From Sabellastarte sp. h YS-2021 (lineage: Eukaryota; Annelida; Polychaeta; Sabellida; Sabellidae): a stretch of 64,000 bases of DNA. Positions 1 to 64,000 of this stretch are shown piece by piece. The notes below the pieces were generated by a model, which was not told where the DNA came from, searched no databases, and saw only the letters and a list, made by a program, of their open reading frames with translations. The stretch spans positions 101,140,221-101,204,220 of the forward strand of contig OZ024931.1 in NCBI GenBank assembly GCA_964017235.1. Direction: 5' to 3'. Numbering within the stretch: the first letter of the stretch is position 1; each line of letters begins with the position of its first letter. A program made the translations under genes and the position numbers.

Positions 1-21
1 TTGGCATGTCGGTGTTGCCGG

Positions 22-235
22 TGTAACGCGAGATAATGCATCCCCATAAATAGTGTATCCCCTCCTTTGATCTTTTTGGGGATGCATTATTTTTCTGCAA
101 CATTTTGCATCCCAAACAATAGGGGGATTAGGGGGTGCAGAATATTGCAACAAAAAAGTGTATCCCCATCAAAAAAGTGTATCCCCTTGTCTTATTCAAA
201 GGTATTGTCTCACAAGATATGAATAATAGGGGTGA
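22..235. repeat. E1 left terminal region with reiterated GTATCCCC motifs
   Basis: Motifs of the form TGTATCCCC, GGGGATGCATTATTTT and TGCATCCC recur in both orientations through this stretch. They mirror the tandem units at the right end of E1 (11465-11640). Such repeated subterminal motifs are usually transposase-binding sites, which is inference here. Confidence 0.55.
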
Positions 236-925
236 GGTGTTTTAATATGTTGATTGAAATTGACTTAATGTGGCCTTAGCTAATCATTAGAGTCATTAAA
301 TCAATAATATGATAATCACTCTTCAAATAGATCTATTGCCTTCTAATCCTGTACTAAGCAAGACACATGTATAATCTAATTTTACAGCATTTTTAAAATT
401 ATATTTTCATTGTATATATAATGATATTCAGCACATGAGTGAATTCAACACAATATAAATTATGTGTTAATCTTTTACAAACTATGGGCAATTAGATTAG
501 ACATCTAACATTAAAGGTATTTTAATATATATTCATCTTATTACTTTTGCAAACCATATAAATGGATTAGTTCAATGAAACTTGTACATGATATGTTCGA
601 ATATTATCACAGAAAGCTAAAGTTGTATAAAAGAGTAATATCAAACTAAATAAATGCAAGTTCTGTAATTTAAGTGTAGGATTTAATGACTCCAACTTCT
701 CTAAATTGTTTGATCATATTTACCCCCTCTATTGTTCAGCCAAATACTTACTGACTAGAGGGCACTAAAGTTTAATTGTAATCAACTTATTAATCAGCTA
801 AGACATTGAGAAAATCAACATAAAGGGCGTGGCTTCCTGTTGAGACTGCAGGGGACCCAGCAACATACAGCCTGAGTAAATCCAATTAACTAATCACTAA
901 CTAATCATCACAGGCCTTATGTCCC
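236..925. other. E1 interior, no gene seen
   Basis: AT-rich sequence with no convincing open frame. It is remaining E1 body between the left terminal repeats and the 3' tail of the nested LINE. Confidence 0.4.
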
Positions 926-1286
926 TATAGATAGATAGATAGATATTTTATTGCCTCCAAATGGAGAGAGATAAAATGTAAATACAATGCAATACAGACA
1001 AAAATTCTAGCATTATATGTAAGACAAATATATAAGATTAAACAGATTAACATAAGATAAAATCAGAATGGAGATAAGAAGTTATTCAACAGTATTCTTG
1101 ATCTATCACAGTCAGATTGTAATAAAAACAACACAGTGTCCTTTAGTCCCTTGTTTTCAGTATTATGAATTTCTTGCAGTATCTGTCTCTTGCATTTTTT
1201 AAAATAGGTAGTATCACATATGTATTCATTGAAATTTATATAATATTTGTGACTAGTTAACAGCACTCTATGTAAAATGTTTTTTT

Positions 1287-3458
1287 TTAGCTTAAAACTT
1301 CCCCGTTTACTATTTTTGAGAGCAGAAATGAGTAAAATTTATTAGAACGGGAGTTTGATAAAAGCAATGACCTAAAAAGAGAAAGTTCCTGGATACACAC
1401 TGATGTCTGAAGTGTTTTCATGTCTAAAGCTTGTAGCAAGGGTGAGCTCTTGCAGGAAGTTTTTAAACCCAGTGATGCTTTCAATAATTTTGTTTGAGCA
1501 GACTGGGCAAGGTGCAGTGCAGATTTTGATTGGAAAACACATTCCATGCCATATGTTAACACTGGCTGGACTGCAGCTTTGAAAATGTGAGAGCTAGTGG
1601 CAGGATTAGATCCATGTTGACACAATCCTGACCCTTGCAGAGCATAGAAGGCCTTACGCATTGCCTGAGTACGTGATTTAGCATGACTGTTGTGGTCATT
1701 TGCAAGCACTATGCCCAAGTGAATTATTTCTTGCTCTTCCACAAGCATTTCACCATTGAGGAACCACTGTCTTCCCTCGAACTTGCTCTTTCCAAAGGTC
1801 ATACACTTGGTTTTTGAAGGACTAAATTTTAGCCCATGCATTGTTATATAGTCTGTAGCTTCATCAATTAGAGTTTGCAAACCTGGTATGCTAAGACTAC
1901 TCAGTAAAAGATCATCTGCATAACAACATACATTGTAACTTACTCCATCAATATTTATTCCACAGGGCTTTGAGGATAACGTTTTAACAAGGTCTTGATA
2001 GAAGATGTTGAATATAAAGGGAGAGGATAGCCCTCCTTGTCGGGTCCCTATGGAGACTGATATTGGATTACTTATAGCATTTCCCCATTTGATAATCACT
2101 GTTAGCCGACTGTACCAGTAAACAAGGATTCTCCAGAGAAGTGGAGGCACAACTTTCAAGGCCTTTTGGAACATAACTGCATGAGGGATGCCATCAAATG
2201 CAGATTCAGCATCTAGAGCACATAAATAGACTGGTGACTTATTGGCTGTACAATAGTCAAGCACATCATGAGTAAGAGCAGCTGCCATTGAGGTTCCTCT
2301 GTTGCCAATGAATCCAAATTGAAGATCATGAAATTCATGTTCACCTGATTCCTGCAAGATGTGTATTTCTAACAGTTTTGAGAAAGTTGTAGAGATAACA
2401 ATGGGTCTGTAATTTTTTGGATTAGTGGGGTCAATGTTTGTCTTTTTCAGCAATGGTATGAGCAATCCTTGAGTAAATGAGTCAGCAACAATTCCAAATT
2501 GGATACACAGGGTCAAGATATTGCAGACAGCTGAAATGACCTTTGTCTCTGAGGCTAACTTTAAATGCTCGGCACAGATACCATCACTACCTGCTGCACA
2601 TCCAGTGCGGAGTTTAGACAAATAGTTCTTTAAGTCAGCCTCAGACAAAACAAAGTGTTTATTTACCTTGTCTTTGATTGTCATATAACTATTAGTTACA
2701 ACTGTTTCAGCCTCTTTTATTAACTTTGTGGTATTTTTAGTGTTCTGAGAAAATCTTTTAGTATAGAAATCGCATAGGGTATTAAGATTGATGTCTGAAG
2801 TACTAGACTGTGATGATGTTTTATTGTGATGCACTAAGTTCCAGAACTTTTTCATGTTCCGTGAAACAAGATAATAGTCAAGTTGTCTGTAATGTTTTTG
2901 GTTCCTTGAGTTCACAGCATGCCGGCAAGCATTACGATATGTTTTCTTTGCATGTTTGTAACAGTGGTACACATGGCCTGATCTTGGACGCCCAGCCAAA
3001 GCCCAAACTTTGTGCCAAAATCTTTGTTTATCTCTTGTGTAGGTGAAGTCAGAGTTCCACCACCATGACCTTTTCCCCGTACTTTGTGGTGCACTAATTT
3101 CATCAGTTACTTTACCGGCTGCTTTATGGAGGACTTCCTGGACAGCATCACACAACCTGTTGACTTCTAGTTTTGCATCTTGTATAGTTATTATACTTTT
3201 CAGATCCACATTAGGTAAAGTGGCTGCAAGTTCTGTAACATGTTGAGCAAACGATCTACTCTGATTTTCATTTGACCAGTCAAGGCGAGGATAAACTTGA
3301 TTAAATCTCACCAGCTTATCTTCAGGTACCTTGGATTTTGATTCAACTTGAAGTCTTATCAGGAGATGCATTGGGAGATGATCACTGACTATATCTGCAG
3401 TGTCATGTAATATAGAGCAATCTGTGACTCTGGTGAAAATACCTTGAGCAAAACACAT
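1287..3458 (-). pseudogene. LINE D reverse transcriptase part of ORF2
   Basis: The 723-residue frame starts with the end of the endonuclease domain (DIVSDHLPMHL, the SDH motif), then a linker of about 200 residues and the RT. RT motifs seen: GSDGICAEHLK, NYRPIVIST, the first catalytic Asp in LCALDAESAFDGIPH, TRQGGLSSPFIFNIF, and the active-site box CCYADDLLLSS. A thumb region follows (LKFSPSKTKCMTF). The enzyme would copy the element RNA at a nicked target (target-primed reverse transcription). The frame is long and intact but is cut off from its endonuclease by a frameshift near 3455: the sequence after YIDHV continues in this frame instead. The initial Met is therefore not a real start. Confidence 0.85.
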
Positions 3459-3880
3459 GGTCTATGTATGAGAATGTATTGTTTCTGCTGTAGGTATAAT
3501 TGATTTGCTGTGCATGTCTAAAGTTGCAAGAAACAAAATCATTTTGGCAGAGAAAGTCATATAGCAGAAAACTGTTGCTGTTAAATGGTAACTTTTTATG
3601 CCAATTTCTGGGCAATTTCAGGCTTTGTGGTAAGGACGCATTCATATCCCCCAGGAATATAACAGGTGAAGGATCATTACAGTCAATAATGCACTGAATA
3701 TCCTCCAATGTCTCATAATACTCAGCAGTCTGGGATGCAGATCCATTAAAATGGGGCATATACACACCTATTATTGTGACCAGAATTCTTTCACGACTTC
3801 TAATTTGAAGGGATAAAATTCTATCATTTTCAGTTTTTGAAGCCATGACAGTTAAAACTGACAATTGAAAAGTCACTGGT
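3403..3880 (-). pseudogene. LINE D endonuclease domain, internally deleted and frameshifted
   Basis: An apurinic-like endonuclease opening (FSIVSFNCHGFKN) lies at about 3871-3833 in one frame. The sequence then jumps to NDRILSLQIRSRERILVTII in another frame, so the segment that normally carries the catalytic Glu (QET region) is missing. The later part is recognisable: GVYMPHFNG, VIFLGDMNASL (the GDxN motif) and SYIDHVFCS. The domain ends by frameshift into the RT frame near 3455. Without the Glu this domain could not nick DNA. Confidence 0.75.
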
Positions 3881-3902
3881 ACTTTTGGTATTTGTGCTGC
3901 AT

Positions 3903-5438
3903 CTACCAGTTTTTATGTTGGTATTGTGGCCAGTTGTAATCTCTGCTGTGTCTTGATTCATCCCACTCATTCCAACTTTCCTCTTGATTTTCATATGGCC
4001 TGTAGTAGTAAGGATCTCTCCGGGATCGCCAGGATGTATTTGAGTCATTGTACTTTTGGTCATTTTGCCAAGCAGTATTTCTTGTGGAAGCAGTGTTTCT
4101 TGTGGAAGAATATCTGCTGTTTTTGAGTTTAGTTTGTTCTTGGTGTCTTGATTTTGCAGCTCGGGGCAGAAAGGGCCGTACTATGATATCCTTTGGCCAT
4201 GTTGAGACGCTATATATGGACTGTTCTTTATCTTGGGGTACAGTGACAACAAATGATTGTTGCTGTTTTTTCCTTTGCAGGACTTCAACAGAAACGCTGT
4301 CCCTGTCGAAACCTTGGTCAATCAGTTCAGAGACAATGTCATCAGTAGAGACACTTCTTGCCACTCCCCCTATGTATATCCTAGCGACCTTGGCCTTGGT
4401 TTCATTTTTTGCTGATTTCATACGAGTTGTTTTTGGTTTAGTTTTGATGACCAAGTCATTTTCTGCTGGTGTCCAGTCACTTTTGTTGACTGGCACTGAT
4501 GAGAAAATGCTAAAAGAGGCATGCTTTTGTTGTTCTTGTTTTTTTGATGACTTTTGGCTTTTGTCAGCATGTTTAGTACTGGATGATACAGACTGTTGAC
4601 TGTCAGATACTTCTTCTGCACCTGATGTGAGGATCTTGTTTACCTCAACAGCATGACTCACTATTTTTTCAGAATCATGTGTACAGCCACTACTGCTTGG
4701 CTGACATTTGAGAGAAGTGTCAGTGGTTTCTCCAGAGGCACAAGAACATATACATGATTTTTCCTTTTTTATCCGTTGAAGCTCTTGTTCCGTCTTTTCT
4801 ATCCGTTGGGTTAGTTTTGCAACTGTTTGGAGAAGATCAACATAGTGAGTATGCAGGGAGCTGTACTGATCAGTTTTGCCCTGGTTGGTAGCACTATCCA
4901 TGGTATGTTCTAAAAAGATCTTGTCCAGCTCTTTTGACACTGTTTGATTTGCAATACACTGTCCCAGGTTGATAATGTCTGAAACCATAGTCCGAGTTAC
5001 TGTTCTGTTTATAATTCTGCGACATTTGTATTGTGGGAATATTGCAATCACCCGGTCACATAGGCGGTTGTGAATAGTTGATAGTACATCTAAGGGGACA
5101 GATGAGATTGTATTTTGGATATCAAAGGAAGAGTAATGAAATATCATATCAAGTGAGTTTAAGAAGAGTTCTGGATATCTGTCTTCTGATACAGTTTTCA
5201 GTTCTGTTAAGTCTTTCACACACTCCACATTATCCTGGTCAGCAAATTCATTCCTCTCTGTAGAAGCCCCATTCATACATTGTTTCTGTGTAGGCAGCCC
5301 TTGGGGATGGTAAGTGTTTGGAAATCTGATAGAGTTACAGTGACAACAGAGCATTAAGTCACCCTGGCAGAGAGAAACCTGTTGTCCACTCCTATTAAAT
5401 GGGCAATCATTATCTGGGGTTCCTTCACACCTCGGCAT
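3903..5438 (-). CDS. LINE D ORF1 protein: Cys-rich N-terminus, coiled coil, RRM-like domain
   Basis: 511 residues. The first 34 residues hold six cysteines (C4, C12, C24, C31, C32, C34) in a zinc-finger-like spacing. About residues 205-235 form a short coiled coil (LTQRIEKTEQELQRIKKEK). A Ser/Lys-rich linker follows. About residues 350-425 resemble an RNA-recognition fold (ARIYIGGVARSVSTDDI ... QSFVVTVP ... IIVRPFLPR). The tail is Arg/Tyr/Asn-rich. This layout is usual for ORF1 proteins that coat LINE RNA. It lies directly upstream of ORF2 on the same strand. The frame is intact although ORF2 is broken. The ATG at 5438 is the first in frame with the Cys cluster. Confidence 0.75.
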   Translation of the reverse strand: MPRCEGTPDNDCPFNRSGQQVSLCQGDLMLCCHCNSIRFPNTYHPQGLPTQKQCMNGASTERNEFADQDNVECVKDLTELKTVSEDRYPELFLNSLDMIFHYSSFDIQNTISSVPLDVLSTIHNRLCDRVIAIFPQYKCRRIINRTVTRTMVSDIINLGQCIANQTVSKELDKIFLEHTMDSATNQGKTDQYSSLHTHYVDLLQTVAKLTQRIEKTEQELQRIKKEKSCICSCASGETTDTSLKCQPSSSGCTHDSEKIVSHAVEVNKILTSGAEEVSDSQQSVSSSTKHADKSQKSSKKQEQQKHASFSIFSSVPVNKSDWTPAENDLVIKTKPKTTRMKSAKNETKAKVARIYIGGVARSVSTDDIVSELIDQGFDRDSVSVEVLQRKKQQQSFVVTVPQDKEQSIYSVSTWPKDIIVRPFLPRAAKSRHQEQTKLKNSRYSSTRNTASTRNTAWQNDQKYNDSNTSWRSRRDPYYYRPYENQEESWNEWDESRHSRDYNWPQYQHKNW

Positions 5439-5480
5439 TGTGTTTGTTCAAGAATTTAGTGAATAAAACCTTCTGTAGTC

Positions 5481-5989
5481 ACACTGCTAATTATTGGAGC
5501 CAATTTATCTTGTTAGTACAAGGTGACACTTTGATTTGTTATGTTTAAAACATACAACAAGTTCAAATTTAAAACATCAAATTTATAAAAGTATCTTTTG
5601 TAAAAACATTCACACTTTGTAGTCCCACAATCACTGTAACTTATCCAGCAAGTTCACATTTCTTTTTGTGAGTCTTATTTAAAAAAAAAAACATAGTAAA
5701 ATGTCACTTTTTTGGAGACCCAGAAACACACAACCTCCCATTCAGAAACCAATCTATAGACTCCTTTTAATATACTCTTTAGCTTGTACTTGAATATAAC
5801 TTATAAATATTATGTCTATGTTAATAGGAAGCCATTCTCTTCATGTTGGTTTGGTGTTGTCTTTACAGGTGATTAGTTCATTGTATTTAATCCTTGTTGG
5901 CCTGATGTGTTACTTTTGGGCGGAACAATAGCTTATTCTGTAAGATCTTACATGTATTTATTTACTTTTAATCTTATACATAGTCTTCC
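5481..5989. other. E1 interior between LINE D and Harb-1
   Basis: No gene seen. It contains a sequence of about 53 bp at 5760-5812 (CTCCTTTTAATATACTCTTT and onward) that recurs almost perfectly at 11319-11372, on the far side of Harb-1. Confidence 0.5.
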
Positions 5990-6612
5990 TAATGTGGGTG
6001 TTCCACCACACGACTAAGGATCCCGATTAAGGGTTTTGAGGGGTCGGTTTGAAATATTTGCTTAGTCCCAGACCTTCTGTAAGGGTCGGTTGTGGTCGGT
6101 TGGGGCCGTGTGAAAAATCAAACATGTTTGATATTTCACACGACTACAACCGATTCATATTTCCCGCCCTCAACAAAATGTCCAGTCCCAGGCGTCCTCA
6201 GGCCTCCTCAGACCCAATTTTACACAGTCGTGTGTTGTCCCAGGCCGCCTGCGACCCTTAGTCCCAGACCTCCGTAGCTTAGTCCCAGGAGGCCGGTTGT
6301 TAGTCCCAGACTCAAATATGATGCGTATGAATTTCATGCGTCTGAAAGTGGGTCGGTTGCATTAGTCCCCGGAAGCCTCAGACCGTCTGCGGTGTCCTGG
6401 GACCCAAAAATCAAGGTCTGGGACTAAGAACCGACTAAGGGTAACCGACCCTAACCGATCCAAACCGGCCTCCCCAGGACGCCTGGGACCACACATTTTC
6501 AGTCTGCGGCGGCCTGAGGATGCCCCAGGCGGCCTGGGACTAACAACCGATTAAGAACCGACTGTTTTCCGCGCGTCAGAAATTAAAACGAGGCAATGAG
6601 AGGGTCTGGGAC

Positions 6613-6620
6613 TATATAAG
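6613..6620 (+). promoter_or_regulatory. TATA box of the Harb-1 MADF gene
   Basis: TATATAAG stands 174 nt upstream of the ATG at 6794 in the sequence GGGACTATATAAGCGACC. It is preserved in Harb-2 at 36415-36422. Position relative to transcription start is inferred. Confidence 0.6.
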
Positions 6621-6793
6621 CGACCGCGCACACATTGTCGTTGTTACTGACTGTTTGGCTACTGAGAGACGTGTGTCACTGATTTGTAGGGGTTTTCAGT
6701 TTTTATTTTACATTTTATATACTTGAGCTTAGGGCAAATTTCACAGTTAGGAGACACATTTTACTATTTTTTTATTATTTTGTCGACTGGATT

Positions 6794-8017
6794 ATGAGGA
6801 AAGAGAAAGGAGGGAAGAGAGGAAGGAAAAAGATGGATGAGAGGGAGAAGGAAAGTCAAGTAGAGGAGAGGAGTGAAGTTATTACAGAAGAAGGAAGTGA
6901 GAGGAGAGAGGAGGAGGAGATTCAGGAAGATCCAGCTATTGGGGAAGCTGTGGCAGAAGAAGAAGAGAGGTGTGAGGAAGATCCGGAGTGCCATTCTTCA
7001 GCCAAGAGAGCCAGGGTGTGTGCCACTTTTACAGACAGCCAGGAAGTTTCCATTGTGGAATTTGTAAAGCTGCACCCTGAACTGTATGACAAGGAACATT
7101 CACGTTTCCACGACAGGACCAGAAGAGAGGCTCTCTGGGCAGAAATATCTGCAGAACTCAAGCTCCAGCCCTTTGATGTGAGAAGATGGTTCGAGTCCCA
7201 GCGAACCCGTTATGGGAAGCTGTCTAAGCTCCAATCTGGCCAAGCCCCGAGGGAGATGACCAAGAGACAGTCCTGGGTGTACCAACAGATGGGTTTTCTT
7301 AAAACCCACATCAGAAGAAAGGGGGCCAATAGAAGTTCAGGTTTTGAGGCCAGTCCAAATACCAGCAGGCAGGACGAATCACGTGGCTCAACTACTGATA
7401 CAGAACACCTCGAGTCCAGTGTCCTGAGGGAGAGGAGTCAGTCCATCATTACATCAACGCCCGTTTCAACTACAGACTCCAAGATTCTCGAACACTTTGA
7501 GCAGATGAGGACACTTATCTCTGGTTTTCTGCATCAGAAGTCAGACAGGCAGCCCTTCTTTGACTACGTGGCATCAGAGGCCGAAAAGATGACTCAAGAA
7601 GAATTCGAAGAATTAAAGGGCAAGATTTTTAGAGACATCGAAACTATTAAGAGTAACCGCAGACGTCAGCCATTGCCCAGAAGATCAGCCACTGTTACCA
7701 CGGAGTCCCAGAGGGTCGGCCTACTGCCAACAACCACTCCACAGGCGTCTAGTTCCACTCAAGCAGCAGCTAGCAGCAGTTTTGTGTACTATACACCAAG
7801 CCCCATTGGCTTCAGCAACCCGACATCTGTCCTAACTGTACAGGACGAAGGGAGCAGACACAATCTGAGTGGAATCTTAAGCCAGCTACCAGATCTGACA
7901 TCAACACAGATCGTCGAGCAGCCTCAGCAGCAGCAGCAGCAGCAACAACCGCAGCAGCAGCTCTTTACTATCACCAATTCAGCACTGCCTCAACAGCAGC
8001 AGCAGCCTCCTCAGTAG
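6794..8017 (+). CDS. Harb-1 MADF-domain DNA-binding protein
   Basis: 407 residues, intronless. Residues 1-75 are highly charged (Lys/Arg then Glu-rich) and include KRARV, a possible nuclear signal. Residues about 84-145 form a MADF/trihelix-type domain: VEFVKLHPELYDKEH, a conserved Trp in REALWAEI, and VRRWFESQRTRYGKLSK. A Ser/Thr-rich middle (about 190-300) contains an FEQMRTLISGFL helix. The tail (about 375-407) is Gln-rich, encoded by CAG/CAA runs. In PIF/Harbinger elements a Myb/SANT or MADF partner binds element ends and helps bring the transposase to DNA and into the nucleus. That role is inferred from the family. Harb-2 encodes a copy differing at only a handful of residues. The mRNA ends 33 nt later in a histone-like stem-loop. 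Confidence 0.9.
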   Translation: MRKEKGGKRGRKKMDEREKESQVEERSEVITEEGSERREEEEIQEDPAIGEAVAEEEERCEEDPECHSSAKRARVCATFTDSQEVSIVEFVKLHPELYDKEHSRFHDRTRREALWAEISAELKLQPFDVRRWFESQRTRYGKLSKLQSGQAPREMTKRQSWVYQQMGFLKTHIRRKGANRSSGFEASPNTSRQDESRGSTTDTEHLESSVLRERSQSIITSTPVSTTDSKILEHFEQMRTLISGFLHQKSDRQPFFDYVASEAEKMTQEEFEELKGKIFRDIETIKSNRRRQPLPRRSATVTTESQRVGLLPTTTPQASSSTQAAASSSFVYYTPSPIGFSNPTSVLTVQDEGSRHNLSGILSQLPDLTSTQIVEQPQQQQQQQQPQQQLFTITNSALPQQQQQPPQ

Positions 8018-8049
8018 CCATCCAGTCAGGGCGGGTCTTTGACCTGCCA

Positions 8050-8065
8050 GGCCCTTTTCAGGGCC
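8050..8065 (+). promoter_or_regulatory. Histone-type 3' stem-loop of the Harb-1 MADF mRNA
   Basis: GGCCCTTTTCAGGGCC forms a 6-bp stem with a TTTC loop, followed by ACCAAA. It fits the replication-dependent histone consensus GGYYYT-THTH-ARRRCC plus ACCCA-type flank. It begins 33 nt after the stop codon, as in histone genes. A downstream box (TTCCAAAAACAATTATTCAG) is nearly repeated after the transposase stem-loop. Confidence 0.7.
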
Positions 8066-8860
8066 ACCAAATCTTCCAAAAACAATTATTCAGCTACATG
8101 TTCTTCCAATTCCCCTCCCAAAACAAAAAAGTTCAGTACAAATACTTATCACAAGAAAAAAAAAGTTCAAGTCCAACACCTACACCACCCCAAACATGAA
8201 ACAAATAACCCATGGTACCACACATAACAAAAAAGGCCACATAAAAAAAAATAAAAATAACTCCCAATATGGCCATTAATCAGCCCATTTTTAGAGTAAA
8301 ATCCATGGGATAGTTTAAAATCTGTAATTGAAAAGTCCAACACTTACACCTTCCCTAGAGTTAAAAGGCATTATCACATACTTACCAACCCACAAACAGA
8401 CAAACCCAACACCAAACATAACCCCCAAATAACAAACCCAGTACCAAACATAACCCCCAAATAACAAACCCAGTACCAAACCTAACACCCAACTACCAAA
8501 AATAAACCCAACTCCAGTAACCACCAACCAACAAACACACAAACCCAAAAGTAAATAGAACCCATGCCAACAAACTGACAAACTATTTTGCAAACACAAT
8601 CCCCCATTATTGAAAGAAAAACTAGTTCCATGGTTATATTTTCCCCATTTTTGTGATTATAAGTGAAGATTTAAAATTGAAGATTTCCATGAAAACCTTT
8701 GTGCTACAAATAAATTTGCAAGCCATTAACAAGAAAAATTGGTGAAATTATGATGTGGATTTCAAAATATATAAAAAATAATTCAATTTCGGATATTATG
8801 TGTGACTTTGTGTTGGGCTTTTGTTTAACAGTGGGTTTGTCTGTTTGTTGGGTGAGTAAG
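8066..8860. other. Harb-1 intergenic spacer between convergent genes
   Basis: No gene seen. An internal short repeat (AACCCAGTACCAAACATAAC) occurs about twice at 8400-8500. Apparent frames here are repeat-derived. Confidence 0.5.
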
Positions 8861-8861
8861 T

Positions 8862-9172
8862 TGTGTTTGTCTGTTTGTCCGTCTCAACAAGTTATGTTTG
8901 GCATGGGGTTTGTCTGTTTGTCCGTCTCAACAAGTTATGTTTGGTATGGGGTTTGTCTGTTTGTCCGTCTCAACAAGTTATGTTTGGCATGGGGTTTGTC
9001 TGTTTGTCCGTCTCAACAAGTTATGTTTGGCATGGGGTTTGTCTGTTTGTCCGTCTCAACAAGTTATGTTTGGCATGGGGTTTGTCTGTTTGTCCGTCTC
9101 AACAAGTTATGTTTGGTATGGGGTTTGTCTGTTTGTCCGTCTCAACAAGTTATGTTTGGCATGGGGTTTGAC
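8862..9172. repeat. 43-bp minisatellite, 7 units, in Harb-1
   Basis: The unit contains GTCTGTTTGTCCGTCTCAAC followed by AAGTTATGTTTGGYATGGG. Seven copies of the AACAAGTTATGTTTGG core are spaced 43 bp apart. All three + frames are open through it, giving false Cys-rich ORFs. Harb-2 has six units at the same place. Confidence 0.9.
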
Positions 9173-9218
9173 CTTCTGTAGCAAACATAGCTGATTAATT
9201 GTTTTTGGAATAATTGGT

Positions 9219-9234
9219 AGTCCTGAAAAGGACT
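9219..9234 (-). promoter_or_regulatory. Histone-type 3' stem-loop (distal) of the Harb-1 transposase mRNA
   Basis: Read on the minus strand: AGTCCTTTTCAGGACT then ACCAA. Stem of 6 bp, TTTC loop. Only the outer base pair (A-T instead of G-C) departs from the metazoan histone consensus. A TTCCAAAAACAATTAATCAG box follows, nearly identical to the one after the MADF stem-loop. Confidence 0.65.
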
Positions 9235-9243
9235 GTTATAGTT

Positions 9244-9259
9244 AGTCCTGAAAAGGACT
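9244..9259 (-). promoter_or_regulatory. Second (proximal) copy of the transposase 3' stem-loop
   Basis: The same 16-nt AGTCCTTTTCAGGACT, offset by 25 nt from the distal copy and 17 nt after the ancestral stop at 9277-9279. The duplicate lacks the ACCA flank. In Harb-2 this proximal copy has lost one T while the distal copy is intact. Confidence 0.5.
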
Positions 9260-9327
9260 GTTTACTGCAGCAGGACTTATATTCTGCCATCTTGCCAGGC
9301 CACTGCTCCCTCATTGTTGAAGTAGTC

Positions 9328-10578
9328 CTACAGGTAATCCCTCTGTCTCTTGGCTTCTCTGGCAGGGTTTCTGTCTTGTCCACCACCAGCAGCACCACCA
9401 ATCAATCCACAATCATCAGGTACATCATCATCATCGTCCTCCCCAGGCTGCTGACCACCAGGTTGACCTTGATACTGGCTCCTCAGTATGTTGTGTAGAA
9501 CAACACAGGTCAAGACCACTTCCCTGACTGTTGCTGGGGGTAGTTCAATGGTTGTCCTCATCACCCTGAATCTTGACACAAGGATGCCAAAAGCGTTCTC
9601 CACCACTCTTCTGCCCCTTGAAATTCTATAATTGGCAATCCTTTCCTCTCTTGTTAACATCCTTCTGCCATAGGGTTTCATGAGCCAGGTCTTCAGGGCA
9701 AAAGCATCATCTGCCAGGATGAAGTAGGGGACATCTCTCCCACCCTGGGTTATAGGAGCTGGGTCAGGGAAGCCTATCCTGCCATCCTCAATCCTCCTCT
9801 TCAGCTGAGAGGCATTAAATATCTGGCCATCCGAGCAGGATCCTTCAGTACCCACATCCACCCATCTAAACTTGTACTGTCCATCTACCAGGGCCAACAT
9901 CACAATAGAAAAGAACCCCTTATAGTTGTGGTAGAGGGCTCCAGTGTTCTTGGGCTTCTTCAGGGCCACATGCTTCCCATCCAGAGCTCCCAGGGCATGT
10001 GGAACATTCCACCTGATCCTGAATTCCCTCTCCAGTTCTTTCCACTCATCTGGGGTTGTAGGACATTTCAGGTACTCCCTGGTGAACTCATCCTGGATGG
10101 CCCTGCAGACCTCTGGTATAAACTTGGAGATGGTGGATCTTCCAACCCTGAACTGACAGGACAATGATGTGTATGACTCTCCAGTAGCCAGATATCTGAT
10201 GGTGAGGGCTAACTTCTCCCCAACACTGATTGGTGCTCTGTAGTTGGTGGCCTGCCTGGCTAGGTGTGGTTCCAGTCTGGTCTTAATCATTTCAAAAAAT
10301 TCTGGGGTCATCCTCATGTAGTTGGTGAATCCTGGAATATCTGTGGCATAAAGATCAGCCATAATGTTGTGGTAGGCCCCCCTCTCCTCTCTCTGCAGTA
10401 GCCATGGCCTGACCCACATGTTGTGCCTTCTTCTAGGTCTCTGTATGGGTGCTGGTGGTGCTGGTGGTGGTTGCTGTGGTCGACGTAAAAAATGGAAATA
10501 CATGATTATTTGTAACTGAATAAAAACCAAAAAAGCCCTAAGTTGTTGTTGAATCTGTCTTCCATTAAAAGGTGGCAT
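9328..10578 (-). CDS. Harb-1 DDE transposase (HARBI1-like), C-terminus truncated by a stop
   Basis: 416 residues from the ATG at 10578, chosen because Harb-2 starts at the same MPPFNGRQ and a TATA box lies just upstream; an in-frame ATG at 10602 is too close to it. Residues about 145-160 look like a helix-turn-helix (FRVGRSTISKFIPEV). The DDE_Tnp_4 catalytic triad is visible: D200 in GALDGKH, D290/D291 in [13 protein letters not shown] and E327 in RRVVENAFGILVSRF. It would cut and join element ends at TWA targets. A TAG at 9328 replaces an AAG seen in Harb-2 and removes about 17 residues (DYFNNEG... to the TAA at 9277-9279). The core is intact, so activity is possible. Confidence 0.9.
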   Translation of the reverse strand: MPPFNGRQIQQQLRAFLVFIQLQIIMYFHFLRRPQQPPPAPPAPIQRPRRRHNMWVRPWLLQREERGAYHNIMADLYATDIPGFTNYMRMTPEFFEMIKTRLEPHLARQATNYRAPISVGEKLALTIRYLATGESYTSLSCQFRVGRSTISKFIPEVCRAIQDEFTREYLKCPTTPDEWKELEREFRIRWNVPHALGALDGKHVALKKPKNTGALYHNYKGFFSIVMLALVDGQYKFRWVDVGTEGSCSDGQIFNASQLKRRIEDGRIGFPDPAPITQGGRDVPYFILADDAFALKTWLMKPYGRRMLTREERIANYRISRGRRVVENAFGILVSRFRVMRTTIELPPATVREVVLTCVVLHNILRSQYQGQPGGQQPGEDDDDDVPDDCGLIGGAAGGGQDRNPAREAKRQRDYL

Positions 10579-10618
10579 CCTGCTGTGTTCCCAGAAAAGC
10601 AATGATCATTAGATCGCG

Positions 10619-10637
10619 AATTTTATATATATATATA
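10619..10637 (-). promoter_or_regulatory. TATA box of the Harb-1 transposase gene
   Basis: On the minus strand TATATATATATATAAAATTC lies 41-59 nt before the ATG at 10578, implying a leader of only about 20 nt. Harb-2 keeps it at 40353-40367. Confidence 0.55.
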
Positions 10638-11046
10638 CCCAGAAAATCCAGCAACTTTGGAAAACAATAATCGGGGATCCTGGTCTGGGGAAGACTGAGG
10701 AGGCCTGAGGACGCCTGAGGACGCCGGTAGTTAATCGTGGGTTAGTCGGGGCTTAGTCCCAGGAGGCCTGAGGCGTCCTGGGACCCAGTCGGTATGTGTA
10801 CGGCTGGATCGTGGTTGAAACCGACCTGAAAACTGGCTTAGTCGGTTCTTAGTCCCAGACCAGTCGGGGACTGTCTGCGGCCGCCTGAGGCGTCCTGAGG
10901 CATCCTGGGGACGATCTGTTCTTAATCCCAGACTTCAGTACCGACCCAGTATTCCCGCCCATTTTTGTTACTTTCCCACCGACTGTCCACGATTAAGGGT
11001 CGCCGACAGGATCGGGGCTTAATCTTTTGGTGGAACAGGGGCATAA

Positions 11047-11460
11047 TTGTAGGTAAACTATTGTAAATGGGTAGTGAATAAATAATTCACATTGTTGAAT
11101 TCACTCATATATTAAATATAATCAGAAGATTTTAGAACTTAAGAAATATAATATAATCACAAGTAAATTTTAGAACTTAATAAAATTAAATCAGAGATGT
11201 TACCCATAGCTAAAAAAGCATGCAGATGGGGATATGATACATAAAATGCTACATAAATAATATCCATTACACATACAAAGCAAAAGAACCCAAATCCATC
11301 CCACACTTTTAGGTGTCAACTCCTTTTAATATACTCTTTAGCTTGTACTTGAATATAACTTATAAATATTATTTTAAATAGTCTCTTTAGCTTGTACTTA
11401 AACATAACTTATATTATTATTTTATAATAAAATGCACAAACAGCATATAATATAGTTAGG
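11047..11460. other. E1 interior right of Harb-1
   Basis: No gene seen. 11319-11372 repeats 5760-5812, and a diverged partial copy follows at about 11380-11420 (TCTTTAGCTTGTACTTAAAC). Confidence 0.5.
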
Positions 11461-11464
11461 GGAT

Positions 11465-11640
11465 AGTTCACTTGCCCAGGGGATGCATTATTTTGTAAAG
11501 GGGATACGCTTTTTTGCAAGGGGATACACTATTTTGCAAGGGGATACATTATTTTGCAAGGGGATACAAAATATCGCAAGCCTCCTTGCAAAATAATGCA
11601 TCCCCACACACTTTTTAGGGGATGCATTATTTTGCGCTAC
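11465..11640. repeat. E1 right terminal array of 20-bp units
   Basis: Five head-to-tail 20-bp units of the form AAGGGGATACATTATTTTGC run from about 11469 to 11578, with point differences. Inverted copies follow up to the terminus. The unit is the inverse of motifs at the left end of E1. Confidence 0.75.
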
Positions 11641-11653
11641 ACCGGTGTAGCGC
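11634..11653. repeat. Perfect 20-bp palindrome at the E1/E2 junction
   Basis: GCGCTACACCGGTGTAGCGC reads the same on both strands. It is formed by the right end of E1 (GCGCTACA), the shared CCGG and the left end of E2 (TGTAGCGC). Confidence 0.95.
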
Positions 11654-13426
11654 CAGATTTTACACCCCACATAAAATGCATGGGGGTGTAATATATGGCA
11701 AGTTCACTTGCCATATTTTACACCCCTTGCCATATTCTACACCCCCCTGCCATATTTTTTATACCCCTTGGTGGATTTCTTTACAGTTACTATATTATGA
11801 AATAAGTGAAATTCAACAGCGATAAACGTCCACAAATTAAGCATCAAAACTCAAAGACAATAATTCCTTTGCTTACAAATTGTTAAATGTCTAAGAACAG
11901 CAAACTAAATGAAATAAAATATATTTAGTGTTAATACAGTGGGACAAAATTCTTTCTATATATTTTCCTTTGAAGTGAGAGGCCAACCCATTGTTGTTGA
12001 TTTGTATTCACTAGGCTAGTCCCTGACTGAAAATGTTACATGCCATTTTGACCCCATCCGCAGTTTAAAATGGCGGTCCGCCGTTTTAAATGGCAGTCCG
12101 CTGTTTTAAACAGCAGGCTGCCATTTTAAATGGCTCAGCCAACTAGATATTTAACAGCCAACTATACTTCATATGATAGTATGCACTAATGTCATGTGAA
12201 TCAACTGACTTTTGTGTGTCATCCAGCCACAATTCAAGAGAACAAACATTCTGATGATTGATGTAATTGCAATTAACAGCCCTCCTTTGTACATTACTAT
12301 ATTATTATACACATTTGCATTCATTTATGTTAAATCCAGCCTGCACATAAGACAATGCAATAGAAAGTAATCCTACATGAAAAGAGTGGCTTTCCACAGA
12401 CTAGTCTTTTCATACAGTGTGGAGGTCATCCCTATTGTGTTGATTTGTTATCTATTACTTAAGTGATCACTTAATTGGATTTGTAACTATTGTATTGTTA
12501 GGCTTTCACAAAAATTGCTTTTACTGAAACAATTGACTTGATAGTATTAAAGCTGTTTGAATACTTGTTGAAAACTCATAATTACTATATATTGATATAA
12601 TTATATTGGTATTTGATATTTCATTTTTTTTATTTTTTAAGCTTAAATGATAAAATATAGATAGGAATTAAATAATTTATCATGGTATTATCATGGTATT
12701 TATCATTTTTTTTATTTTTTTAAGCTTAAATGACAAAATATAGAAAGCAATTAAATAATTTATCAACTGGTATTTTACAGTTTTCTATGTAATAATAATA
12801 ATGTAATAATAAAGTTCTTCAAGAATGATTTTTACTCTGAATATAATATAAACCATACAAGCATATGTCAATAAAGAAATTTATGTTACATTATCAGGGA
12901 GGAGAAATATCTCCCAAAATACCTTAAAAAGAGTTTTTCAACAATACCAATTAATCCTGTTAGCTTAGCTAGTCACTTAACCACAAGTGAAACAAATCAA
13001 GTTCAAAAGAATGCTAGAACAAAAGGCAAATCTTAGACTAATCCATTTACCAAGTCACATACATAGCCAAACAAATCAACTTAAAGAGTCTTATAACAAT
13101 AGACATATCATAATCTAATCCAGTTTCTGTCACACCCCAGAAGTAAAACAAATCAAGTTCTAAGCAGTGGTTAGACAATAGACAATTACAAACTCAATTG
13201 CAATCTAACCAATAAAAGGTTTGCTCTTAATCCCCAGTTGATTTGCTCTGTATGACCCAGTAGGGGGTGTAACTTTTGATGGGGGTGTAAAATATGGCAG
13301 CAATATTTTACACCCCCTAAATCCCCTATTGTTAGGGGTGTAAAATATGATTGCCATATAATGCACCCCCTAAAAGATCAAAGAGAGGGTGTAAAATATG
13401 GCAGGGGTGTAAAATATGGCATTACA
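11646..13426. mobile_element. E2: TIR element of the E1 type with diverged terminal motifs
   Basis: It starts TGTAGCGCC and ends GGCATTACA, with CCGG at 11642-11645 and 13427-13430. Both ends carry reiterated TTGCCATATTTTACACCCC units in place of E1's GGGGATACATTATTTTGC. Whole stretches of the right end, inverted, match the left end of E1 apart from this motif change (CTTTGATCTTTT, AACAATAGGGG). No coding frame is seen, so it is non-autonomous. A segment of about 85 bp is duplicated at 12620-12770 (AAGCTTAAATGAYAAAATAT). Confidence 0.65.
12045..12140. repeat. Palindrome-rich AAATGGC/GCCATTT cluster inside E2
   Basis: Alternating AAATGGCGGTCCGCCGTTTT, AAATGGCAGTCCGCTG and GCCATTTTAAATGGC motifs can fold on themselves in several ways. 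No gene. Confidence 0.6.
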
Positions 13427-13430
13427 CCGG

Positions 13431-13960
13431 TCATTGATATGTGTCCTATTTTAAGATAACCTTAAACTCCCACTTATAACACATTTATATTGAATTTTAC
13501 TTTTGCGATTTGTGGGCAATAGCTTAAAAATGGCTTCACAGATTCAAATCAAATTTGATATGTGGGTGTAACTGGTCTTCAAGGTGTGGCCTATTTTAAG
13601 GTGACCTTAAACTCCTAGTGATAACATAACTATATTGAATTTAAATTTTTCAATTTCTGGAGAGTATTTCAAATCTGCATGACAGATTTAATTTAAATTT
13701 GGTATGTTGATGTATCCAGTCCTGAAGGTGTGCCCTATTTTAAGGTGACCTTAAACTCCCATGTGTAAAAGAATGTTACTGATCTCAACTTTTTCTATGA
13801 TTCCACAAAGTATACCAAAAATGGCATGACATATTTAATCTATAAATTTGCAGGTACATGTAAATGATGTTACAGAAATGCCCTAAGACTACATTGAGGT
13901 GACCTTTAACTCTCAGTAATGGCATAATAAAAAATACTTTTCTTTTAAAATTTTGGATAA
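13431..13960. repeat. Degenerate tandem array, about 145-bp unit
   Basis: The core CTATTTTAAGGTGACCTTAA recurs with drift near 13446, 13590 and 13735, with a weaker copy near 13885. The same core appears inverted at about 35542-35567. The CCGG-flanked E1/E2 pair is inserted in one unit of this array. Confidence 0.7.
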
Positions 13961-14114
13961 TATCTTAAATTATGTGCTATAGATTTTCAGCACATTTTAA
14001 TTTTGGATATAAGTAACCTTGAACAGAGTCTACATGGTTAACAGAGTCTACATGGTTTACGTGTCTCAGCTAAAGTTGGTGTGAAGGTTTCATGGCATGA
14101 GAATTTATGTCTAA

Positions 14115-14765
14115 TTGCTTTCTTGGCAACATCTGGCAACAAGTATTGCCATGGCAACACTTTATGTTTCTTGGACTTAAAAATCTTTTTTGGGCTTCTT
14201 TGCATTCCAAACCCCTGTATGGGTTGGAGCTGATGAGCCTAACAATAATTGGCAACACTTGTTGCCATGGCAACACTTTTTCCTGTTTCTTGGACTTATA
14301 AATATTTTTATGCATTCTGTGCTTTCCATACCTCTGCGCAGATTAGAGCTGATTAGTTTTTCAGCAACACCTGGCAACGAGTGTTGCCATGGCAACACTT
14401 TTTCATCTTTCTTGGGCTTAAAAGTCTTTCTCTGAGTTCTTTACACTCCAAACCCCTGCATGGATTGGAGCTGATCAGCTTTTCAACAATATCTGGCAAT
14501 AAGTGTTGCCATGGCAACACTTTTTTTTCTGTTTTTTTCGGCAACACCTGGCAACAAGTGTTGCGATGGCAACACTTTTTTTTTTGTTTCTTGGACTTAC
14601 AAATATTTTTATGGGTTATTTGCTTTTCCATACCCCTGCACAGATTGAAGCTGATTAGTTTTATGTTTCTTGGGCTTAAAAATCTTTCCTGGGGTTCTTT
14701 GCATTTTAAACCCCTGCACACATTGGAGCTGTTTTGCCATGGCAACACATTTTTCTGTTTCTTGG
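14115..14765. repeat. Tandem array, about 120-bp unit, carrying RFX X-box palindromes
   Basis: Units contain GTTGCCATGGCAAC, a perfect match to the X-box consensus GTNRCC-NN-RGYAAC, at 14261, 14383 and 14505. Close variants sit at 14145, 14559 and 14732. Between them a conserved line reads TTTCTTGGACTTA... CCAAACCCCTGCA... GGAGCTGAT. Frames spelling CHGNTCC-like peptides here are repeat artefacts. Confidence 0.85.
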
Positions 14766-14779
14766 ACTTATATTTTTGT

Positions 14780-15700
14780 GTTGAAAGCAACGTAAAACCC
14801 CAAATAAAGAAATAAATTAACAGTAGGTTACCAAAATGATATTTTATTGAATTTTCTGCTGACTGCTGACATCTATTGAAATCTTGATAATTGTTAACTT
14901 TTTGTGTTTGCCTTGCTGTCTGCATTTGTCATAACCTGTACATTGGGTCTAGGTTATATTTTTCAACAAGGTGGGGCTTCACCATGGCTCAGTCCTTCAG
15001 AAAGATGGTCTGCATCTGCAAAAATACTGCCAATCAGCCAAATATTTTTGTCTGTCTAGCATGAATTTTGTCCTTTCGAATTTCATCCACGTCAGTGTTT
15101 AACCAAAGCTGGTGACACAGTATAATTCTACTGAATTCTTATTTACTTTAGCATCACACTTGACAGAGGAATGAAGGTTCTTAAATGCTCTTTGACCCCT
15201 CGACTTTGGCCTTTAACTCCAAAATGTCCACTGGGTGAGATAGTTATGTTATTTTTCTATATGCCAAAGATCAAGGCTCTATGTTGACACTTAAACTGTG
15301 TATGATGCTCATAAAGACCCTATCCTTAAGAATTTTTTTGTCACCAATACTAGTTCTGTAGTTTAAATTTTAAGGTCACCTTTAGGTTTAAAGGAATGTT
15401 CACAAGGACCAGTTGCATGCACTTTTTGTCACTTTTGAAGCCTGTATCTTGCAGACTTACCTTGCAGATATTGTGTCATACACCTATTACTATTTTTACA
15501 TATGCCAAAATAAAGTGGCATATATTTTAATCAGTTTATAATTCATTAATATTCATGTATGTGTAGAAAACATGTCACAGAATTCTGTGGAGTTAACTAT
15601 ATTTAAATAGAAGACTGAGAAAATACGCAGATTTTAAGTATTTTCCTTAATATTTCTTTGTGGATATCTTAGTCCATAATCCAGTGAAACAAGTATAATG
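14780..15700. other. No gene seen
   Basis: AT-rich sequence with scattered motifs of the satellite type (for example AAGGTCACCTTTAGG near 15372). No coding or RNA signal supported. Confidence 0.4.
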
Positions 15701-15713
15701 TTCAGTAACCACT

Positions 15714-15950
15714 TTTTAAGCGCGAACTCTAGTGCTTCTAGAGATCACCTTGTTTCTTGTTTTTTTGTTTCTGAACTTTCATGAATTGTGGTGCAGCGTG
15801 ATGAGTATCTGTCCACTTAAGTTAAGTGGTAATGGGCTATATTAGTAGTTTAGTACTGGCATGGGTGACCTCTTCAGTGTACTGCTCGTGTCTCTGATGG
15901 CTTGGTGGCTCGTGCTAGTAGACCGAAACCCTTTTGGCCTTGTTTAGTGT
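15714..15950 (+). repeat. 5S rRNA-derived SINE-like repeat, copy 1
   Basis: After about 70 bp shared with copy 2 (45928-46154) the sequence reads GATGAGTATCTG, AAGTTAAGTGGTAATGGGC and TTTAGTACTGGCATGGGTGA. These correspond to box A and box C of the 5S rRNA internal promoter, as in SINE3-type elements. A shared body (GTAGACCGAAACCCTTTT) follows. This copy is more diverged in the box A region than copy 2. Confidence 0.6.
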
Positions 15951-16334
15951 GAATTGATATAGATTGTGGGCTCATTGAAATCTGATTGTTAGACATATTC
16001 ATATTCCTGATAGACGTCATGAATGAATGTTAATGAGCTGTAAAAGTGCAAGAATTTGAAGTATTTCATCTTTAATTAAATGGCAAATGGGAAGTTTCTC
16101 GCAGCCTATTTGTAAAAATTTGCAGTTACTAATGCTGCTCAGCTGTTGACCTTGGTGGAGATTTGCGCTCTGAGTGCTGTTTTTGGTCAGGCACCAACCA
16201 GAGGCTGAAGTGCATTATTAGTAACTAGATATATTACTTTGAACTATAGAGATCCTATTGCACACAAAATTCACTCCAACTTGCTCTATCTCCCTCCATT
16301 TTCTGTTCTCTGTTTTCCTGTTTTTATGTCAGCT
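15951..16334. other. No gene seen
   Basis: Mixed AT-rich sequence between the SINE-like repeat and the 3' end of LINE A. Confidence 0.35.
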
Positions 16335-16418
16335 GATTTCAATATAACATTTATTTATAAAATATTTTCCATACAGTAATATCAAATTTATTGCATAGAA
16401 ATACATTTTGTCTAGGTT

Positions 16419-17880
16419 TTAGCAGCCTAAAAGAATATCTAAAGTTGCAAAATTAACTGCAATTGGAAACATGTTATTCACCCAGATTTCAATTTTGTCC
16501 CAGAATTTTTTAACTGTATCACAGTAGTAGAAATAATGTTCCACATTGTCTGTCATTTTACACTCTATACATGCTGAAGAATCTTTAACACCCCACAAGA
16601 ATAATTTATAATTGCAGTTGAAAACCCTATGCAGTATTTTGTATTGTAAACTTATCAAATTTGTAGTCTTGACAATTTTGGTTGGAAGCAAATAAATATT
16701 TTTCCAGTTAAGCTGTTCCAAAAAGGGGTAATACTCAATCCATTTATTCTGGCTGGTTGGAATTCGATATAATTTTTTAACAAACTGGCAATACACTGGT
16801 TGACTTGTTACTTTTTGCACGTTCCTTAAACATAAGTTTTTGAATTTTATTGTCTTTTTCTGTTAAACTCGATATAATTTTTGGAGTTTTTGTTAAGACT
16901 GACTTTATGGAACTAACAATTTGGTAGTATTTTAAATATGGAATTCTTATCCTGAATTTATTTTCGATTTCAGTTCTGGAAAAAAAACTCCATCACTATT
17001 CATAATGTCATTTACTCTATACCTGCTTGTTTCCAATCAAGGTATTCATTATATACATATATGTGACTCTCCAATTTGAAAAGTGTCATTATTAAATAAT
17101 GGTTCCTGAAGTAGTTCTTTGAGACTTAACGGTCTGACTGAGATAAAATCAAACCAAACCTGCAATAAACCTTTGTAAAAATTACTTTTGGGGTAAGATT
17201 CTACAGTAGAAAAATACAATTTATCAAAAATAACAGTTCCTTTTTTATACCCATCAAGTAGTATTATAAGGTTTTCCATTTTGCATTTATGCTGTTTGTC
17301 AGCCTTTTTATCCACATAATCTTAAAGTTTGTCGTTTTAAAAACATCAAATACTGACACCATTTTCAAATCACCCAGATCCATTGGTTGAATCAAAGTAT
17401 CTTTAGCTATTAATGGATGTCCTTTATTCCAAAGCTAATCAGGCATCAGTTTATCAATATCATCAACCACATTATTATCAATATGTAAAATTGAAGGTAA
17501 CATATTAATATGTGGCATAACCAAAGATTTAAGGATAGTTATTTTTCTCTTTAAAGTTAATGTTCTAGCCTGCCAAGTATTTAATATACCTGTTTTCATT
17601 TTTTCCTTTATATTTAAATGTTTGGTTTCCTCACAGTCAATGAGAAGTGGGCTCCCAAAGGTTTGGAGGTATTCTGGGTCCAGCTAATACCAAGTTGTTC
17701 ATCTTCATATAGGTTGCCATCATTTTGTACACTAATACCTATTGTTTTTTAATTTTTTAAGCTTTAGTCCAGCATATCTATAAATCTACAAAAACCTGAA
17801 TTGCTTCATATACTGAGGAATTGTCTCTCAAAAATAATGTCATGTCATCTGCAAGTTGACAAAGCTTTATTTAGTTATTT
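16419..17880 (-). pseudogene. LINE A: RT active site and C-terminal region
   Basis: Near 17850 the minus strand reads CQLADDMTLFLRDNSSVYEA, the RT metal-binding box. Downstream, in several frames, are AGLKLKK-like thumb sequence, FKIMWIKRL, YKGLLQVWFDFI and finally an uninterrupted stretch (16820-16419). That stretch holds NWKNIYLLP, LQYKILHRVFNCNYKLFLWG and the C-terminal knuckle CIECKMTDNVEHYFYYC. These are hallmarks of the Tx1/L1 group. Frameshifts and stops break it. Confidence 0.8.
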
Positions 17881-18120
17881 ATTTATTTATTATAGAGACA
17901 TAGTATAATACACTTTGACAACATAATAATGAAGAACAAAAGAATACTCAGTCCTAATGGGCTTATTAGTCTCTACATACTATTTTAACAACAGATAGGT
18001 GGAAATTAGTTACATAAAATATTATTTCTGATATTTCATAGATACTTTAACAACAAATAAATGGAAACTAGTTACATAAAATATTGTTCCTGAGATTCCA
18101 TAGGTCAGCTAGAAAGTTCA

Positions 18121-20740
18121 TTAATAGTTTACCCTTTTACAAGTTATTATTTCGTAAAACTGTGTTAATATACTATCATTTTGACAAGAACAAATTTTGT
18201 TATGATATTTATAGCGGATAGGTTGAAGTTTAGGACAAACACACACAAAATGTATTCCATCTTCAATGTCTAATTTACAAAGCTTACAAATTCTGTCTTC
18301 AACTTTTTTCCTAGTGTATCTTCCTGTCTCAATTTCTAGGGTCCGGTCCGAAGTTGACAAAGAAGAGATCGCTTATATTTGGGGATGTTTGAAAGAATAT
18401 ACTCTTCAGTCTTTATTTAATTTTTGAAAAGTGAATACGTTCTTAGTTTTGGTTTTGATGGCAGTTTGTTGGACCATTCATTGTGCATTATATCCGCAAG
18501 TTTGATTTCAAGGTCATTAATGTCCAGCTTTTCAGCCATTTCAAAGTTCTCTATCTTGTTCAGTGACTCAAATGTGTTGTATATTTTCGATTCCCAAGAA
18601 CAGACATCAAGGTCCCAGTAAAACTCCATTCAAAAATCTTTCTTGTTAAATGCCCTGCATCCATTTTACAAATTTTGTTCCAAAGACGGATGGCTGGAAT
18701 ATAGTATTTATATTTTGGAATCATCCAACCCATATCACCCTGGAATGCCAGTGCAGGGGCATTTCTATGCAGGCCACGGAAATACCTTATAGCTCTGTTT
18801 TGGACCTTTTCTGCAAACTTAAGTTAAAATTTTGAAATCCCCAGATGCTAGAACAGTAATCCATGATAGGCCAAACACATGCATTGTACAACTTTGTGTA
18901 TGTTCTGTAGTTGAAGTCTTTGAAATTCTTAAATTTGCCAATGATTTTGCTCAAAGCTCTACCCCCTGCCTCAGCTAAAGTCCTTGCACATTCCTTGAAG
19001 GTCAAATGTTTATCCAAGATCACCCCTAGGTATTTGTACCAGGAGACAGTTTCAATGATGCTCCCTTCAAGAGTGAAAACAACTTCTGATTTCTCGTTAC
19101 TTATATTCCTAAAATGTACAATACCACTTTTTAAATCATTTACAATGATCCTCCATTTATTACACCATTGGGCTACATGATTAAGCATGCTTTCTAGTTT
19201 TGATTCCGAGTCGGATAAAAGAACCATGTCATCTGCATAAAGTAATGTACATATGTGTGTTACCACAGTTTAACCCTAATTTCAAATCATTCAGCTCTAC
19301 AGCAAGACTATTTATGAAGATGTTGAACAATGTTGGTGATAGAGTATCACCTTGTCTTACACCGGAGTTTGATAGAAACCAGTCTGTATAATTGTTGTTG
19401 ATTCAAATAATATTAAATATTTCGCTGTATAATAGTTTTATTGTGATACATTTTGCCACAAATATTATTTTTTAACAGATTAAAAAACAATAGATTTCTG
19501 TCAATGCGATCAAACGCCTTTTCTAGATCTAGGAATCTACTTATATTATACACTTATATATAGAGTATCACCTTGTCTTACACCGGAGTTTGATAGAAAC
19601 CAGTCTGTATAATTGTTGTTGATTCAAATAATATTAAATATTTCGCTGTATAATAGTTTTATTGTGATACATTTTGCCACAAATATTATTTTTTAACAGA
19701 TTAAAAAACAATAGATTTCTGTCAATGCGATCAAATGCCTTTTCTAGATCTAGGATCTACTTATATTATACACATGTTCTACACATGGCTTGCCTCTTTG
19801 AAATCCATATTGTTCGGGACATATAATTTTTTCTGCTTCAAGGTATTTTCCAATTCTGTTATTGAGAATACCTGTATAAATTTTACATATACTTGAAAGC
19901 AAGCTTATACCTCTGTATGATTTTGGGCAACAGGGGTCTTTTTCAGCCCCCTTTGGTATTGGACAAATTATAGCTCTAAGCCATATACCTGGTATCTGGC
20001 CATTACTAAAGCAATGTTTTAAGAGCATAAATATGGCATAAGCAACATCACTATTTTTCAGAACATCGTTTTGTCCAACCCTGGTGACTTTTTTGTTTTG
20101 GCTCAGTTTATCTGCTGTATAACTTCAGCCAGCTCAATTTCAGAATTTAGTGTTGGCTCAAAGTCAGAAGGGGATTACTTACATTCTTTGGAGCTGTGAG
20201 AGTGTATTCTGATAGAAAGCATTGTAAAATTTTTCACTGTGGGACTGATTTGGGTTGTAGATGTTGCTAAATGTATTTTTCCATTTAGACAAGACATCCT
20301 CCAAATTACTTATTATTTGTTCGCCCTTATTCACTATAGTCGGGATTTTAGCTTTTTTTACTCCCATTGAAGAAATTTTGTTCCAAAATTCCCGTGGATT
20401 GCCTGTATTAAAGGTTTCGAGAGATTCAGTGAATTTCCTGTTAAAGCACCTCTCTTTATGCTTCAAAGCTTCGTCAAACAGTTTACGATTCTTCAAGAAT
20501 ATGGATTTTAAAGAACTTTTTAAGCTTTTGTCTCCCTTACATTTGATAAAATCTTTTTCAGCTTGAGTCATGGATTTCCATAAATTTGATAATTCATTAT
20601 CCCAGTATGGTTTGCTATTTTTGTAATACCCCTTTGTTTTCTTACTTATACATTTACTATCTAAATACCTATCCATTTCATTAGTTAGAGTTTCACAAAT
20701 GTTGTTATACAGTATGTCTAGTTCATCTTGACTAGCTATT
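18121..20740 (-). pseudogene. LINE B ORF2 remnant: RT and C-terminal zinc-knuckle-like domain
   Basis: Pieces in several frames. 20740-20179 is the pre-RT region (YWDNELSNLWKSMTQAEKD, NPREFWNKI). 20028-19750 holds RT fingers (PIPKGAEKD, YRGISLLSSICKIY, EQYGFQRGK). FLDLEKAFDRID-like catalytic sequence lies near 19520 and again near 19740. VRQGDTLSPTLFNIFIN lies near 19350, and LLYADDMVLLSD near 19240. The thumb and connection are 19200-18417. A C-terminal box (RICKLCKLDIEDGIHFVCVC) lies near 18280. A 221-bp tandem duplication and several frameshifts inactivate it. Confidence 0.8.
19341..19772. repeat. 221-bp recent tandem duplication inside LINE B
   Basis: 19341-19561 and 19562-19772 are nearly identical. 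The visible differences are one C/T (CAAACGCC against CAAATGCC) and a one-base change at AGGAATC/AGGATC. The first copy ends in TTATATATAG at the joint. The duplicated piece covers the first RT catalytic Asp. Confidence 0.9.
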
Positions 20741-20745
20741 CTACT

Positions 20746-22460
20746 TTGTAATTACTTTGTTTAATACATATATGGTTCACTACAATTCCTTTAATGTTGA
20801 CCAAGCTACGGAAAATTATAGCAACAATTTCGGCTGGTAGCAGAAATAGAAGTGTACTAAGGGGACAGCCCTGTCTGATCCCTCTGGATATTTTAAAGTA
20901 TTCTGATTGGTGACCATTATTGGTGATACAACTCTCAATATCACAATAAAGGGTAGATATCCATTTTTGAAAAATTTCACAAAACCCCAATCTTTTTAAC
21001 AGGCATGTAGAAAATTCCAGGTTATTTTATCAAAGGCCTTTTCAAACTCAGCCAGTAATATAATACATGGGTTTTTACTTAACTTACAGAAGTCAATCAT
21101 ATTGGCAATAAGCCAAATATTTTCACCATAAAAGCGACTTTCCATGTATCCAATTTGGTCTGGATTTATAATCTCTCTCAATCCTAACTAAAGCCTTTTT
21201 GCCAAAACTTTTGCTAAGATCTTATAGTCTGTATTCAAGAGTGAAAGGGATCGCCAAGATTCTAGTTTAGTCAGGTCTTTTCCTTTTTTCGGTATAAGAC
21301 ACAACACACCTTGTTTCTGAGATTTTGTTAAGAAGCCATTGTTAAATGTATCATGAAAGCTGTTCAAAAGAAGATCAGAAATGTCATTCCAAAATATTTT
21401 ATAGAATTCTCCTTGTAAACCATCAGGACTCGGTGCTTTGTTATTTTGTAATTCTTGGACAGCTTTTTCTAGCTCAGTCATTGTGATGACTCCATCACAG
21501 ACCTCCTTTGTACTATTTGACAATTTTAGAATATTTACATTGTCTAAGTAATTGTTGCATTCACCCTCTGTCATATTAAAATCTGTTTCAGACCATGAAA
21601 AAAATTTACTATAAAAAACTTTCTGGGGTTCTAAAATTTGTGCCGGGTTACAGATGCGTTGACCATCTATGTTTAGAGCACTAATCTGCAACTTTTTTTG
21701 TCTTATTTTTTCCAAATTCAGGAAATATTTAGAAGGTTTTTCATACTCGTTAATAAACTTACATCTTGAGCAAATTAAGGTACCTTTTGCCTTTTGGTCA
21801 TAATATTGTTCTATTTCAGATTTTACATTATCATACTCCTTAAGTTCAAGTGGGGAAGGGGAAGTAGTTATTCGTTCTTCAAGATGTACCAACCTCTCTG
21901 ACAATGTGTTCATATAATCACGTTGTTTTTTATTCTTTCTTATGGAGAAGGATATAAATTCTGTCCTTATTCCGCATTTAATATAATCCCAGGCCATATG
22001 TTTAGCACTAAAATTTGGTATATCTAATCTTCCTTCTTGTATTGTAGATTTAATAAGTTTAATATAGTTATCATCTTGAAGCAAACTTGTATTTAACATC
22101 CAGAGACCCCTGCCACGTTTTGGTTGATTTTCTAATAAAATAGTTAACTTGAGAAGACTATGGCCTGATTTCAGGCCAGGCAGAATATCTGCTATTTCAA
22201 TTACATACTCCACATGAATAGTAACAAGAAAATAGTCTATTCTATAGTCCGTAGCGGGCACAACATCAGGATTTTTAAGGTTCCAATTATCTACAAGGTC
22301 ATAGGTTTCAATTAACTGTCTCAGGTAACTGCTGTAAGAATGACTTTGATTGTTTTGGACTGCTTCAAGATTTTCCGAATTAAAATTTAGATCACCACCA
22401 ATGATAATACTGTGGCCAAAGTTTTTTTCCATAGTATTACATAGAAGATGGCCAAAGTTA
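20746..22460 (-). pseudogene. LINE A: endonuclease second half and RT first half
   Basis: One long frame (22460-21188) holds the endonuclease GGDLNFN motif, the TDYRIDYFLVT region and a long linker. RT begins at LQNNKAPSPDGLQGEFYKIF, then VLCLIPKKGKDLTKLESWRS and LNTDYKILAKVLAKRL, strong Tx1/L1 signatures. After a frameshift come NPDQIGYMESRFYGENI and LLAEFEKAFDKITWNF with the first catalytic Asp replaced by Glu (AEFEKAF). Then, after another frameshift, GIRQGCPLSTLLFLL. It stops at LINE B. Confidence 0.85.
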
Positions 22461-23042
22461 TGCAGGTGTTCCACTGGAGCCAACAGGCCCATAACTATGC
22501 ACTTTTGGAGAGTCGGGACTAATGTTTACATGGTTGGTTAGGGTCGGTTGCAAGTTAGCGGCTTGTCGGGGAGAGTCAGTGAAACATGTTTGATATTTCT
22601 ATGGCCGTTGCCAACCCTTGTATCTGACCCTAATTTCAGCCCCCTAGCAACTGGCCTGTCGGTTAATTTAATGGCCTGTCGGTTACACTTCCCGGCTTGT
22701 CGGTTAATCAATCAGGCCTGTCTGTAACAAGTATCCGGCTTGTCCCAAATATAGACTTCCAGACTGTACGTGATGACTCACCGACCGTGCGGGAAGTATT
22801 ACAGTACAGTCGGTAACTTTAGACGGCCTGTCTGTAAGTGTTCCTGACAGGCCTGTAAAGTTTACAGGCCAGTCGGTAACTTTAACCGACTGGGTTCTAG
22901 AGTCGGGAAAATTTGTAACTGACAGGCCGTAAACTGAAACAGACAAGCCGTAAACAATAACCGACAGGCCTGTAACACTAACAGACAAGCCGGGAACTGT
23001 AACCGACAGGCCCTCAATATTTTTGCATCAGAGGGAGAAAGA

Positions 23043-24619
23043 TTGAAGTACCAACTGACACTCAACCACAGTTTGATGCAGTTAGGAGATACAGCTGCGG
23101 ATATAGAAAGAAGGAGGAGGGAGAGAGAGGAGAGGGATGAGAGAGGATTGAACAGGAGGAGAGGGACAGAGAGAGGATGGAGAGAGAGGGAAGAGAGCCC
23201 AGAAAGAGGAGAGAAGAGAGTGCGAACTGACAGGGATATTGATGTAGCATCAACTCAATCCAGACAGAAGAAGGGCCTGATGAAGTCCATTTTCCTGAGT
23301 GACGAAGAAGCCATCGTGGAGTTCGTTAAATAGCACGAGGAACTGTATGACAAGACCAATGACAGTTTCAAAGACAAACAGAAGAAAGAAAGTTTACAGG
23401 CCAGTGAACTCCCTGATGATGTACGATCTGCCACTTCCATTGCTTCCTTCAGAAAAAAACTTAAGGCATACCTGTTCTGCCAAGCTTATCCTCCTTAGTA
23501 TTTTCCACCTCAGATGATTTTTGTGACTATACCTATGATGTTGCGCCTTAGAGTCTGTCACTCTGGCAGAGATTAAGTGCTATAAAAGTTGAAATTGGAA
23601 TTGGAAAGAAAGACTTTGGGAGCATCTAGCAGCTACCAGAAACTTGCCTGTCAAGACTGTGAAGAAGTGGTTTGATACTCAATGTACCAGATATGGCAAG
23701 CTCGCTCAGACAAAGTCAGGACAAGCAGCTGAGAAGAGCACAGAACGACAGACCTGGCTGAAGGACAGTTTCAGTTTTCTATGAGGTCACATCAGAAGGA
23801 AGGGAGTTTCCAAGTCTTCTGCATTCAAATCACCCCAGAGGCCTTCTGCAGCCGCAGCCTCAGCTTCATGCAGTTCCAGATACATCCAAGGACACAGAAT
23901 CTGAGATGGAAATCAGCATTGCATCAGATGTTACTCATCAGCCTTTGAGCACCAGTCCCAAGCAACGACAGCCTCCAGTCAAGACTACCACCATGTCTGC
24001 AGATCCAGTCTTAGATCAGTTCCAGCAGATGAGGTTGATGATTTCCACATTTCTGGGTGCACGTCAGGACCCCACTCCAAGTCCAAGACAGTCGTTCTGC
24101 AACTATCTCCAATCTGAGATTGAACACCTTGAAGAAAGGGAATTTTTAACCTTCAGGAATGGGACAGTGAAGCTTCTCAGTGAAATACAGTACAAGGCCG
24201 AAGAACGCAAGAGACAGGTCACCAAAAGTCAAGAGGTGACCACATATCAACTTCCACAATTATCACAGGCCACAGCAGGATGTGAATACATACTCACCAT
24301 ACCGGAAACTCAACCAGTCTCCATTCCAGTTGTGCAGCCTACACAGACAGCCACAGGAGAACCTGTTACAGTGATTGCCAAAGTACAGCAACCACCAAGG
24401 CCTTCATCAGCATCAGCACAGTCAACTTCTTACATAGTTGTGGATGACCAACAGCCTGGGACTTCCAGACAGATGCTTTTCAACCCACCTTCAGTTCTAC
24501 CTTCACAACAGGAGGAAAGTCAGTACAACACTTCTGGATTATCCAGTCTCTTTGCAGTGATTCCTAGTGTGCTTCAGTATCAGCAAATGGACACACCACA
24601 GCCATTTTCACCCTCTTAA
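23043..24619 (+). pseudogene. Harb-3 MADF gene, disrupted
   Basis: The reading starts in an Arg/Glu-rich segment as in Harb-1 and reaches EAIVEFVK. There a TAG replaces the Leu codon of VKLHPELYD. The frame continues HEELYDKTND...FKDKQKKE, is interrupted by a LINE fragment at about 23386-23610, and resumes LWEHLAATRN, VKKWFDTQCTRYGKLAQT. A TGA stands in the FSFL-GHIRRKG segment. The rest (23906-24619) stays open and keeps LDQFQQMRLMISTFLGA and a Gln/Pro-rich tail. It is clearly homologous to the Harb-1 MADF protein but strongly diverged. Confidence 0.85.
23386..23610 (+). mobile_element. 3' fragment of a LINE inserted in the Harb-3 MADF gene
   Basis: It encodes LPDDVRSATSIASFRKKLKA followed by YLFCQAYPP and a stop, the usual C-terminal end of several LINE reverse transcriptases, then about 130 bp of 3' UTR ending in GAAATTGGAATTGG. 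A repeat of about 8-11 bp (AAGAAAGAAAG) borders it on both sides. Collapsing that repeat restores the MADF reading KKE-R-LWEH. Confidence 0.75.
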
Positions 24620-24750
24620 CTTCAACCAGCACTGTCACCAGTGCCATCTTCCACTCATCATGAATAGTCAAGACCTCCCAGCCAGTCCAGCCAGCAGAGT
24701 CAGAGTCAGCCCAAATCAGCGGATTAGCCCACACAAGTCGGACCAAACCC

Positions 24751-24766
24751 GGCCCTTTTAAGGGCC
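24751..24766 (+). promoter_or_regulatory. Histone-type 3' stem-loop of the Harb-3 MADF gene
   Basis: GGCCCTTTTAAGGGCC followed by ACCCGAA: 6-bp stem, TTTA loop (allowed THTH), ACCC flank. TCTTTCAAAAACAATTAACA follows. It is conserved although the surrounding UTR has diverged from Harb-1/2. Confidence 0.65.
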
Positions 24767-24779
24767 ACCCGAATCTTTC

Positions 24780-25625
24780 AAAAACAATTAACAAGCTACA
24801 CATCTATGCCCAAAAACAAAAAAAAGCACATCGTCCAACACTTACACCTCCCACAGTACACGAAAAAAAAATTGTGTGAATGAATGAGTGAATGTTAAAC
24901 AAATATTAATGAAGTTCCACCACAAAACCCCCAAAAAACTTAACAAAAAGAATTCCCTTAAGAAAAAATAATCCCCTAAGAAATCAAAGTAAAACCAACC
25001 CCAACCCCACAACAAAACTCAATTTTAAATAAACACTGCCCACACCCCAAAAACATAATCCAGACCCCAATCCACGTCCCCCAAAATCAAGATACAGACT
25101 CAAACCCACGTCCCCCAAAATCGAGATACAGACTCAAACCCACGTCCCTCCCAAAACCCAACTTGAAATAAAATGCCACATCCACACTCACAGACAAACA
25201 AACATGAGCCCTAACAAAATATACAAACATATGAGTTGCAATGGACTGACAAACTGACTTAAAAAAATATTAAACTGGGACTGCCAACCTGTAACTTTGT
25301 CTTGCAAATTTGCTTGTAAATTTTTTTTAATTCTTGCCATAAAATAGTTCAAGGTACTTATTTACAAAATTTTTCCCCCTTATTTTGTAAGTTATTTTTT
25401 CGGAGAATTAAGCCAGGTCATGTTGGGGTGGGATGTGAACTTTGTAAATTGAGGACCTGGGTTTAAATCTGTAAGTGATAAAATATATTTTTCTGAACTG
25501 AGTTTGGGTTGGATTTGTGTTTGTGATGGAGAATGTTTTTGGTGAAATGGAACTTATATAAAAGAGTTAGAAAATTGGGGTTATTTTTGACGCAACACTT
25601 TGCTAAATAAAAGTTCTTGGATTAT
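24780..25625. other. Harb-3 intergenic spacer, no gene
   Basis: A-rich then T-rich sequence with a short CCCACGTCCCCCAAAATC repeat near 25070-25150. It replaces the 43-bp minisatellite of Harb-1/2. Confidence 0.5.
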
Positions 25626-25631
25626 TTGGGT

Positions 25632-25647
25632 AGTCCTGAAAAGGACT
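25632..25647 (-). promoter_or_regulatory. Histone-type 3' stem-loop of the Harb-3 transposase gene
   Basis: Minus strand: AGTCCTTTTCAGGACT then ACCCAAATAATCCAAGAACT. It lies 34 nt after the transposase stop at 25682. The stem-loop is identical to Harb-1/2. The purine-rich CCAAGAAC downstream resembles a histone downstream element. Confidence 0.65.
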
Positions 25648-25681
25648 GATGCATGACAGCATGTTCTCTCCCTCAGTCTTC

Positions 25682-26916
25682 TTAAACTCTGTCCTGCTGC
25701 CCAGCCAGCACCCGCATGTTATTGAAGTAGTCTTTCAGTAGGTCTCGTTGATGTTTGGCCTCCCTCGATGGGTTTCTTAAGTTCTCATGATGTCTCTGTT
25801 CCCCCTGGTCCCCCTGTGGTGGTTGTATGTCGTCAGCTGGAGTGGGTGGTCTGTCTGCTCCCCCCTGATGGCTTCTCAACATGTTATGTAGTACCACACA
25901 TGTTAACACAATGTCTCTCACAACTTTTGGCCTCTGCTCCATGGTGGTCAACAGCACCCTGAATCGCTTGACAAGTATACCAAATGAGTTCTCGACCACC
26001 CTTCTCCCCTGGATATCCTGTAGTTGGCTATTCTCTCTTCTCTGGTCAGTTGGCGTCTACTGTAAGGCTTGACCAGCCAAGGCATCAGGGCAAAGGCGTC
26101 GTCCGCCAGCAGGAAGTAGTGTAGATCTGGCCCCCCAGGTCCAAGTGGTTCAGGTGGTGGTAGTCCCAAGGTTCTGTTCTCAATTCTTCTTTTCAGTTTG
26201 CTGTGGTTGAAAATCTGTGCATCAGATGATGACCCACTGGCCCCCGCTTTGACCCACAGGAACTTGTGATCTGCATCGACTAAAGCCAAAAGTATCAGGG
26301 AGAAGTAGCCCTTGTAGTTGAAATATTCACTGCCTGACTTCTTGGGCTTCTTGATAGCAATGTGTTTTCCATCTAATGCACCGACTACATGGGGGACATT
26401 CCATCTGTATCGAAACCTTTCCTAAATTGTCTTCCAGTCTTCAGGATCAGTGGGGCACACCAGATACTCTTGTTGAAATTCTTTCAAAATGGCTTTGCAG
26501 ACCTGGGGGACAAATTTGCAGAGGTCGTTCTTCCAACCCTCCATTGGTATTGCAGTGATGTGTAGCTTTCCCCTGTGGATAAGTGTCTCAAAGTAACTGC
26601 CAGTTTCAACCCGACTTCCAGTGGCTTCCTGAAGTTGGTGATTGACTTCCTGAGGTGGGGGGTGATTCTTTCTTCAATCAAATAAAAAAATGCTGGCTCC
26701 ATCCTGGTGAAATTTCTGTAGCCTGGTATGTCAGTAGTGATTAACTCATCCAAGAGTGTTCTGTAGCAACCTCTCTCCTCTCTCTGCAGTATCCAGGGCA
26801 GGACCCATCTGTCTTCTGTGTCTTGAAAATATCATGTACAATACAAAATTGAACTCAATAAAAAACCAAAGGACCCTGAAGTGATCTATCAGTTGCTCTT
26901 GATGTGTTCCTGTCAT
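25682..26916 (-). pseudogene. Harb-3 DDE transposase, disrupted
   Basis: ATG at 26916 (MTGTHQEQLIDHFRVLW). The HARBI1-like core follows in pieces: WILQREERGCYRTLLDEL, TTDIPGYRNF, RWRVGRTT, then a frameshift. [17 protein letters not shown] carries the first Asp, with a stop codon just before it near 26422. [17 protein letters not shown] carries the second Asp. After a frameshift near 26000 [15 protein letters not shown] carries the Glu. The C-terminus KDYFNNMRVLAGQQDRV supports the ancestral end inferred for Harb-1. Several lesions make it inactive. Confidence 0.85.
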
Positions 26917-27149
26917 CTTTGAAGCATGAAACTAGAAATAGGACGCCCTGTTGATAGTAGATGCGAATAGAAAAAGGATAGCATAGAAGAACACACATTA
27001 TCATGTGTAATGTCCACCCCATGAACCTTGCCCAAATTGTACAGTAGTCTTACAAGACCCTGTTTCATTTGTAAAATATATCAATGATGCTTAAATATTT
27101 ATTAGTGTAGATGTAAATTATTTCAGCTTCATGCCTTTTTGCATTGGTT

Positions 27150-29770
27150 GGGTTGAAAATTTTGACGAAATCACTCTATCTTGCACGGTTAAGAAGATAG
27201 AAGCAAATTCCTGTTTTTCTATTTTTGGCAAAAATTTGAAAATTTAAAATGGCCGCCATTTTTGGGAAAAGGAAATTTTTTTGAAAATTGCCAAGAGTAC
27301 ATTTCTTAGATACCCTATGGGTCGAACATTTCAACGAAATAACTCTATTTTGCACGGTTAAGGCCAGTTTGTGTTTTTCCATTTTGGGCAAAAATTCGAA
27401 AATTCAAAATGGCTGCCATATGTGGGGAGGGGAAAATTTTTTGAAAATTGCAAAGAGTACATTTCTTAGATACCCCTTGTGTCGAAAATTTTGACGAAAT
27501 CGCTCTATCTCGCACGGTTAAGGAGATAGAAGCAAATTTGTGTTTTGCCATTGTTGGTAAAAATTCGAAAATTCAAAATGGCTGCCATTTTTGGGGAGGG
27601 GAAAATTTTTTGAAAATTGCAAAGATTACATTCCTTAGATACCCTGTGGGTCCAAAATTTCGACGAAATCGCTCTATCTCGCATGGTTAAGGAGATAGAA
27701 GCAAATTTGTGTTTTGCCATTGTTGGCAAAAATTCGAAAATTCAAAATGGCCGCCATTTTTGGGGAGGGGAAAATTTTTTGAAAATTGCAGAGATTGCAT
27801 CCCTTAGATATCCTGTGGGATGAAAATTTCGACGAAATCGCTCTATCTCGCACGGTTAAGGAGATAGAAGCAAATTTGTGTTTTGCCATTTTTGGCAAAA
27901 ATTCGAAAATTCAAAATGGCCGCCATTTTTGGGGAGGGGAAAATTTTTTGAAAATTGCAAATAATACATTAGGGGAAAATTTTTGGAAAATTGCAGAGTA
28001 CACTACTTAGATACCCTGTGGGTTGAAAATTTCGACGAAATCGCTCTATCTCACACAGTGAAGGAGATAGAAGCAAATTTGTGTTTTGCCATTTTTGGCA
28101 AAAATTCGAAAATTCAAAATGGCCGCCATTTTGGGGGAGGGGAAAACTTTTTAAAAATTGGCAAGAGTAGAATTCTCAAATACCCTGCGGGTCAAAAATT
28201 TTGCTGAAATCGCTCTATCTCGCACGGTTAAGGAGATAGAAGCAAATTAGTGTTTTGCCATTTTTGGCCAAAATTCGAAAATTCAAAATGGCCGCCATTT
28301 TTGGGGAGGGAAAATTTTTTTAAAAATTGCCAAGAGTACAATGCTCAGATACCCTGTGGGTCGAAAATATTGACGAAATCGCTCTATCTCGCACGGTTAA
28401 GGGGATAGAAGCAAATTTGTGTTTTGCCATTTTTGGCAAAAATTCGAAAATTCAAAATGGCCGCCATTTTTGGGGAGGGGAAATTTTTTTGAAAATTGCA
28501 AATATTATATTCCCTAGATACCCTGTGGGTCGAAAATTTCGACGAAATCGCTCTATCTCGCACGGTTAAGGAGATAGAAGCAAATTTGCGTTTTGCCATT
28601 TTTGGCAAAAATTCGAAAATTCAAAATGGCCGCCATTTTTGGGGAGGGGAAATTTTTTTGAAAATTGCAATTATTACATTCCTTAGATACCCTGTGGGTC
28701 GAAAATGTCGACGAAATCGCTCTATCTCGCACGGTTAAGGAGATAGAAGCAAATTTGCGTTTTGCCATTTTGGGCAAAAATTCGAAAATTCAAAACGGAC
28801 GCCATTTTTGGGGAGGGGAAAACTTTTTTGAAAATTGCAAAGAGTACACTCCTTAGATATCCTGTGGGTTGAAAATTTCGACGAAATCGCTCTATCTCAC
28901 ACAGTTAAGGAGATAGAAGGAAATTTGTGTTTTGCCATTTTGGGCAAAAATTCGAAAATTCAAAATGGCCGCCATTTTTGGGGAGGGGAAAATTTTTTGA
29001 AAATTGGCAAGAGTAGAATTATCAGATACCCTGTGGGTCGAAAATTTTGCCGAAATCGCTCTATCTCGCACGGTTAAGGAGATAGAAGCAAATTAGTGTT
29101 TTGCCATTTTTGGCCAAAATTCGAAAATTCAAAATGGCCGCCATTTTTGGGGAGGGGAAATTTTTTTGAAAATTGCAATTATTACATTCCCTAGATACCC
29201 TGGGGGTCGAAAATGTCGACGAAATCGCTCTATCTCGCACGGTTAAGGAGATAGAAGCAAATTTGCGTTTTGCCATTTTGGGCAAAAATTCGAAAATTCA
29301 AAACGGCCGCCATTTTTGGGGAGGGGAAAATTTTTTGAAAATTGCAAAGAGTACACTCCTTAGATATCCTGTGGGTTGAAAATTTCGACGAAATCGCTCT
29401 ATCTCACACAGTTAAGGAGATAGAAGGAAATTTGTGTTTTGCCATTTTTGGCAAAAATTCGAAAATTCAAAATGGCCGCCATTTTTGGGGAGGGGAAAAT
29501 TTTTTGAAAATTGGCAAGAGTAGAATTATCAGATACCCTGTGGGTCGAAAATTTTGCCGAAATCGCTCTATCTCGCACGGTTAAGGAGATAGAAGCAAAT
29601 TAGTGTTTTGCCATTTTTGGCCAAAATTCGAAAATTCAAAATGGCCGCCATTTTTGGGGAGGGGAAAATTTTTGCAAATTGCATAGATTGCATTCCTTAG
29701 ATACCCTGTGGGTCAAAAATTCTGTCGAAATCGCTCTATCTCTTACGGTTTCTGAGATATTAGCAAATTA
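27150..29770. repeat. 169-bp satellite array, about 16 units with higher-order structure
   Basis: Each unit holds GACGAAATCGCTCTATCTCG, GGTTAAGGAGATAGAAGCAA and AAAATGGCCGCCATTTTTGG. Spacing is 169 bp except for a shortened second unit and a 29-bp insertion near 27968. Variants recur every 507 bp (three units) in the right part: the TGTCGACGAAAT variant at about 28705 and 29212, and the ATTTTGCCGAAAT variant at about 29042 and 29549. ORFs here on both strands are by-products of the repeat. Confidence 0.95.
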
Positions 29771-30097
29771 CTCAAAAGTAGTACTGAAAATACACAATGA
29801 AGTACCGAAATGGCTATTACTCATGTACTGACAAAGCTATCAGTCCCAAATGCAATACCAAGCGAGCTATGGACATAACAATCTTGTATTCAAAATTGTA
29901 GTAAAATATCTTTAATTATTTTGGCTTAAATGCACGGAAACCAATGGGTACTGAAAATAGCTGTACTTAAGTATTACTCAGTAAGCAAAAGAGGTACAAC
30001 AGCCAAAAGCAATCCCAAGCAAGCTACTGACCAAATAAGCCTGCATACCAAATTTGGTGACAATAGATCTAATACTTTTCCTTTAAATGAGCGGAAA

Positions 30098-30172
30098 CCA
30101 TGTGTGACGCCGGACATCGGACGCCGGACATCGGACATCGGACAATGGACATCGGACATCGGACGGCGGAAA
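30098..30172. repeat. Short GGACATCGG/GGACGCC tandem block
   Basis: CGGACATCGGAC-type 9-10-bp units repeat about six times, ending in GGACGGCGG. It is GC-rich against an AT-rich background, just inside the right end of the satellite element. Confidence 0.8.
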
Positions 30173-30634
30173 AAGCAAAAATAATATATCCACCCCCCAG
30201 GGGGGTGGACATAATGAATGGCACATCACAGGGGAGGGGGGTTTATATAGTGTGATATGGATCCCAATTCTGGATCCTGACTATAGATACCGACCCAAAA
30301 AAACAATCAGTCCTGTCGGGAATGGTCGGGAACATATTCCCGGCTGGTCTGCTTGTCTTTACTGCTTGTCTGTTTCTTATCTGGCTTGTCTGTTAGCTGT
30401 TAGGGGTTTAGGGCTTGTCGTAGTACTTCTACGACTGGCCATGCAAAAAATGTCCCCGACCCTACGTCTTGTTGGGAAGGTCATTATGGCCTGTCTGTAA
30501 TTATACCGTCCTGTTGGGGATTTCATAACCGACCCAGCATTTTTGCGCACTTTTTCTCACGACTCTACGACTTTTGGAACCGACCCTAGAGTCGTAGGGT
30601 CGGTTACAGGGTCAGCTCCAGTGGAACACCTGCA

Positions 30635-30958
30635 TTAGTTTGCTCAGTTGCCTTATCAATTGTTGGTGCATAGACATTTATCAAAACATATTTTGTCATA
30701 ATGTGCAGTCTAAAAGAAGATACCTACCGTATTGATCATGTGAGATTGAGTGTATTTTTATGTCAGTATCTGGTGCGATTAAAACTGCAACCCCACGACT
30801 ATTTGATTCTCCATGAGAGAAAAATATTTTGCCACCCCACTGCTCTTGCCAGACAATCTCTGATTCTGGGGAAGAATGACTGTCTTGAATGAAAAAATCA
30901 CCCCTTTTAGAATTTAACCACTCAAAAAATAGCATTTCCCTTAATCTTATTGCCTAGA
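30635..30958 (-). pseudogene. LINE A: N-terminal part of the endonuclease
   Basis: Reads GNKIKGNAIFFEWLNSKRGD, then SHSSPESEIVWQEQWGGKIF, GVAVLIAPDTD and, after a one-base frameshift, KYVLINVYAPTIDKATEQTN, ending at the TTA that borders Harb-3. The usual QET triad reads QDS here, so the catalytic Glu is lost. It is truncated at its 5' end. Confidence 0.85.
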
Positions 30959-31556
30959 GCAAAAAAAGGAGGCAAAAAAAGAAAAAAAACTGAACACACA
31001 TAGGACTAAAGTATAAACAAAAATTATTAATAAAGATGGTAATTTTGATTATGTATAGTGATGTGCTATGTGGCTGAATTAATTACTCAGAATTATGTTT
31101 TTATCAAACATAGGGACATGGGTATAATATTTTTTTCTTCATTCCACAGAAGATTGTGGAGAGAAACAAAAATATACACCATGTGAATACATAGATTGAG
31201 TACAGTTTAATACATTCATTTTACATTTTTGTTGCATAAACACCTCAAATTAATTGGGAAGTGACAAGTAAAAAGTTAAAATTCATTTTTTAACACATAA
31301 AGACCTCAAACTGCTTGGGTATGTAACAAGTGAAAAGCTTTTAAAATACACCAGTACATGCATGAATGCATAATTACAACTAGATTGGGCCAACTCGGCG
31401 CCAACATATCCCCAGACAGGTCATCACTCGCGCAACATGTTTTGACTGGGTATTTTCCATGGGACCCTTCTGATATAATCTTGATGGAAAACATAATCAA
31501 CCACTTATAACAACTTTCGTAATTCAATCCACAATATTTTTATTTTGCAAGCAAAA
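30959..31556. other. No gene seen
   Basis: AT-rich sequence without supported features. Confidence 0.35.
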
Positions 31557-31597
31557 TGATATCCCCAGATGACGGATGTGAATCCAGGAACTTAGCC

Positions 31598-32185
31598 GAC
31601 AAGAACTTTGCCCAATGCAAACTATCCACAGGAACTTTGCCCACAACAATCTGACAGGGTAGGATGTTCACCCACAATAGAAATTTTTCTAACCACATAG
31701 ACATTTTCATTTTTTATCAATCAATCAATTCAATTAATCAAACAATACTCCATTTAGATAACTACTCAGGATATATAGTGTTGAAAGAGACAAACATTAA
31801 CTGAACTAAAGCTGCACTATATAAAGCATGTAAGTTAATTTCATTAGCATTTAATTCACTGTTGATAGATTTACATAGTACTGCAAAATGCAAACAATAA
31901 AAATACCAGAGGTGGCCAAAACCTTTGCAATGAAGAATGCATGTATACAAAAAAGATTTCAAGAAAGTCCAACAGTCACTGAGAATATTATTACATTGTA
32001 ACATTACATACTTATAATTCGACAACATAATAAGAAGCTGACCTTTAATATGGTAGATATTGCACACTTGCAAAAACATTAAAATGCTAATTATGTGGAT
32101 ATTATTTCATATCATTATTTTATGCAAGTTCCTCCCCTGTAAAAAAGTGGTGGGCAAAGTCCTTTGTGGGCAAAGGTCCACAGAC
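31598..32185. mobile_element. Possible short TIR element with reiterated AACTTTGCCCAC ends
   Basis: Left: AAGAACTTTGCCCAATGC and GGAACTTTGCCCACAA. Right: GTGGGCAAAGTCC and GTGGGCAAAGGTCC, inverted. There is no coding sequence. Boundaries and duplication are not resolved. Confidence 0.35.
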
Positions 32186-32377
32186 AAGTTTATCTGTTTC
32201 TATGTTTTAATATATTAGTGGATAGATGAATGTTATAAAACAAATATGCAATTAGATTTTGGTTTTTTTCTTCATAATTTGACATGTATCAACAATTAAA
32301 GCACAAGTTGATCTAGTTGCAATGAAATAATTATGTTAAATAGGTTGATAAATATCTGATTTTACTGCAAGATAATA

Positions 32378-33867
32378 CTATTTGTTGATTACATTCTGTC
32401 TTATATTCCAACTACTATGCAGATAGCATATCAGTGATTTTTCAAAATGTGACACAATGACTGCCAATTTTTCTACATCATCGAGATTGTCAAAATTTTG
32501 TATTTCTGATTTAACATTGTTGTACAACACCTCTCTTGGCTCACTAAAAGCAATGCAGTTACATAAAAAGTGAACCTCATCTTCAATAGCATTACTATTA
32601 CAAATCAGACATGTTCGTTCTTCTATATTTAGTTTTCTATACAATTTTGTGACTGGGTCTTTTGTCAAATGAAATCTGCCAGTTTCTATTCGCAGTGGCA
32701 GAACTCCCATTCTGAATTGGGCCAAAAGTGACCTTTTGTATCGTGGAATATTATTTTGAAGATAACTTTCAGGCTTAAAGTTACATTTAAATGTCTTATA
32801 CAAACGGAGTTTTGGTTTTTGTTCAACTTCTTCTTTCCACTCCTTCTCTGCTCTCTGATACAGTTTTACTTTTACATCTTTTATGTTTATGACACGTAAC
32901 TGCTGGTAGTGATTTTGGATATTCAGAATGTCACATGCTTCCTTTACAGTTTTTGACCAACTTGGTTTTGAGCTGTTAAGGTCCCAGAAAAATACAAGTT
33001 TGGGGAGTCTGTTCGGTTCCATTTCAATAAGCTTATTCCACAGTCTGAACATACACAAATATCTTCTGTATTTACAAGGTAACCACCCCATATCCCCATT
33101 TATAGCAGCTACAGGTGTGAAACAATGTACACCCATAAAATACCGAATAGCTTTATTTTGTACAACATCACATTCATTTGCCTTTTTATGAGCCCAGACT
33201 GATGAACAATAATTTAAAATTGGCAATATTTGTGTATTATAAAGGGTCGAGTAGGTTTTATATCTCAAATCTTTTAGACTCTTTAGTTTTGATATCACTG
33301 AACCCAGTGCCCTGGATCCTGAGTCTGCTAAAGTTCTTATACTGTCATTGAAACTCAAATGTTGATCCAGTAATAGTCCTAAATATTTATATGTCTTAGT
33401 ATACAGTAAAGTTAAGTTACCAAAGCTAAATTTAAATTCTGATTGTTTTTTCCTTGCATTTCTAAAATGCACTATTTTTGATTTTTCCATATTTATATTT
33501 AACCTCCATTTATGACACCATTGTTGTGTAATGTCTAAGAGCATTTGTAGATCCTTCTCATTTTCTGCCAATAAAACCAAATCATCTGCATATAGTAATA
33601 AGCATATATATTGCCCATATTCACATTAATACCAATTCCTTTTTCTTTAAGTGTTATTGCCAAATCATTAATGTAAATACAAAACAATGTGGGTGACAAA
33701 GTGTAATCTGACTGATGTATGATGAACATCTTATTATTATAAATCTGACTAATGTATGATGAACATCTAATTAAATCTAACACTATTACTAAACATCTAA
33801 CACTATTACAGGAGATCTGCAACCCTACGGTGACAGTGACTAACCAGCCTGGTTCATTGTTTCTCAT
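32378..33867 (-). pseudogene. LINE C: 5'-truncated LINE of the LINE B family, RT second half and C-terminus
   Basis: The upstream frame (33867-33620) holds LSPTLFCIYINDLAITLKEK. After a frameshift near 33620 comes CLLLYADDLVLLAENE, then a long intact frame (33580-32378) of 400 residues. It holds the thumb (WRLNINMEKSKIVHF), connection (YKYLGLLLDQHLSF) and ILPILNYCSSVWAHKK. It also has GVLPLRIETGRFHL and the C-terminal Cys/His box CLICNSNAIEDEVHFLCNC. Same order and motifs as LINE B. The 5' part of the element, including endonuclease and RT fingers, is absent. Confidence 0.8.
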
Positions 33868-33869
33868 TT

Positions 33870-34540
33870 GATATAATCAATACCTTTGTTTATTTAGTGT
33901 CACTCAATAGCTGGAGGTAGCCAGAGGGGGGTGGGGGACTACATTACCTAATATGACAAAGGGGTGGTGTGATACTGCATAAATGGTATGAGATAACAAA
34001 TACTCTGGTATATATAAAAGGGGTAATAAAATACTCAGAAATCATCAATGGTCCAGGCTATCTATTTTATAAAGTTGCCCCCAAAAAGCTCAGTTAATCT
34101 TATGACCAATAAAAAAAATCAAATATATAAATAAGGAATGTCCAACAGGAAAATTATACCTCCATATTTAAATATAAATTATTAAACCACAAGAACAGAT
34201 TTATAATAATAATTCAGAATTGAGAATTATAAATGTGTGATTATCAACTGAAATAGGTTCGTAAGTGCAGGAGCTGTGTCAAAATTAACTGAGGCAAGTT
34301 GAATAATACCCGATTTTTACTACATAAGGCTATAATTTCATTAATAACAACGTCCATTTTGCCTACTTTAATATATATTAATCAGTTTCATTTTAAAAAG
34401 TTAAAAACTCAGCAAACAGAGGGATAAAAACACAAAAATAAGTTCTTAAAAGCCTAACATAGCCATAACATCATTAATATTCAAAATTTAAATAGACAGG
34501 CACTTCCTTTGAAAAATTCAAAGATTTCAGCTCTATGAGC
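33870..34540. other. No gene seen
   Basis: AT-rich sequence. A 26-bp stretch (CTGACTAATGTATGATGAAC and similar) is duplicated just inside LINE C at 33708-33766. Confidence 0.35.
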
Positions 34541-35570
34541 CACATAGTTCGACAGTTACAGGGCTTTAAAGTGGCACAATGTCCATAAATTTGGTCTCTG
34601 TGGGCATTTTAGAATCATTAAAATGACCTTAGCAATTAAACTACAGATCTGAAACTTTTTGGGGACATAGATAACAAACAAAAATTATATATAATACAGT
34701 TTGAGACTTGTCACACTTAGCATTTCCAAATTACAGGGCAAAATACAGAAAAAAATGTCAAAAAAGGTCACTTGGGCGAGTATCTATGGTCCTCATACAT
34801 AGGTTCAATGTCTAATAAAGGCCTTGATTTTTGGCACATGTAAAAAGAACGTAATAATGTATTCCTACTTGAGATTTCAGCCTTATCAGTCACGGCCATC
34901 AGTCACATAGTTTAACAGTCACAGGGCTTAAAAGTGGCAAAAAGTCCAAATATTGGGTCTCTGTGGGCCTTTTAGAGACCTCAATGTGACCTTCAAATCA
35001 AAGCTTCAGACTTAAAATCTTTCACTATCAAAGGTTACACATGGAATGTATATCTAATACAGTTTCAAACATCTCAGACTTACCATTTCCAAGTTACAGG
35101 GCAAAATATGTGGAAAATGTCACTTGGGTGGGTGTTTGTGGTCCTCATACACAGGTTAAATGTCTATTAAAGGGCTGGCCTAAATTTTGGGGCACATATA
35201 AGAAAGCATATTGATATATTCTCAGATGATATTATAGGTGAACCTATAGGACAAGAATTACATATGAAAGTTATACCTAGTGCAGTTTGAAACTCATCAG
35301 AATTACCACTTCCAAATTATAGGGCAAAATATGTGAAAAATATAGGAAAAAATCCATACGTGGGGTGTTTATGGTCCTCAAACACAATTTTCTCCTCAAC
35401 TTAAAGTCTTGATTTTCGGCACATGTACTAAGAATATATTAATGTGTTTTCAGGTAAAATTTTAGCCTGATGAGCCTCACCTAGAGGGCTGTAAGTGGCC
35501 AAAAGTCAAATTTCTGACCTTAAGGTGGCCATAAGTTCTTTATTATTGGGAGTTTAAGGTCACCTTAAAA
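34540..35570. repeat. Degenerate satellite: CAGGGCTTAAAAGTGGCAAA-type units
   Basis: Blocks near 34560 and 34921 share GGTCTCTGTGGGC. Blocks near 34712, 35084 and 35305 share TTCCAAATTACAGGGCAAAA, then GTTTATGGTCCTCATACACA. At 35542-35567 the sequence GTTTAAGGTCACCTTAAAAT is the inverse of the core of the 13431-13960 array. Confidence 0.7.
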
Positions 35571-36414
35571 TAGGGATCTTCCTTTGGCCACCCTTAACAT
35601 GTATACCAAGCTTGAAAAAAAATACTAATCCATTTTTGAGTTATCGCGAACACAAGGAAATTTCTACGGCGGCAGCGGTGGCGGCGGGCCGGACCTGAAT
35701 CCAATATATCCCCGACTTTCGTCTGGGGATATAATAATGCCTTTTCAGGGAAAATAACCTGCCCTCTGATATACCTCAAGCATATAACACCTTATGTGGG
35801 TGTTCCACCACACGACTAAGGCTCCCGATTAAGGGTTTTGGGGGGTCGGTTTGAAATATTTGCTTAGTCCCAGGCTTCCTGTAAGGATCGGTTGTGGTCG
35901 GTTGAGGCCGTGTGAAAAATCAAACATGTTTGATATTTCACACGACTACAACCGATTCCTATTTCCCGCCGTCAACAAAATGTCCAGTCCCAGGCGTCCT
36001 CAGGCCTCCTCAGACCCAAATTTACAGAGTCGGTTGTTGTCCCAGGCGTCCTGCGACCCTTAGTCCCAGACCTCCGTAGCTTAGTCCCAGGCGGCCGGTT
36101 CTTAATCCCAGACTCAAATATGATGCGTATGAATTTCATGCGTCTGAAAGTGAGTCGGTTTCATTAGTCCCCGGAAGCCTCAGACCGTCTGCGGTGTCCT
36201 GCGACCCAAAAATCAAGGTCTGGGACTAAGAACTGACTAAGGGTAACCGACCCTAACCGATCCAAACCGGCCTCCCCAGGACGCCTGGGACCACGCATTT
36301 TCAGTCTGCGGCGTCCTGAGGACGCCCCAGGCGGCCTGGGACTAACAACCGATTAAGAACCGACTGTTTTCCGCGCGTTGGAAATTAAAACGAGGCAATG
36401 AGCAGGTCTGGGAC

Positions 36415-36422
36415 TATATAAG
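36415..36422 (+). promoter_or_regulatory. TATA box of the Harb-2 MADF gene
   Basis: TATATAAG in the same context as in Harb-1, 174 nt before the ATG at 36596. Confidence 0.6.
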
Positions 36423-36595
36423 CGACCGCGCACACTTTGTCATTGTTACTGACTGTTTGGCTACTGAGAGACGTGTGTCACTGATTTGTAGGGGTTTTCA
36501 ATTTTTATTTTACATTTTATATACTTGAGCTTAAGGCAAATTTCACAGTTAGGAGACACATTTTACTATTTTTTTATTATTTTGTCGACTGGATC

Positions 36596-37819
36596 ATGAG
36601 AAAAGAGAAAGGAGGGAAGAGAGGAAGGAAAAAGATGGATGAGAGGGAGAAGGAAAGTCAAGTAGAGGAGAGGAGTGAAGTTATTACAGAAGAAGGAAGT
36701 GAGAGGAGAGAGGAGGAGGAGATTCAGGAAGATCCAGCTATTGGGGAAGCTGTGGCAGAAGAAGAAGAGAGGTGTGAGGAAGATCCGGAGTGCCATTCTT
36801 CAGCCAAGAGAGCCAGGGTGTGTGCCACTTTTACAGACAGTGATGAAGTTTCCATTGTAGAATTCGTCAAGCTGCACCCTGAACTGTATGACAAGGAACA
36901 TTCACGTTTCCACGACAGGAACAGAAGAGAGGCTCTCTGGGCAGAAATATCTGCAGAACTTAAGCTCCAGCCCTTTGATGTGAGAAGGTGGTTTGAGTCC
37001 CAGCGAACCCGTTATGGAAAGCTGTCTAAGCTCCAATCTGGCCAAGCCCCGAGGGAGATGACCAAGAGACAGTCCTGGGTCTACCAACAGATGGGTTTTC
37101 TTAAAACCCACATCAGAAGAAAGGGGGCCAATAGAAGTTCAGGTTTTGAGGCCAGTCCAAATACCAGCAAGCAGGACGAATCACGTGGGTCAACTACTGA
37201 CACAGAACACCTCGAGTCCAGTGTCCTGAGGGAGAGGAGTCAGTCCATCATTACATCAACACCCGTTTCAACTACAGACTCCAAGATTCTCGAACACTTT
37301 GAGCAGATGAGGACACTTATCTCAGGTTTTCTGCATCAGAAGTCAGACAGGCAGCCCTTCTTTGACTACGTGGCATCAGAGGCCGAAAAGATGACTCAAG
37401 AAGAATTTGAAGAATTAAAGGGCAAGATATTCAGAGATATCGAAAATATTAAGAGTAACCGCAGACGTCAGCCATTGCCCAGAAGATCAGCCACTGTTAC
37501 CACGGAGTCCCAGAGGGTCGGCCTACTGCCAACAACCACTCCACAGGCGTCAAGTTCCACTCAAGCAGCAGCTAGCAGCAGTTTTGTGTACTATACACCA
37601 AGCCCCATTGGCTTCAGCAACCCTACATCTGTCCTAACTGTACAGGACGAAGGGAGCAGACACAATCTGAGTGGAATCTTAAGCCAGCTACCAGATCTGA
37701 CATCAACACAGATCGGCGAGCAGCCTCAGCAGCAGCAGCAGCAGCAACAACCGCAGCAGCAGCTCTTGACTATCACCACTTCAGCACCGCCTCAACAGCA
37801 GCAGCAGCCTCCTCAGTAG
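36596..37819 (+). CDS. Harb-2 MADF-domain DNA-binding protein
   Basis: 407 residues, intact and intronless, colinear with the Harb-1 protein. Differences seen include Ser-Gln to Ser-Asp before the MADF domain (TFTDSDEVSIVEF), Thr to Asn in HDRNRREALW, Arg to Lys in NTSKQDES and small changes near the Gln-rich tail. The acidic N-terminus, MADF domain (about 84-145), FEQMRTLISGFL helix and terminal poly-Gln are all kept. Two intact copies of the partner protein in one window, against damaged transposases, is notable. Function by family: binding of element ends and recruitment of the transposase. Confidence 0.9.
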   Translation: MRKEKGGKRGRKKMDEREKESQVEERSEVITEEGSERREEEEIQEDPAIGEAVAEEEERCEEDPECHSSAKRARVCATFTDSDEVSIVEFVKLHPELYDKEHSRFHDRNRREALWAEISAELKLQPFDVRRWFESQRTRYGKLSKLQSGQAPREMTKRQSWVYQQMGFLKTHIRRKGANRSSGFEASPNTSKQDESRGSTTDTEHLESSVLRERSQSIITSTPVSTTDSKILEHFEQMRTLISGFLHQKSDRQPFFDYVASEAEKMTQEEFEELKGKIFRDIENIKSNRRRQPLPRRSATVTTESQRVGLLPTTTPQASSSTQAAASSSFVYYTPSPIGFSNPTSVLTVQDEGSRHNLSGILSQLPDLTSTQIGEQPQQQQQQQQPQQQLLTITTSAPPQQQQQPPQ

Positions 37820-37851
37820 CCATCCAGTCAGGGCGGGTCTTTGACCTGCCA

Positions 37852-37867
37852 GGCCCTTTTCAGGGCC
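37852..37867 (+). promoter_or_regulatory. Histone-type 3' stem-loop of the Harb-2 MADF mRNA
   Basis: GGCCCTTTTCAGGGCC plus ACCAAA, 33 nt after the stop codon, identical to Harb-1 including the downstream TTCCAAAAACAATTATTCAG. Confidence 0.7.
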
Positions 37868-38630
37868 ACCAAATCTTCCAAAAACAATTATTCAGCTACG
37901 TGTTCTTCCAATTCCCCTCCCAAAACAAAAAAGTTCAGTACAAATACTTATCACAAGAAAAAAAAATTAAAGTCCAACACTTACACCACCCCAAACATGA
38001 AACAAATAACCCATGGTACTACACATAACCAAAAAGGCCACATAAAAAAAATATTAAAAGTAACTCCCAATATGGCCATTAATCAGCCCATTTTTAGATT
38101 AAAATCCATGGGATAGTTTAAAATCTGTAATTGAAAAGTCCAACACTTGCACCTTCCCTAGAGTTAAAAGGCATAATTACATACTTACCAACCCACAAAC
38201 AGACAAACCCAATACCAAACATAACCCCCAAATAACAAACCCAGTACCAAACCTAATACCCAACTACCCCAAGAAAACCCAACCCCAGTAACCACCAACC
38301 AACAAACACCCAAACCCAAAAGTAAATAGAACCCATGCCAACGAACTGACAAACTATTTAGCAAACACAATCCCCCATTATTGAAAGCAAAACTAGTTCC
38401 ATGGTTATATTTTCCAAATTTTTGTGATTAGAAATGAATATTTAAAATTGAATATTTCCATAAAAAAATTTCTGCTACAAATAAGTTTCCCAGCCATGAA
38501 AAAAGAAAAATGTTTAAATTATGATGTGGATTTGAAAATATATAAAATAATAATTCAATTTAGGATATTATGTGTGACTTTGTGTTTCGCTTTTGTTTAA
38601 CAGTGGGTTTGTCTGTTTGTTGGGTGAGTA
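37868..38630. other. Harb-2 intergenic spacer
   Basis: No gene; colinear with 8066-8860 of Harb-1 with small indels. Confidence 0.5.
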
Positions 38631-38639
38631 AGTTGTGTT

Positions 38640-38895
38640 TGTCTGTTTGTCTGTCTGAACAAGTTATGTTTGGCATGGGGTTTGTCTGTTTGTCTGTCTC
38701 AACAAGTTATGTTTGGCATGGGGTTTGTCTGTTTGTCCGTCTCAACAAGTTATGTTTGGCATGGGGTTTGTCTGTTTGTCCGTCTCAACAAGTTATGTTT
38801 GGCATGGGGTTTGTCTGTTTGTCCGTCTCAACAAGTTATGTTTGGCATGGGGTTTGTCTGTCCGTCTCAACAAGTTATGCTTGGCATGGGATTTG
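38640..38895. repeat. 43-bp minisatellite, 6 units, in Harb-2
   Basis: Same unit as in Harb-1. Six AACAAGTTATGYTTGG cores are present. The last interval is shortened to about 39 bp by loss of one TTTG. Confidence 0.9.
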
Positions 38896-38940
38896 TCTGT
38901 TTGTCCACATAGCTGATTAATTGTTTTTGGAATATTTGGT

Positions 38941-38980
38941 AGTCCTGAAAAGGACTGTTATAGTTAGCCTGAAAAGGACT
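38941..38980 (-). promoter_or_regulatory. Tandem histone-type 3' stem-loops of the Harb-2 transposase gene
   Basis: The distal copy (38941-38956) is perfect on the minus strand: AGTCCTTTTCAGGACT then ACCAAATATTCC. The proximal copy (38966-38980) lacks one T (AGTCCTTTTCAGGCT), breaking a base pair. The copy with the ACCA flank is the one preserved. Confidence 0.65.
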
Positions 38981-39122
38981 GTTTACTGCAACAGGACTTA
39001 TATTCTGCCATCTTGCCAGGCCACTGCTCCCTCATTATTGAAGTAGTCCTTCAGGTAATCCCTCTGTCTTTTGGCCTCTCTAGCAGGGTTTCTGTCCTGG
39101 CCACCACCAGCAGCACCACCAA

Positions 39123-40310
39123 TCAATCCACAATCACCAGGCACATCATCATCATCATCATCCCCCCCGGCTGCTGACCAGCAGGTTGACCTTGATACTG
39201 GCTTCTGAGTATATTGTGCAGAACCACACAGGTCATGACCACTTCTCTAACTGTTTCTGGGGGTAGTTCAATGGTGGTCCTCATGACTCTAAATCTTGAC
39301 ACAAGGATGCCAAAAGCGTTCTCCACAACTCTCCTGCCCCTTGATATTCTGTAGTTGGCAATCCTTTCCTCCCTTGTTAACAGCCTTCTGCCATAGGGTT
39401 TCATGAGCCAGGTCTTCAGGGCAAAGGCATCATCTGCCAAAATGAAGTAGGGGACATCTCTACCACCCTGTGTTATAGGAGCTGGGTCAGGGAAGCCTAT
39501 CCTGCCATCTTCAATCCTCCTCTTCAGCTGAGAGGCATTAAATATCTGGGCATCTGAGCAAGACCCTTCTGTACCCACATCCACCCATCTGAATTTGTAC
39601 TGCCCATCTACCAAGGCCAACATGACAATGGAAAAGAACCCCTTGTAGTTGTGGTAGAGGGCTCCAGAGTTCTTGGGTTTCTTCAGGGCCACATGCTTTC
39701 CATCCAGGGCTCCCAGGGCATGTGGAACATTCCACCTGATCCTGAATTGCCTTTCCAGTTCTTTCCACTCATCTGGAGTAGTAGGACATTTGAGGTACTC
39801 TCTGGTGAACTCATCCTGGATGGCCCTGCAGACCTCTGGTAGAAACTTGGAAATGGTGGATCTGCCAACCCTGAACTGACAGGATAATGATGTGTATGAC
39901 TCTCCAGTGGCCAGATATCTGATGGTGAGGGCTAACTTCTCCCCAACACTGATAGGAGCTCTGTAGTTGGTGGCCTGCCTGGCTAGACGTGGTTCCAGTC
40001 TGGTCTTCATCATTTCAAAGAATTCTGGGGTCATCCTCATGTAGTTGGTGAATCCTGGAATGTCTGTGGCATACAGATCAGCCATAATGTTGTGGTAGGC
40101 CCCCCTCTCCTCTCTCTGCAGTAGCCATGGCCTGACCCACATGTTGTGCCTTCTTCTAGGTCTCTGTATGGGTGCTTGTGGTGCTGGTGGTGGTGGTGGT
40201 GGTTGCTGTGCTTGACGTAAAAAATGGAAATACATGATTATTTGTAACTGAATAAAAACCAAAAAAGCCCTAAGTTGTTGTTGAATCTGTCTTCCATTAA
40301 AAGGTGGCAT
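39123..40310 (-). pseudogene. Harb-2 DDE transposase, C-terminal frameshift
   Basis: 395 residues from ATG 40310 (MPPFNGRQIQQQ). The DDE_Tnp_4 core is complete: D in GALDGKH, DD in [13 protein letters not shown] and E in RRVVENAFGILVSRF. A one-base indel in the G-run and GAT repeat at about 39160-39170 shifts the frame. The acidic DDDDDVP stretch becomes a Met run (PGGMMMMMMCLV) and the frame soon stops. In the other frame the lost C-terminus continues (GLIGGAAGGGQDRNPAREAK) to KDYFNNEGAVAWQDGRI. If that tail is dispensable the protein could still act. Confidence 0.85.
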
Positions 40311-40352
40311 CCTGGTGTGTTCCTAGAAAAGCAATGATGATTAGATCGCAAA

Positions 40353-40367
40353 TTTTATATATATATA
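40353..40367 (-). promoter_or_regulatory. TATA box of the Harb-2 transposase gene
   Basis: TATATATATATAAAATT on the minus strand, 43-57 nt before the ATG. Confidence 0.55.
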
Positions 40368-40784
40368 CCCAGAAAATCCAGCAACTTTGCAAAACAATAA
40401 TCGGGGATCGTGGTCTGGGGAGGCCTGAGGAGGCCTGAGGACGCCTGAGGACGCCGGTAGTTAATCGTGTTAGTCGGCTCTTAGTCCCAGGAGGCCTGAG
40501 GCGTCCTGGGACCCAGTCGGTTTGTGTCCGACAGGATCGTGGTTGAAACCGACCCGAAAACTGGCTTAGTCGGTTCTTAGTCTCAGACCAGTCGGGGACT
40601 GTCTGCGGCCGCCTGAGGCGTCCTGAGGTGTCCTGAGGCGTCCTGGGGACGATCTGTTCTTAATCCCAGACTTCAGTACCGACCCAGTATTCCCGCCCAT
40701 TTTTGTCTTTTTTCAACCGACTGTGCACGATTAAGGGTCGCCGACAGGATCGGGGCTTAATCTTTTGGTGGAACAGGGGCATTA

Positions 40785-41735
40785 GAGAATCAGCTAACCT
40801 AAATATTTCTATATAGATGTAGAGCTTGGTGTAAAGGTGCAGTCCCAAGCCAAACTTGTGTTCCCTAATTTTAATTTTATTGTATTATGTCCATTCATAT
40901 TCACTTTTTGGATATTGAAATTTTAAAGGCTGAACAAACAACCATACATGGTGTTGACATTCATTAAGTTTGGTCCTTTTCCATGTATGTCCTTTAAAAG
41001 GCCCCGTCAGGGGCATCTCAAATGTAATACAAATCCACTGTAGTATTCAATATGCCAAAACATTTAACCATATATGAAGAAAAACTCTCTCTCCAGGCCA
41101 AAAAGGAAAAATGATGACTAAATTTGTAATAGCTTAATAGGTGCACCTGAATATTGTCCATATAGATAAATATGTATAAATATATATATTGTCCATATAA
41201 ATATATATGTACGTATAAACACCACACATCCAAACACAGATATTTATTTCAACTGCACAATGAAATAGTTAGCAGTCACAATGTAGTGAATTGCTAAATA
41301 TATATGTACTTGTATCCACCACACACACATACACAGATATTTAATTTCAACTACTTCATAATGAAATAATTAGCAATCACAAAGTAATGACTTGTTACAT
41401 AGAGATCGAATTCAATTACATTAAAACAAGAGCAGTATGCTACCTTTTATATAGTTATCTTAACAAATATTATTGTAGAGATAGGTTTATGAAATTTTCA
41501 GACACAAGTACACTGAATCGTTTATAGTTAACAACAATTAAAGCCACAATATAGGTGGTGTTTACACCCCGAGAAAAAAAACCCCAAACATTACATTTTA
41601 TTTGATAGTCATGTTTTATCAGGTGTATACTATAATATAATAGAAATAAAAAGCATTAAGACATTTTCTAATACATGTCACCTTAAATACTGTTAACGAG
41701 AACACAGACTAAAATTTTCATAAAGTATAGTCATT
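40785..41735. other. No gene seen
   Basis: AT-rich. A sequence of about 60 bp (TATATATGTACGTATAAACA / ACAGATATTTATTTCAACT) occurs twice at about 41200-41410, a local duplication. Confidence 0.4.
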
Positions 41736-41738
41736 TTC

Positions 41739-43012
41739 TTAAATTAAAGAGTCTCTAACCCTGGACAGCACCTTACCAGCCATGTTCTTTCCTACCCACT
41801 TTTTAGGGTTGAGAGAATCACGACTACGAAGAGACATCCCTGTTCCCCAATACAAATCAGATGGATTTGCCTTAGCAAGGTCTGTACCTCTTATTTTCAT
41901 AAGGAAGTCTTTCAAACTCTTGTTTTGATTAAATTTCTCATACATGGCCTTATACATCATATCCTCAGCAACTGCATTCCAGGGGCCGTATTCACAAAAG
42001 GTCTTAGCGAAGTCTTAGGCTTAAGTTGGCTATATTTTTATACAAAACTTAAGCCTAAGACTTGGCTAAGACCTTTCGTGAATACGGCCCCAGGACTTTT
42101 TATCAATATTTTCCACTTTTTCCCCAAGCCTTTTGCTTCAGCAGGGGATTTGGCATGTTGAATCTTATCAACAAATCCTACATCTTTGAAGTGCTTTGCC
42201 TTTAAATACATAAAGTACTGTTCACTGCTGTAGAATGTATGGCCATCTGCTTGTATGTTGGCAGGATAGTGTGTGCTTAGGGCCAAAAATTTGCTGAAGA
42301 AACTGGTCACACCATTATGAGTTGTGTCAATATTGTCTGAAGTGTACTCTTTACACCCTAGTATCAAGCTATCAATCCTCAATTTTTGGTTCATCTGTGG
42401 GCAAGTTTCTAGTGCTTTAAAGTATGTAGGTAGAATTAGCCGCCTGTGTTCATGAATCTCATCAAGATAGTCATCAGCAAGGGTTATGTTTTTGGCTTTG
42501 AATGTATCACCCTTGTGGACCACCGCCATTTTAACTTTGGAACTGATGAATTTCACTAGGATAGCTCTGGGCTTGTTTCTTGCTGACGGGCCAACAAAGT
42601 GGGCCCTTTCAATATCGGTCGAATGTATATCAATTCCACAGCTTTGAAAGAGGTTTAATAGCTTTGATTCTACATCATCACTTTTATCAACTAATACCTC
42701 ATAGATTCTGAGATTATTTCTTCTAGAATATAATTCCTGTCTAATTAATCTATCTTTCAACATTTTATTTTCACTTTTCACTGGATTCAGTTCCTGTTCA
42801 ATCTGCTTAAAATCCAAGCTAAATTGCTTCACAGTGATTTCAAGATCTGTTAGTTTTTTAAGCTCTTCTAGAGCATAACTGACAGAATTTTCTATCAAAT
42901 CAAGCTTTTGTAGTTTAGTGTTTATGGGATCTAGTTTCTCATTCAATAATTGTGTTAATGCAGCCATTAAGTCACTTTTTTCTTTTTCACTCCTTGTATT
43001 TTTACTAGGCAT
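41739..43012 (-). pseudogene. L1-type ORF1 protein fused to a C-terminal NADAR domain, interrupted by a MITE
   Basis: From ATG 43012, residues 1-100 are coiled coil (LNEKLDPINTKLQKLDLIE and onward). An L1 ORF1-like RNA-binding domain follows (SRRNNLRIYEVLVDKSDD, TDIERAHFVGPSARNKPRAI, LVKFISSKVKM). From about residue 235 a NADAR (YbiA-like) fold begins: GVTSFFSKFLALSTHYPANI, HTFYSSEQYFMYLKAKHFKD, AKSPAEAKGLGKKW. After the 110-bp insert it continues WNAVAEDMMYKAMYEKFNQN, LAKANPSDLYWGTGM and WVGKNMAGKVLSRVRDSL, then stops. NADAR enzymes cleave ADP-ribose N-glycosidic bonds, including ADP-ribosyl-guanine in DNA. The Glu of the SSEQY motif and the D..W-G motif are kept. No endonuclease/RT ORF lies downstream, so it is a lone ORF1-like gene. 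Apart from the insertion no lesion is seen. Confidence 0.8.
41983..42090. mobile_element. Palindromic MITE of about 110 bp inside the NADAR domain
   Basis: GGGCCGTATTCACRAAAGGT at one end is inverted at the other, and the arms pair over almost their full length (GTCTTAGCGAAGTCTTAGGC). Flanks allow a CAG (3 bp) or CCAGG (5 bp) duplication. The two NADAR halves join in frame only if exactly 110 bp (41982-42091) are removed, so either the duplication is untidy or a small indel followed. Confidence 0.85.
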
Positions 43013-43615
43013 TATAGCAAATGTGAGTACCCACTTTAATACAAGAAATGTTTTACGAAATACTCTACTGTAGATTATTATAGATGCCAGTGAACATTAT
43101 AATGCACTATTAGTTATAATTGTCAATAAACAGTTTACTAGAAAAGCACTATAACAGACTGTAACTGATGTCCATGGAGGTATGTGATAATCATGACCTG
43201 AAGACAGCACAATACCTGAGAGTCCATATTGAAATCTGTATTGAAGAAGAACCTGACTTCATGTGGAAATAAAAAACTCCAATTTTCTCTTGCACTCAAT
43301 CCATTATCCAGGAATTTTATTGTATCAATCCTGTGCATAGAACTAACTTTACATTACATTCTGATTAGAATATAGTTTCTACTTGTATATTGTGTTAAAT
43401 TTCACATTTTATCCACAAGCACAAAAACCACACACGTGTTTTTAAGGGACCATGTCACAAAAAAAACTTTATCACAATTTTCTCATTGACTATTGCAGGG
43501 ATTTCTCTCATATCTTGCACATATGTACTAGGCCTCAATTAGATTCCCTTATGAGAGTATCAGGCCTGGATCTTTCGTAATGTTTTTTTTTTATGAATTT
43601 TTAAAATAATTTTTA
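43013..43615. other. Upstream region of the NADAR fusion gene, nothing clear
   Basis: AT-rich; no TATA box or exon that I can support. Confidence 0.3.
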
Positions 43616-43619
43616 ATGC

Positions 43620-45265
43620 AATAAAATCCATGAAATCATGCACTAAATCACTTATAACTTGAAAAGTACTGCATTTAGAGCATTTTGTTAAAATATGTTA
43701 TTCAGCTACTTTTTCCATAGCTACAACATGGTGAGTAACTTGGGAGTCCATCCCAATAGCTAAGCGAGTAATAGCTACTTTTTGACTTTTCAGTGACATC
43801 CATAATGAGTAAAATCACTTGTAACTTGAAAACTATTGCGTTTAGAGAATTTTGTATAGATATGTTATTCAGCTAATTTTGGGTCAGCTATAACATAGTA
43901 AAATTTCAGACCTGTACCTCATTGCATAGCCGAGTAATAGCTACTTTGAGGTTATCAGTGTTGAGTAAATCAGTAAGAACTTGAAAACTATTACATTTAG
44001 AGTATTTTCTTTAAATATATTACTGACCAGCTATAACATAGTAAATTTCCAGACCTGTAGCTTATATCATGGCTGAGCAATAGCTATTTTGAGGTTATCA
44101 TTGTTGAGTAAATTAGTTATAACTTGAAAACTATTGCATTTACAGAAATTTGTATAAATATGTTATTCAACAATTTTTTAGTCAACTATAACATAGTAAA
44201 ATTGCAGACCTGTAGCTTATTGCATAGCTGAGTAATAGCTACTTCCATATTATTACTGTTGAGTATATTGCTTGTAACTTGAAAACTTAACTTGATAAAC
44301 GCATTTATCTCGGAAATGGTGCGAGATACAGCAATTTCGACAAAATTATAACACACATGACATTGTAGACCTGTAGCTCATGGCATAGTTGAGCAATAGC
44401 TACTTTCAGGTTCTCACTGTTGAGTAAATCAGTTGTAACTTGAAAACTATTGCATTTAGAGAATTTTGTTTAAGTATGTTATTCACCCACTAATGGATCA
44501 CCTGTAACATAGTGAAATTGCAGGCCTGCAGCTCAATATATAGCTGAGGAATAGCTACTTTCAGGTTCTCACTGTTGAGTAAATGAGTTGTAACTTGAAA
44601 ACTGTTGCATTAGAGAATATTGTTTAAATATGTTATTCACCTACTTGGGGGTCAGCTATATCATAGTGAAATTGTACACCTGTAGCTCATGGCATAGTTG
44701 AGCAATAGCTACTTTCAGGTTCTCACTGTTGAGTAGATCAGTTGTAACATGAAAACTATTGCATTTAGAGAATTTTGTTTAAATATGTTATTCACCTATG
44801 TATGGGTCACCTGTAACATAGTGAAATTGCAGGCCTGTAGCTCAATGAATAGCTTAGTAATAGCTACTTTCAGGTTCTCACTGTTGAGTAAATGAGTTGT
44901 AACTTGAAAACTGTTGCATTTAGAGAAAATTGTTTAAATATGTTATTCACCTACTTATGGATCACCTATAACATAGTGAATTTGCAGGCCTGTAGCTCAT
45001 TGCATAGCTGAGCAATAGCTACTTTCAGGTTTTTGCTGTTGAGTTAATCAATTGAAAGTTATTGCATTTAGAGAATTTTCTTTAAATAAGTTATTCACCT
45101 TCTTTTGGGTCAGCTATAACATAGTAAAATCACGGACCTGTAGTTCATTGCATAGCTGAGCAAAAGTGCTTTAAGATTCTTACTGATGAGTAAATGTGTT
45201 GTAACTTGAAAACTATTGCATTTACAGTATTTTCTTTGAATATGTCTTTCACCTACTTTTTACAT
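43620..45265. repeat. Tandem array, about 157-bp unit, 10-11 copies
   Basis: The core GAGCAATAGCTACTTTCAGG then TCACTGTTGAGTAAATCAGT, GTAACTTGAAAACTATTGCA and GTTATTCACCTACTTATGGG recurs about every 150-160 bp, with drift that is strongest at the edges. Confidence 0.9.
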
Positions 45266-45269
45266 CTTA

Positions 45270-45925
45270 ACAGTTGACTTTGTACTTCTGAATGCCATTT
45301 GCAGGGCATAACTTTTGTGTCCTTTTCTTCTTTCACTTCTACTCTGAAACTCAAAACACACAGTCAGCAGACACATAGCCCGTTCACAGGCACTGATTGC
45401 TTGTTTCTTTGTTTTTCTGAAAATTGATTTTTAGATCATGTGACTAGATATGATGAAAAGTGAAAAAATGGGCAACCCGAGAAGGCTTGCATAGAACCTG
45501 TTTAGAACGGGCTTAAATCATAAAAAGTGCTCATTATTCAATTTTTAGGACAGCAGTCTCAGAACTGACTAGCCTTTAATATTTGACAAGAAGTGCAGTT
45601 AACATGCAATTTTTCATCAAATAAAATTATGCTATATTCAACATACACAGGTGAATCAGCACTAGAAAATTAATTTCCAGAATATATAGTTTTCTGTATG
45701 TAGCTCTAAAAATTTTAAAATTATTAACTAAATTGTATAATATAAGTGGAATCTCCATTTGGTGTTTCTCTCCCCATTCGCTCTCCATTAGGTGAATTTT
45801 TCCTTGTGGTGATTAGACTTGCTGTGGAAAACCCCATGGAATATTCTGTGACTTCATACTTAACATGTGGGTATGAATGAGTACAATGAGTTGGTACTAC
45901 TTCCGGCAATATATGAAGTTTTAAA
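45270..45925. other. No gene seen
   Basis: Low-complexity AT-rich sequence between the array and the SINE-like repeat. Confidence 0.35.
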
Positions 45926-45927
45926 GC

Positions 45928-46154
45928 TAAACAAGGCCGAAAAGGGTTTCGGTCTACTAACGCAAGCACAAAGCCATCAGAAACAGCACTAGTGCACTGA
46001 AGTGGTCACCCATCCCAGTACTAACGTAGCCCATTGCTGCTTAACTTCAGTGAAGAGACAGATACTCATCACACTAGGCCACAATTCATGAAAATCCGGA
46101 GGCAAAAAAAGTGATTCCTAGAAGCGCAAGCCTTGCTAGAGCTTGTGCTTAAAA
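45928..46154 (-). repeat. 5S rRNA-derived SINE-like repeat, copy 2
   Basis: Minus strand: GTGTGATGAGTATCTGTC, GAAGTTAAGCAGCAATGGGC and GTTAGTACTGGGATGGGTGA (46050-46003). These closely match 5S box A / intermediate element / box C. Downstream comes TAGACCGAAACCCTTTTCGG, a 6-bp hairpin. The segment upstream of the 5S part is also shared with copy 1, so the repeat unit is longer than the 5S piece. Confidence 0.7.
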
Positions 46155-46159
46155 AAAGA

Positions 46160-47277
46160 TGTCAGATCTACACTGAAATGTATGCAGTGCATTGAGTTGG
46201 TATGGACCTTGATAATGCTTGAATCCTGTGTTTGCCCAATAAATTGAATTGATTAAAATTCATTGAGTTTAGATTCCTGAGTATTGCTAGATGTAGATGT
46301 ACATTTAAACTTTAGAAATGATTGTTACTTGTTTTTAATGTAACAAAACAAGTAGAAAAACTGCTTGACTGCATTTAGAATGATAAATAATATGTGTATT
46401 TATGTCAAAATAAATTTAAAAATATTAAAATAGTTTTTATGTGGTTGTTTTATGGAAGTAGAGAATATGGTATTAAAACCAATTTAAAGGCAAATTGTTG
46501 TAGAATATGTCCCTTTTAATTTGAGGAAGTTTAGTTGTAGAATGGCCAAGATATTAAAACAATGTGTGCAGCAAATGACAGGAAATGGTGATATATATAA
46601 TGTTCAGTTTAAATATTTTCTCTGTGAGTTGTGGGTGGATTTTAATGCAATAAAACTCTCCATCATATTGGAAATTTGTTGTGTTCTATATTTGGCCATA
46701 TATATTCAAAAATTGGTACGCATAGCAGAAGACACAGAATGGTGAAAAATATAAAGTTCAATTTAAATTTTTTCTGTGAATTGTGGACATTTCCAAAAGA
46801 TAAATACCTGCAGACACCCAGCAGAAAATCATTTTATGTGATTGATTTTTTTAATCTACAAATATAATATTTATACCATTTTAAAGGCAATTTAAAACAC
46901 TTTCTGATGCTTTTTAATGAAGAAATTTGTCCATTTTAAAAGAAATTTGTCCAAAAAACACTTTTTATTTAGATGGAAGAATGGTAAAGACATGAAAATA
47001 TTTTTTAGCTAGAAATATTTAAAACACATCTGAAACAGCAATAAATGACCACACAAAAATTACCAAAATTCTGCCATAGAAGCTCACAATAAGTGAGACC
47101 CATAACATCATCCAGAGAGTGGCAAACCCTAGATAAAAATTGGAGAACAAAGGATACAACAGAAACCAATACCCATGTTCCTGCATATAATTTTAAGACA
47201 GTATCGAGTGTCAGAAATCTCAAATGAGAACTATTTATTTTGCTACATGATATGCCAGAAATAAGCATATTACTGAT
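46160..47277. other. No gene seen
   Basis: AT-rich. Weak repeats of about 155 bp with a TCTGTGARTTGTGGRCATTT-like core at 46620 and 46775. Confidence 0.35.
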
Positions 47278-47355
47278 TTATGTTTGTGGGTCAAAATCCA
47301 TGATGAGAAGCTTTTTTTGGGTTGACTGTTCTCCCTCCAGACATTCATCTTTAGG
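47278..47355 (-). CDS. Candidate last exon of the LDLa-CAP gene
   Basis: After a good acceptor (TTGTATTGTTTATGTTTTCAG on the minus strand) the frame reads PKDECLEGEQSTQKKLLIMD then FDPQT and a stop. It enters in phase 0, whereas the last certain exon (49220-49323) leaves phase 1, so an exon between them would be missing from my reading. Tentative. Confidence 0.25.
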   Translation of the reverse strand, partial: PKDECLEGEQSTQKKLLIMDFDPQT

Positions 47356-47685
47356 CTGAAAACATAAACAATACAAATATGCATATCTATTTGCACAAAA
47401 CTGGCTGAGAACAGGTGAAAAAATATTACTTGGGCTAGAAAGTATAGTCTGATTTAACTGAGTTTAAATTACACCCGAGAGATAGTATTTTGTTAAAAAT
47501 GTCCAATATCTTTCACTATTGGGCAGTTGTTCCAATGGCAGTTGAAATGATCACAAAAACCCCAAAATATACACCAGAAGTATAGGAATGAAAGGTAAGC
47601 TAGGTTTGTTTAAAAACATCTTTAAAATTACAAATTAAGGAATGGGTGTAATTTAACTAGGTTTATAGCCTCATAAGTGTCCAAT

Positions 47686-47756
47686 ATTAGAACAAAATAG
47701 ATTTCAGGACCTCATAAAAAATCCATTATTTTCTAATATTGGACACTTACGTGGCC
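47686..47756. repeat. Perfect 19-bp inverted repeat (hairpin)
   Basis: TAAGTGTCCAATATTAGAA pairs with TTCTAATATTGGACACTTA across about 32 bp. It may be a miniature TIR element. Confidence 0.8.
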
Positions 47757-48301
47757 ATTAACCTTTATGTACATAACCTGGTGAAGGTGTGTTGCCATTC
47801 ATATTCACAAAAACCTAATTTTTGCACTTTCCTATGATTATCACCCAAAGTTATTTCTTGAGACAATAATGCTCAGCAAAATGAACAAGTGGATCGGTGT
47901 TAGAGTGATCCTACCTATATATGAAAATAATGTCGCTGCCATCGATGAGGCAGTTGTAATGGCCAAAAATAATTCTCAATGTTCTCTATTGATAATTTGA
48001 GTGTGAGTATGGAGGTGAAGCTGAAATTTGTAAGTTCACAGTGATATTACTTTCTAGCCAAATTGCTTGCTTTTAACTTCAAACAAACCAATAATTAGTC
48101 TCACCTGGACATCACATTTAAAAATCTCTCACTTCACAAGATGTACCCAGTCAGAAAAAAAGCATGGAGAATATCGGTACTGTTCATGTAATCAAAGGTT
48201 TTATCAGTTCTTGTGACTGACTTCCAGTACTTGTTAACAGAACTCTTAGTTGCCAGTGTATTTTTTCAATTTCAAAACTTGGCTCTAAACTGTGTGACCA
48301 T

Positions 48302-49069
48302 GGACAAAAAGTAACTGGACAAAAAGTATTGGTCCAATAATGACCTGGACAAAAAATATTGCACACTAGGACAAAAAGTATTTAATGTTTTTATTTGAAA
48401 CAAATTGGAAGATATGTTAGTACTAACATTAAAAATACATTTCATATTTACATTTATAACTTTTTACACATATATCAGTTGTCCAACTTAGCGCAGTCAT
48501 AAATTATGCCCTATTCCCTTGAGGAAGTCTTCCATACTTTTTCCACCATTTTGTATGGTAGCACACAAGGACTTTAGTCTTTCATACTTTAGAAGAATTT
48601 AAATCTTCCTGAGCAGCTCCATATGCTTTGAAACCAGACAGAATTACAATTAACTGTTACCTTTCATGTTTTACCCCGAAGGATAATTACATTTAGCAAT
48701 CACTAGAATAGATGGCCTTAATTACAATTACACCATTTCCCTCTTGCCATTTAAACCATGCTTTCATGCTACAAAGACAATAGCTTTTGCTTTGATGCCA
48801 CACACTACAGGGAAACCACAGCCCAAGGACTTATGTTATCTCTAAGCCTAACATAACATTCTTTGTTGACCTGCTTTATAGTAAATGCCAGTATAATAAA
48901 TGTCACTTATGGAAAAATATAAAACTTACATGTAAATATATAAGGTCCATGTAATATATAATTTAGTTTATATGTACAAAAAAGGTTCTAAATAAAAAAA
49001 TAAAATATTTTTTGTCCTATGTCTGATACTTTTTGTCCAGTTACTTTTTGTCCAGTTACTTTTTGTCCT
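48302..49069. mobile_element. Short TIR element with reiterated ACTGGACAAAAAGTA ends
   Basis: The left end repeats GGACAAAAAGTAACTGGACA four times with drift (48302-48380). The right end has the inverse, TACTTTTTGTCCAGT, three times (49028-49069). The interior is non-coding. It lies in an intron of the LDLa-CAP gene. No clear target duplication. Confidence 0.65.
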
Positions 49070-49219
49070 GCAATCAGAATTCCACTCATGACACTGAGCA
49101 CCAGAGCTGATTTAGCTGTTGATCTAAAATCCCAAAGTTTGACCTTTAATACCAGAAATGTAGATACTGATCTTTGCTTTTGAATCATTGGTTTGTAAGA
49201 GTCATTGCCTAATGCTTAC

Positions 49220-49323
49220 CACAGAGCTGGTTGTGACACTTAAGTTGAGGCTGACAGTTATTGCACTGAACTCCTTTTATGTATGGCTGGTCAGGGTGAG
49301 AAGTCCACACCATCCAGTTGTAC
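49220..49323 (-). CDS. LDLa-CAP gene exon: post-CAP cysteine-rich hinge
   Basis: Acceptor CCTGTGTAG before GTACAAC and donor TGTG before GTAAGC. It joins the preceding exon in phase (CCA GG plus G TAC) and reads YNWMVWTSHPDQPYIKGVQC then NNCQPQLKCHNQLC. The PYxxGxxCxxC pattern is typical just after a CAP domain, before a hinge or EGF-like module. Five cysteines suggest an extracellular disulfide-bonded segment. Confidence 0.7.
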
Positions 49324-49752
49324 CTACACAGGACTCAGAATGTAAAAAGTCAGAGCTAAACTGTGGCCATAGGGTGTAGAGTACAACATATGCTTTAACC
49401 CACCTAAACACTAGATTTTATACTGATTTGGATTCCTTAATTACTCTTCCATCTTAGTCTGTGTACATGTATGCAGCATCCAATGTCCAGTTAGTGACTT
49501 TGAAGTATTTACATGAAGTGACAATCAAATAAAGAGAACTTGAACTAAGAAGCATTAATTTGCTGAAGAATGTATGCAGGCATTGAATAGCTTTTGTCTT
49601 TTGACACGAGATAGTTTTGCTTGTCATTCAACAAAAATAATATATTTTATAGCTAATGATGAAGCCTAGCCTATGGTTACACATTATTTTGTGACCAGCT
49701 AGCCCTGTGGTTACATACTAAAAGGATGAGGCTTACAATATGATTTTACATA

Positions 49753-49973
49753 CTCTAGTGATGAGGCTTACCCTGTGTTTACATACTCTAGTGACAAGGC
49801 TTACCCTGTGTTTACATACTCTAGTGACGAGGCTTACCCTGTGTTTACATACTCTAATGACAAGGCTTACCCTGTGTTTACATACTCTAGTGACAAGGCT
49901 TACCCTGTGTTTACATACTCTAGTAACAAGGCTTACCCTGTGTGTACATACTCTAGTGACAAGGCTTACCCTG
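49753..49973. repeat. 33-bp minisatellite beginning at the 5' splice site of a CAP exon
   Basis: On the minus strand each unit reads GGGTAAGCCTTGTCACTAGA then GTATGTAAACACA. The first copy is the real splice donor (CCAGG then GTAAGCC). About seven further copies of ACAGGGTAAGCC follow at 33-bp spacing. Plus-strand frames through it are artefacts. Confidence 0.9.
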
Positions 49974-50085
49974 GACTGTAGTTACAGACAAAGTTCCAAA
50001 AGACAGTTTGCACAGGGTCCTCTGTTCTTGTACGAACACATTGCACCAGAGCACAGCCAACATTTCTGGTGTATGCAGTAACAAG
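49970..50085 (-). CDS. LDLa-CAP gene exon: end of the CAP domain
   Basis: Acceptor GATTGTGATTGCAG; donor CCAGG then GTAAGCC. Reads LVTAYTRNVGCALVQCVRTR, then TVFWNFVCNYSPG. VGCA...C is the CAP1 end and CNYSPG is the CAP2 signature. Joined to the previous exon it gives GHYKV-LVTAYT, where the family usually has GHYTQVVWAxT, so the conserved Trp is missing. Confidence 0.85.
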
Positions 50086-50249
50086 CTGCAATCACAATCA
50101 AAGTGCTTACAAAACATGTATGGCAGGATATTTATATGTTTGTTATTTTTTCAATTTTTTAATTTGAACCACATAGGTTTTATGGTTTGAGTGTAACTGT
50201 GAGTTAATTTGTGCATATTGAGTATTTCACAAAGGTTAGAGTTGCTTAC

Positions 50250-50358
50250 CACTTTGTAATGCCCACACTGGCCTGTGCATTTGTCACCGTCAAAATCATA
50301 CATCTCTTTCTCTCTGTACCAGGCATCAATCATCCTTAAGATGTGATCTGTTGTTATA
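50250..50358 (-). CDS. LDLa-CAP gene exon: CAP domain middle
   Basis: The acceptor after a pyrimidine-rich tract (TATTTTCTTGTATTTAAG) and the donor GTG before GTAAGC fit both neighbours in phase. Reads SITTDHILRMIDAWYREKEM then CTGQCGHYKV. The AWYxE helix and GHY (active-site-like His) are CAP hallmarks. Confidence 0.8.
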
Positions 50359-50399
50359 CTTAAATACAAGAAAATATCTGGACTTACTTTTAAACATAA

Positions 50400-51660
50400 A
50401 AAACCCCCTTCATTGCACAATCTGCAGAACATATATAATTAATTGAAATTTAAATTTAAGGTCACACTGTTGCATGGTATGTAATATTTCTTTTGCTTTC
50501 TAACAGTCTTATGTGTGGATATAACAACCCAGAGTGGTTTAAGACCAATAAGTGTTCCACAGTGTAGAACTAATGATAATTCATCATTTCATAAGATTTG
50601 AAAAGTGTTGTGACAGTCACAAAGTCATGGATCATCTGAATCATATGTAACATAGACAAAAATACACCCCAAAGGAAAAAAACTTCAGAAAGTTAAAGCT
50701 TAATGCATCCATTTTATTGCTTCATATTTAATATTGTGTTTTTTTTGTTTAATTGTAACCCTTAGTTAAGACAAGTATAACCCAGTCTTAGTTTTAAAAA
50801 CTATCTTTTTGTGTCAAAGTGTTTATGACTCTTTGGAATACATAGTATTTGTCGTGATCTTTTCATTTCTTTTCAGTAGAATCCAATAAACAACATGCAA
50901 CACTTGCTCTTGTTTGGGTATCAAAGGTAGTTTGTGTACTGTGATCCTTCTGCCAAGGCAAAGTGATGCATTTACTTTTTTGCTTCGACTTTAATTTTGT
51001 TGTAAACAGAGTGTTTGAAATAATATATCCTCCATTTAAACAGGTCATGTGATTTCTTCAATTCTATTTTTAGATTGCATGCTTACCGGTTGGTTTTCTG
51101 TCACTCTGCAAACTTGTCATAATAGGTACTTGTGTTAATCCGTATTAAAGTACAAAAACTATAGAGCAAGATAGACTGGAACCATCATAAATATTTAAAA
51201 AAAAAAAATCTATTTCTTTTTGCAACACAATGGGTAACTGTTTGGTATAAGTACCGAACTGACATAATAAATACATAAATCAAGAGCATTTAGGGAGCAC
51301 AGACCTCTGCCAAGCCACATAATAATAAGTAAAAGGGAAATCCAGATTATTTTTTGATTATTTTTCTCAAAATTTAATAGGATCTAAGGTTTTTTCATGA
51401 AGTTCCAACTAGTAGTACTTGTGTAATCCTGTTAACAAACAAAGAGATAAAATAAATGAAAATGAAAATAATACCTCCTTGGTGAAGGTAATCAATGGAT
51501 CCACCACCCTGGAGTGTAACTGTTAATTACCTTTAATTTGTTTATTTCTTTAAAAGTTGTTTCTTGACAATTGTGTTTGCTGGTGTTTTTACTTCAAGCC
51601 TGTTTTCAATGTTATTGATAATTATGATGGCAACAGCTGAGATGTGTCTGAAGTTTGTAG
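50400..51660. other. Intron of the LDLa-CAP gene
   Basis: AT-rich intronic sequence without other supported features. Confidence 0.5.
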
Positions 51661-51667
51661 TGTTCAC

Positions 51668-51804
51668 CTGTGTTCAGTGTATATCCGTGCCACATTCTGA
51701 CTGAAATCTGGCTCCATGTTTCCATGTGGACTTTCACCCCAGCTGGGGAGTCTGCACAGTTTAGCTTGCATATGTGCCTTCTCATAAGCAGCTGCACTCC
51801 ATTG
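51668..51804 (-). CDS. LDLa-CAP gene exon: CAP helix 1 and following loop
   Basis: Acceptor TTTTAATTTAG, donor CACAG before GTGAAC. Phase 0 in, two bases out. Reads QWSAAAYEKAHMQAKLCRLP then SWGESPHGNM and QNVARIYTEH. It aligns with the W..xA...A..C...N......GQN.A pattern of CAP domains. Confidence 0.8.
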
Positions 51805-51908
51805 CTAAATTAAAATAAAATATTTCCTTATTGCCTTACAAGCTTAGCAGAAAGACATCAGTATGAATATTAACTGGTTGTTTGTTTTGGTGTTCCTGTG
51901 TTTACACA

Positions 51909-52253
51909 TTCCAGTAGGTTGATGTTTGTGATGTGTTCCTTTGCTTACATTTACCAGTGAGTTGATGTTTGTGGTGTGTTGCTTTGTTTACATTTACCAG
52001 TGAGTTGATGTTTGTGGTGTGTTTCCGTGTTCACACTAACCAGTAGGTTGATGTTTGTGGTGTTTCTGTGTTTACACCTACCAGTGAGTTGATGTTTGTG
52101 GTTTGTTCCTTTGATATGCATTTACCAGTGAGTTGATGTTTGTGGTGTGTTTCTGTGTTCACCCTTAACAGTGAGTTGATGTTTGTGGTGTGTTCCTTTG
52201 TTTACACTTAGAAGTCAGTTAATGTTTGTGGTGTGTTACTTGTTCACACTTAC
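51909..52253. repeat. About 43-bp minisatellite beginning at the 5' splice site of the first CAP exon
   Basis: On the minus strand the units read AACATCAACTCACTGGTAAA followed by TGTAAACAAAGGAACACACC. About eight units, with the real exon end AACATGAACCAACTG and donor GTAAGTG as the first. The exon-like 15 bases match the true exon end at 12 positions. Confidence 0.9.
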
Positions 52254-52384
52254 CAGTTGGTTCATGTTAGCAGCAGGTTCCTGCACTCTGAGCTGGTTGT
52301 GGTGGTCCAGTATGTGGCGCTCCGTGTCTGTACAAGACATGCAATAGGTGGACATGTCCCTAGGAGTGGCAGCAGGAGCCTGCT
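52254..52384 (-). CDS. LDLa-CAP gene exon: start of the CAP domain
   Basis: A strong acceptor (GCTGTGTTTTGCTGCATTCAG) and donor (CTG before GTAAGTG). Reads QAPAATPRDMSTYCMSCTDT then HILDHHNQLRVQEPAANMNQ. ILDxHNxLR...ANM is the canonical CAP (cysteine-rich secretory, antigen 5, PR-1) opening. It joins the LDLa exon in phase 1. CAP proteins are secreted; their roles vary (venom, immunity, lipid binding), so none is assigned. Confidence 0.9.
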
Positions 52385-53180
52385 CTGAATGCAGCAAAAC
52401 ACAGCCAAGGGCAAACAATAATCAGTGCCTAAATGTTTACACTCGTTGACCAATATTGAGATTCAGATAGCAATAGAACATAACTTGCTAGGTTTACCAA
52501 AAGGTGTCATTTACCATGAAATTGCAAAGTTTGTTATTTTTACATTATTATTCTCAATTTCTCGTTTGTAAATCAGGCTCCATATGTTACAAATGCCTTA
52601 ATAGCCAAACTTATTAGTATAGCCAGAATAAAAAGTAAGAATGCTTAAGAACATTGTCAATCTTATTTCCTGAAGTTTTGATTGGCTTCTTGTTTAAGAT
52701 AGATCGATATTCAACACTATTCAACATTGCTGCCATTTTAGTTTACAATTTTTTTTTCATTTAGCCTCAGCATTACAATAAGTCAGTTAACTATATTAAT
52801 GCCAATAACATACAATATTTTGCATAATTTCATTTTTTTCTAACTTCATAAACAATGTTTATTATCCGAGTTCTTTATACAAGGCTCCAATTGCTGGACA
52901 AAGAATTTCGACTTATCTTTTCTAAAAAGGGAAGAAATCCACCAAGTACTTATTGCTGCTGGTGACCTTACGAAATTACTTAATTGTTCCCAATAAAGAC
53001 GGACTAATTTGACTTCATAGCTTTGAGATCAGTTTTGGAAATTTTTTATGGTTACTGTAAATTGTGGAAATTCTTAAAAATAAAATTGAATTTTTTTTTC
53101 AATTCCTGCTGTCCAGGATCTTGGATTTTTTTTTTACAAATTTTTAATTCAGTGTTCCAATGGTATTTCAGTCCTGACCT

Positions 53181-53268
53181 CACTACTTTGTTATACCAGA
53201 TGGAGCAGACAGCAGAAGTCTTTCACTACTTTGTTATACCAGATGGAGCAGACAGCAGAAGTCTTTCA
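53181..53268. repeat. 45-bp direct duplication
   Basis: CACTACTTTGTTATACCAGA then TGGAGCAGACAGCAGAAGTC TTT occurs twice in tandem, in the intron between the LDLa and CAP exons. Confidence 0.9.
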
Positions 53269-53666
53269 AAGTGCCAAATTTGTCACTATTCATAATGAAT
53301 GAATTTCCTCTTCATGTACACTGTTCCCTCACTGACTCATTTCAGATAAACCTTATACCCTATCTATTCCATAGAACTTAATCTTCTAAACTCCACCAAT
53401 CCCCCTGGGGCCTATCCATAAACATTTATACAATGTGCTGAAAAGTTTGATTAGATGAGATGTCCTGACTTGGGCCCAGTGCTGGCACTCCCCTATTGGT
53501 CCATTCAATTCTTAGTACAGATAAAATTATAATTAAGGAAATTCAAAACCCCACATTAAAAACCTGGCCAACTTTCCTTTATACTTGTGCACTTATTTAC
53601 TATTTTAAACTCTTCAGTGCAGAATCACTTCTAGGTTCTATAGAGGGTGAGCTGTAGAATGCTTAC

Positions 53667-53820
53667 GTGGACAGTTGAGCTCATCACTATTGTCTGTGCA
53701 GTGCTGGGTGTTGTCACAGCGGTAGAAGTGAGTCACACAGTACGGGGACTTCCTGTCTGCACAGCGAAACCAACCTTCCTCCTCCACCATTACATCACAC
53801 CAGCTGCGCTCTGACCTCAC
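53667..53820 (-). CDS. LDLa-CAP gene exon: LDL-receptor class A repeat
   Basis: Reads SWCDVMVEEEGWFRCADRKS, then PYCVTHFYRCDNTQHC and TDNSDELNCP. It has six cysteines in LDLa spacing and the calcium-binding DNSDE acid cluster. The donor CCAC before GTAAGC leaves phase 1, which matches the CAP exon exactly. The 5' border is uncertain; several AG dinucleotides lie near 53800-53825. Exons further upstream (signal peptide, perhaps more repeats) were not found. Confidence 0.85.
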
Positions 53821-53946
53821 TCAGTACATAAATCATACTATGACTTGCCCAAGTCATTACACTTTCATTGAAACATATTGCAAAGTACTCTGCAGATTAT
53901 AAATAGATCCTCAGATCTGTATATACTGAACTGACTGGGCAAAAAA

Positions 53947-54303
53947 TTAATAAATAAAATGACCTCTCTCCAGTTGTTCATATTCATTAACAAATGGTTT
54001 GTCATGAGACCTAAAAAGGGCATTTCCAAAAAGATCTTTAGTTAGAAATTTATGAACATCAGAAGGTACAGTTGTACCAAGACTAAACCATGTGTGTAGT
54101 AACTGTTTAGAAAACTTAGTTCTAGCTTTATTTTCTAGGGTAAATATCCCATCTTCATATAGTTTAAAACTCATTAATTTGTCTGCCAAAAGTTTCAACT
54201 TTGCTTTTACAGAAATGTTTAGTCTTTTGATCCACATAATGTTTGCAGTGTGAACAACATATTTTGCTAATGTCATATTTAACCCAATGTATTCAGCATG
54301 CAA
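53947..54303 (-). pseudogene. Tx1/L1-like LINE fragment of the LINE A family, minus strand
   Basis: An open 118-residue piece with IMWIKRLNISVKAKLKLLAD, FSKQLLHTWFSLGTTVPSD and LTKDLFGNALF. This corresponds to the region between RT and the C-terminal knuckle of LINE A. Isolated fragment. Confidence 0.65.
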
Positions 54304-54419
54304 TAATATTGTGTTTTTGCAAAGTAAGTGTTTCTCATTGCTCCATAGATGTTTATATATCTCATCTAGTAAGTTTATAGAACAACTAAATAAAATTTAG
54401 AGATCACATTTTTATTGGG

Positions 54420-54960
54420 TTTTTTATCAGGAGTCTCTATAAAATTCCAACCAAAATAAATGGATTGAGTACTATAATTTTTTTTCCAATTAATGGATGG
54501 AAGGATAATTATTGCCATCAAAATATTTTTGGATACATATATAATATCTCTTCAGTTTAAGATATTGAGTAGAATTTATAATTGTTTTTATTCATTTGGA
54601 TTATTATTGATTCATTCAAGGTGTGATAGTGCTACAGAAATTGATAATAGACTTTTCTTCAGCTGTATGAATTCTGGTTACACCTGAAAACTATTATAAT
54701 GCAATGGTTATCAGCTTCTTTACACATCAACCTACAATTTTCCATTTTAGAAGTATTGGCGGAAGCATTAAATGTTAACAAAAATCACTTTTTAAGATTA
54801 ATTATGTATTGTTAGTGGGTAAATATTATTTATAAATATAAATTTATAAAAGTAAGCTTCAACTTGATTGCTTAAATGTGTATATTCAGAATTTTTGGTT
54901 AAATGTCAAAGTTCCCTCAGAATTATAATACTGTGCATAAACAACATATTCACAATATTT
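54420..54960 (+). pseudogene. Tx1/L1-like LINE C-terminal fragment, plus strand
   Basis: Reads NKWIEYYNFF, LLPSK, then SLQFKILSRIYNCFYSFGLL, equivalent to NKWIEYYPFL...LQYKILHRVFNC in LINE A (16820-16419). KVSFNLIA and MCIFRIFG resemble the end of the ORF. It is inverted relative to 53947-54303, though the two would be contiguous in the parent element. Confidence 0.6.
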
Positions 54961-57645
54961 TTACTTCCCAAAAACTTTTAGCATTCTTAAAATATGAATA
55001 TACACCTTTAATATATTGTGAAAGGGAAAATCCCAGCTGTGCGCAGAAAGATTTGACACTGTTTTCATTAAGTTGCAAAGTAAACATAACAGCTTTGTAA
55101 AGATTAAGCTAAAAACAAGTTTCAAACAATCTGTAATCCTATTAAAATGGACCATGATTCTCCCTGTTAATGCATTGTCTACTTTGTATAATAATAATAA
55201 TAGTAATAATAATAATCATTAGTGTATTACCGTAATAACTTAGTATAGTACTTTTCTTGTTTGGCTGTAAGAAAGTACATATTCTGTTTGTTTATTTTGG
55301 AAACCAAAACAAAAAGTGACCCGACTGTGTCAAATGATATTTTTAGGAAACGGTATGCAATTTATAAGTATAAATTCAGTGAAATTCTAACTCATAAATT
55401 GAAACTCTTCTTTCAAAATGAAGCATGAAAAAGGAAATTGGTTCTGAATGTAATATGCAGTTATGCAAGTCAATTATGTCCAAATGTGCAAAACCATTGT
55501 GGGAATAATCAAAAAAGGAGCTGATTTGGTCTATTAGGCAAAATGTTTCATGCTTCATCAGATTTTGTTATTTTTAGGAGTGATGTCATGTTGGACCAAG
55601 ACCCATCTTCTAATTTTTTTTCATGGAGTTCTAGCGTAATCCTGCTAAAACAAACCGACAAATAAATGGTTATGAAAATAATACCTGCTTGACGGAGGGA
55701 ATTGGAAAACTTAGCACACATTTGCTCACTCTTCTGCTATATTTGGTATGCCTGTTTTAAATATGTGCCCACTGGAACAGAGATGCAACCCTTTTCTATT
55801 GACAGTGGGAGAAACAATATCTGAAGCATTTTTTGTTTTAAAAAAAGGTGACATTGTAATTTGTGAAAGTTTCAATACTTACATATGTTCACCTGACAGA
55901 AAATGAAAACAAGAACCAAATTCTTTTTTAGATACATCTCAACCAGTCTTCCACAAATATATATTTCAGCACTAGTTTGTCCCAATAGGAAAGCTTATGT
56001 AGTAATGCCAACTATGTAAATGTGGTTCATTTATACAGGTAAATGATACACTGCCATAAAAATCAATCTCGATGGTCTGCAGCATTTTGGTAATAAATAA
56101 TAGCAGTAATAACCCCCAAAAACATAACACAGCACCATTGTGGCAGTTTCTGGTTTTGCAGATTATCTCAGGGTTGTTCATTGTGCATTCTTTAAGTTTA
56201 TTGGCTTAAAGAAGTGCCAGTACTGAACAGTTCTGAAACTGGTGGTAAAAGTGCCGAAGACTAGTCAGTATTGTTTCCCAGTGTTTTCATTCAGAGTACA
56301 GAACCTTTTCATCAAAATCAGGCTATGATGAAATGCACTGTCTTGTGCAGAGCTGCATCACAGAGAAAGTTAGGTCAATTACACTGAGTACGGAAAGCAA
56401 ACAAGGCAAAAGTAGAGAACAAGGTTAAGAATCTATTTAAGTCAGTACAATATCTTCTACAGAAGCCTAGAAATAAGAACCTGAAAGTCTAAATTTACAG
56501 TAATGTAGGTGTCGCCTAAGTGTCGAGATATAAACAATGAACTGAATCTATCAAGTCACTTTTATTTGATTGGCCCTCGACGTGGTAACTATAAGGCAAT
56601 TAAAACGAAATATACTCAATATGAATGAAATCCATAAATAATTTTTGGAATTAATCTCCATTACAAGCAAATGCATATGTGCATACTCTTCAGCTGCATT
56701 TTTGACCAGATTATATATCATAAAAAACACCCTTTAGGTAATATGTCTGATATTTCTACAGCTATTTTCTTTTTATTTTCTCTGTATTAAATGCTTTTAC
56801 AAAAAATAACTTCTCCCTCATAACTGACTCTATTAAATGTGTATCTCATAGTTTTGTTGGATAAATGGAGGCAGCATTTATCTTAATAATTACAAATTTG
56901 AAAAAAGCTAAAAATAAATCATTCAATCATTCCACCTTCTTATTGATTGGGGTAAGTCAGTTCTATTTATTTCTACAGTTTTTGTCGACTGCCAAACTTT
57001 CACTTGAAGCTGCCTGTAAACAATGTGTATCTGGCCCTTGTTTTAATGGTAGTGTAGAAAATAGAACAGAAAAAAAATTACACTCCAAGATTTAATCATA
57101 TTTATGCGTCTTTTGACAAATGGTGCCATGATTTGAAGTCTGAAAGTGCTTTAATTTAATGACCTATTAAATGACCTCAATTTTGTAATCATGTGCACAT
57201 TTTTTGAGATTTGACTGTCACAATGAAATTGACAATGAAATAATGGAACTACTCCTGCCATCTGGAGCATTATTAATGTTATATAAGCAAACCCAAAACA
57301 TTCATATCAATACCAGCATGTGGAGAATTAGTTTTTGCAATAGGGGGACAAATATGAGCAAGAGTTCAGCCCTCTGGACAGCTGACATAGATTAAAAAAC
57401 ATGATGACTAATTATTGCACATAAACATGACACAAATTTATTATTCTTTATCTCAGCATTTTAAACATATTTACCAAAAACATCATGAAAAATACCACGG
57501 TTAAACAAGAGAGAGCGAAACTAAATAATTACAATTTTGAAATGTTAAAACAAAGACACAGAATGATAGTTTTCAGCTGAAATGTTCATGTAACTATAGA
57601 AACTTCAAAGTCAAAAAGACAATCACCAATAAATAGCTAATAAAT
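54961..57645. other. No gene seen
   Basis: AT-rich. An ATA-type microsatellite lies at 55187-55215. No exon could be tied to the LDLa-CAP gene. Confidence 0.35.
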
Positions 57646-58338
57646 TGCAAATTTAAGAAGTTAAATTTTTATATGTTAATACCCTATCCAATAGACAATT
57701 GCTAATCCGGTTGGTGCAGACCTGCCCGCCAAATGTCAGGAAAAGATGTCCTGTGTTTCCACCAGCCAGGCCTGTCCAGTACTGTGCACTCGCCAGGTGG
57801 TGCATCATACTTCCTTCCTGTCAAGACACCGTGACGTCATAGCATCTTTTTCGTTGTCTGAACCTATTAGACCCCTAGTAAGCTGATAGCGTTTGGGAGG
57901 GCCTTGTGTGTCCATTGGATAGGCTATTAACTTATAAAAATTTAATTTACTAATTAAATTTGCAATTTTATTGTGTTAATACATTGTATCCAATGGACAA
58001 TTGCTGAATATCTAAAGCTTGGTCTGCGGGTAAGTTACTAGGGACTAAAAATGAACTCATAAACAAAAAAAAACAAGGTTATTCAGGCCCTGGTTGACTT
58101 TAAAGGTAAGGAAACTCTGCAAGGCCAAGGTCGGTACCAGCAGCCGGATATCCAGGATATACCAACATTGACCCCCCTTTTTTTACAGACCTACTCTGAG
58201 GTAGGGAAGAGAGGGACGAGTTCATTCCCATAAGACAAGAAAATAAACCTCCTGGAGAGGGCACAGCACTTTTTTATGATTTTTTTTAATATATGTACAA
58301 ACTATTTACATATGTATAAGTCTCCTCGATAAACTGGG

Positions 58339-59030
58339 CTACTGGTGGATCTGCTGGGCAGCCACTACAGGTCCCAGATGATAAAGCTCTGAATCAGCCC
58401 AAGCCACATCCTTCAGGTAGAACTGTGTGAAGGTGTTATGTGACTTGCAATAATAGGCAAAACAAAATCTTATACCCTTGTGTGTGGCTATCAGTTTAAC
58501 CTCCTTGCTATCACAGTAAACTCCATGGGAGCTGTGGACAGTCTGAATGGGAGTGCTTTGAATTGATATGTTTTGCCCTGGCCATGAAATCTCAGATATT
58601 TCCTGGTCTGTTCCTGTATTGGAATGTGGAAGTAGGCGTCCTTGAAATCTATTGAGGTAACCCACTCACCTTTTTGGAGGGATGTCCCGATGGTTTCCGG
58701 TGTCTCCATTTTGAATTGCTCCACCTTGAGGAATTGATTTAGATTGCTCAGGTCTATTATAGGTCTCCAATGACTGTTTGGGTTTGGAACCAAGAAAAGT
58801 CGGTTGTAAAACCCTAGAGATTCTTGATTTCTGACCAGCTCTACTGCATTTTTGTTCATAAGCTGATGCAATCCCTCAACCAGGTAGAGTTTCCTGTGGG
58901 GATTAGCATAACAGTTTATGATTGTGGGTGACCTTGTCAAGTTCGGCCCGGATCCAAAAGGGGAGGATGTAGATAAAATAAAATAAAAATAAAATAAAAT
59001 AAAAAAGATCCAGGCCTGATACTCACACAA
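58339..59030 (-). pseudogene. DIRS-2 RT fragment fused to the recombinase tail
   Basis: Reads NRLFLVPNPNSHWRPIIDLS, TPETIGTSLQKGEWVTSIDF, KDAYFHIPI, ALPFRLSTAPMEFT. After a frameshift KEVKLIATHKGIRF runs straight into KSHNTFTQFYLKDVAWADSE. The join falls just before where DIRS-1 has its QYLDD active site. The RT active site, RNase H and most of the recombinase are therefore missing, including its R and HxxR residues; only the Tyr remains. Confidence 0.85.
58969..59003. repeat. AAAAT microsatellite in DIRS-2
   Basis: Seven AAAAT/AAAAAT units. Confidence 0.9.
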
Positions 59031-59900
59031 GGGATTCTACTTGCTGACCTGACGTCACTTCATTCATTAATTTTGTTTCGGTTTACTTGACAAATTAGTA
59101 AGGCTGCGACTTCATATTTTAAACACAAATATCTGTCAAGCTATGTGATTGGTTCATCACAAATACATTGTGCATTAACTGTCATGCTTCAATGAATGGA
59201 TGAAGTCACGTAAATGCACAGACAACAATTTTATGTTAATAGTGACTGCGCGATATACCAGCAGACGGATAAATATGTATTTTATCAGGGGATGTACAGA
59301 CGACTGATTTACATTTAAACTCACTGCGGACAGATTCTCATGTCTAGAAACCAGCAGACAGATAAATTCTAAAAATTTCATTGTAATTTAACTTTTTTGT
59401 AAGTTAAATACTTACCTTATCCTCACTAATGCTTATGAGTTGGCAGGAGCAAACATGGATGATGAAACGAGAATATTTTTAAAATAAATATTCTTGTTCG
59501 TACCATTATGTACCCATGACTGCACATGTGCCCGCACTGGAAGAACCCTGTTAAGCCTTACTTTAATTTTGGGAGCCAATATAATATATTGTAAACCCCA
59601 AAATCTTGAAAATGTAGGGTTGGCACCAAAAGCAGGTATAATCAAATAAAAAGTCAAAGTATAAATTTCAAGCAATCATGTGAGCAATAAAAGTAACTTA
59701 ACAAAATAATAAAAATAGTTATATTTGTAAGCACTAACCTGGCAACCTTCCCAAAGGTGCCTTTGTCCCGTATGTAGTTTTAGTTTCAATGTACCAATTT
59801 CAAACATACTAGTGATGATAAAGTACAAGACTATGACAAGCATACTTAGAAACTTAATAAAATAACCCATGTAGTTATATTTTATTAAATAACCTGGAAC
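59031..59900. other. DIRS-2 5' region, no gene
   Basis: A TGACGTCA palindrome occurs at 59050-59057. The rest is AT-rich; a short hairpin (AATATTTTTAAAATAAATATT) lies near 59470. Confidence 0.4.
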
Positions 59901-59963
59901 TGTCCAGGTTGAATAGGGTATTAACTTATAAAAATTTAATTTACTCATTAAATTGCAAATTTT

Positions 59964-60269
59964 AATTGGTAAATTAAATTTTTATTAGTTAATACCTTAC
60001 CTACCAGACGATAGCTATAGCCCGGCGCCAGCCGGTCCCGCCAAACGAAAGAAAAAGACGTCCCGGGTTTCACCCCCGGCAGGACCGGCACACTACAATC
60101 CACTCGCCAGGTGGCCTAGTTCCTGCCTCACTCGCCAGAGGGACGTGACGTCATAGCATCTTTTTCGTCCCTAAGGTTGAATGATGAAGGCTGGAAGCGG
60201 GGAAGGCCGGGTGGGAATTTCCCGTCTGGTAGGTAAGGTATTAACTAATAAAAATTTAATTTACCAATT
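59964..60269. repeat. 47-bp perfect inverted repeat at the DIRS-1 3' end
   Basis: Arms at 59964-60010 and 60223-60269 (AATTGGTAAATTAAATTTTT ... CTACCAGACG) are exact inverses. TTACCTACCAGACGATAGCT then recurs in direct orientation at about 59996 and 60300. This A, A-inverse, A layout resembles the terminal repeat plus internal complementary region of DIRS elements. The block between the arms includes TGACGTCA (60146-60153). Confidence 0.85.
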
Positions 60270-60669
60270 AAAATTTGCAATTTCATTGCGTTAATACATC
60301 TTACCTACCAGACGATAGCTAGAATAACTACCCAGTGGAAGGAGGGCAGCCTTCCGAAGATTGGAGAGAACTCTTATATTATACCTAGGTGTGAGGTTCT
60401 AGTCCTTTGAGGAGACAAGTTAGTCTCCAGGGTAACTAGACCTACCTGCCCCCCCCCTTTTTTGACTGCTCTGAGGGAAGGAAGAGAGCAAGAGTTCAAG
60501 TCCATGATTCCCACGGTTAACCTGGAAGAGTAGGGAAAGTCCTATACCCAGAGAATTACTCTGAAGTAAAAAACTTTGAGAAGCCAAGGCATAGGCTAAA
60601 AGTGAGCCTGCACCTAAAACTAACTAGTATGTACACTATATATAATTATAAACAAAGACGCTTAGGGGA

Positions 60670-62274
60670 CTAGTGGTGGATCTGCTGGGCCGCCACCACA
60701 GGACCCAAGTGAAAAAGCTCCTTATCTGCCCAGGCAACATCCTTAAGGTAAAACTGTGTAAAGGTGTTGTGGGACTTCCAGTGGCATGCTGCTAGAATCT
60801 GGTCCAGAGATATGCCACCTTGAAAGGCTTTGGAGGCCGCAAAGGCCCTAACATCATGGGCCTTGACCTGATGTAAGGTCAAGGACTCTTGGTCAGAGAG
60901 ATCATAACACAACACTACTGTTTGTTTGATCCAGGACGAGATAGTGGCAGGAGAGATGTCCCTGTCAAAACCTTGTTTGAATGAGACAAAAACTAACTCC
61001 TTTCCCGTTCTTAGGTGCTGTGTTTTGTCCAGGTAGTAGCGCAGAGCCCGAACGGGGCAAAGGGATCTGTCTTCCTTTAAAGACTTATCCAGAGTGGGGG
61101 CTAAGGCCGGGATGACCACAGGGGCCACGCACTCTGGTCCCTCTTTTGCCAAGTGATTTTTCGCCAAGAAGCTTGGTGATGGGTAGAGGGAAACTTTGGA
61201 CCAATCAGCTTGGTGTCTGATATTTTTGTTTAACCAAGCGTGTATCTCACTTCTGCGTTTTCCTGAAGCCAGGGCTAGGAGAAAAACAGTTTTGAAAGTA
61301 AGGTGTTTCAGAGAAGCTTTTCTGAGGGGTTCAAAAGGTGCTTTTGTAAGCTGGTGTAAAACTAGGGAGAGGTTCCAAGCAGGGACCCCCCTTCGTCCTT
61401 TGGGTCTATCTCTGTGAAAACTGTCTAACAGTCTAGTTAAATTTTCCTCCTTGCCGACATTAATCGAGGTATTTCCCAGTTTGTCTGCAATGGCTGACCT
61501 GTAACCGTCAATGGTGCTGGGCTGGAGATTTTTCTCCTGGAAAAGGTGCAGGAGGAAATCTGCTATTTGTTTTATAGATGGGTTCCTGAAGTCCACCTGA
61601 CTTGTTTCGCACCATCTGATAAAAACGGCCCACTTCGCTTCGTAGACTGTTCTGGTTGAACGTCTTTGAGGCGCCTCAATTCTTGACGCCACTGGGCTAG
61701 AGAACCCCTGCTCCTTGATTGTCTGGGCTCTAGGAGCCAGGCATGGAGATTTAGGTTTGTCAGATCCCTGTGATGTGCCTTGTTGAAAGGTTGGGTCACT
61801 AGATCTGGGTGGTGTGGAAGACAAAGAGGAACCCTCGCAGAGAGCTCCACTAGGTCCCAAAACCAAGGCATGTTGGGCCATCCCGGGGCAATCAGGATTG
61901 CTCTGCGATACCAGTGATCTGACAGTTTGCTGACCACCTTCCCCATCAGAGACACTGGGGGGAAGAGGTACATGTCCAGGTCCTCCCAGGACAATGTCAG
62001 AGCATCCACTGACCAGGCCTTTGGGTCTGGAATTGGGGACACAAACTGAACTAGCTTGCAGTTGTACCTTGTTGCAAACATGTCCACTCGGGGATAATGC
62101 CAGGTTTGACAAAGGAGGTCGAAGGTCTCTTGATGGAGGGACCACTCCGTCTGAATGACCTGCCTTTGGCGAGACAATTTGTCTGCAATTACATTCAGAC
62201 GGCCTGGTATGTGTCTGGCCTTCAGTACTATTTGATTGAGGCTGCACCAACATAGGAGCCGCCAAGAAGGGCAC
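60670..62274 (-). CDS. DIRS-1 tyrosine recombinase
   Basis: 534-residue frame. The first 190 or so residues overlap the RNase H C-terminal frame and may not be translated. The SAM-like N-terminal DNA-binding part is TVYEAKWAVFIRWCETSQVD ... TIDGYRSAIADKLGNT. Catalytic residues: R340/R341 in LALASGKRRSEIHAW, H473 and R476 in KAHDVRAFAASKAF, H498 in ACHWKSHNTF, nucleophile Y509 in TQFYLKDVAW. It would integrate the circular DIRS DNA without target duplication. The frame is open to the stop at 60670. Confidence 0.9.
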   Translation of the reverse strand: MPFLAAPMLVQPQSNSTEGQTHTRPSECNCRQIVSPKAGHSDGVVPPSRDLRPPLSNLALSPSGHVCNKVQLQASSVCVPNSRPKGLVSGCSDIVLGGPGHVPLPPSVSDGEGGQQTVRSLVSQSNPDCPGMAQHALVLGPSGALCEGSSLSSTPPRSSDPTFQQGTSQGSDKPKSPCLAPRAQTIKEQGFSSPVASRIEAPQRRSTRTVYEAKWAVFIRWCETSQVDFRNPSIKQIADFLLHLFQEKNLQPSTIDGYRSAIADKLGNTSINVGKEENLTRLLDSFHRDRPKGRRGVPAWNLSLVLHQLTKAPFEPLRKASLKHLTFKTVFLLALASGKRRSEIHAWLNKNIRHQADWSKVSLYPSPSFLAKNHLAKEGPECVAPVVIPALAPTLDKSLKEDRSLCPVRALRYYLDKTQHLRTGKELVFVSFKQGFDRDISPATISSWIKQTVVLCYDLSDQESLTLHQVKAHDVRAFAASKAFQGGISLDQILAACHWKSHNTFTQFYLKDVAWADKELFHLGPVVAAQQIHH

Positions 62275-63767
62275 AGAGTGAGCCTGACCTCATACCTCCT
62301 TCCTTGTTGATGTATGCTACAACCGTAGTGTTGTCTGTGGCAATCAGGACGACCTTTCCTTGCACTAAATGTTGTAATCTTTTTAGTGCTAACAACACGG
62401 CTTTTAGTTCTAAGAAGTTTATGTGCAACTTGCTTTCGGGCACTGACCAAGTACCGCTTGCTGTGAAGTCGCCTAAGTGAGCACCCCAGCCTTCTTTTGA
62501 GGCGTCTGTAAAGATTTGAACTGCGTGTCGCAGGGGGTGTAAGGGCTGACCCTTTAGGACATTTTCCTCTTGGGTCCACCACTGCAGGTACTGATGGAGA
62601 GACCTTGGAATTGGGATCTCCTTTTCCAGAGATTCTGGGACTCTCCAGTGCTTCTTGAGGTGCCACTGAATAGGTCTCATGTGCAGTCTGCCTAGGGGCA
62701 CCTGTTTTTCTGTCGCAGTGAGAAGACCTATCAGAGACATGAAAGTTCTCACTCGGCAAAATCTGTTCTGTAAAAGCACTGTTATTTTTTGTTGAAGGGA
62801 TTCCCAACGGTTTTGAGTAGGCCTGACTACTCCGTTGAGTAGGTCGTACTGGTAGCCTACGAAGTCGAAGACTTGTTGGGGTTCCAGTTCTGACTTTTGC
62901 ATGTTTACCATCCAGCCCAACTCCTGGCAAAGGGCTAGGAGGGACTGGGTTCCCTGGTGGCAAGATTCTTTGGTAGGGGCTCGAATCAACCAGTCGTCTA
63001 GGTACTGGTGGATTCTTATACCCTGTGACTGAGCCATTAACTTGACCTCTTTGACCACACCAGTGAACTCCATGGGAGCTGTTGACAGGCCAAAGGGAAG
63101 TGCCCGAAACTGGTACGACTGGTTCTGAAAGTGGAACCTGAGGAATTTTCGGGATGTGAAGTGAATTGGAATGTGGAAGTAGGCGTCGCTGAAGTCTAGC
63201 GATGTCACCCACTCCTCTTGTTGTAGAGAGGTCCGGATTGTCTCTGGAGTCTCCATTTTGAATGTTTTTACGCATAAAAACTGATTTAGAGTACTGAGGT
63301 CCAGGATTGGCCGCCACTTGTGGTTCGGCTTTGGGACAATGAACAGTCTGTTGAAAAAGGCTAGTGAGGTTTGAACCCTGACCCTCTCTACTGCCTTTTT
63401 CTCGATCAGAGCTTGTACAGCTTCTTGCAAGTGGGAGTCTCTGATGGGGTTTGCATAGCCGCTTACTATCAGGGGATCCCTTACCAAGGGAGGTCTGACT
63501 TTGAAGGGGAGAACATAACCCTCCTTTAATATGGACACTACTTTTGGGTTTGCACCCTTGTGAGCCCATATTTCCCAAAAACTCTGAAGACGTCCCCCCA
63601 CTGGTTGGACACTTGCAACATTGGGGACATTTGGAACATTTGGAGCAGAAACAAAGTGGCCGACAAAAGAAGCACTTTTCACACACTTTATTTGACTTTT
63701 GATCTTTGATTTTGGCCTTACGTCTTTCTTTTGCGACTGCCACCTTGTTACAGTAGGTACACGACAT
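61572..63767 (-). CDS. DIRS-1 frame holding the Cys-rich N-terminus and the RNase H C-terminal extension
   Basis: 731-residue frame. Its beginning (63767 to about 63595) is Cys-rich: VCEKCFFCRPLCFCSKCSKC then PQCCKCPTSGG, a zinc-binding Gag-like head. Its end (about 62262-61572) holds VLKARHIPGRLNVIADKLSR, VDMFATRYNCKLVQFVSPIP and APGWPNMPWFWDLVEL, the usual C-terminal extension after DIRS RNase H. The middle is a shadow of the RT frame. So protein-coding sequence switches frame twice, at a G6 run near 63595 and near 62262. Confidence 0.7.
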   Translation of the reverse strand: MSCTYCNKVAVAKERRKAKIKDQKSNKVCEKCFFCRPLCFCSKCSKCPQCCKCPTSGGTSSEFLGNMGSQGCKPKSSVHIKGGLCSPLQSQTSLGKGSPDSKRLCKPHQRLPLARSCTSSDREKGSREGQGSNLTSLFQQTVHCPKAEPQVAANPGPQYSKSVFMRKNIQNGDSRDNPDLSTTRGVGDIARLQRRLLPHSNSLHIPKIPQVPLSEPVVPVSGTSLWPVNSSHGVHWCGQRGQVNGSVTGYKNPPVPRRLVDSSPYQRILPPGNPVPPSPLPGVGLDGKHAKVRTGTPTSLRLRRLPVRPTQRSSQAYSKPLGIPSTKNNSAFTEQILPSENFHVSDRSSHCDRKTGAPRQTAHETYSVAPQEALESPRISGKGDPNSKVSPSVPAVVDPRGKCPKGSALTPPATRSSNLYRRLKRRLGCSLRRLHSKRYLVSARKQVAHKLLRTKSRVVSTKKITTFSARKGRPDCHRQHYGCSIHQQGRRYEVRLTLCPSWRLLCWCSLNQIVLKARHIPGRLNVIADKLSRQRQVIQTEWSLHQETFDLLCQTWHYPRVDMFATRYNCKLVQFVSPIPDPKAWSVDALTLSWEDLDMYLFPPVSLMGKVVSKLSDHWYRRAILIAPGWPNMPWFWDLVELSARVPLCLPHHPDLVTQPFNKAHHRDLTNLNLHAWLLEPRQSRSRGSLAQWRQELRRLKDVQPEQSTKRSGPFLSDGAKQVRWTSGTHL
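62228..63592 (-). CDS. DIRS-1 reverse transcriptase and RNase H
   Basis: Coding homology begins at GGRLQSFWEIWAHKG; sequence upstream in this frame is not recognisable. RT: FNRLFIVPKPNHKWRPILDL, WVTSLDFSDAYFHIPI (first Asp), FRALPFGLSTAPMEFT, and active-site HQYLDDWLI. RNase H: QIFTDASKEGWGAHLG (Asp), INFLELKAVLLAL (Glu) and IATDNTTVVAYINKEGG (Asp). All visible catalytic residues are present. The extension after RNase H continues in another frame from about 62262, so a frameshift or indel there truncates this copy. Confidence 0.85.
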   Translation of the reverse strand, partial: RLQSFWEIWAHKGANPKVVSILKEGYVLPFKVRPPLVRDPLIVSGYANPIRDSHLQEAVQALIEKKAVERVRVQTSLAFFNRLFIVPKPNHKWRPILDLSTLNQFLCVKTFKMETPETIRTSLQQEEWVTSLDFSDAYFHIPIHFTSRKFLRFHFQNQSYQFRALPFGLSTAPMEFTGVVKEVKLMAQSQGIRIHQYLDDWLIRAPTKESCHQGTQSLLALCQELGWMVNMQKSELEPQQVFDFVGYQYDLLNGVVRPTQNRWESLQQKITVLLQNRFCRVRTFMSLIGLLTATEKQVPLGRLHMRPIQWHLKKHWRVPESLEKEIPIPRSLHQYLQWWTQEENVLKGQPLHPLRHAVQIFTDASKEGWGAHLGDFTASGTWSVPESKLHINFLELKAVLLALKRLQHLVQGKVVLIATDNTTVVAYINKEGGMRSGSLCALLGGSYVGAASIK

Positions 63768-64000
63768 ACAACATGATAAGAAACATTTGTTGGAACAGAT
63801 ACAAAAGAGTTTCTTGTTATGACACTTTCTACAGAACTGACTGGCCGGGCCACCGGCACCGGACTTGACTTGCAGTAATTGTCATTTATACTGTGTTTTC
63901 TCATGAGCCATCTTGGTACCACGTCCGGGCTGACCACCCCGGCCTCTGCCCCGGCCTCTATTGCGGGAACCAAACGCTTTCCAAGCCGGTAGTTCCTTTC

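Follow-up and report, generated by a model that had tools for sequence, protein, structure and literature searches.

Histone-type 3' ends in a two-gene Harbinger lineage

A lineage of two-gene PIF/Harbinger transposons in the annelid Sabellastarte sp. h YS-2021 carries, behind both of its convergent genes, the stem-loop, ACC flank and downstream box of replication-dependent histone genes. The hairpins themselves are real and far above chance, and their structural reading as histone-type 3' ends is strongly supported. On the basis of sequence comparison, we assign a probability of about 0.78 to the reading that this lineage captured histone 3' ends and that its mRNAs are at least partly processed by SLBP and U7 in replicating cells. 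A stronger version, in which both proteins would come only from stem-loop-ended, non-polyadenylated mRNAs, and hence only in S phase, with the pathway taken over lineage-wide, has in our judgement a little better than an even chance.

The window, by which we mean the whole 64-kb stretch of contig OZ024931.1 analyzed here, contains 3 Harbinger copies, E1, E2, and E3, each with the MADF gene on the plus strand and the transposase gene on the minus strand (Table 1). E1 and E2 are 93.5% identical with matching termini, and show the hallmarks of PIF/Harbinger elements, namely target duplications of the TWA type and inverted repeats, the terminal 16 bases being alike at 12 of 16 positions. The transposase frames of both are slightly damaged; that of E1 is shut early, at 9328, so that stop distances on this side were measured from the ancestral stop, which ends at 9277. 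The family is young: a genome search scored 99 copies at 98% to 100% identity, and in many of them a frame of about 443 aa is open. Two-gene transposons of this kind, such as zebrafish Harbinger3_DR, share the DDE_Tnp_4 transposase, the MADF/Myb-like partner, the inverted repeats, and the TWA duplication; rice Ping/Pong are likewise two-gene PIF/Harbinger DNA transposons. The MADF/Myb-like partner is reportedly required to bring both Harbinger proteins into the nucleus (passages of PMC9710019).

Table 1. Coordinates of the Harbinger copies, their genes, and their 3'-end features in the window.
Feature	Position	Strand	Details
Harbinger copy E1	5993..11043		5051 bp; ends TGTGGGTGTTCCACCA / TGGTGGAACAGGGGCA; 3-bp duplication TAA at flanks
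Harbinger copy E2	35795..40781		4987 bp; 3-bp duplication TTA at flanks
Harbinger copy E3	23000..27000		span approximate, ends not found; older, broken; 65% DNA identity in the transposase region
E1 MADF (Myb/SANT-like) gene	6794..8017	+	407 aa, one open frame; Pfam MADF_DNA_bdg PF10545, 1.2e-11
E1 MADF stem-loop GGCCCT-TTTC-AGGGCC, then ACCAAA	8050..8065	+	32 nt past stop ending 8017
E1 MADF downstream box TTCCAAAAACAATTATTCAGCTACATGTT	8074..8102	+	resembles host histone boxes (H1, H3, H4)
Tandem repeat between E1's two gene ends	8865..9170	+	unit about 43/86 bp
E1 transposase downstream box TTCCAAAAACAATTAATCAGCTATGTTT	9183..9210	-	
E1 transposase stem-loop AGTCCT-TTTC-AGGACT, box-bearing copy	9219..9234	-	42 nt past ancestral stop
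E1 upstream tandem duplicate hairpin AGTCCT-TTTC-AGGACT	9244..9259	-	17 nt past ancestral stop; without box
E1 transposase gene (DDE_Tnp_4)	9277..10605	-	Pfam PF13359, 1.3e-32; 10605 is the open-frame end, not a start codon
E2 MADF stem-loop GGCCCT-TTTC-AGGGCC-ACC	37852..37867	+	32 nt past stop ending 37819; RF00032 35.2 bits
E2 transposase stem-loop AGTCCT-TTTC-AGGACT-ACC	38941..38956	-	41 nt past stop ending 38998; below Rfam cut-off
E3 MADF stem-loop GGCCCT-TTTA-AGGGCC + ACCC	24751..24766	+	box CTTTCAAAAACAATTAACAAGCT; under Rfam cut-off; fold -11.5
E3 transposase stem-loop AGTCCT-TTTC-AGGACT-ACC	25632..25647	-	34 nt past stop; H2A/H2B-type box CAAGAACTTTTATTT; below Rfam cut-off

Hairpins and downstream boxes in the window

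The stem-loop and ACCAAA flank that the sequence-only reading had placed behind the MADF gene were recovered in E1 exactly as described, and the hairpin scores 35.2 bits against the Rfam Histone3 model (RF00032; cut-off 34; E 1.7e-6 over 64 kb), with a predicted fold of -11.4 kcal/mol. On the transposase side, the claimed 6-bp stem and TTTC loop hold for both members of a tandem pair, and the claimed ACCAA flank only for the second (9234), which alone leads into the box. This box-bearing hairpin scores 32.4 bits, under the cut-off of 34 (E 2.1e-6); the foot of the transposase stem is an A-U rather than a G-C pair, and the transposase-side scores lie below the Rfam threshold. The Histone3 search proposed in the sequence-only reading therefore divides the window, with the E1 and E2 MADF hairpins above the cut-off and the transposase hairpins under it. 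The proposed range of stop distances, 17 to 42 nt, agrees with all 3 hairpins of E1, and the downstream box TTCCAAAAACAATTA is indeed common to the two genes. In E2, the upstream, box-less transposase hairpin has decayed and the box-bearing one is intact. The MADF hairpin of the broken copy E3 lies 131 nt beyond the end (24619) of the open frame that remains.

These elements combine a 6-bp stem, a 4-nt U-rich loop, a G as the second stem base, and an ACC flank, as expected of histone 3' ends; the G at the second stem position is the base contacted by Arg181 of SLBP, as described in passages of PMC10388802. Strict matches, defined as a perfect 6-bp RG stem, a TTTM loop, and ACC, number 6 in the window, 3 per strand; 60 first-order Markov sequences of equal length yielded none. 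Across the genome, the exact hairpin 19-mers AGTCCTTTTMAGGACTACC and GGCCCTTTTMAGGGCCACC occur 3353 and 2186 times, and the same patterns reversed do not occur (0 matches). A chance origin is ruled out by both controls. Insertion beside a histone gene is likewise ruled out, because the hairpins occur in scattered copies, each behind a MADF or transposase frame; inspection by eye of the open frames listed around E1, E2, and E3 found no histone frame, and Pfam shows only transposase and MADF domains, no histone being encoded.

Host histone genes and probable origin of the 3' ends

In the 1.79-Gb genome, Histone3 matches pointed to a host H1 array and to a cluster with H2A, H2B, H3, and H4 frames, these names being readings of open frames rather than database assignments. 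The H1 array (locus L016, C4:31445000-31453000) is built of a regular 1932-bp unit. Host histone genes end in GGCTCT-TTTC-AGAGCC-ACC, 31 to 41 nt past the stop, and continue into the boxes TTCCAAAAACAATTAATAGCT (H1), TTCCAAAAACAATTAATAAGCT (H3), TTTCAAAAACAATTATTCAGCT (H4), and TTTCAAGAACTTTTATTTRAGCT (H2A/H2B). The replication-dependent histone pattern claimed for the transposon thus has its counterpart in this genome's own histone genes, which are built alike as to stem, loop, flank, downstream box, and stop distance. The Harbinger and histone genes share the 6-bp stem, the 4-nt loop, the ACC flank, the downstream box, single open frames, and a distance of about 31 to 42 nt from the stop (E1 and E2). 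They differ in the stems, GGCCCT and AGTCCT in Harbinger versus GGCTCT in the host, the changes being paired, and in gene content, which in Harbinger is a transposase plus a MADF protein; Harbinger is moreover mobile and present in thousands of copies.

The box shared by the two Harbinger genes is the host histone box, and in E1 the match extends to AGCT. E3 bears the H2A/H2B form behind the transposase gene and an H4-like form behind the MADF gene. Together, the identity of the boxes and the 2 forms in E3 make the 3' ends look captured, and histone genes of the host were probably their source, perhaps on several occasions.

Conservation of the hairpin and box

Among 36 distinct hairpins, 3 of the 6 stem pairs have changed on both sides (G-C/A-U, C-G/U-A, and C-G/U-A). 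These rows were picked by a pattern that demands pairing, a G at stem position 2, and a T at loop position 2, so that their full pairing and invariant G are built in, and hairpins with a broken pair, such as the transposase hairpin of L019, are omitted from the set. The second-position G is also kept in copies that were not chosen by the pattern.

Over the 40 nt spanning hairpin and box, mean pairwise identity is 0.91 for 10 MADF sequences and 0.87 for 9 transposase sequences, in copies whose proteins are as little as 44% (transposase) or about 30% (MADF) identical. Of 30 other 20-nt bins, 27 lie at pairwise identities of 0.04 to 0.59; the remaining 3, all on the transposase side at 0.77 to 0.88, comprise two that precede the hairpin and fall within or close to the end of the coding region, and one 120 nt after it. 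A Histone3 match, nearly always at the MADF end, was the route to most of the older copies (L001-L028), so that intact MADF hairpins and boxes are favored in this comparison and the transposase ends came unselected. Of 75 RF00032 matches, 28 loci were inspected: the eight that came first in the output, with 7 Harbinger loci and 1 histone locus, and a further 20 that we chose (18 Harbinger, 2 histone).

The young copies provide a sample free of hairpin selection: 20 were fetched by protein match, and all 19 that could be anchored at the stop keep a hairpin before a box. The 20th, L085, was not anchored and stands outside the count. One young copy (L073) has the loop TTTT.

Distribution of the hairpins among Harbinger elements

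Among the Harbinger elements of this genome, we considered 40 PF13359 loci, drawn from 150 for score spread and including near-copies. The Histone3 search of related Harbinger elements, also proposed in the sequence-only reading, gave matches in 6 of them, all of this lineage, with scores of 30.8 to 33.1 bits that stay under the cut-off (E between 4.7e-6 and 3.5e-5); the 34 others gave none up to E = 1. On these 34 loci, the hairpin as a general Harbinger trait is ruled out. On contig C1, 99 transposase-type sites are among the matches listed; 48 of these have a MADF-type partner that faces them from 410 to 1388 nt away (median 1023), and 4 neighbors are otherwise placed.

A quick tree, in which several rows were included because of their hairpin, unites 12 rows labeled as having a hairpin after the transposase, 3 labeled MADF-only, and L057 in a single starred set (16 rows); the remaining 33 rows lie outside. 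L057 has no hairpin, though it falls inside the starred set. The MADF-only sister lineage (L001, L026, and L027) is a natural comparison: it shares the MADF gene with its histone hairpin and box, but its transposase, 44% to 56% identical, is followed by AATAAA, and neither a pattern search nor inspection by eye found a hairpin there. That this lineage does without a hairpin on its transposase counts against the SLBP/U7 reading. In the tree, E3, L057, and the sister lineage branch off at a single fork, and the transposase hairpin may have arisen once or more. In the L002-L005 subfamily, the MADF hairpin is perfect, and the transposase hairpin has the weaker form AGTCCT-TTTC-AGGGCT-ATT with a degraded box; L002 is nevertheless one of the 12 rows labeled as carrying a hairpin after the transposase. 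A scan of viral contigs found no relative; a protein search did list relatives, at the protein level.

At C1:64935297-64942615, among the matches listed, six MADF-type hairpins follow one another at 1460-bp steps. One unit of this array (L089, C1:64935280-64936790) contains the MADF gene, 5' leader, stop, hairpin, and box without a transposase, which suggests tandem amplification of the MADF unit by itself.

Polyadenylation signals and alternative explanations

The sequence-only reading had held that no AATAAA is placed to serve in lieu of the stem-loops. This stands for the transposase strand, which has no AATAAA between the two genes in E1 or E2, and fails for the MADF strand, where AATAAA occurs at 8250, 8501, and 8709 in E1 and ATTAAA at 37966, 38053, and 38098 in E2. 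Within 300 nt of the hairpin start, AATAAA or ATTAAA is present at 9 of 9 MADF ends examined (AATAAA itself at 7) and at 3 of 7 transposase ends. Polyadenylation could therefore serve too, and mixed endings are possible. In a fuller form of this alternative, SLBP would bind the hairpins, yet most transcripts would be polyadenylated downstream, the hairpin being a second or stage-specific ending; the AATAAA after the transposase of the sister lineage and the AATAAA lying 55 nt from the hairpin start in the host H3 gene would fit it. However, one of the hexamers also lies within the same distance at 4 of 6 histone ends of the host, so that their presence may mean little in AT-rich DNA, and the AATAAA motifs of the E1 MADF strand are absent from E2. 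A hexamer lies within 300 nt past the stop in 26 of the 34 other Harbinger loci, which lack the hairpin, compared with 1 among 5 young loci of the hairpin-bearing lineage (Fisher p 0.025, for loci that are non-independent; L055 omitted for an early stop). Weighing these observations, we consider predominant polyadenylation unlikely.

That the hairpins act in DNA or during transcription rather than through SLBP, either as terminators that keep the convergent genes from producing double-stranded RNA or as binding sites for the element's own proteins, would suit genes whose ends lie about 1 kb apart, but neither a terminator nor a binding site needs a histone loop, flank, and stop distance together with the host box, and we regard this as very improbable. 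Least probable of all is a passive relic, a histone 3' end captured once and copied along without function. Such an account could draw on the near-identity of most young copies, whose hairpins are not independent evidence, on the discovery of most older copies through a hairpin match, which leaves decayed ones under-sampled, and on the weakened transposase hairpins of L002-L005 and L019. Against it stand the paired substitutions in the stems, the likeness of hairpin and box in copies whose flanks have diverged, and E2, in which decay struck the hairpin without a box and spared the one that bears it.

Proposed mechanism and significance

The host encodes the SLBP RNA-binding domain (PF15247), matched in two pieces on contig C6 (56.8 and 35.9 bits; cut-off 27) that we read as two exons. 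The Rfam U7 model gave no match in this genome, nor in any control. Since the host has SLBP and its histone genes bear the Harbinger box, processing of Harbinger transcripts by SLBP and U7 in the manner of histone pre-mRNAs is the simplest reading. Under this proposal, a two-gene PIF/Harbinger lineage would have acquired complete replication-dependent histone 3' ends from host histone genes; the stem-loop of its transcripts would be bound by host SLBP and the downstream box paired by the U7 snRNP, and the pre-mRNA would be cleaved just beyond the stem-loop. At least some of the resulting stem-loop-ended mRNAs would be stable and translated in DNA-replicating cells, such as those of the germ line and early embryo, and the element's two proteins, transposase and MADF partner, would be produced together during S phase, a time at which cut-and-paste movement can add copies. 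Excision from replicated DNA followed by reinsertion ahead of the fork increases copy number, which is why S-phase timing would suit a cut-and-paste element.

According to PMC10388802 and PMC6303110, no animal mRNAs other than those of the replication-dependent histones are known to lack poly(A). Among the open-access papers listed, judged by title and opening of the abstract, none describes a transposon or Harbinger element with histone-type 3' ends, and the word "stem-loop" occurs 0 times in the main text of PMC9710019. Under the stronger version, with both proteins made only in S phase from non-polyadenylated mRNAs, the Harbinger transcripts would be the first non-histone members of the histone-type mRNA class, and a cut-and-paste element would have a direct means of timing excision to replication. 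Thousands of such ends on a transposon would overturn the histone-only rule for mRNAs without poly(A) and would suggest how a cut-and-paste element couples its activity to DNA replication. In addition, the lineage would supply natural hairpin variants, add a large pool of competing SLBP and U7 substrates, and account for the possible absence of such elements from poly(A)-selected RNA-seq.

Other features of the window

Between positions 27200 and 29500, inspection by eye revealed satellite-like repeats of roughly 170 to 200 bp with recurring TTGCCATTTTTGGCAA palindromes. A 445-aa open frame on the minus strand (21188-22525) resembles, also by eye, part of a LINE-type reverse transcriptase. A long hairpin at 11671-11760, which gave a weak match to microRNA models (25.2 bits, far under the cut-off), is probably a small inverted-repeat element.
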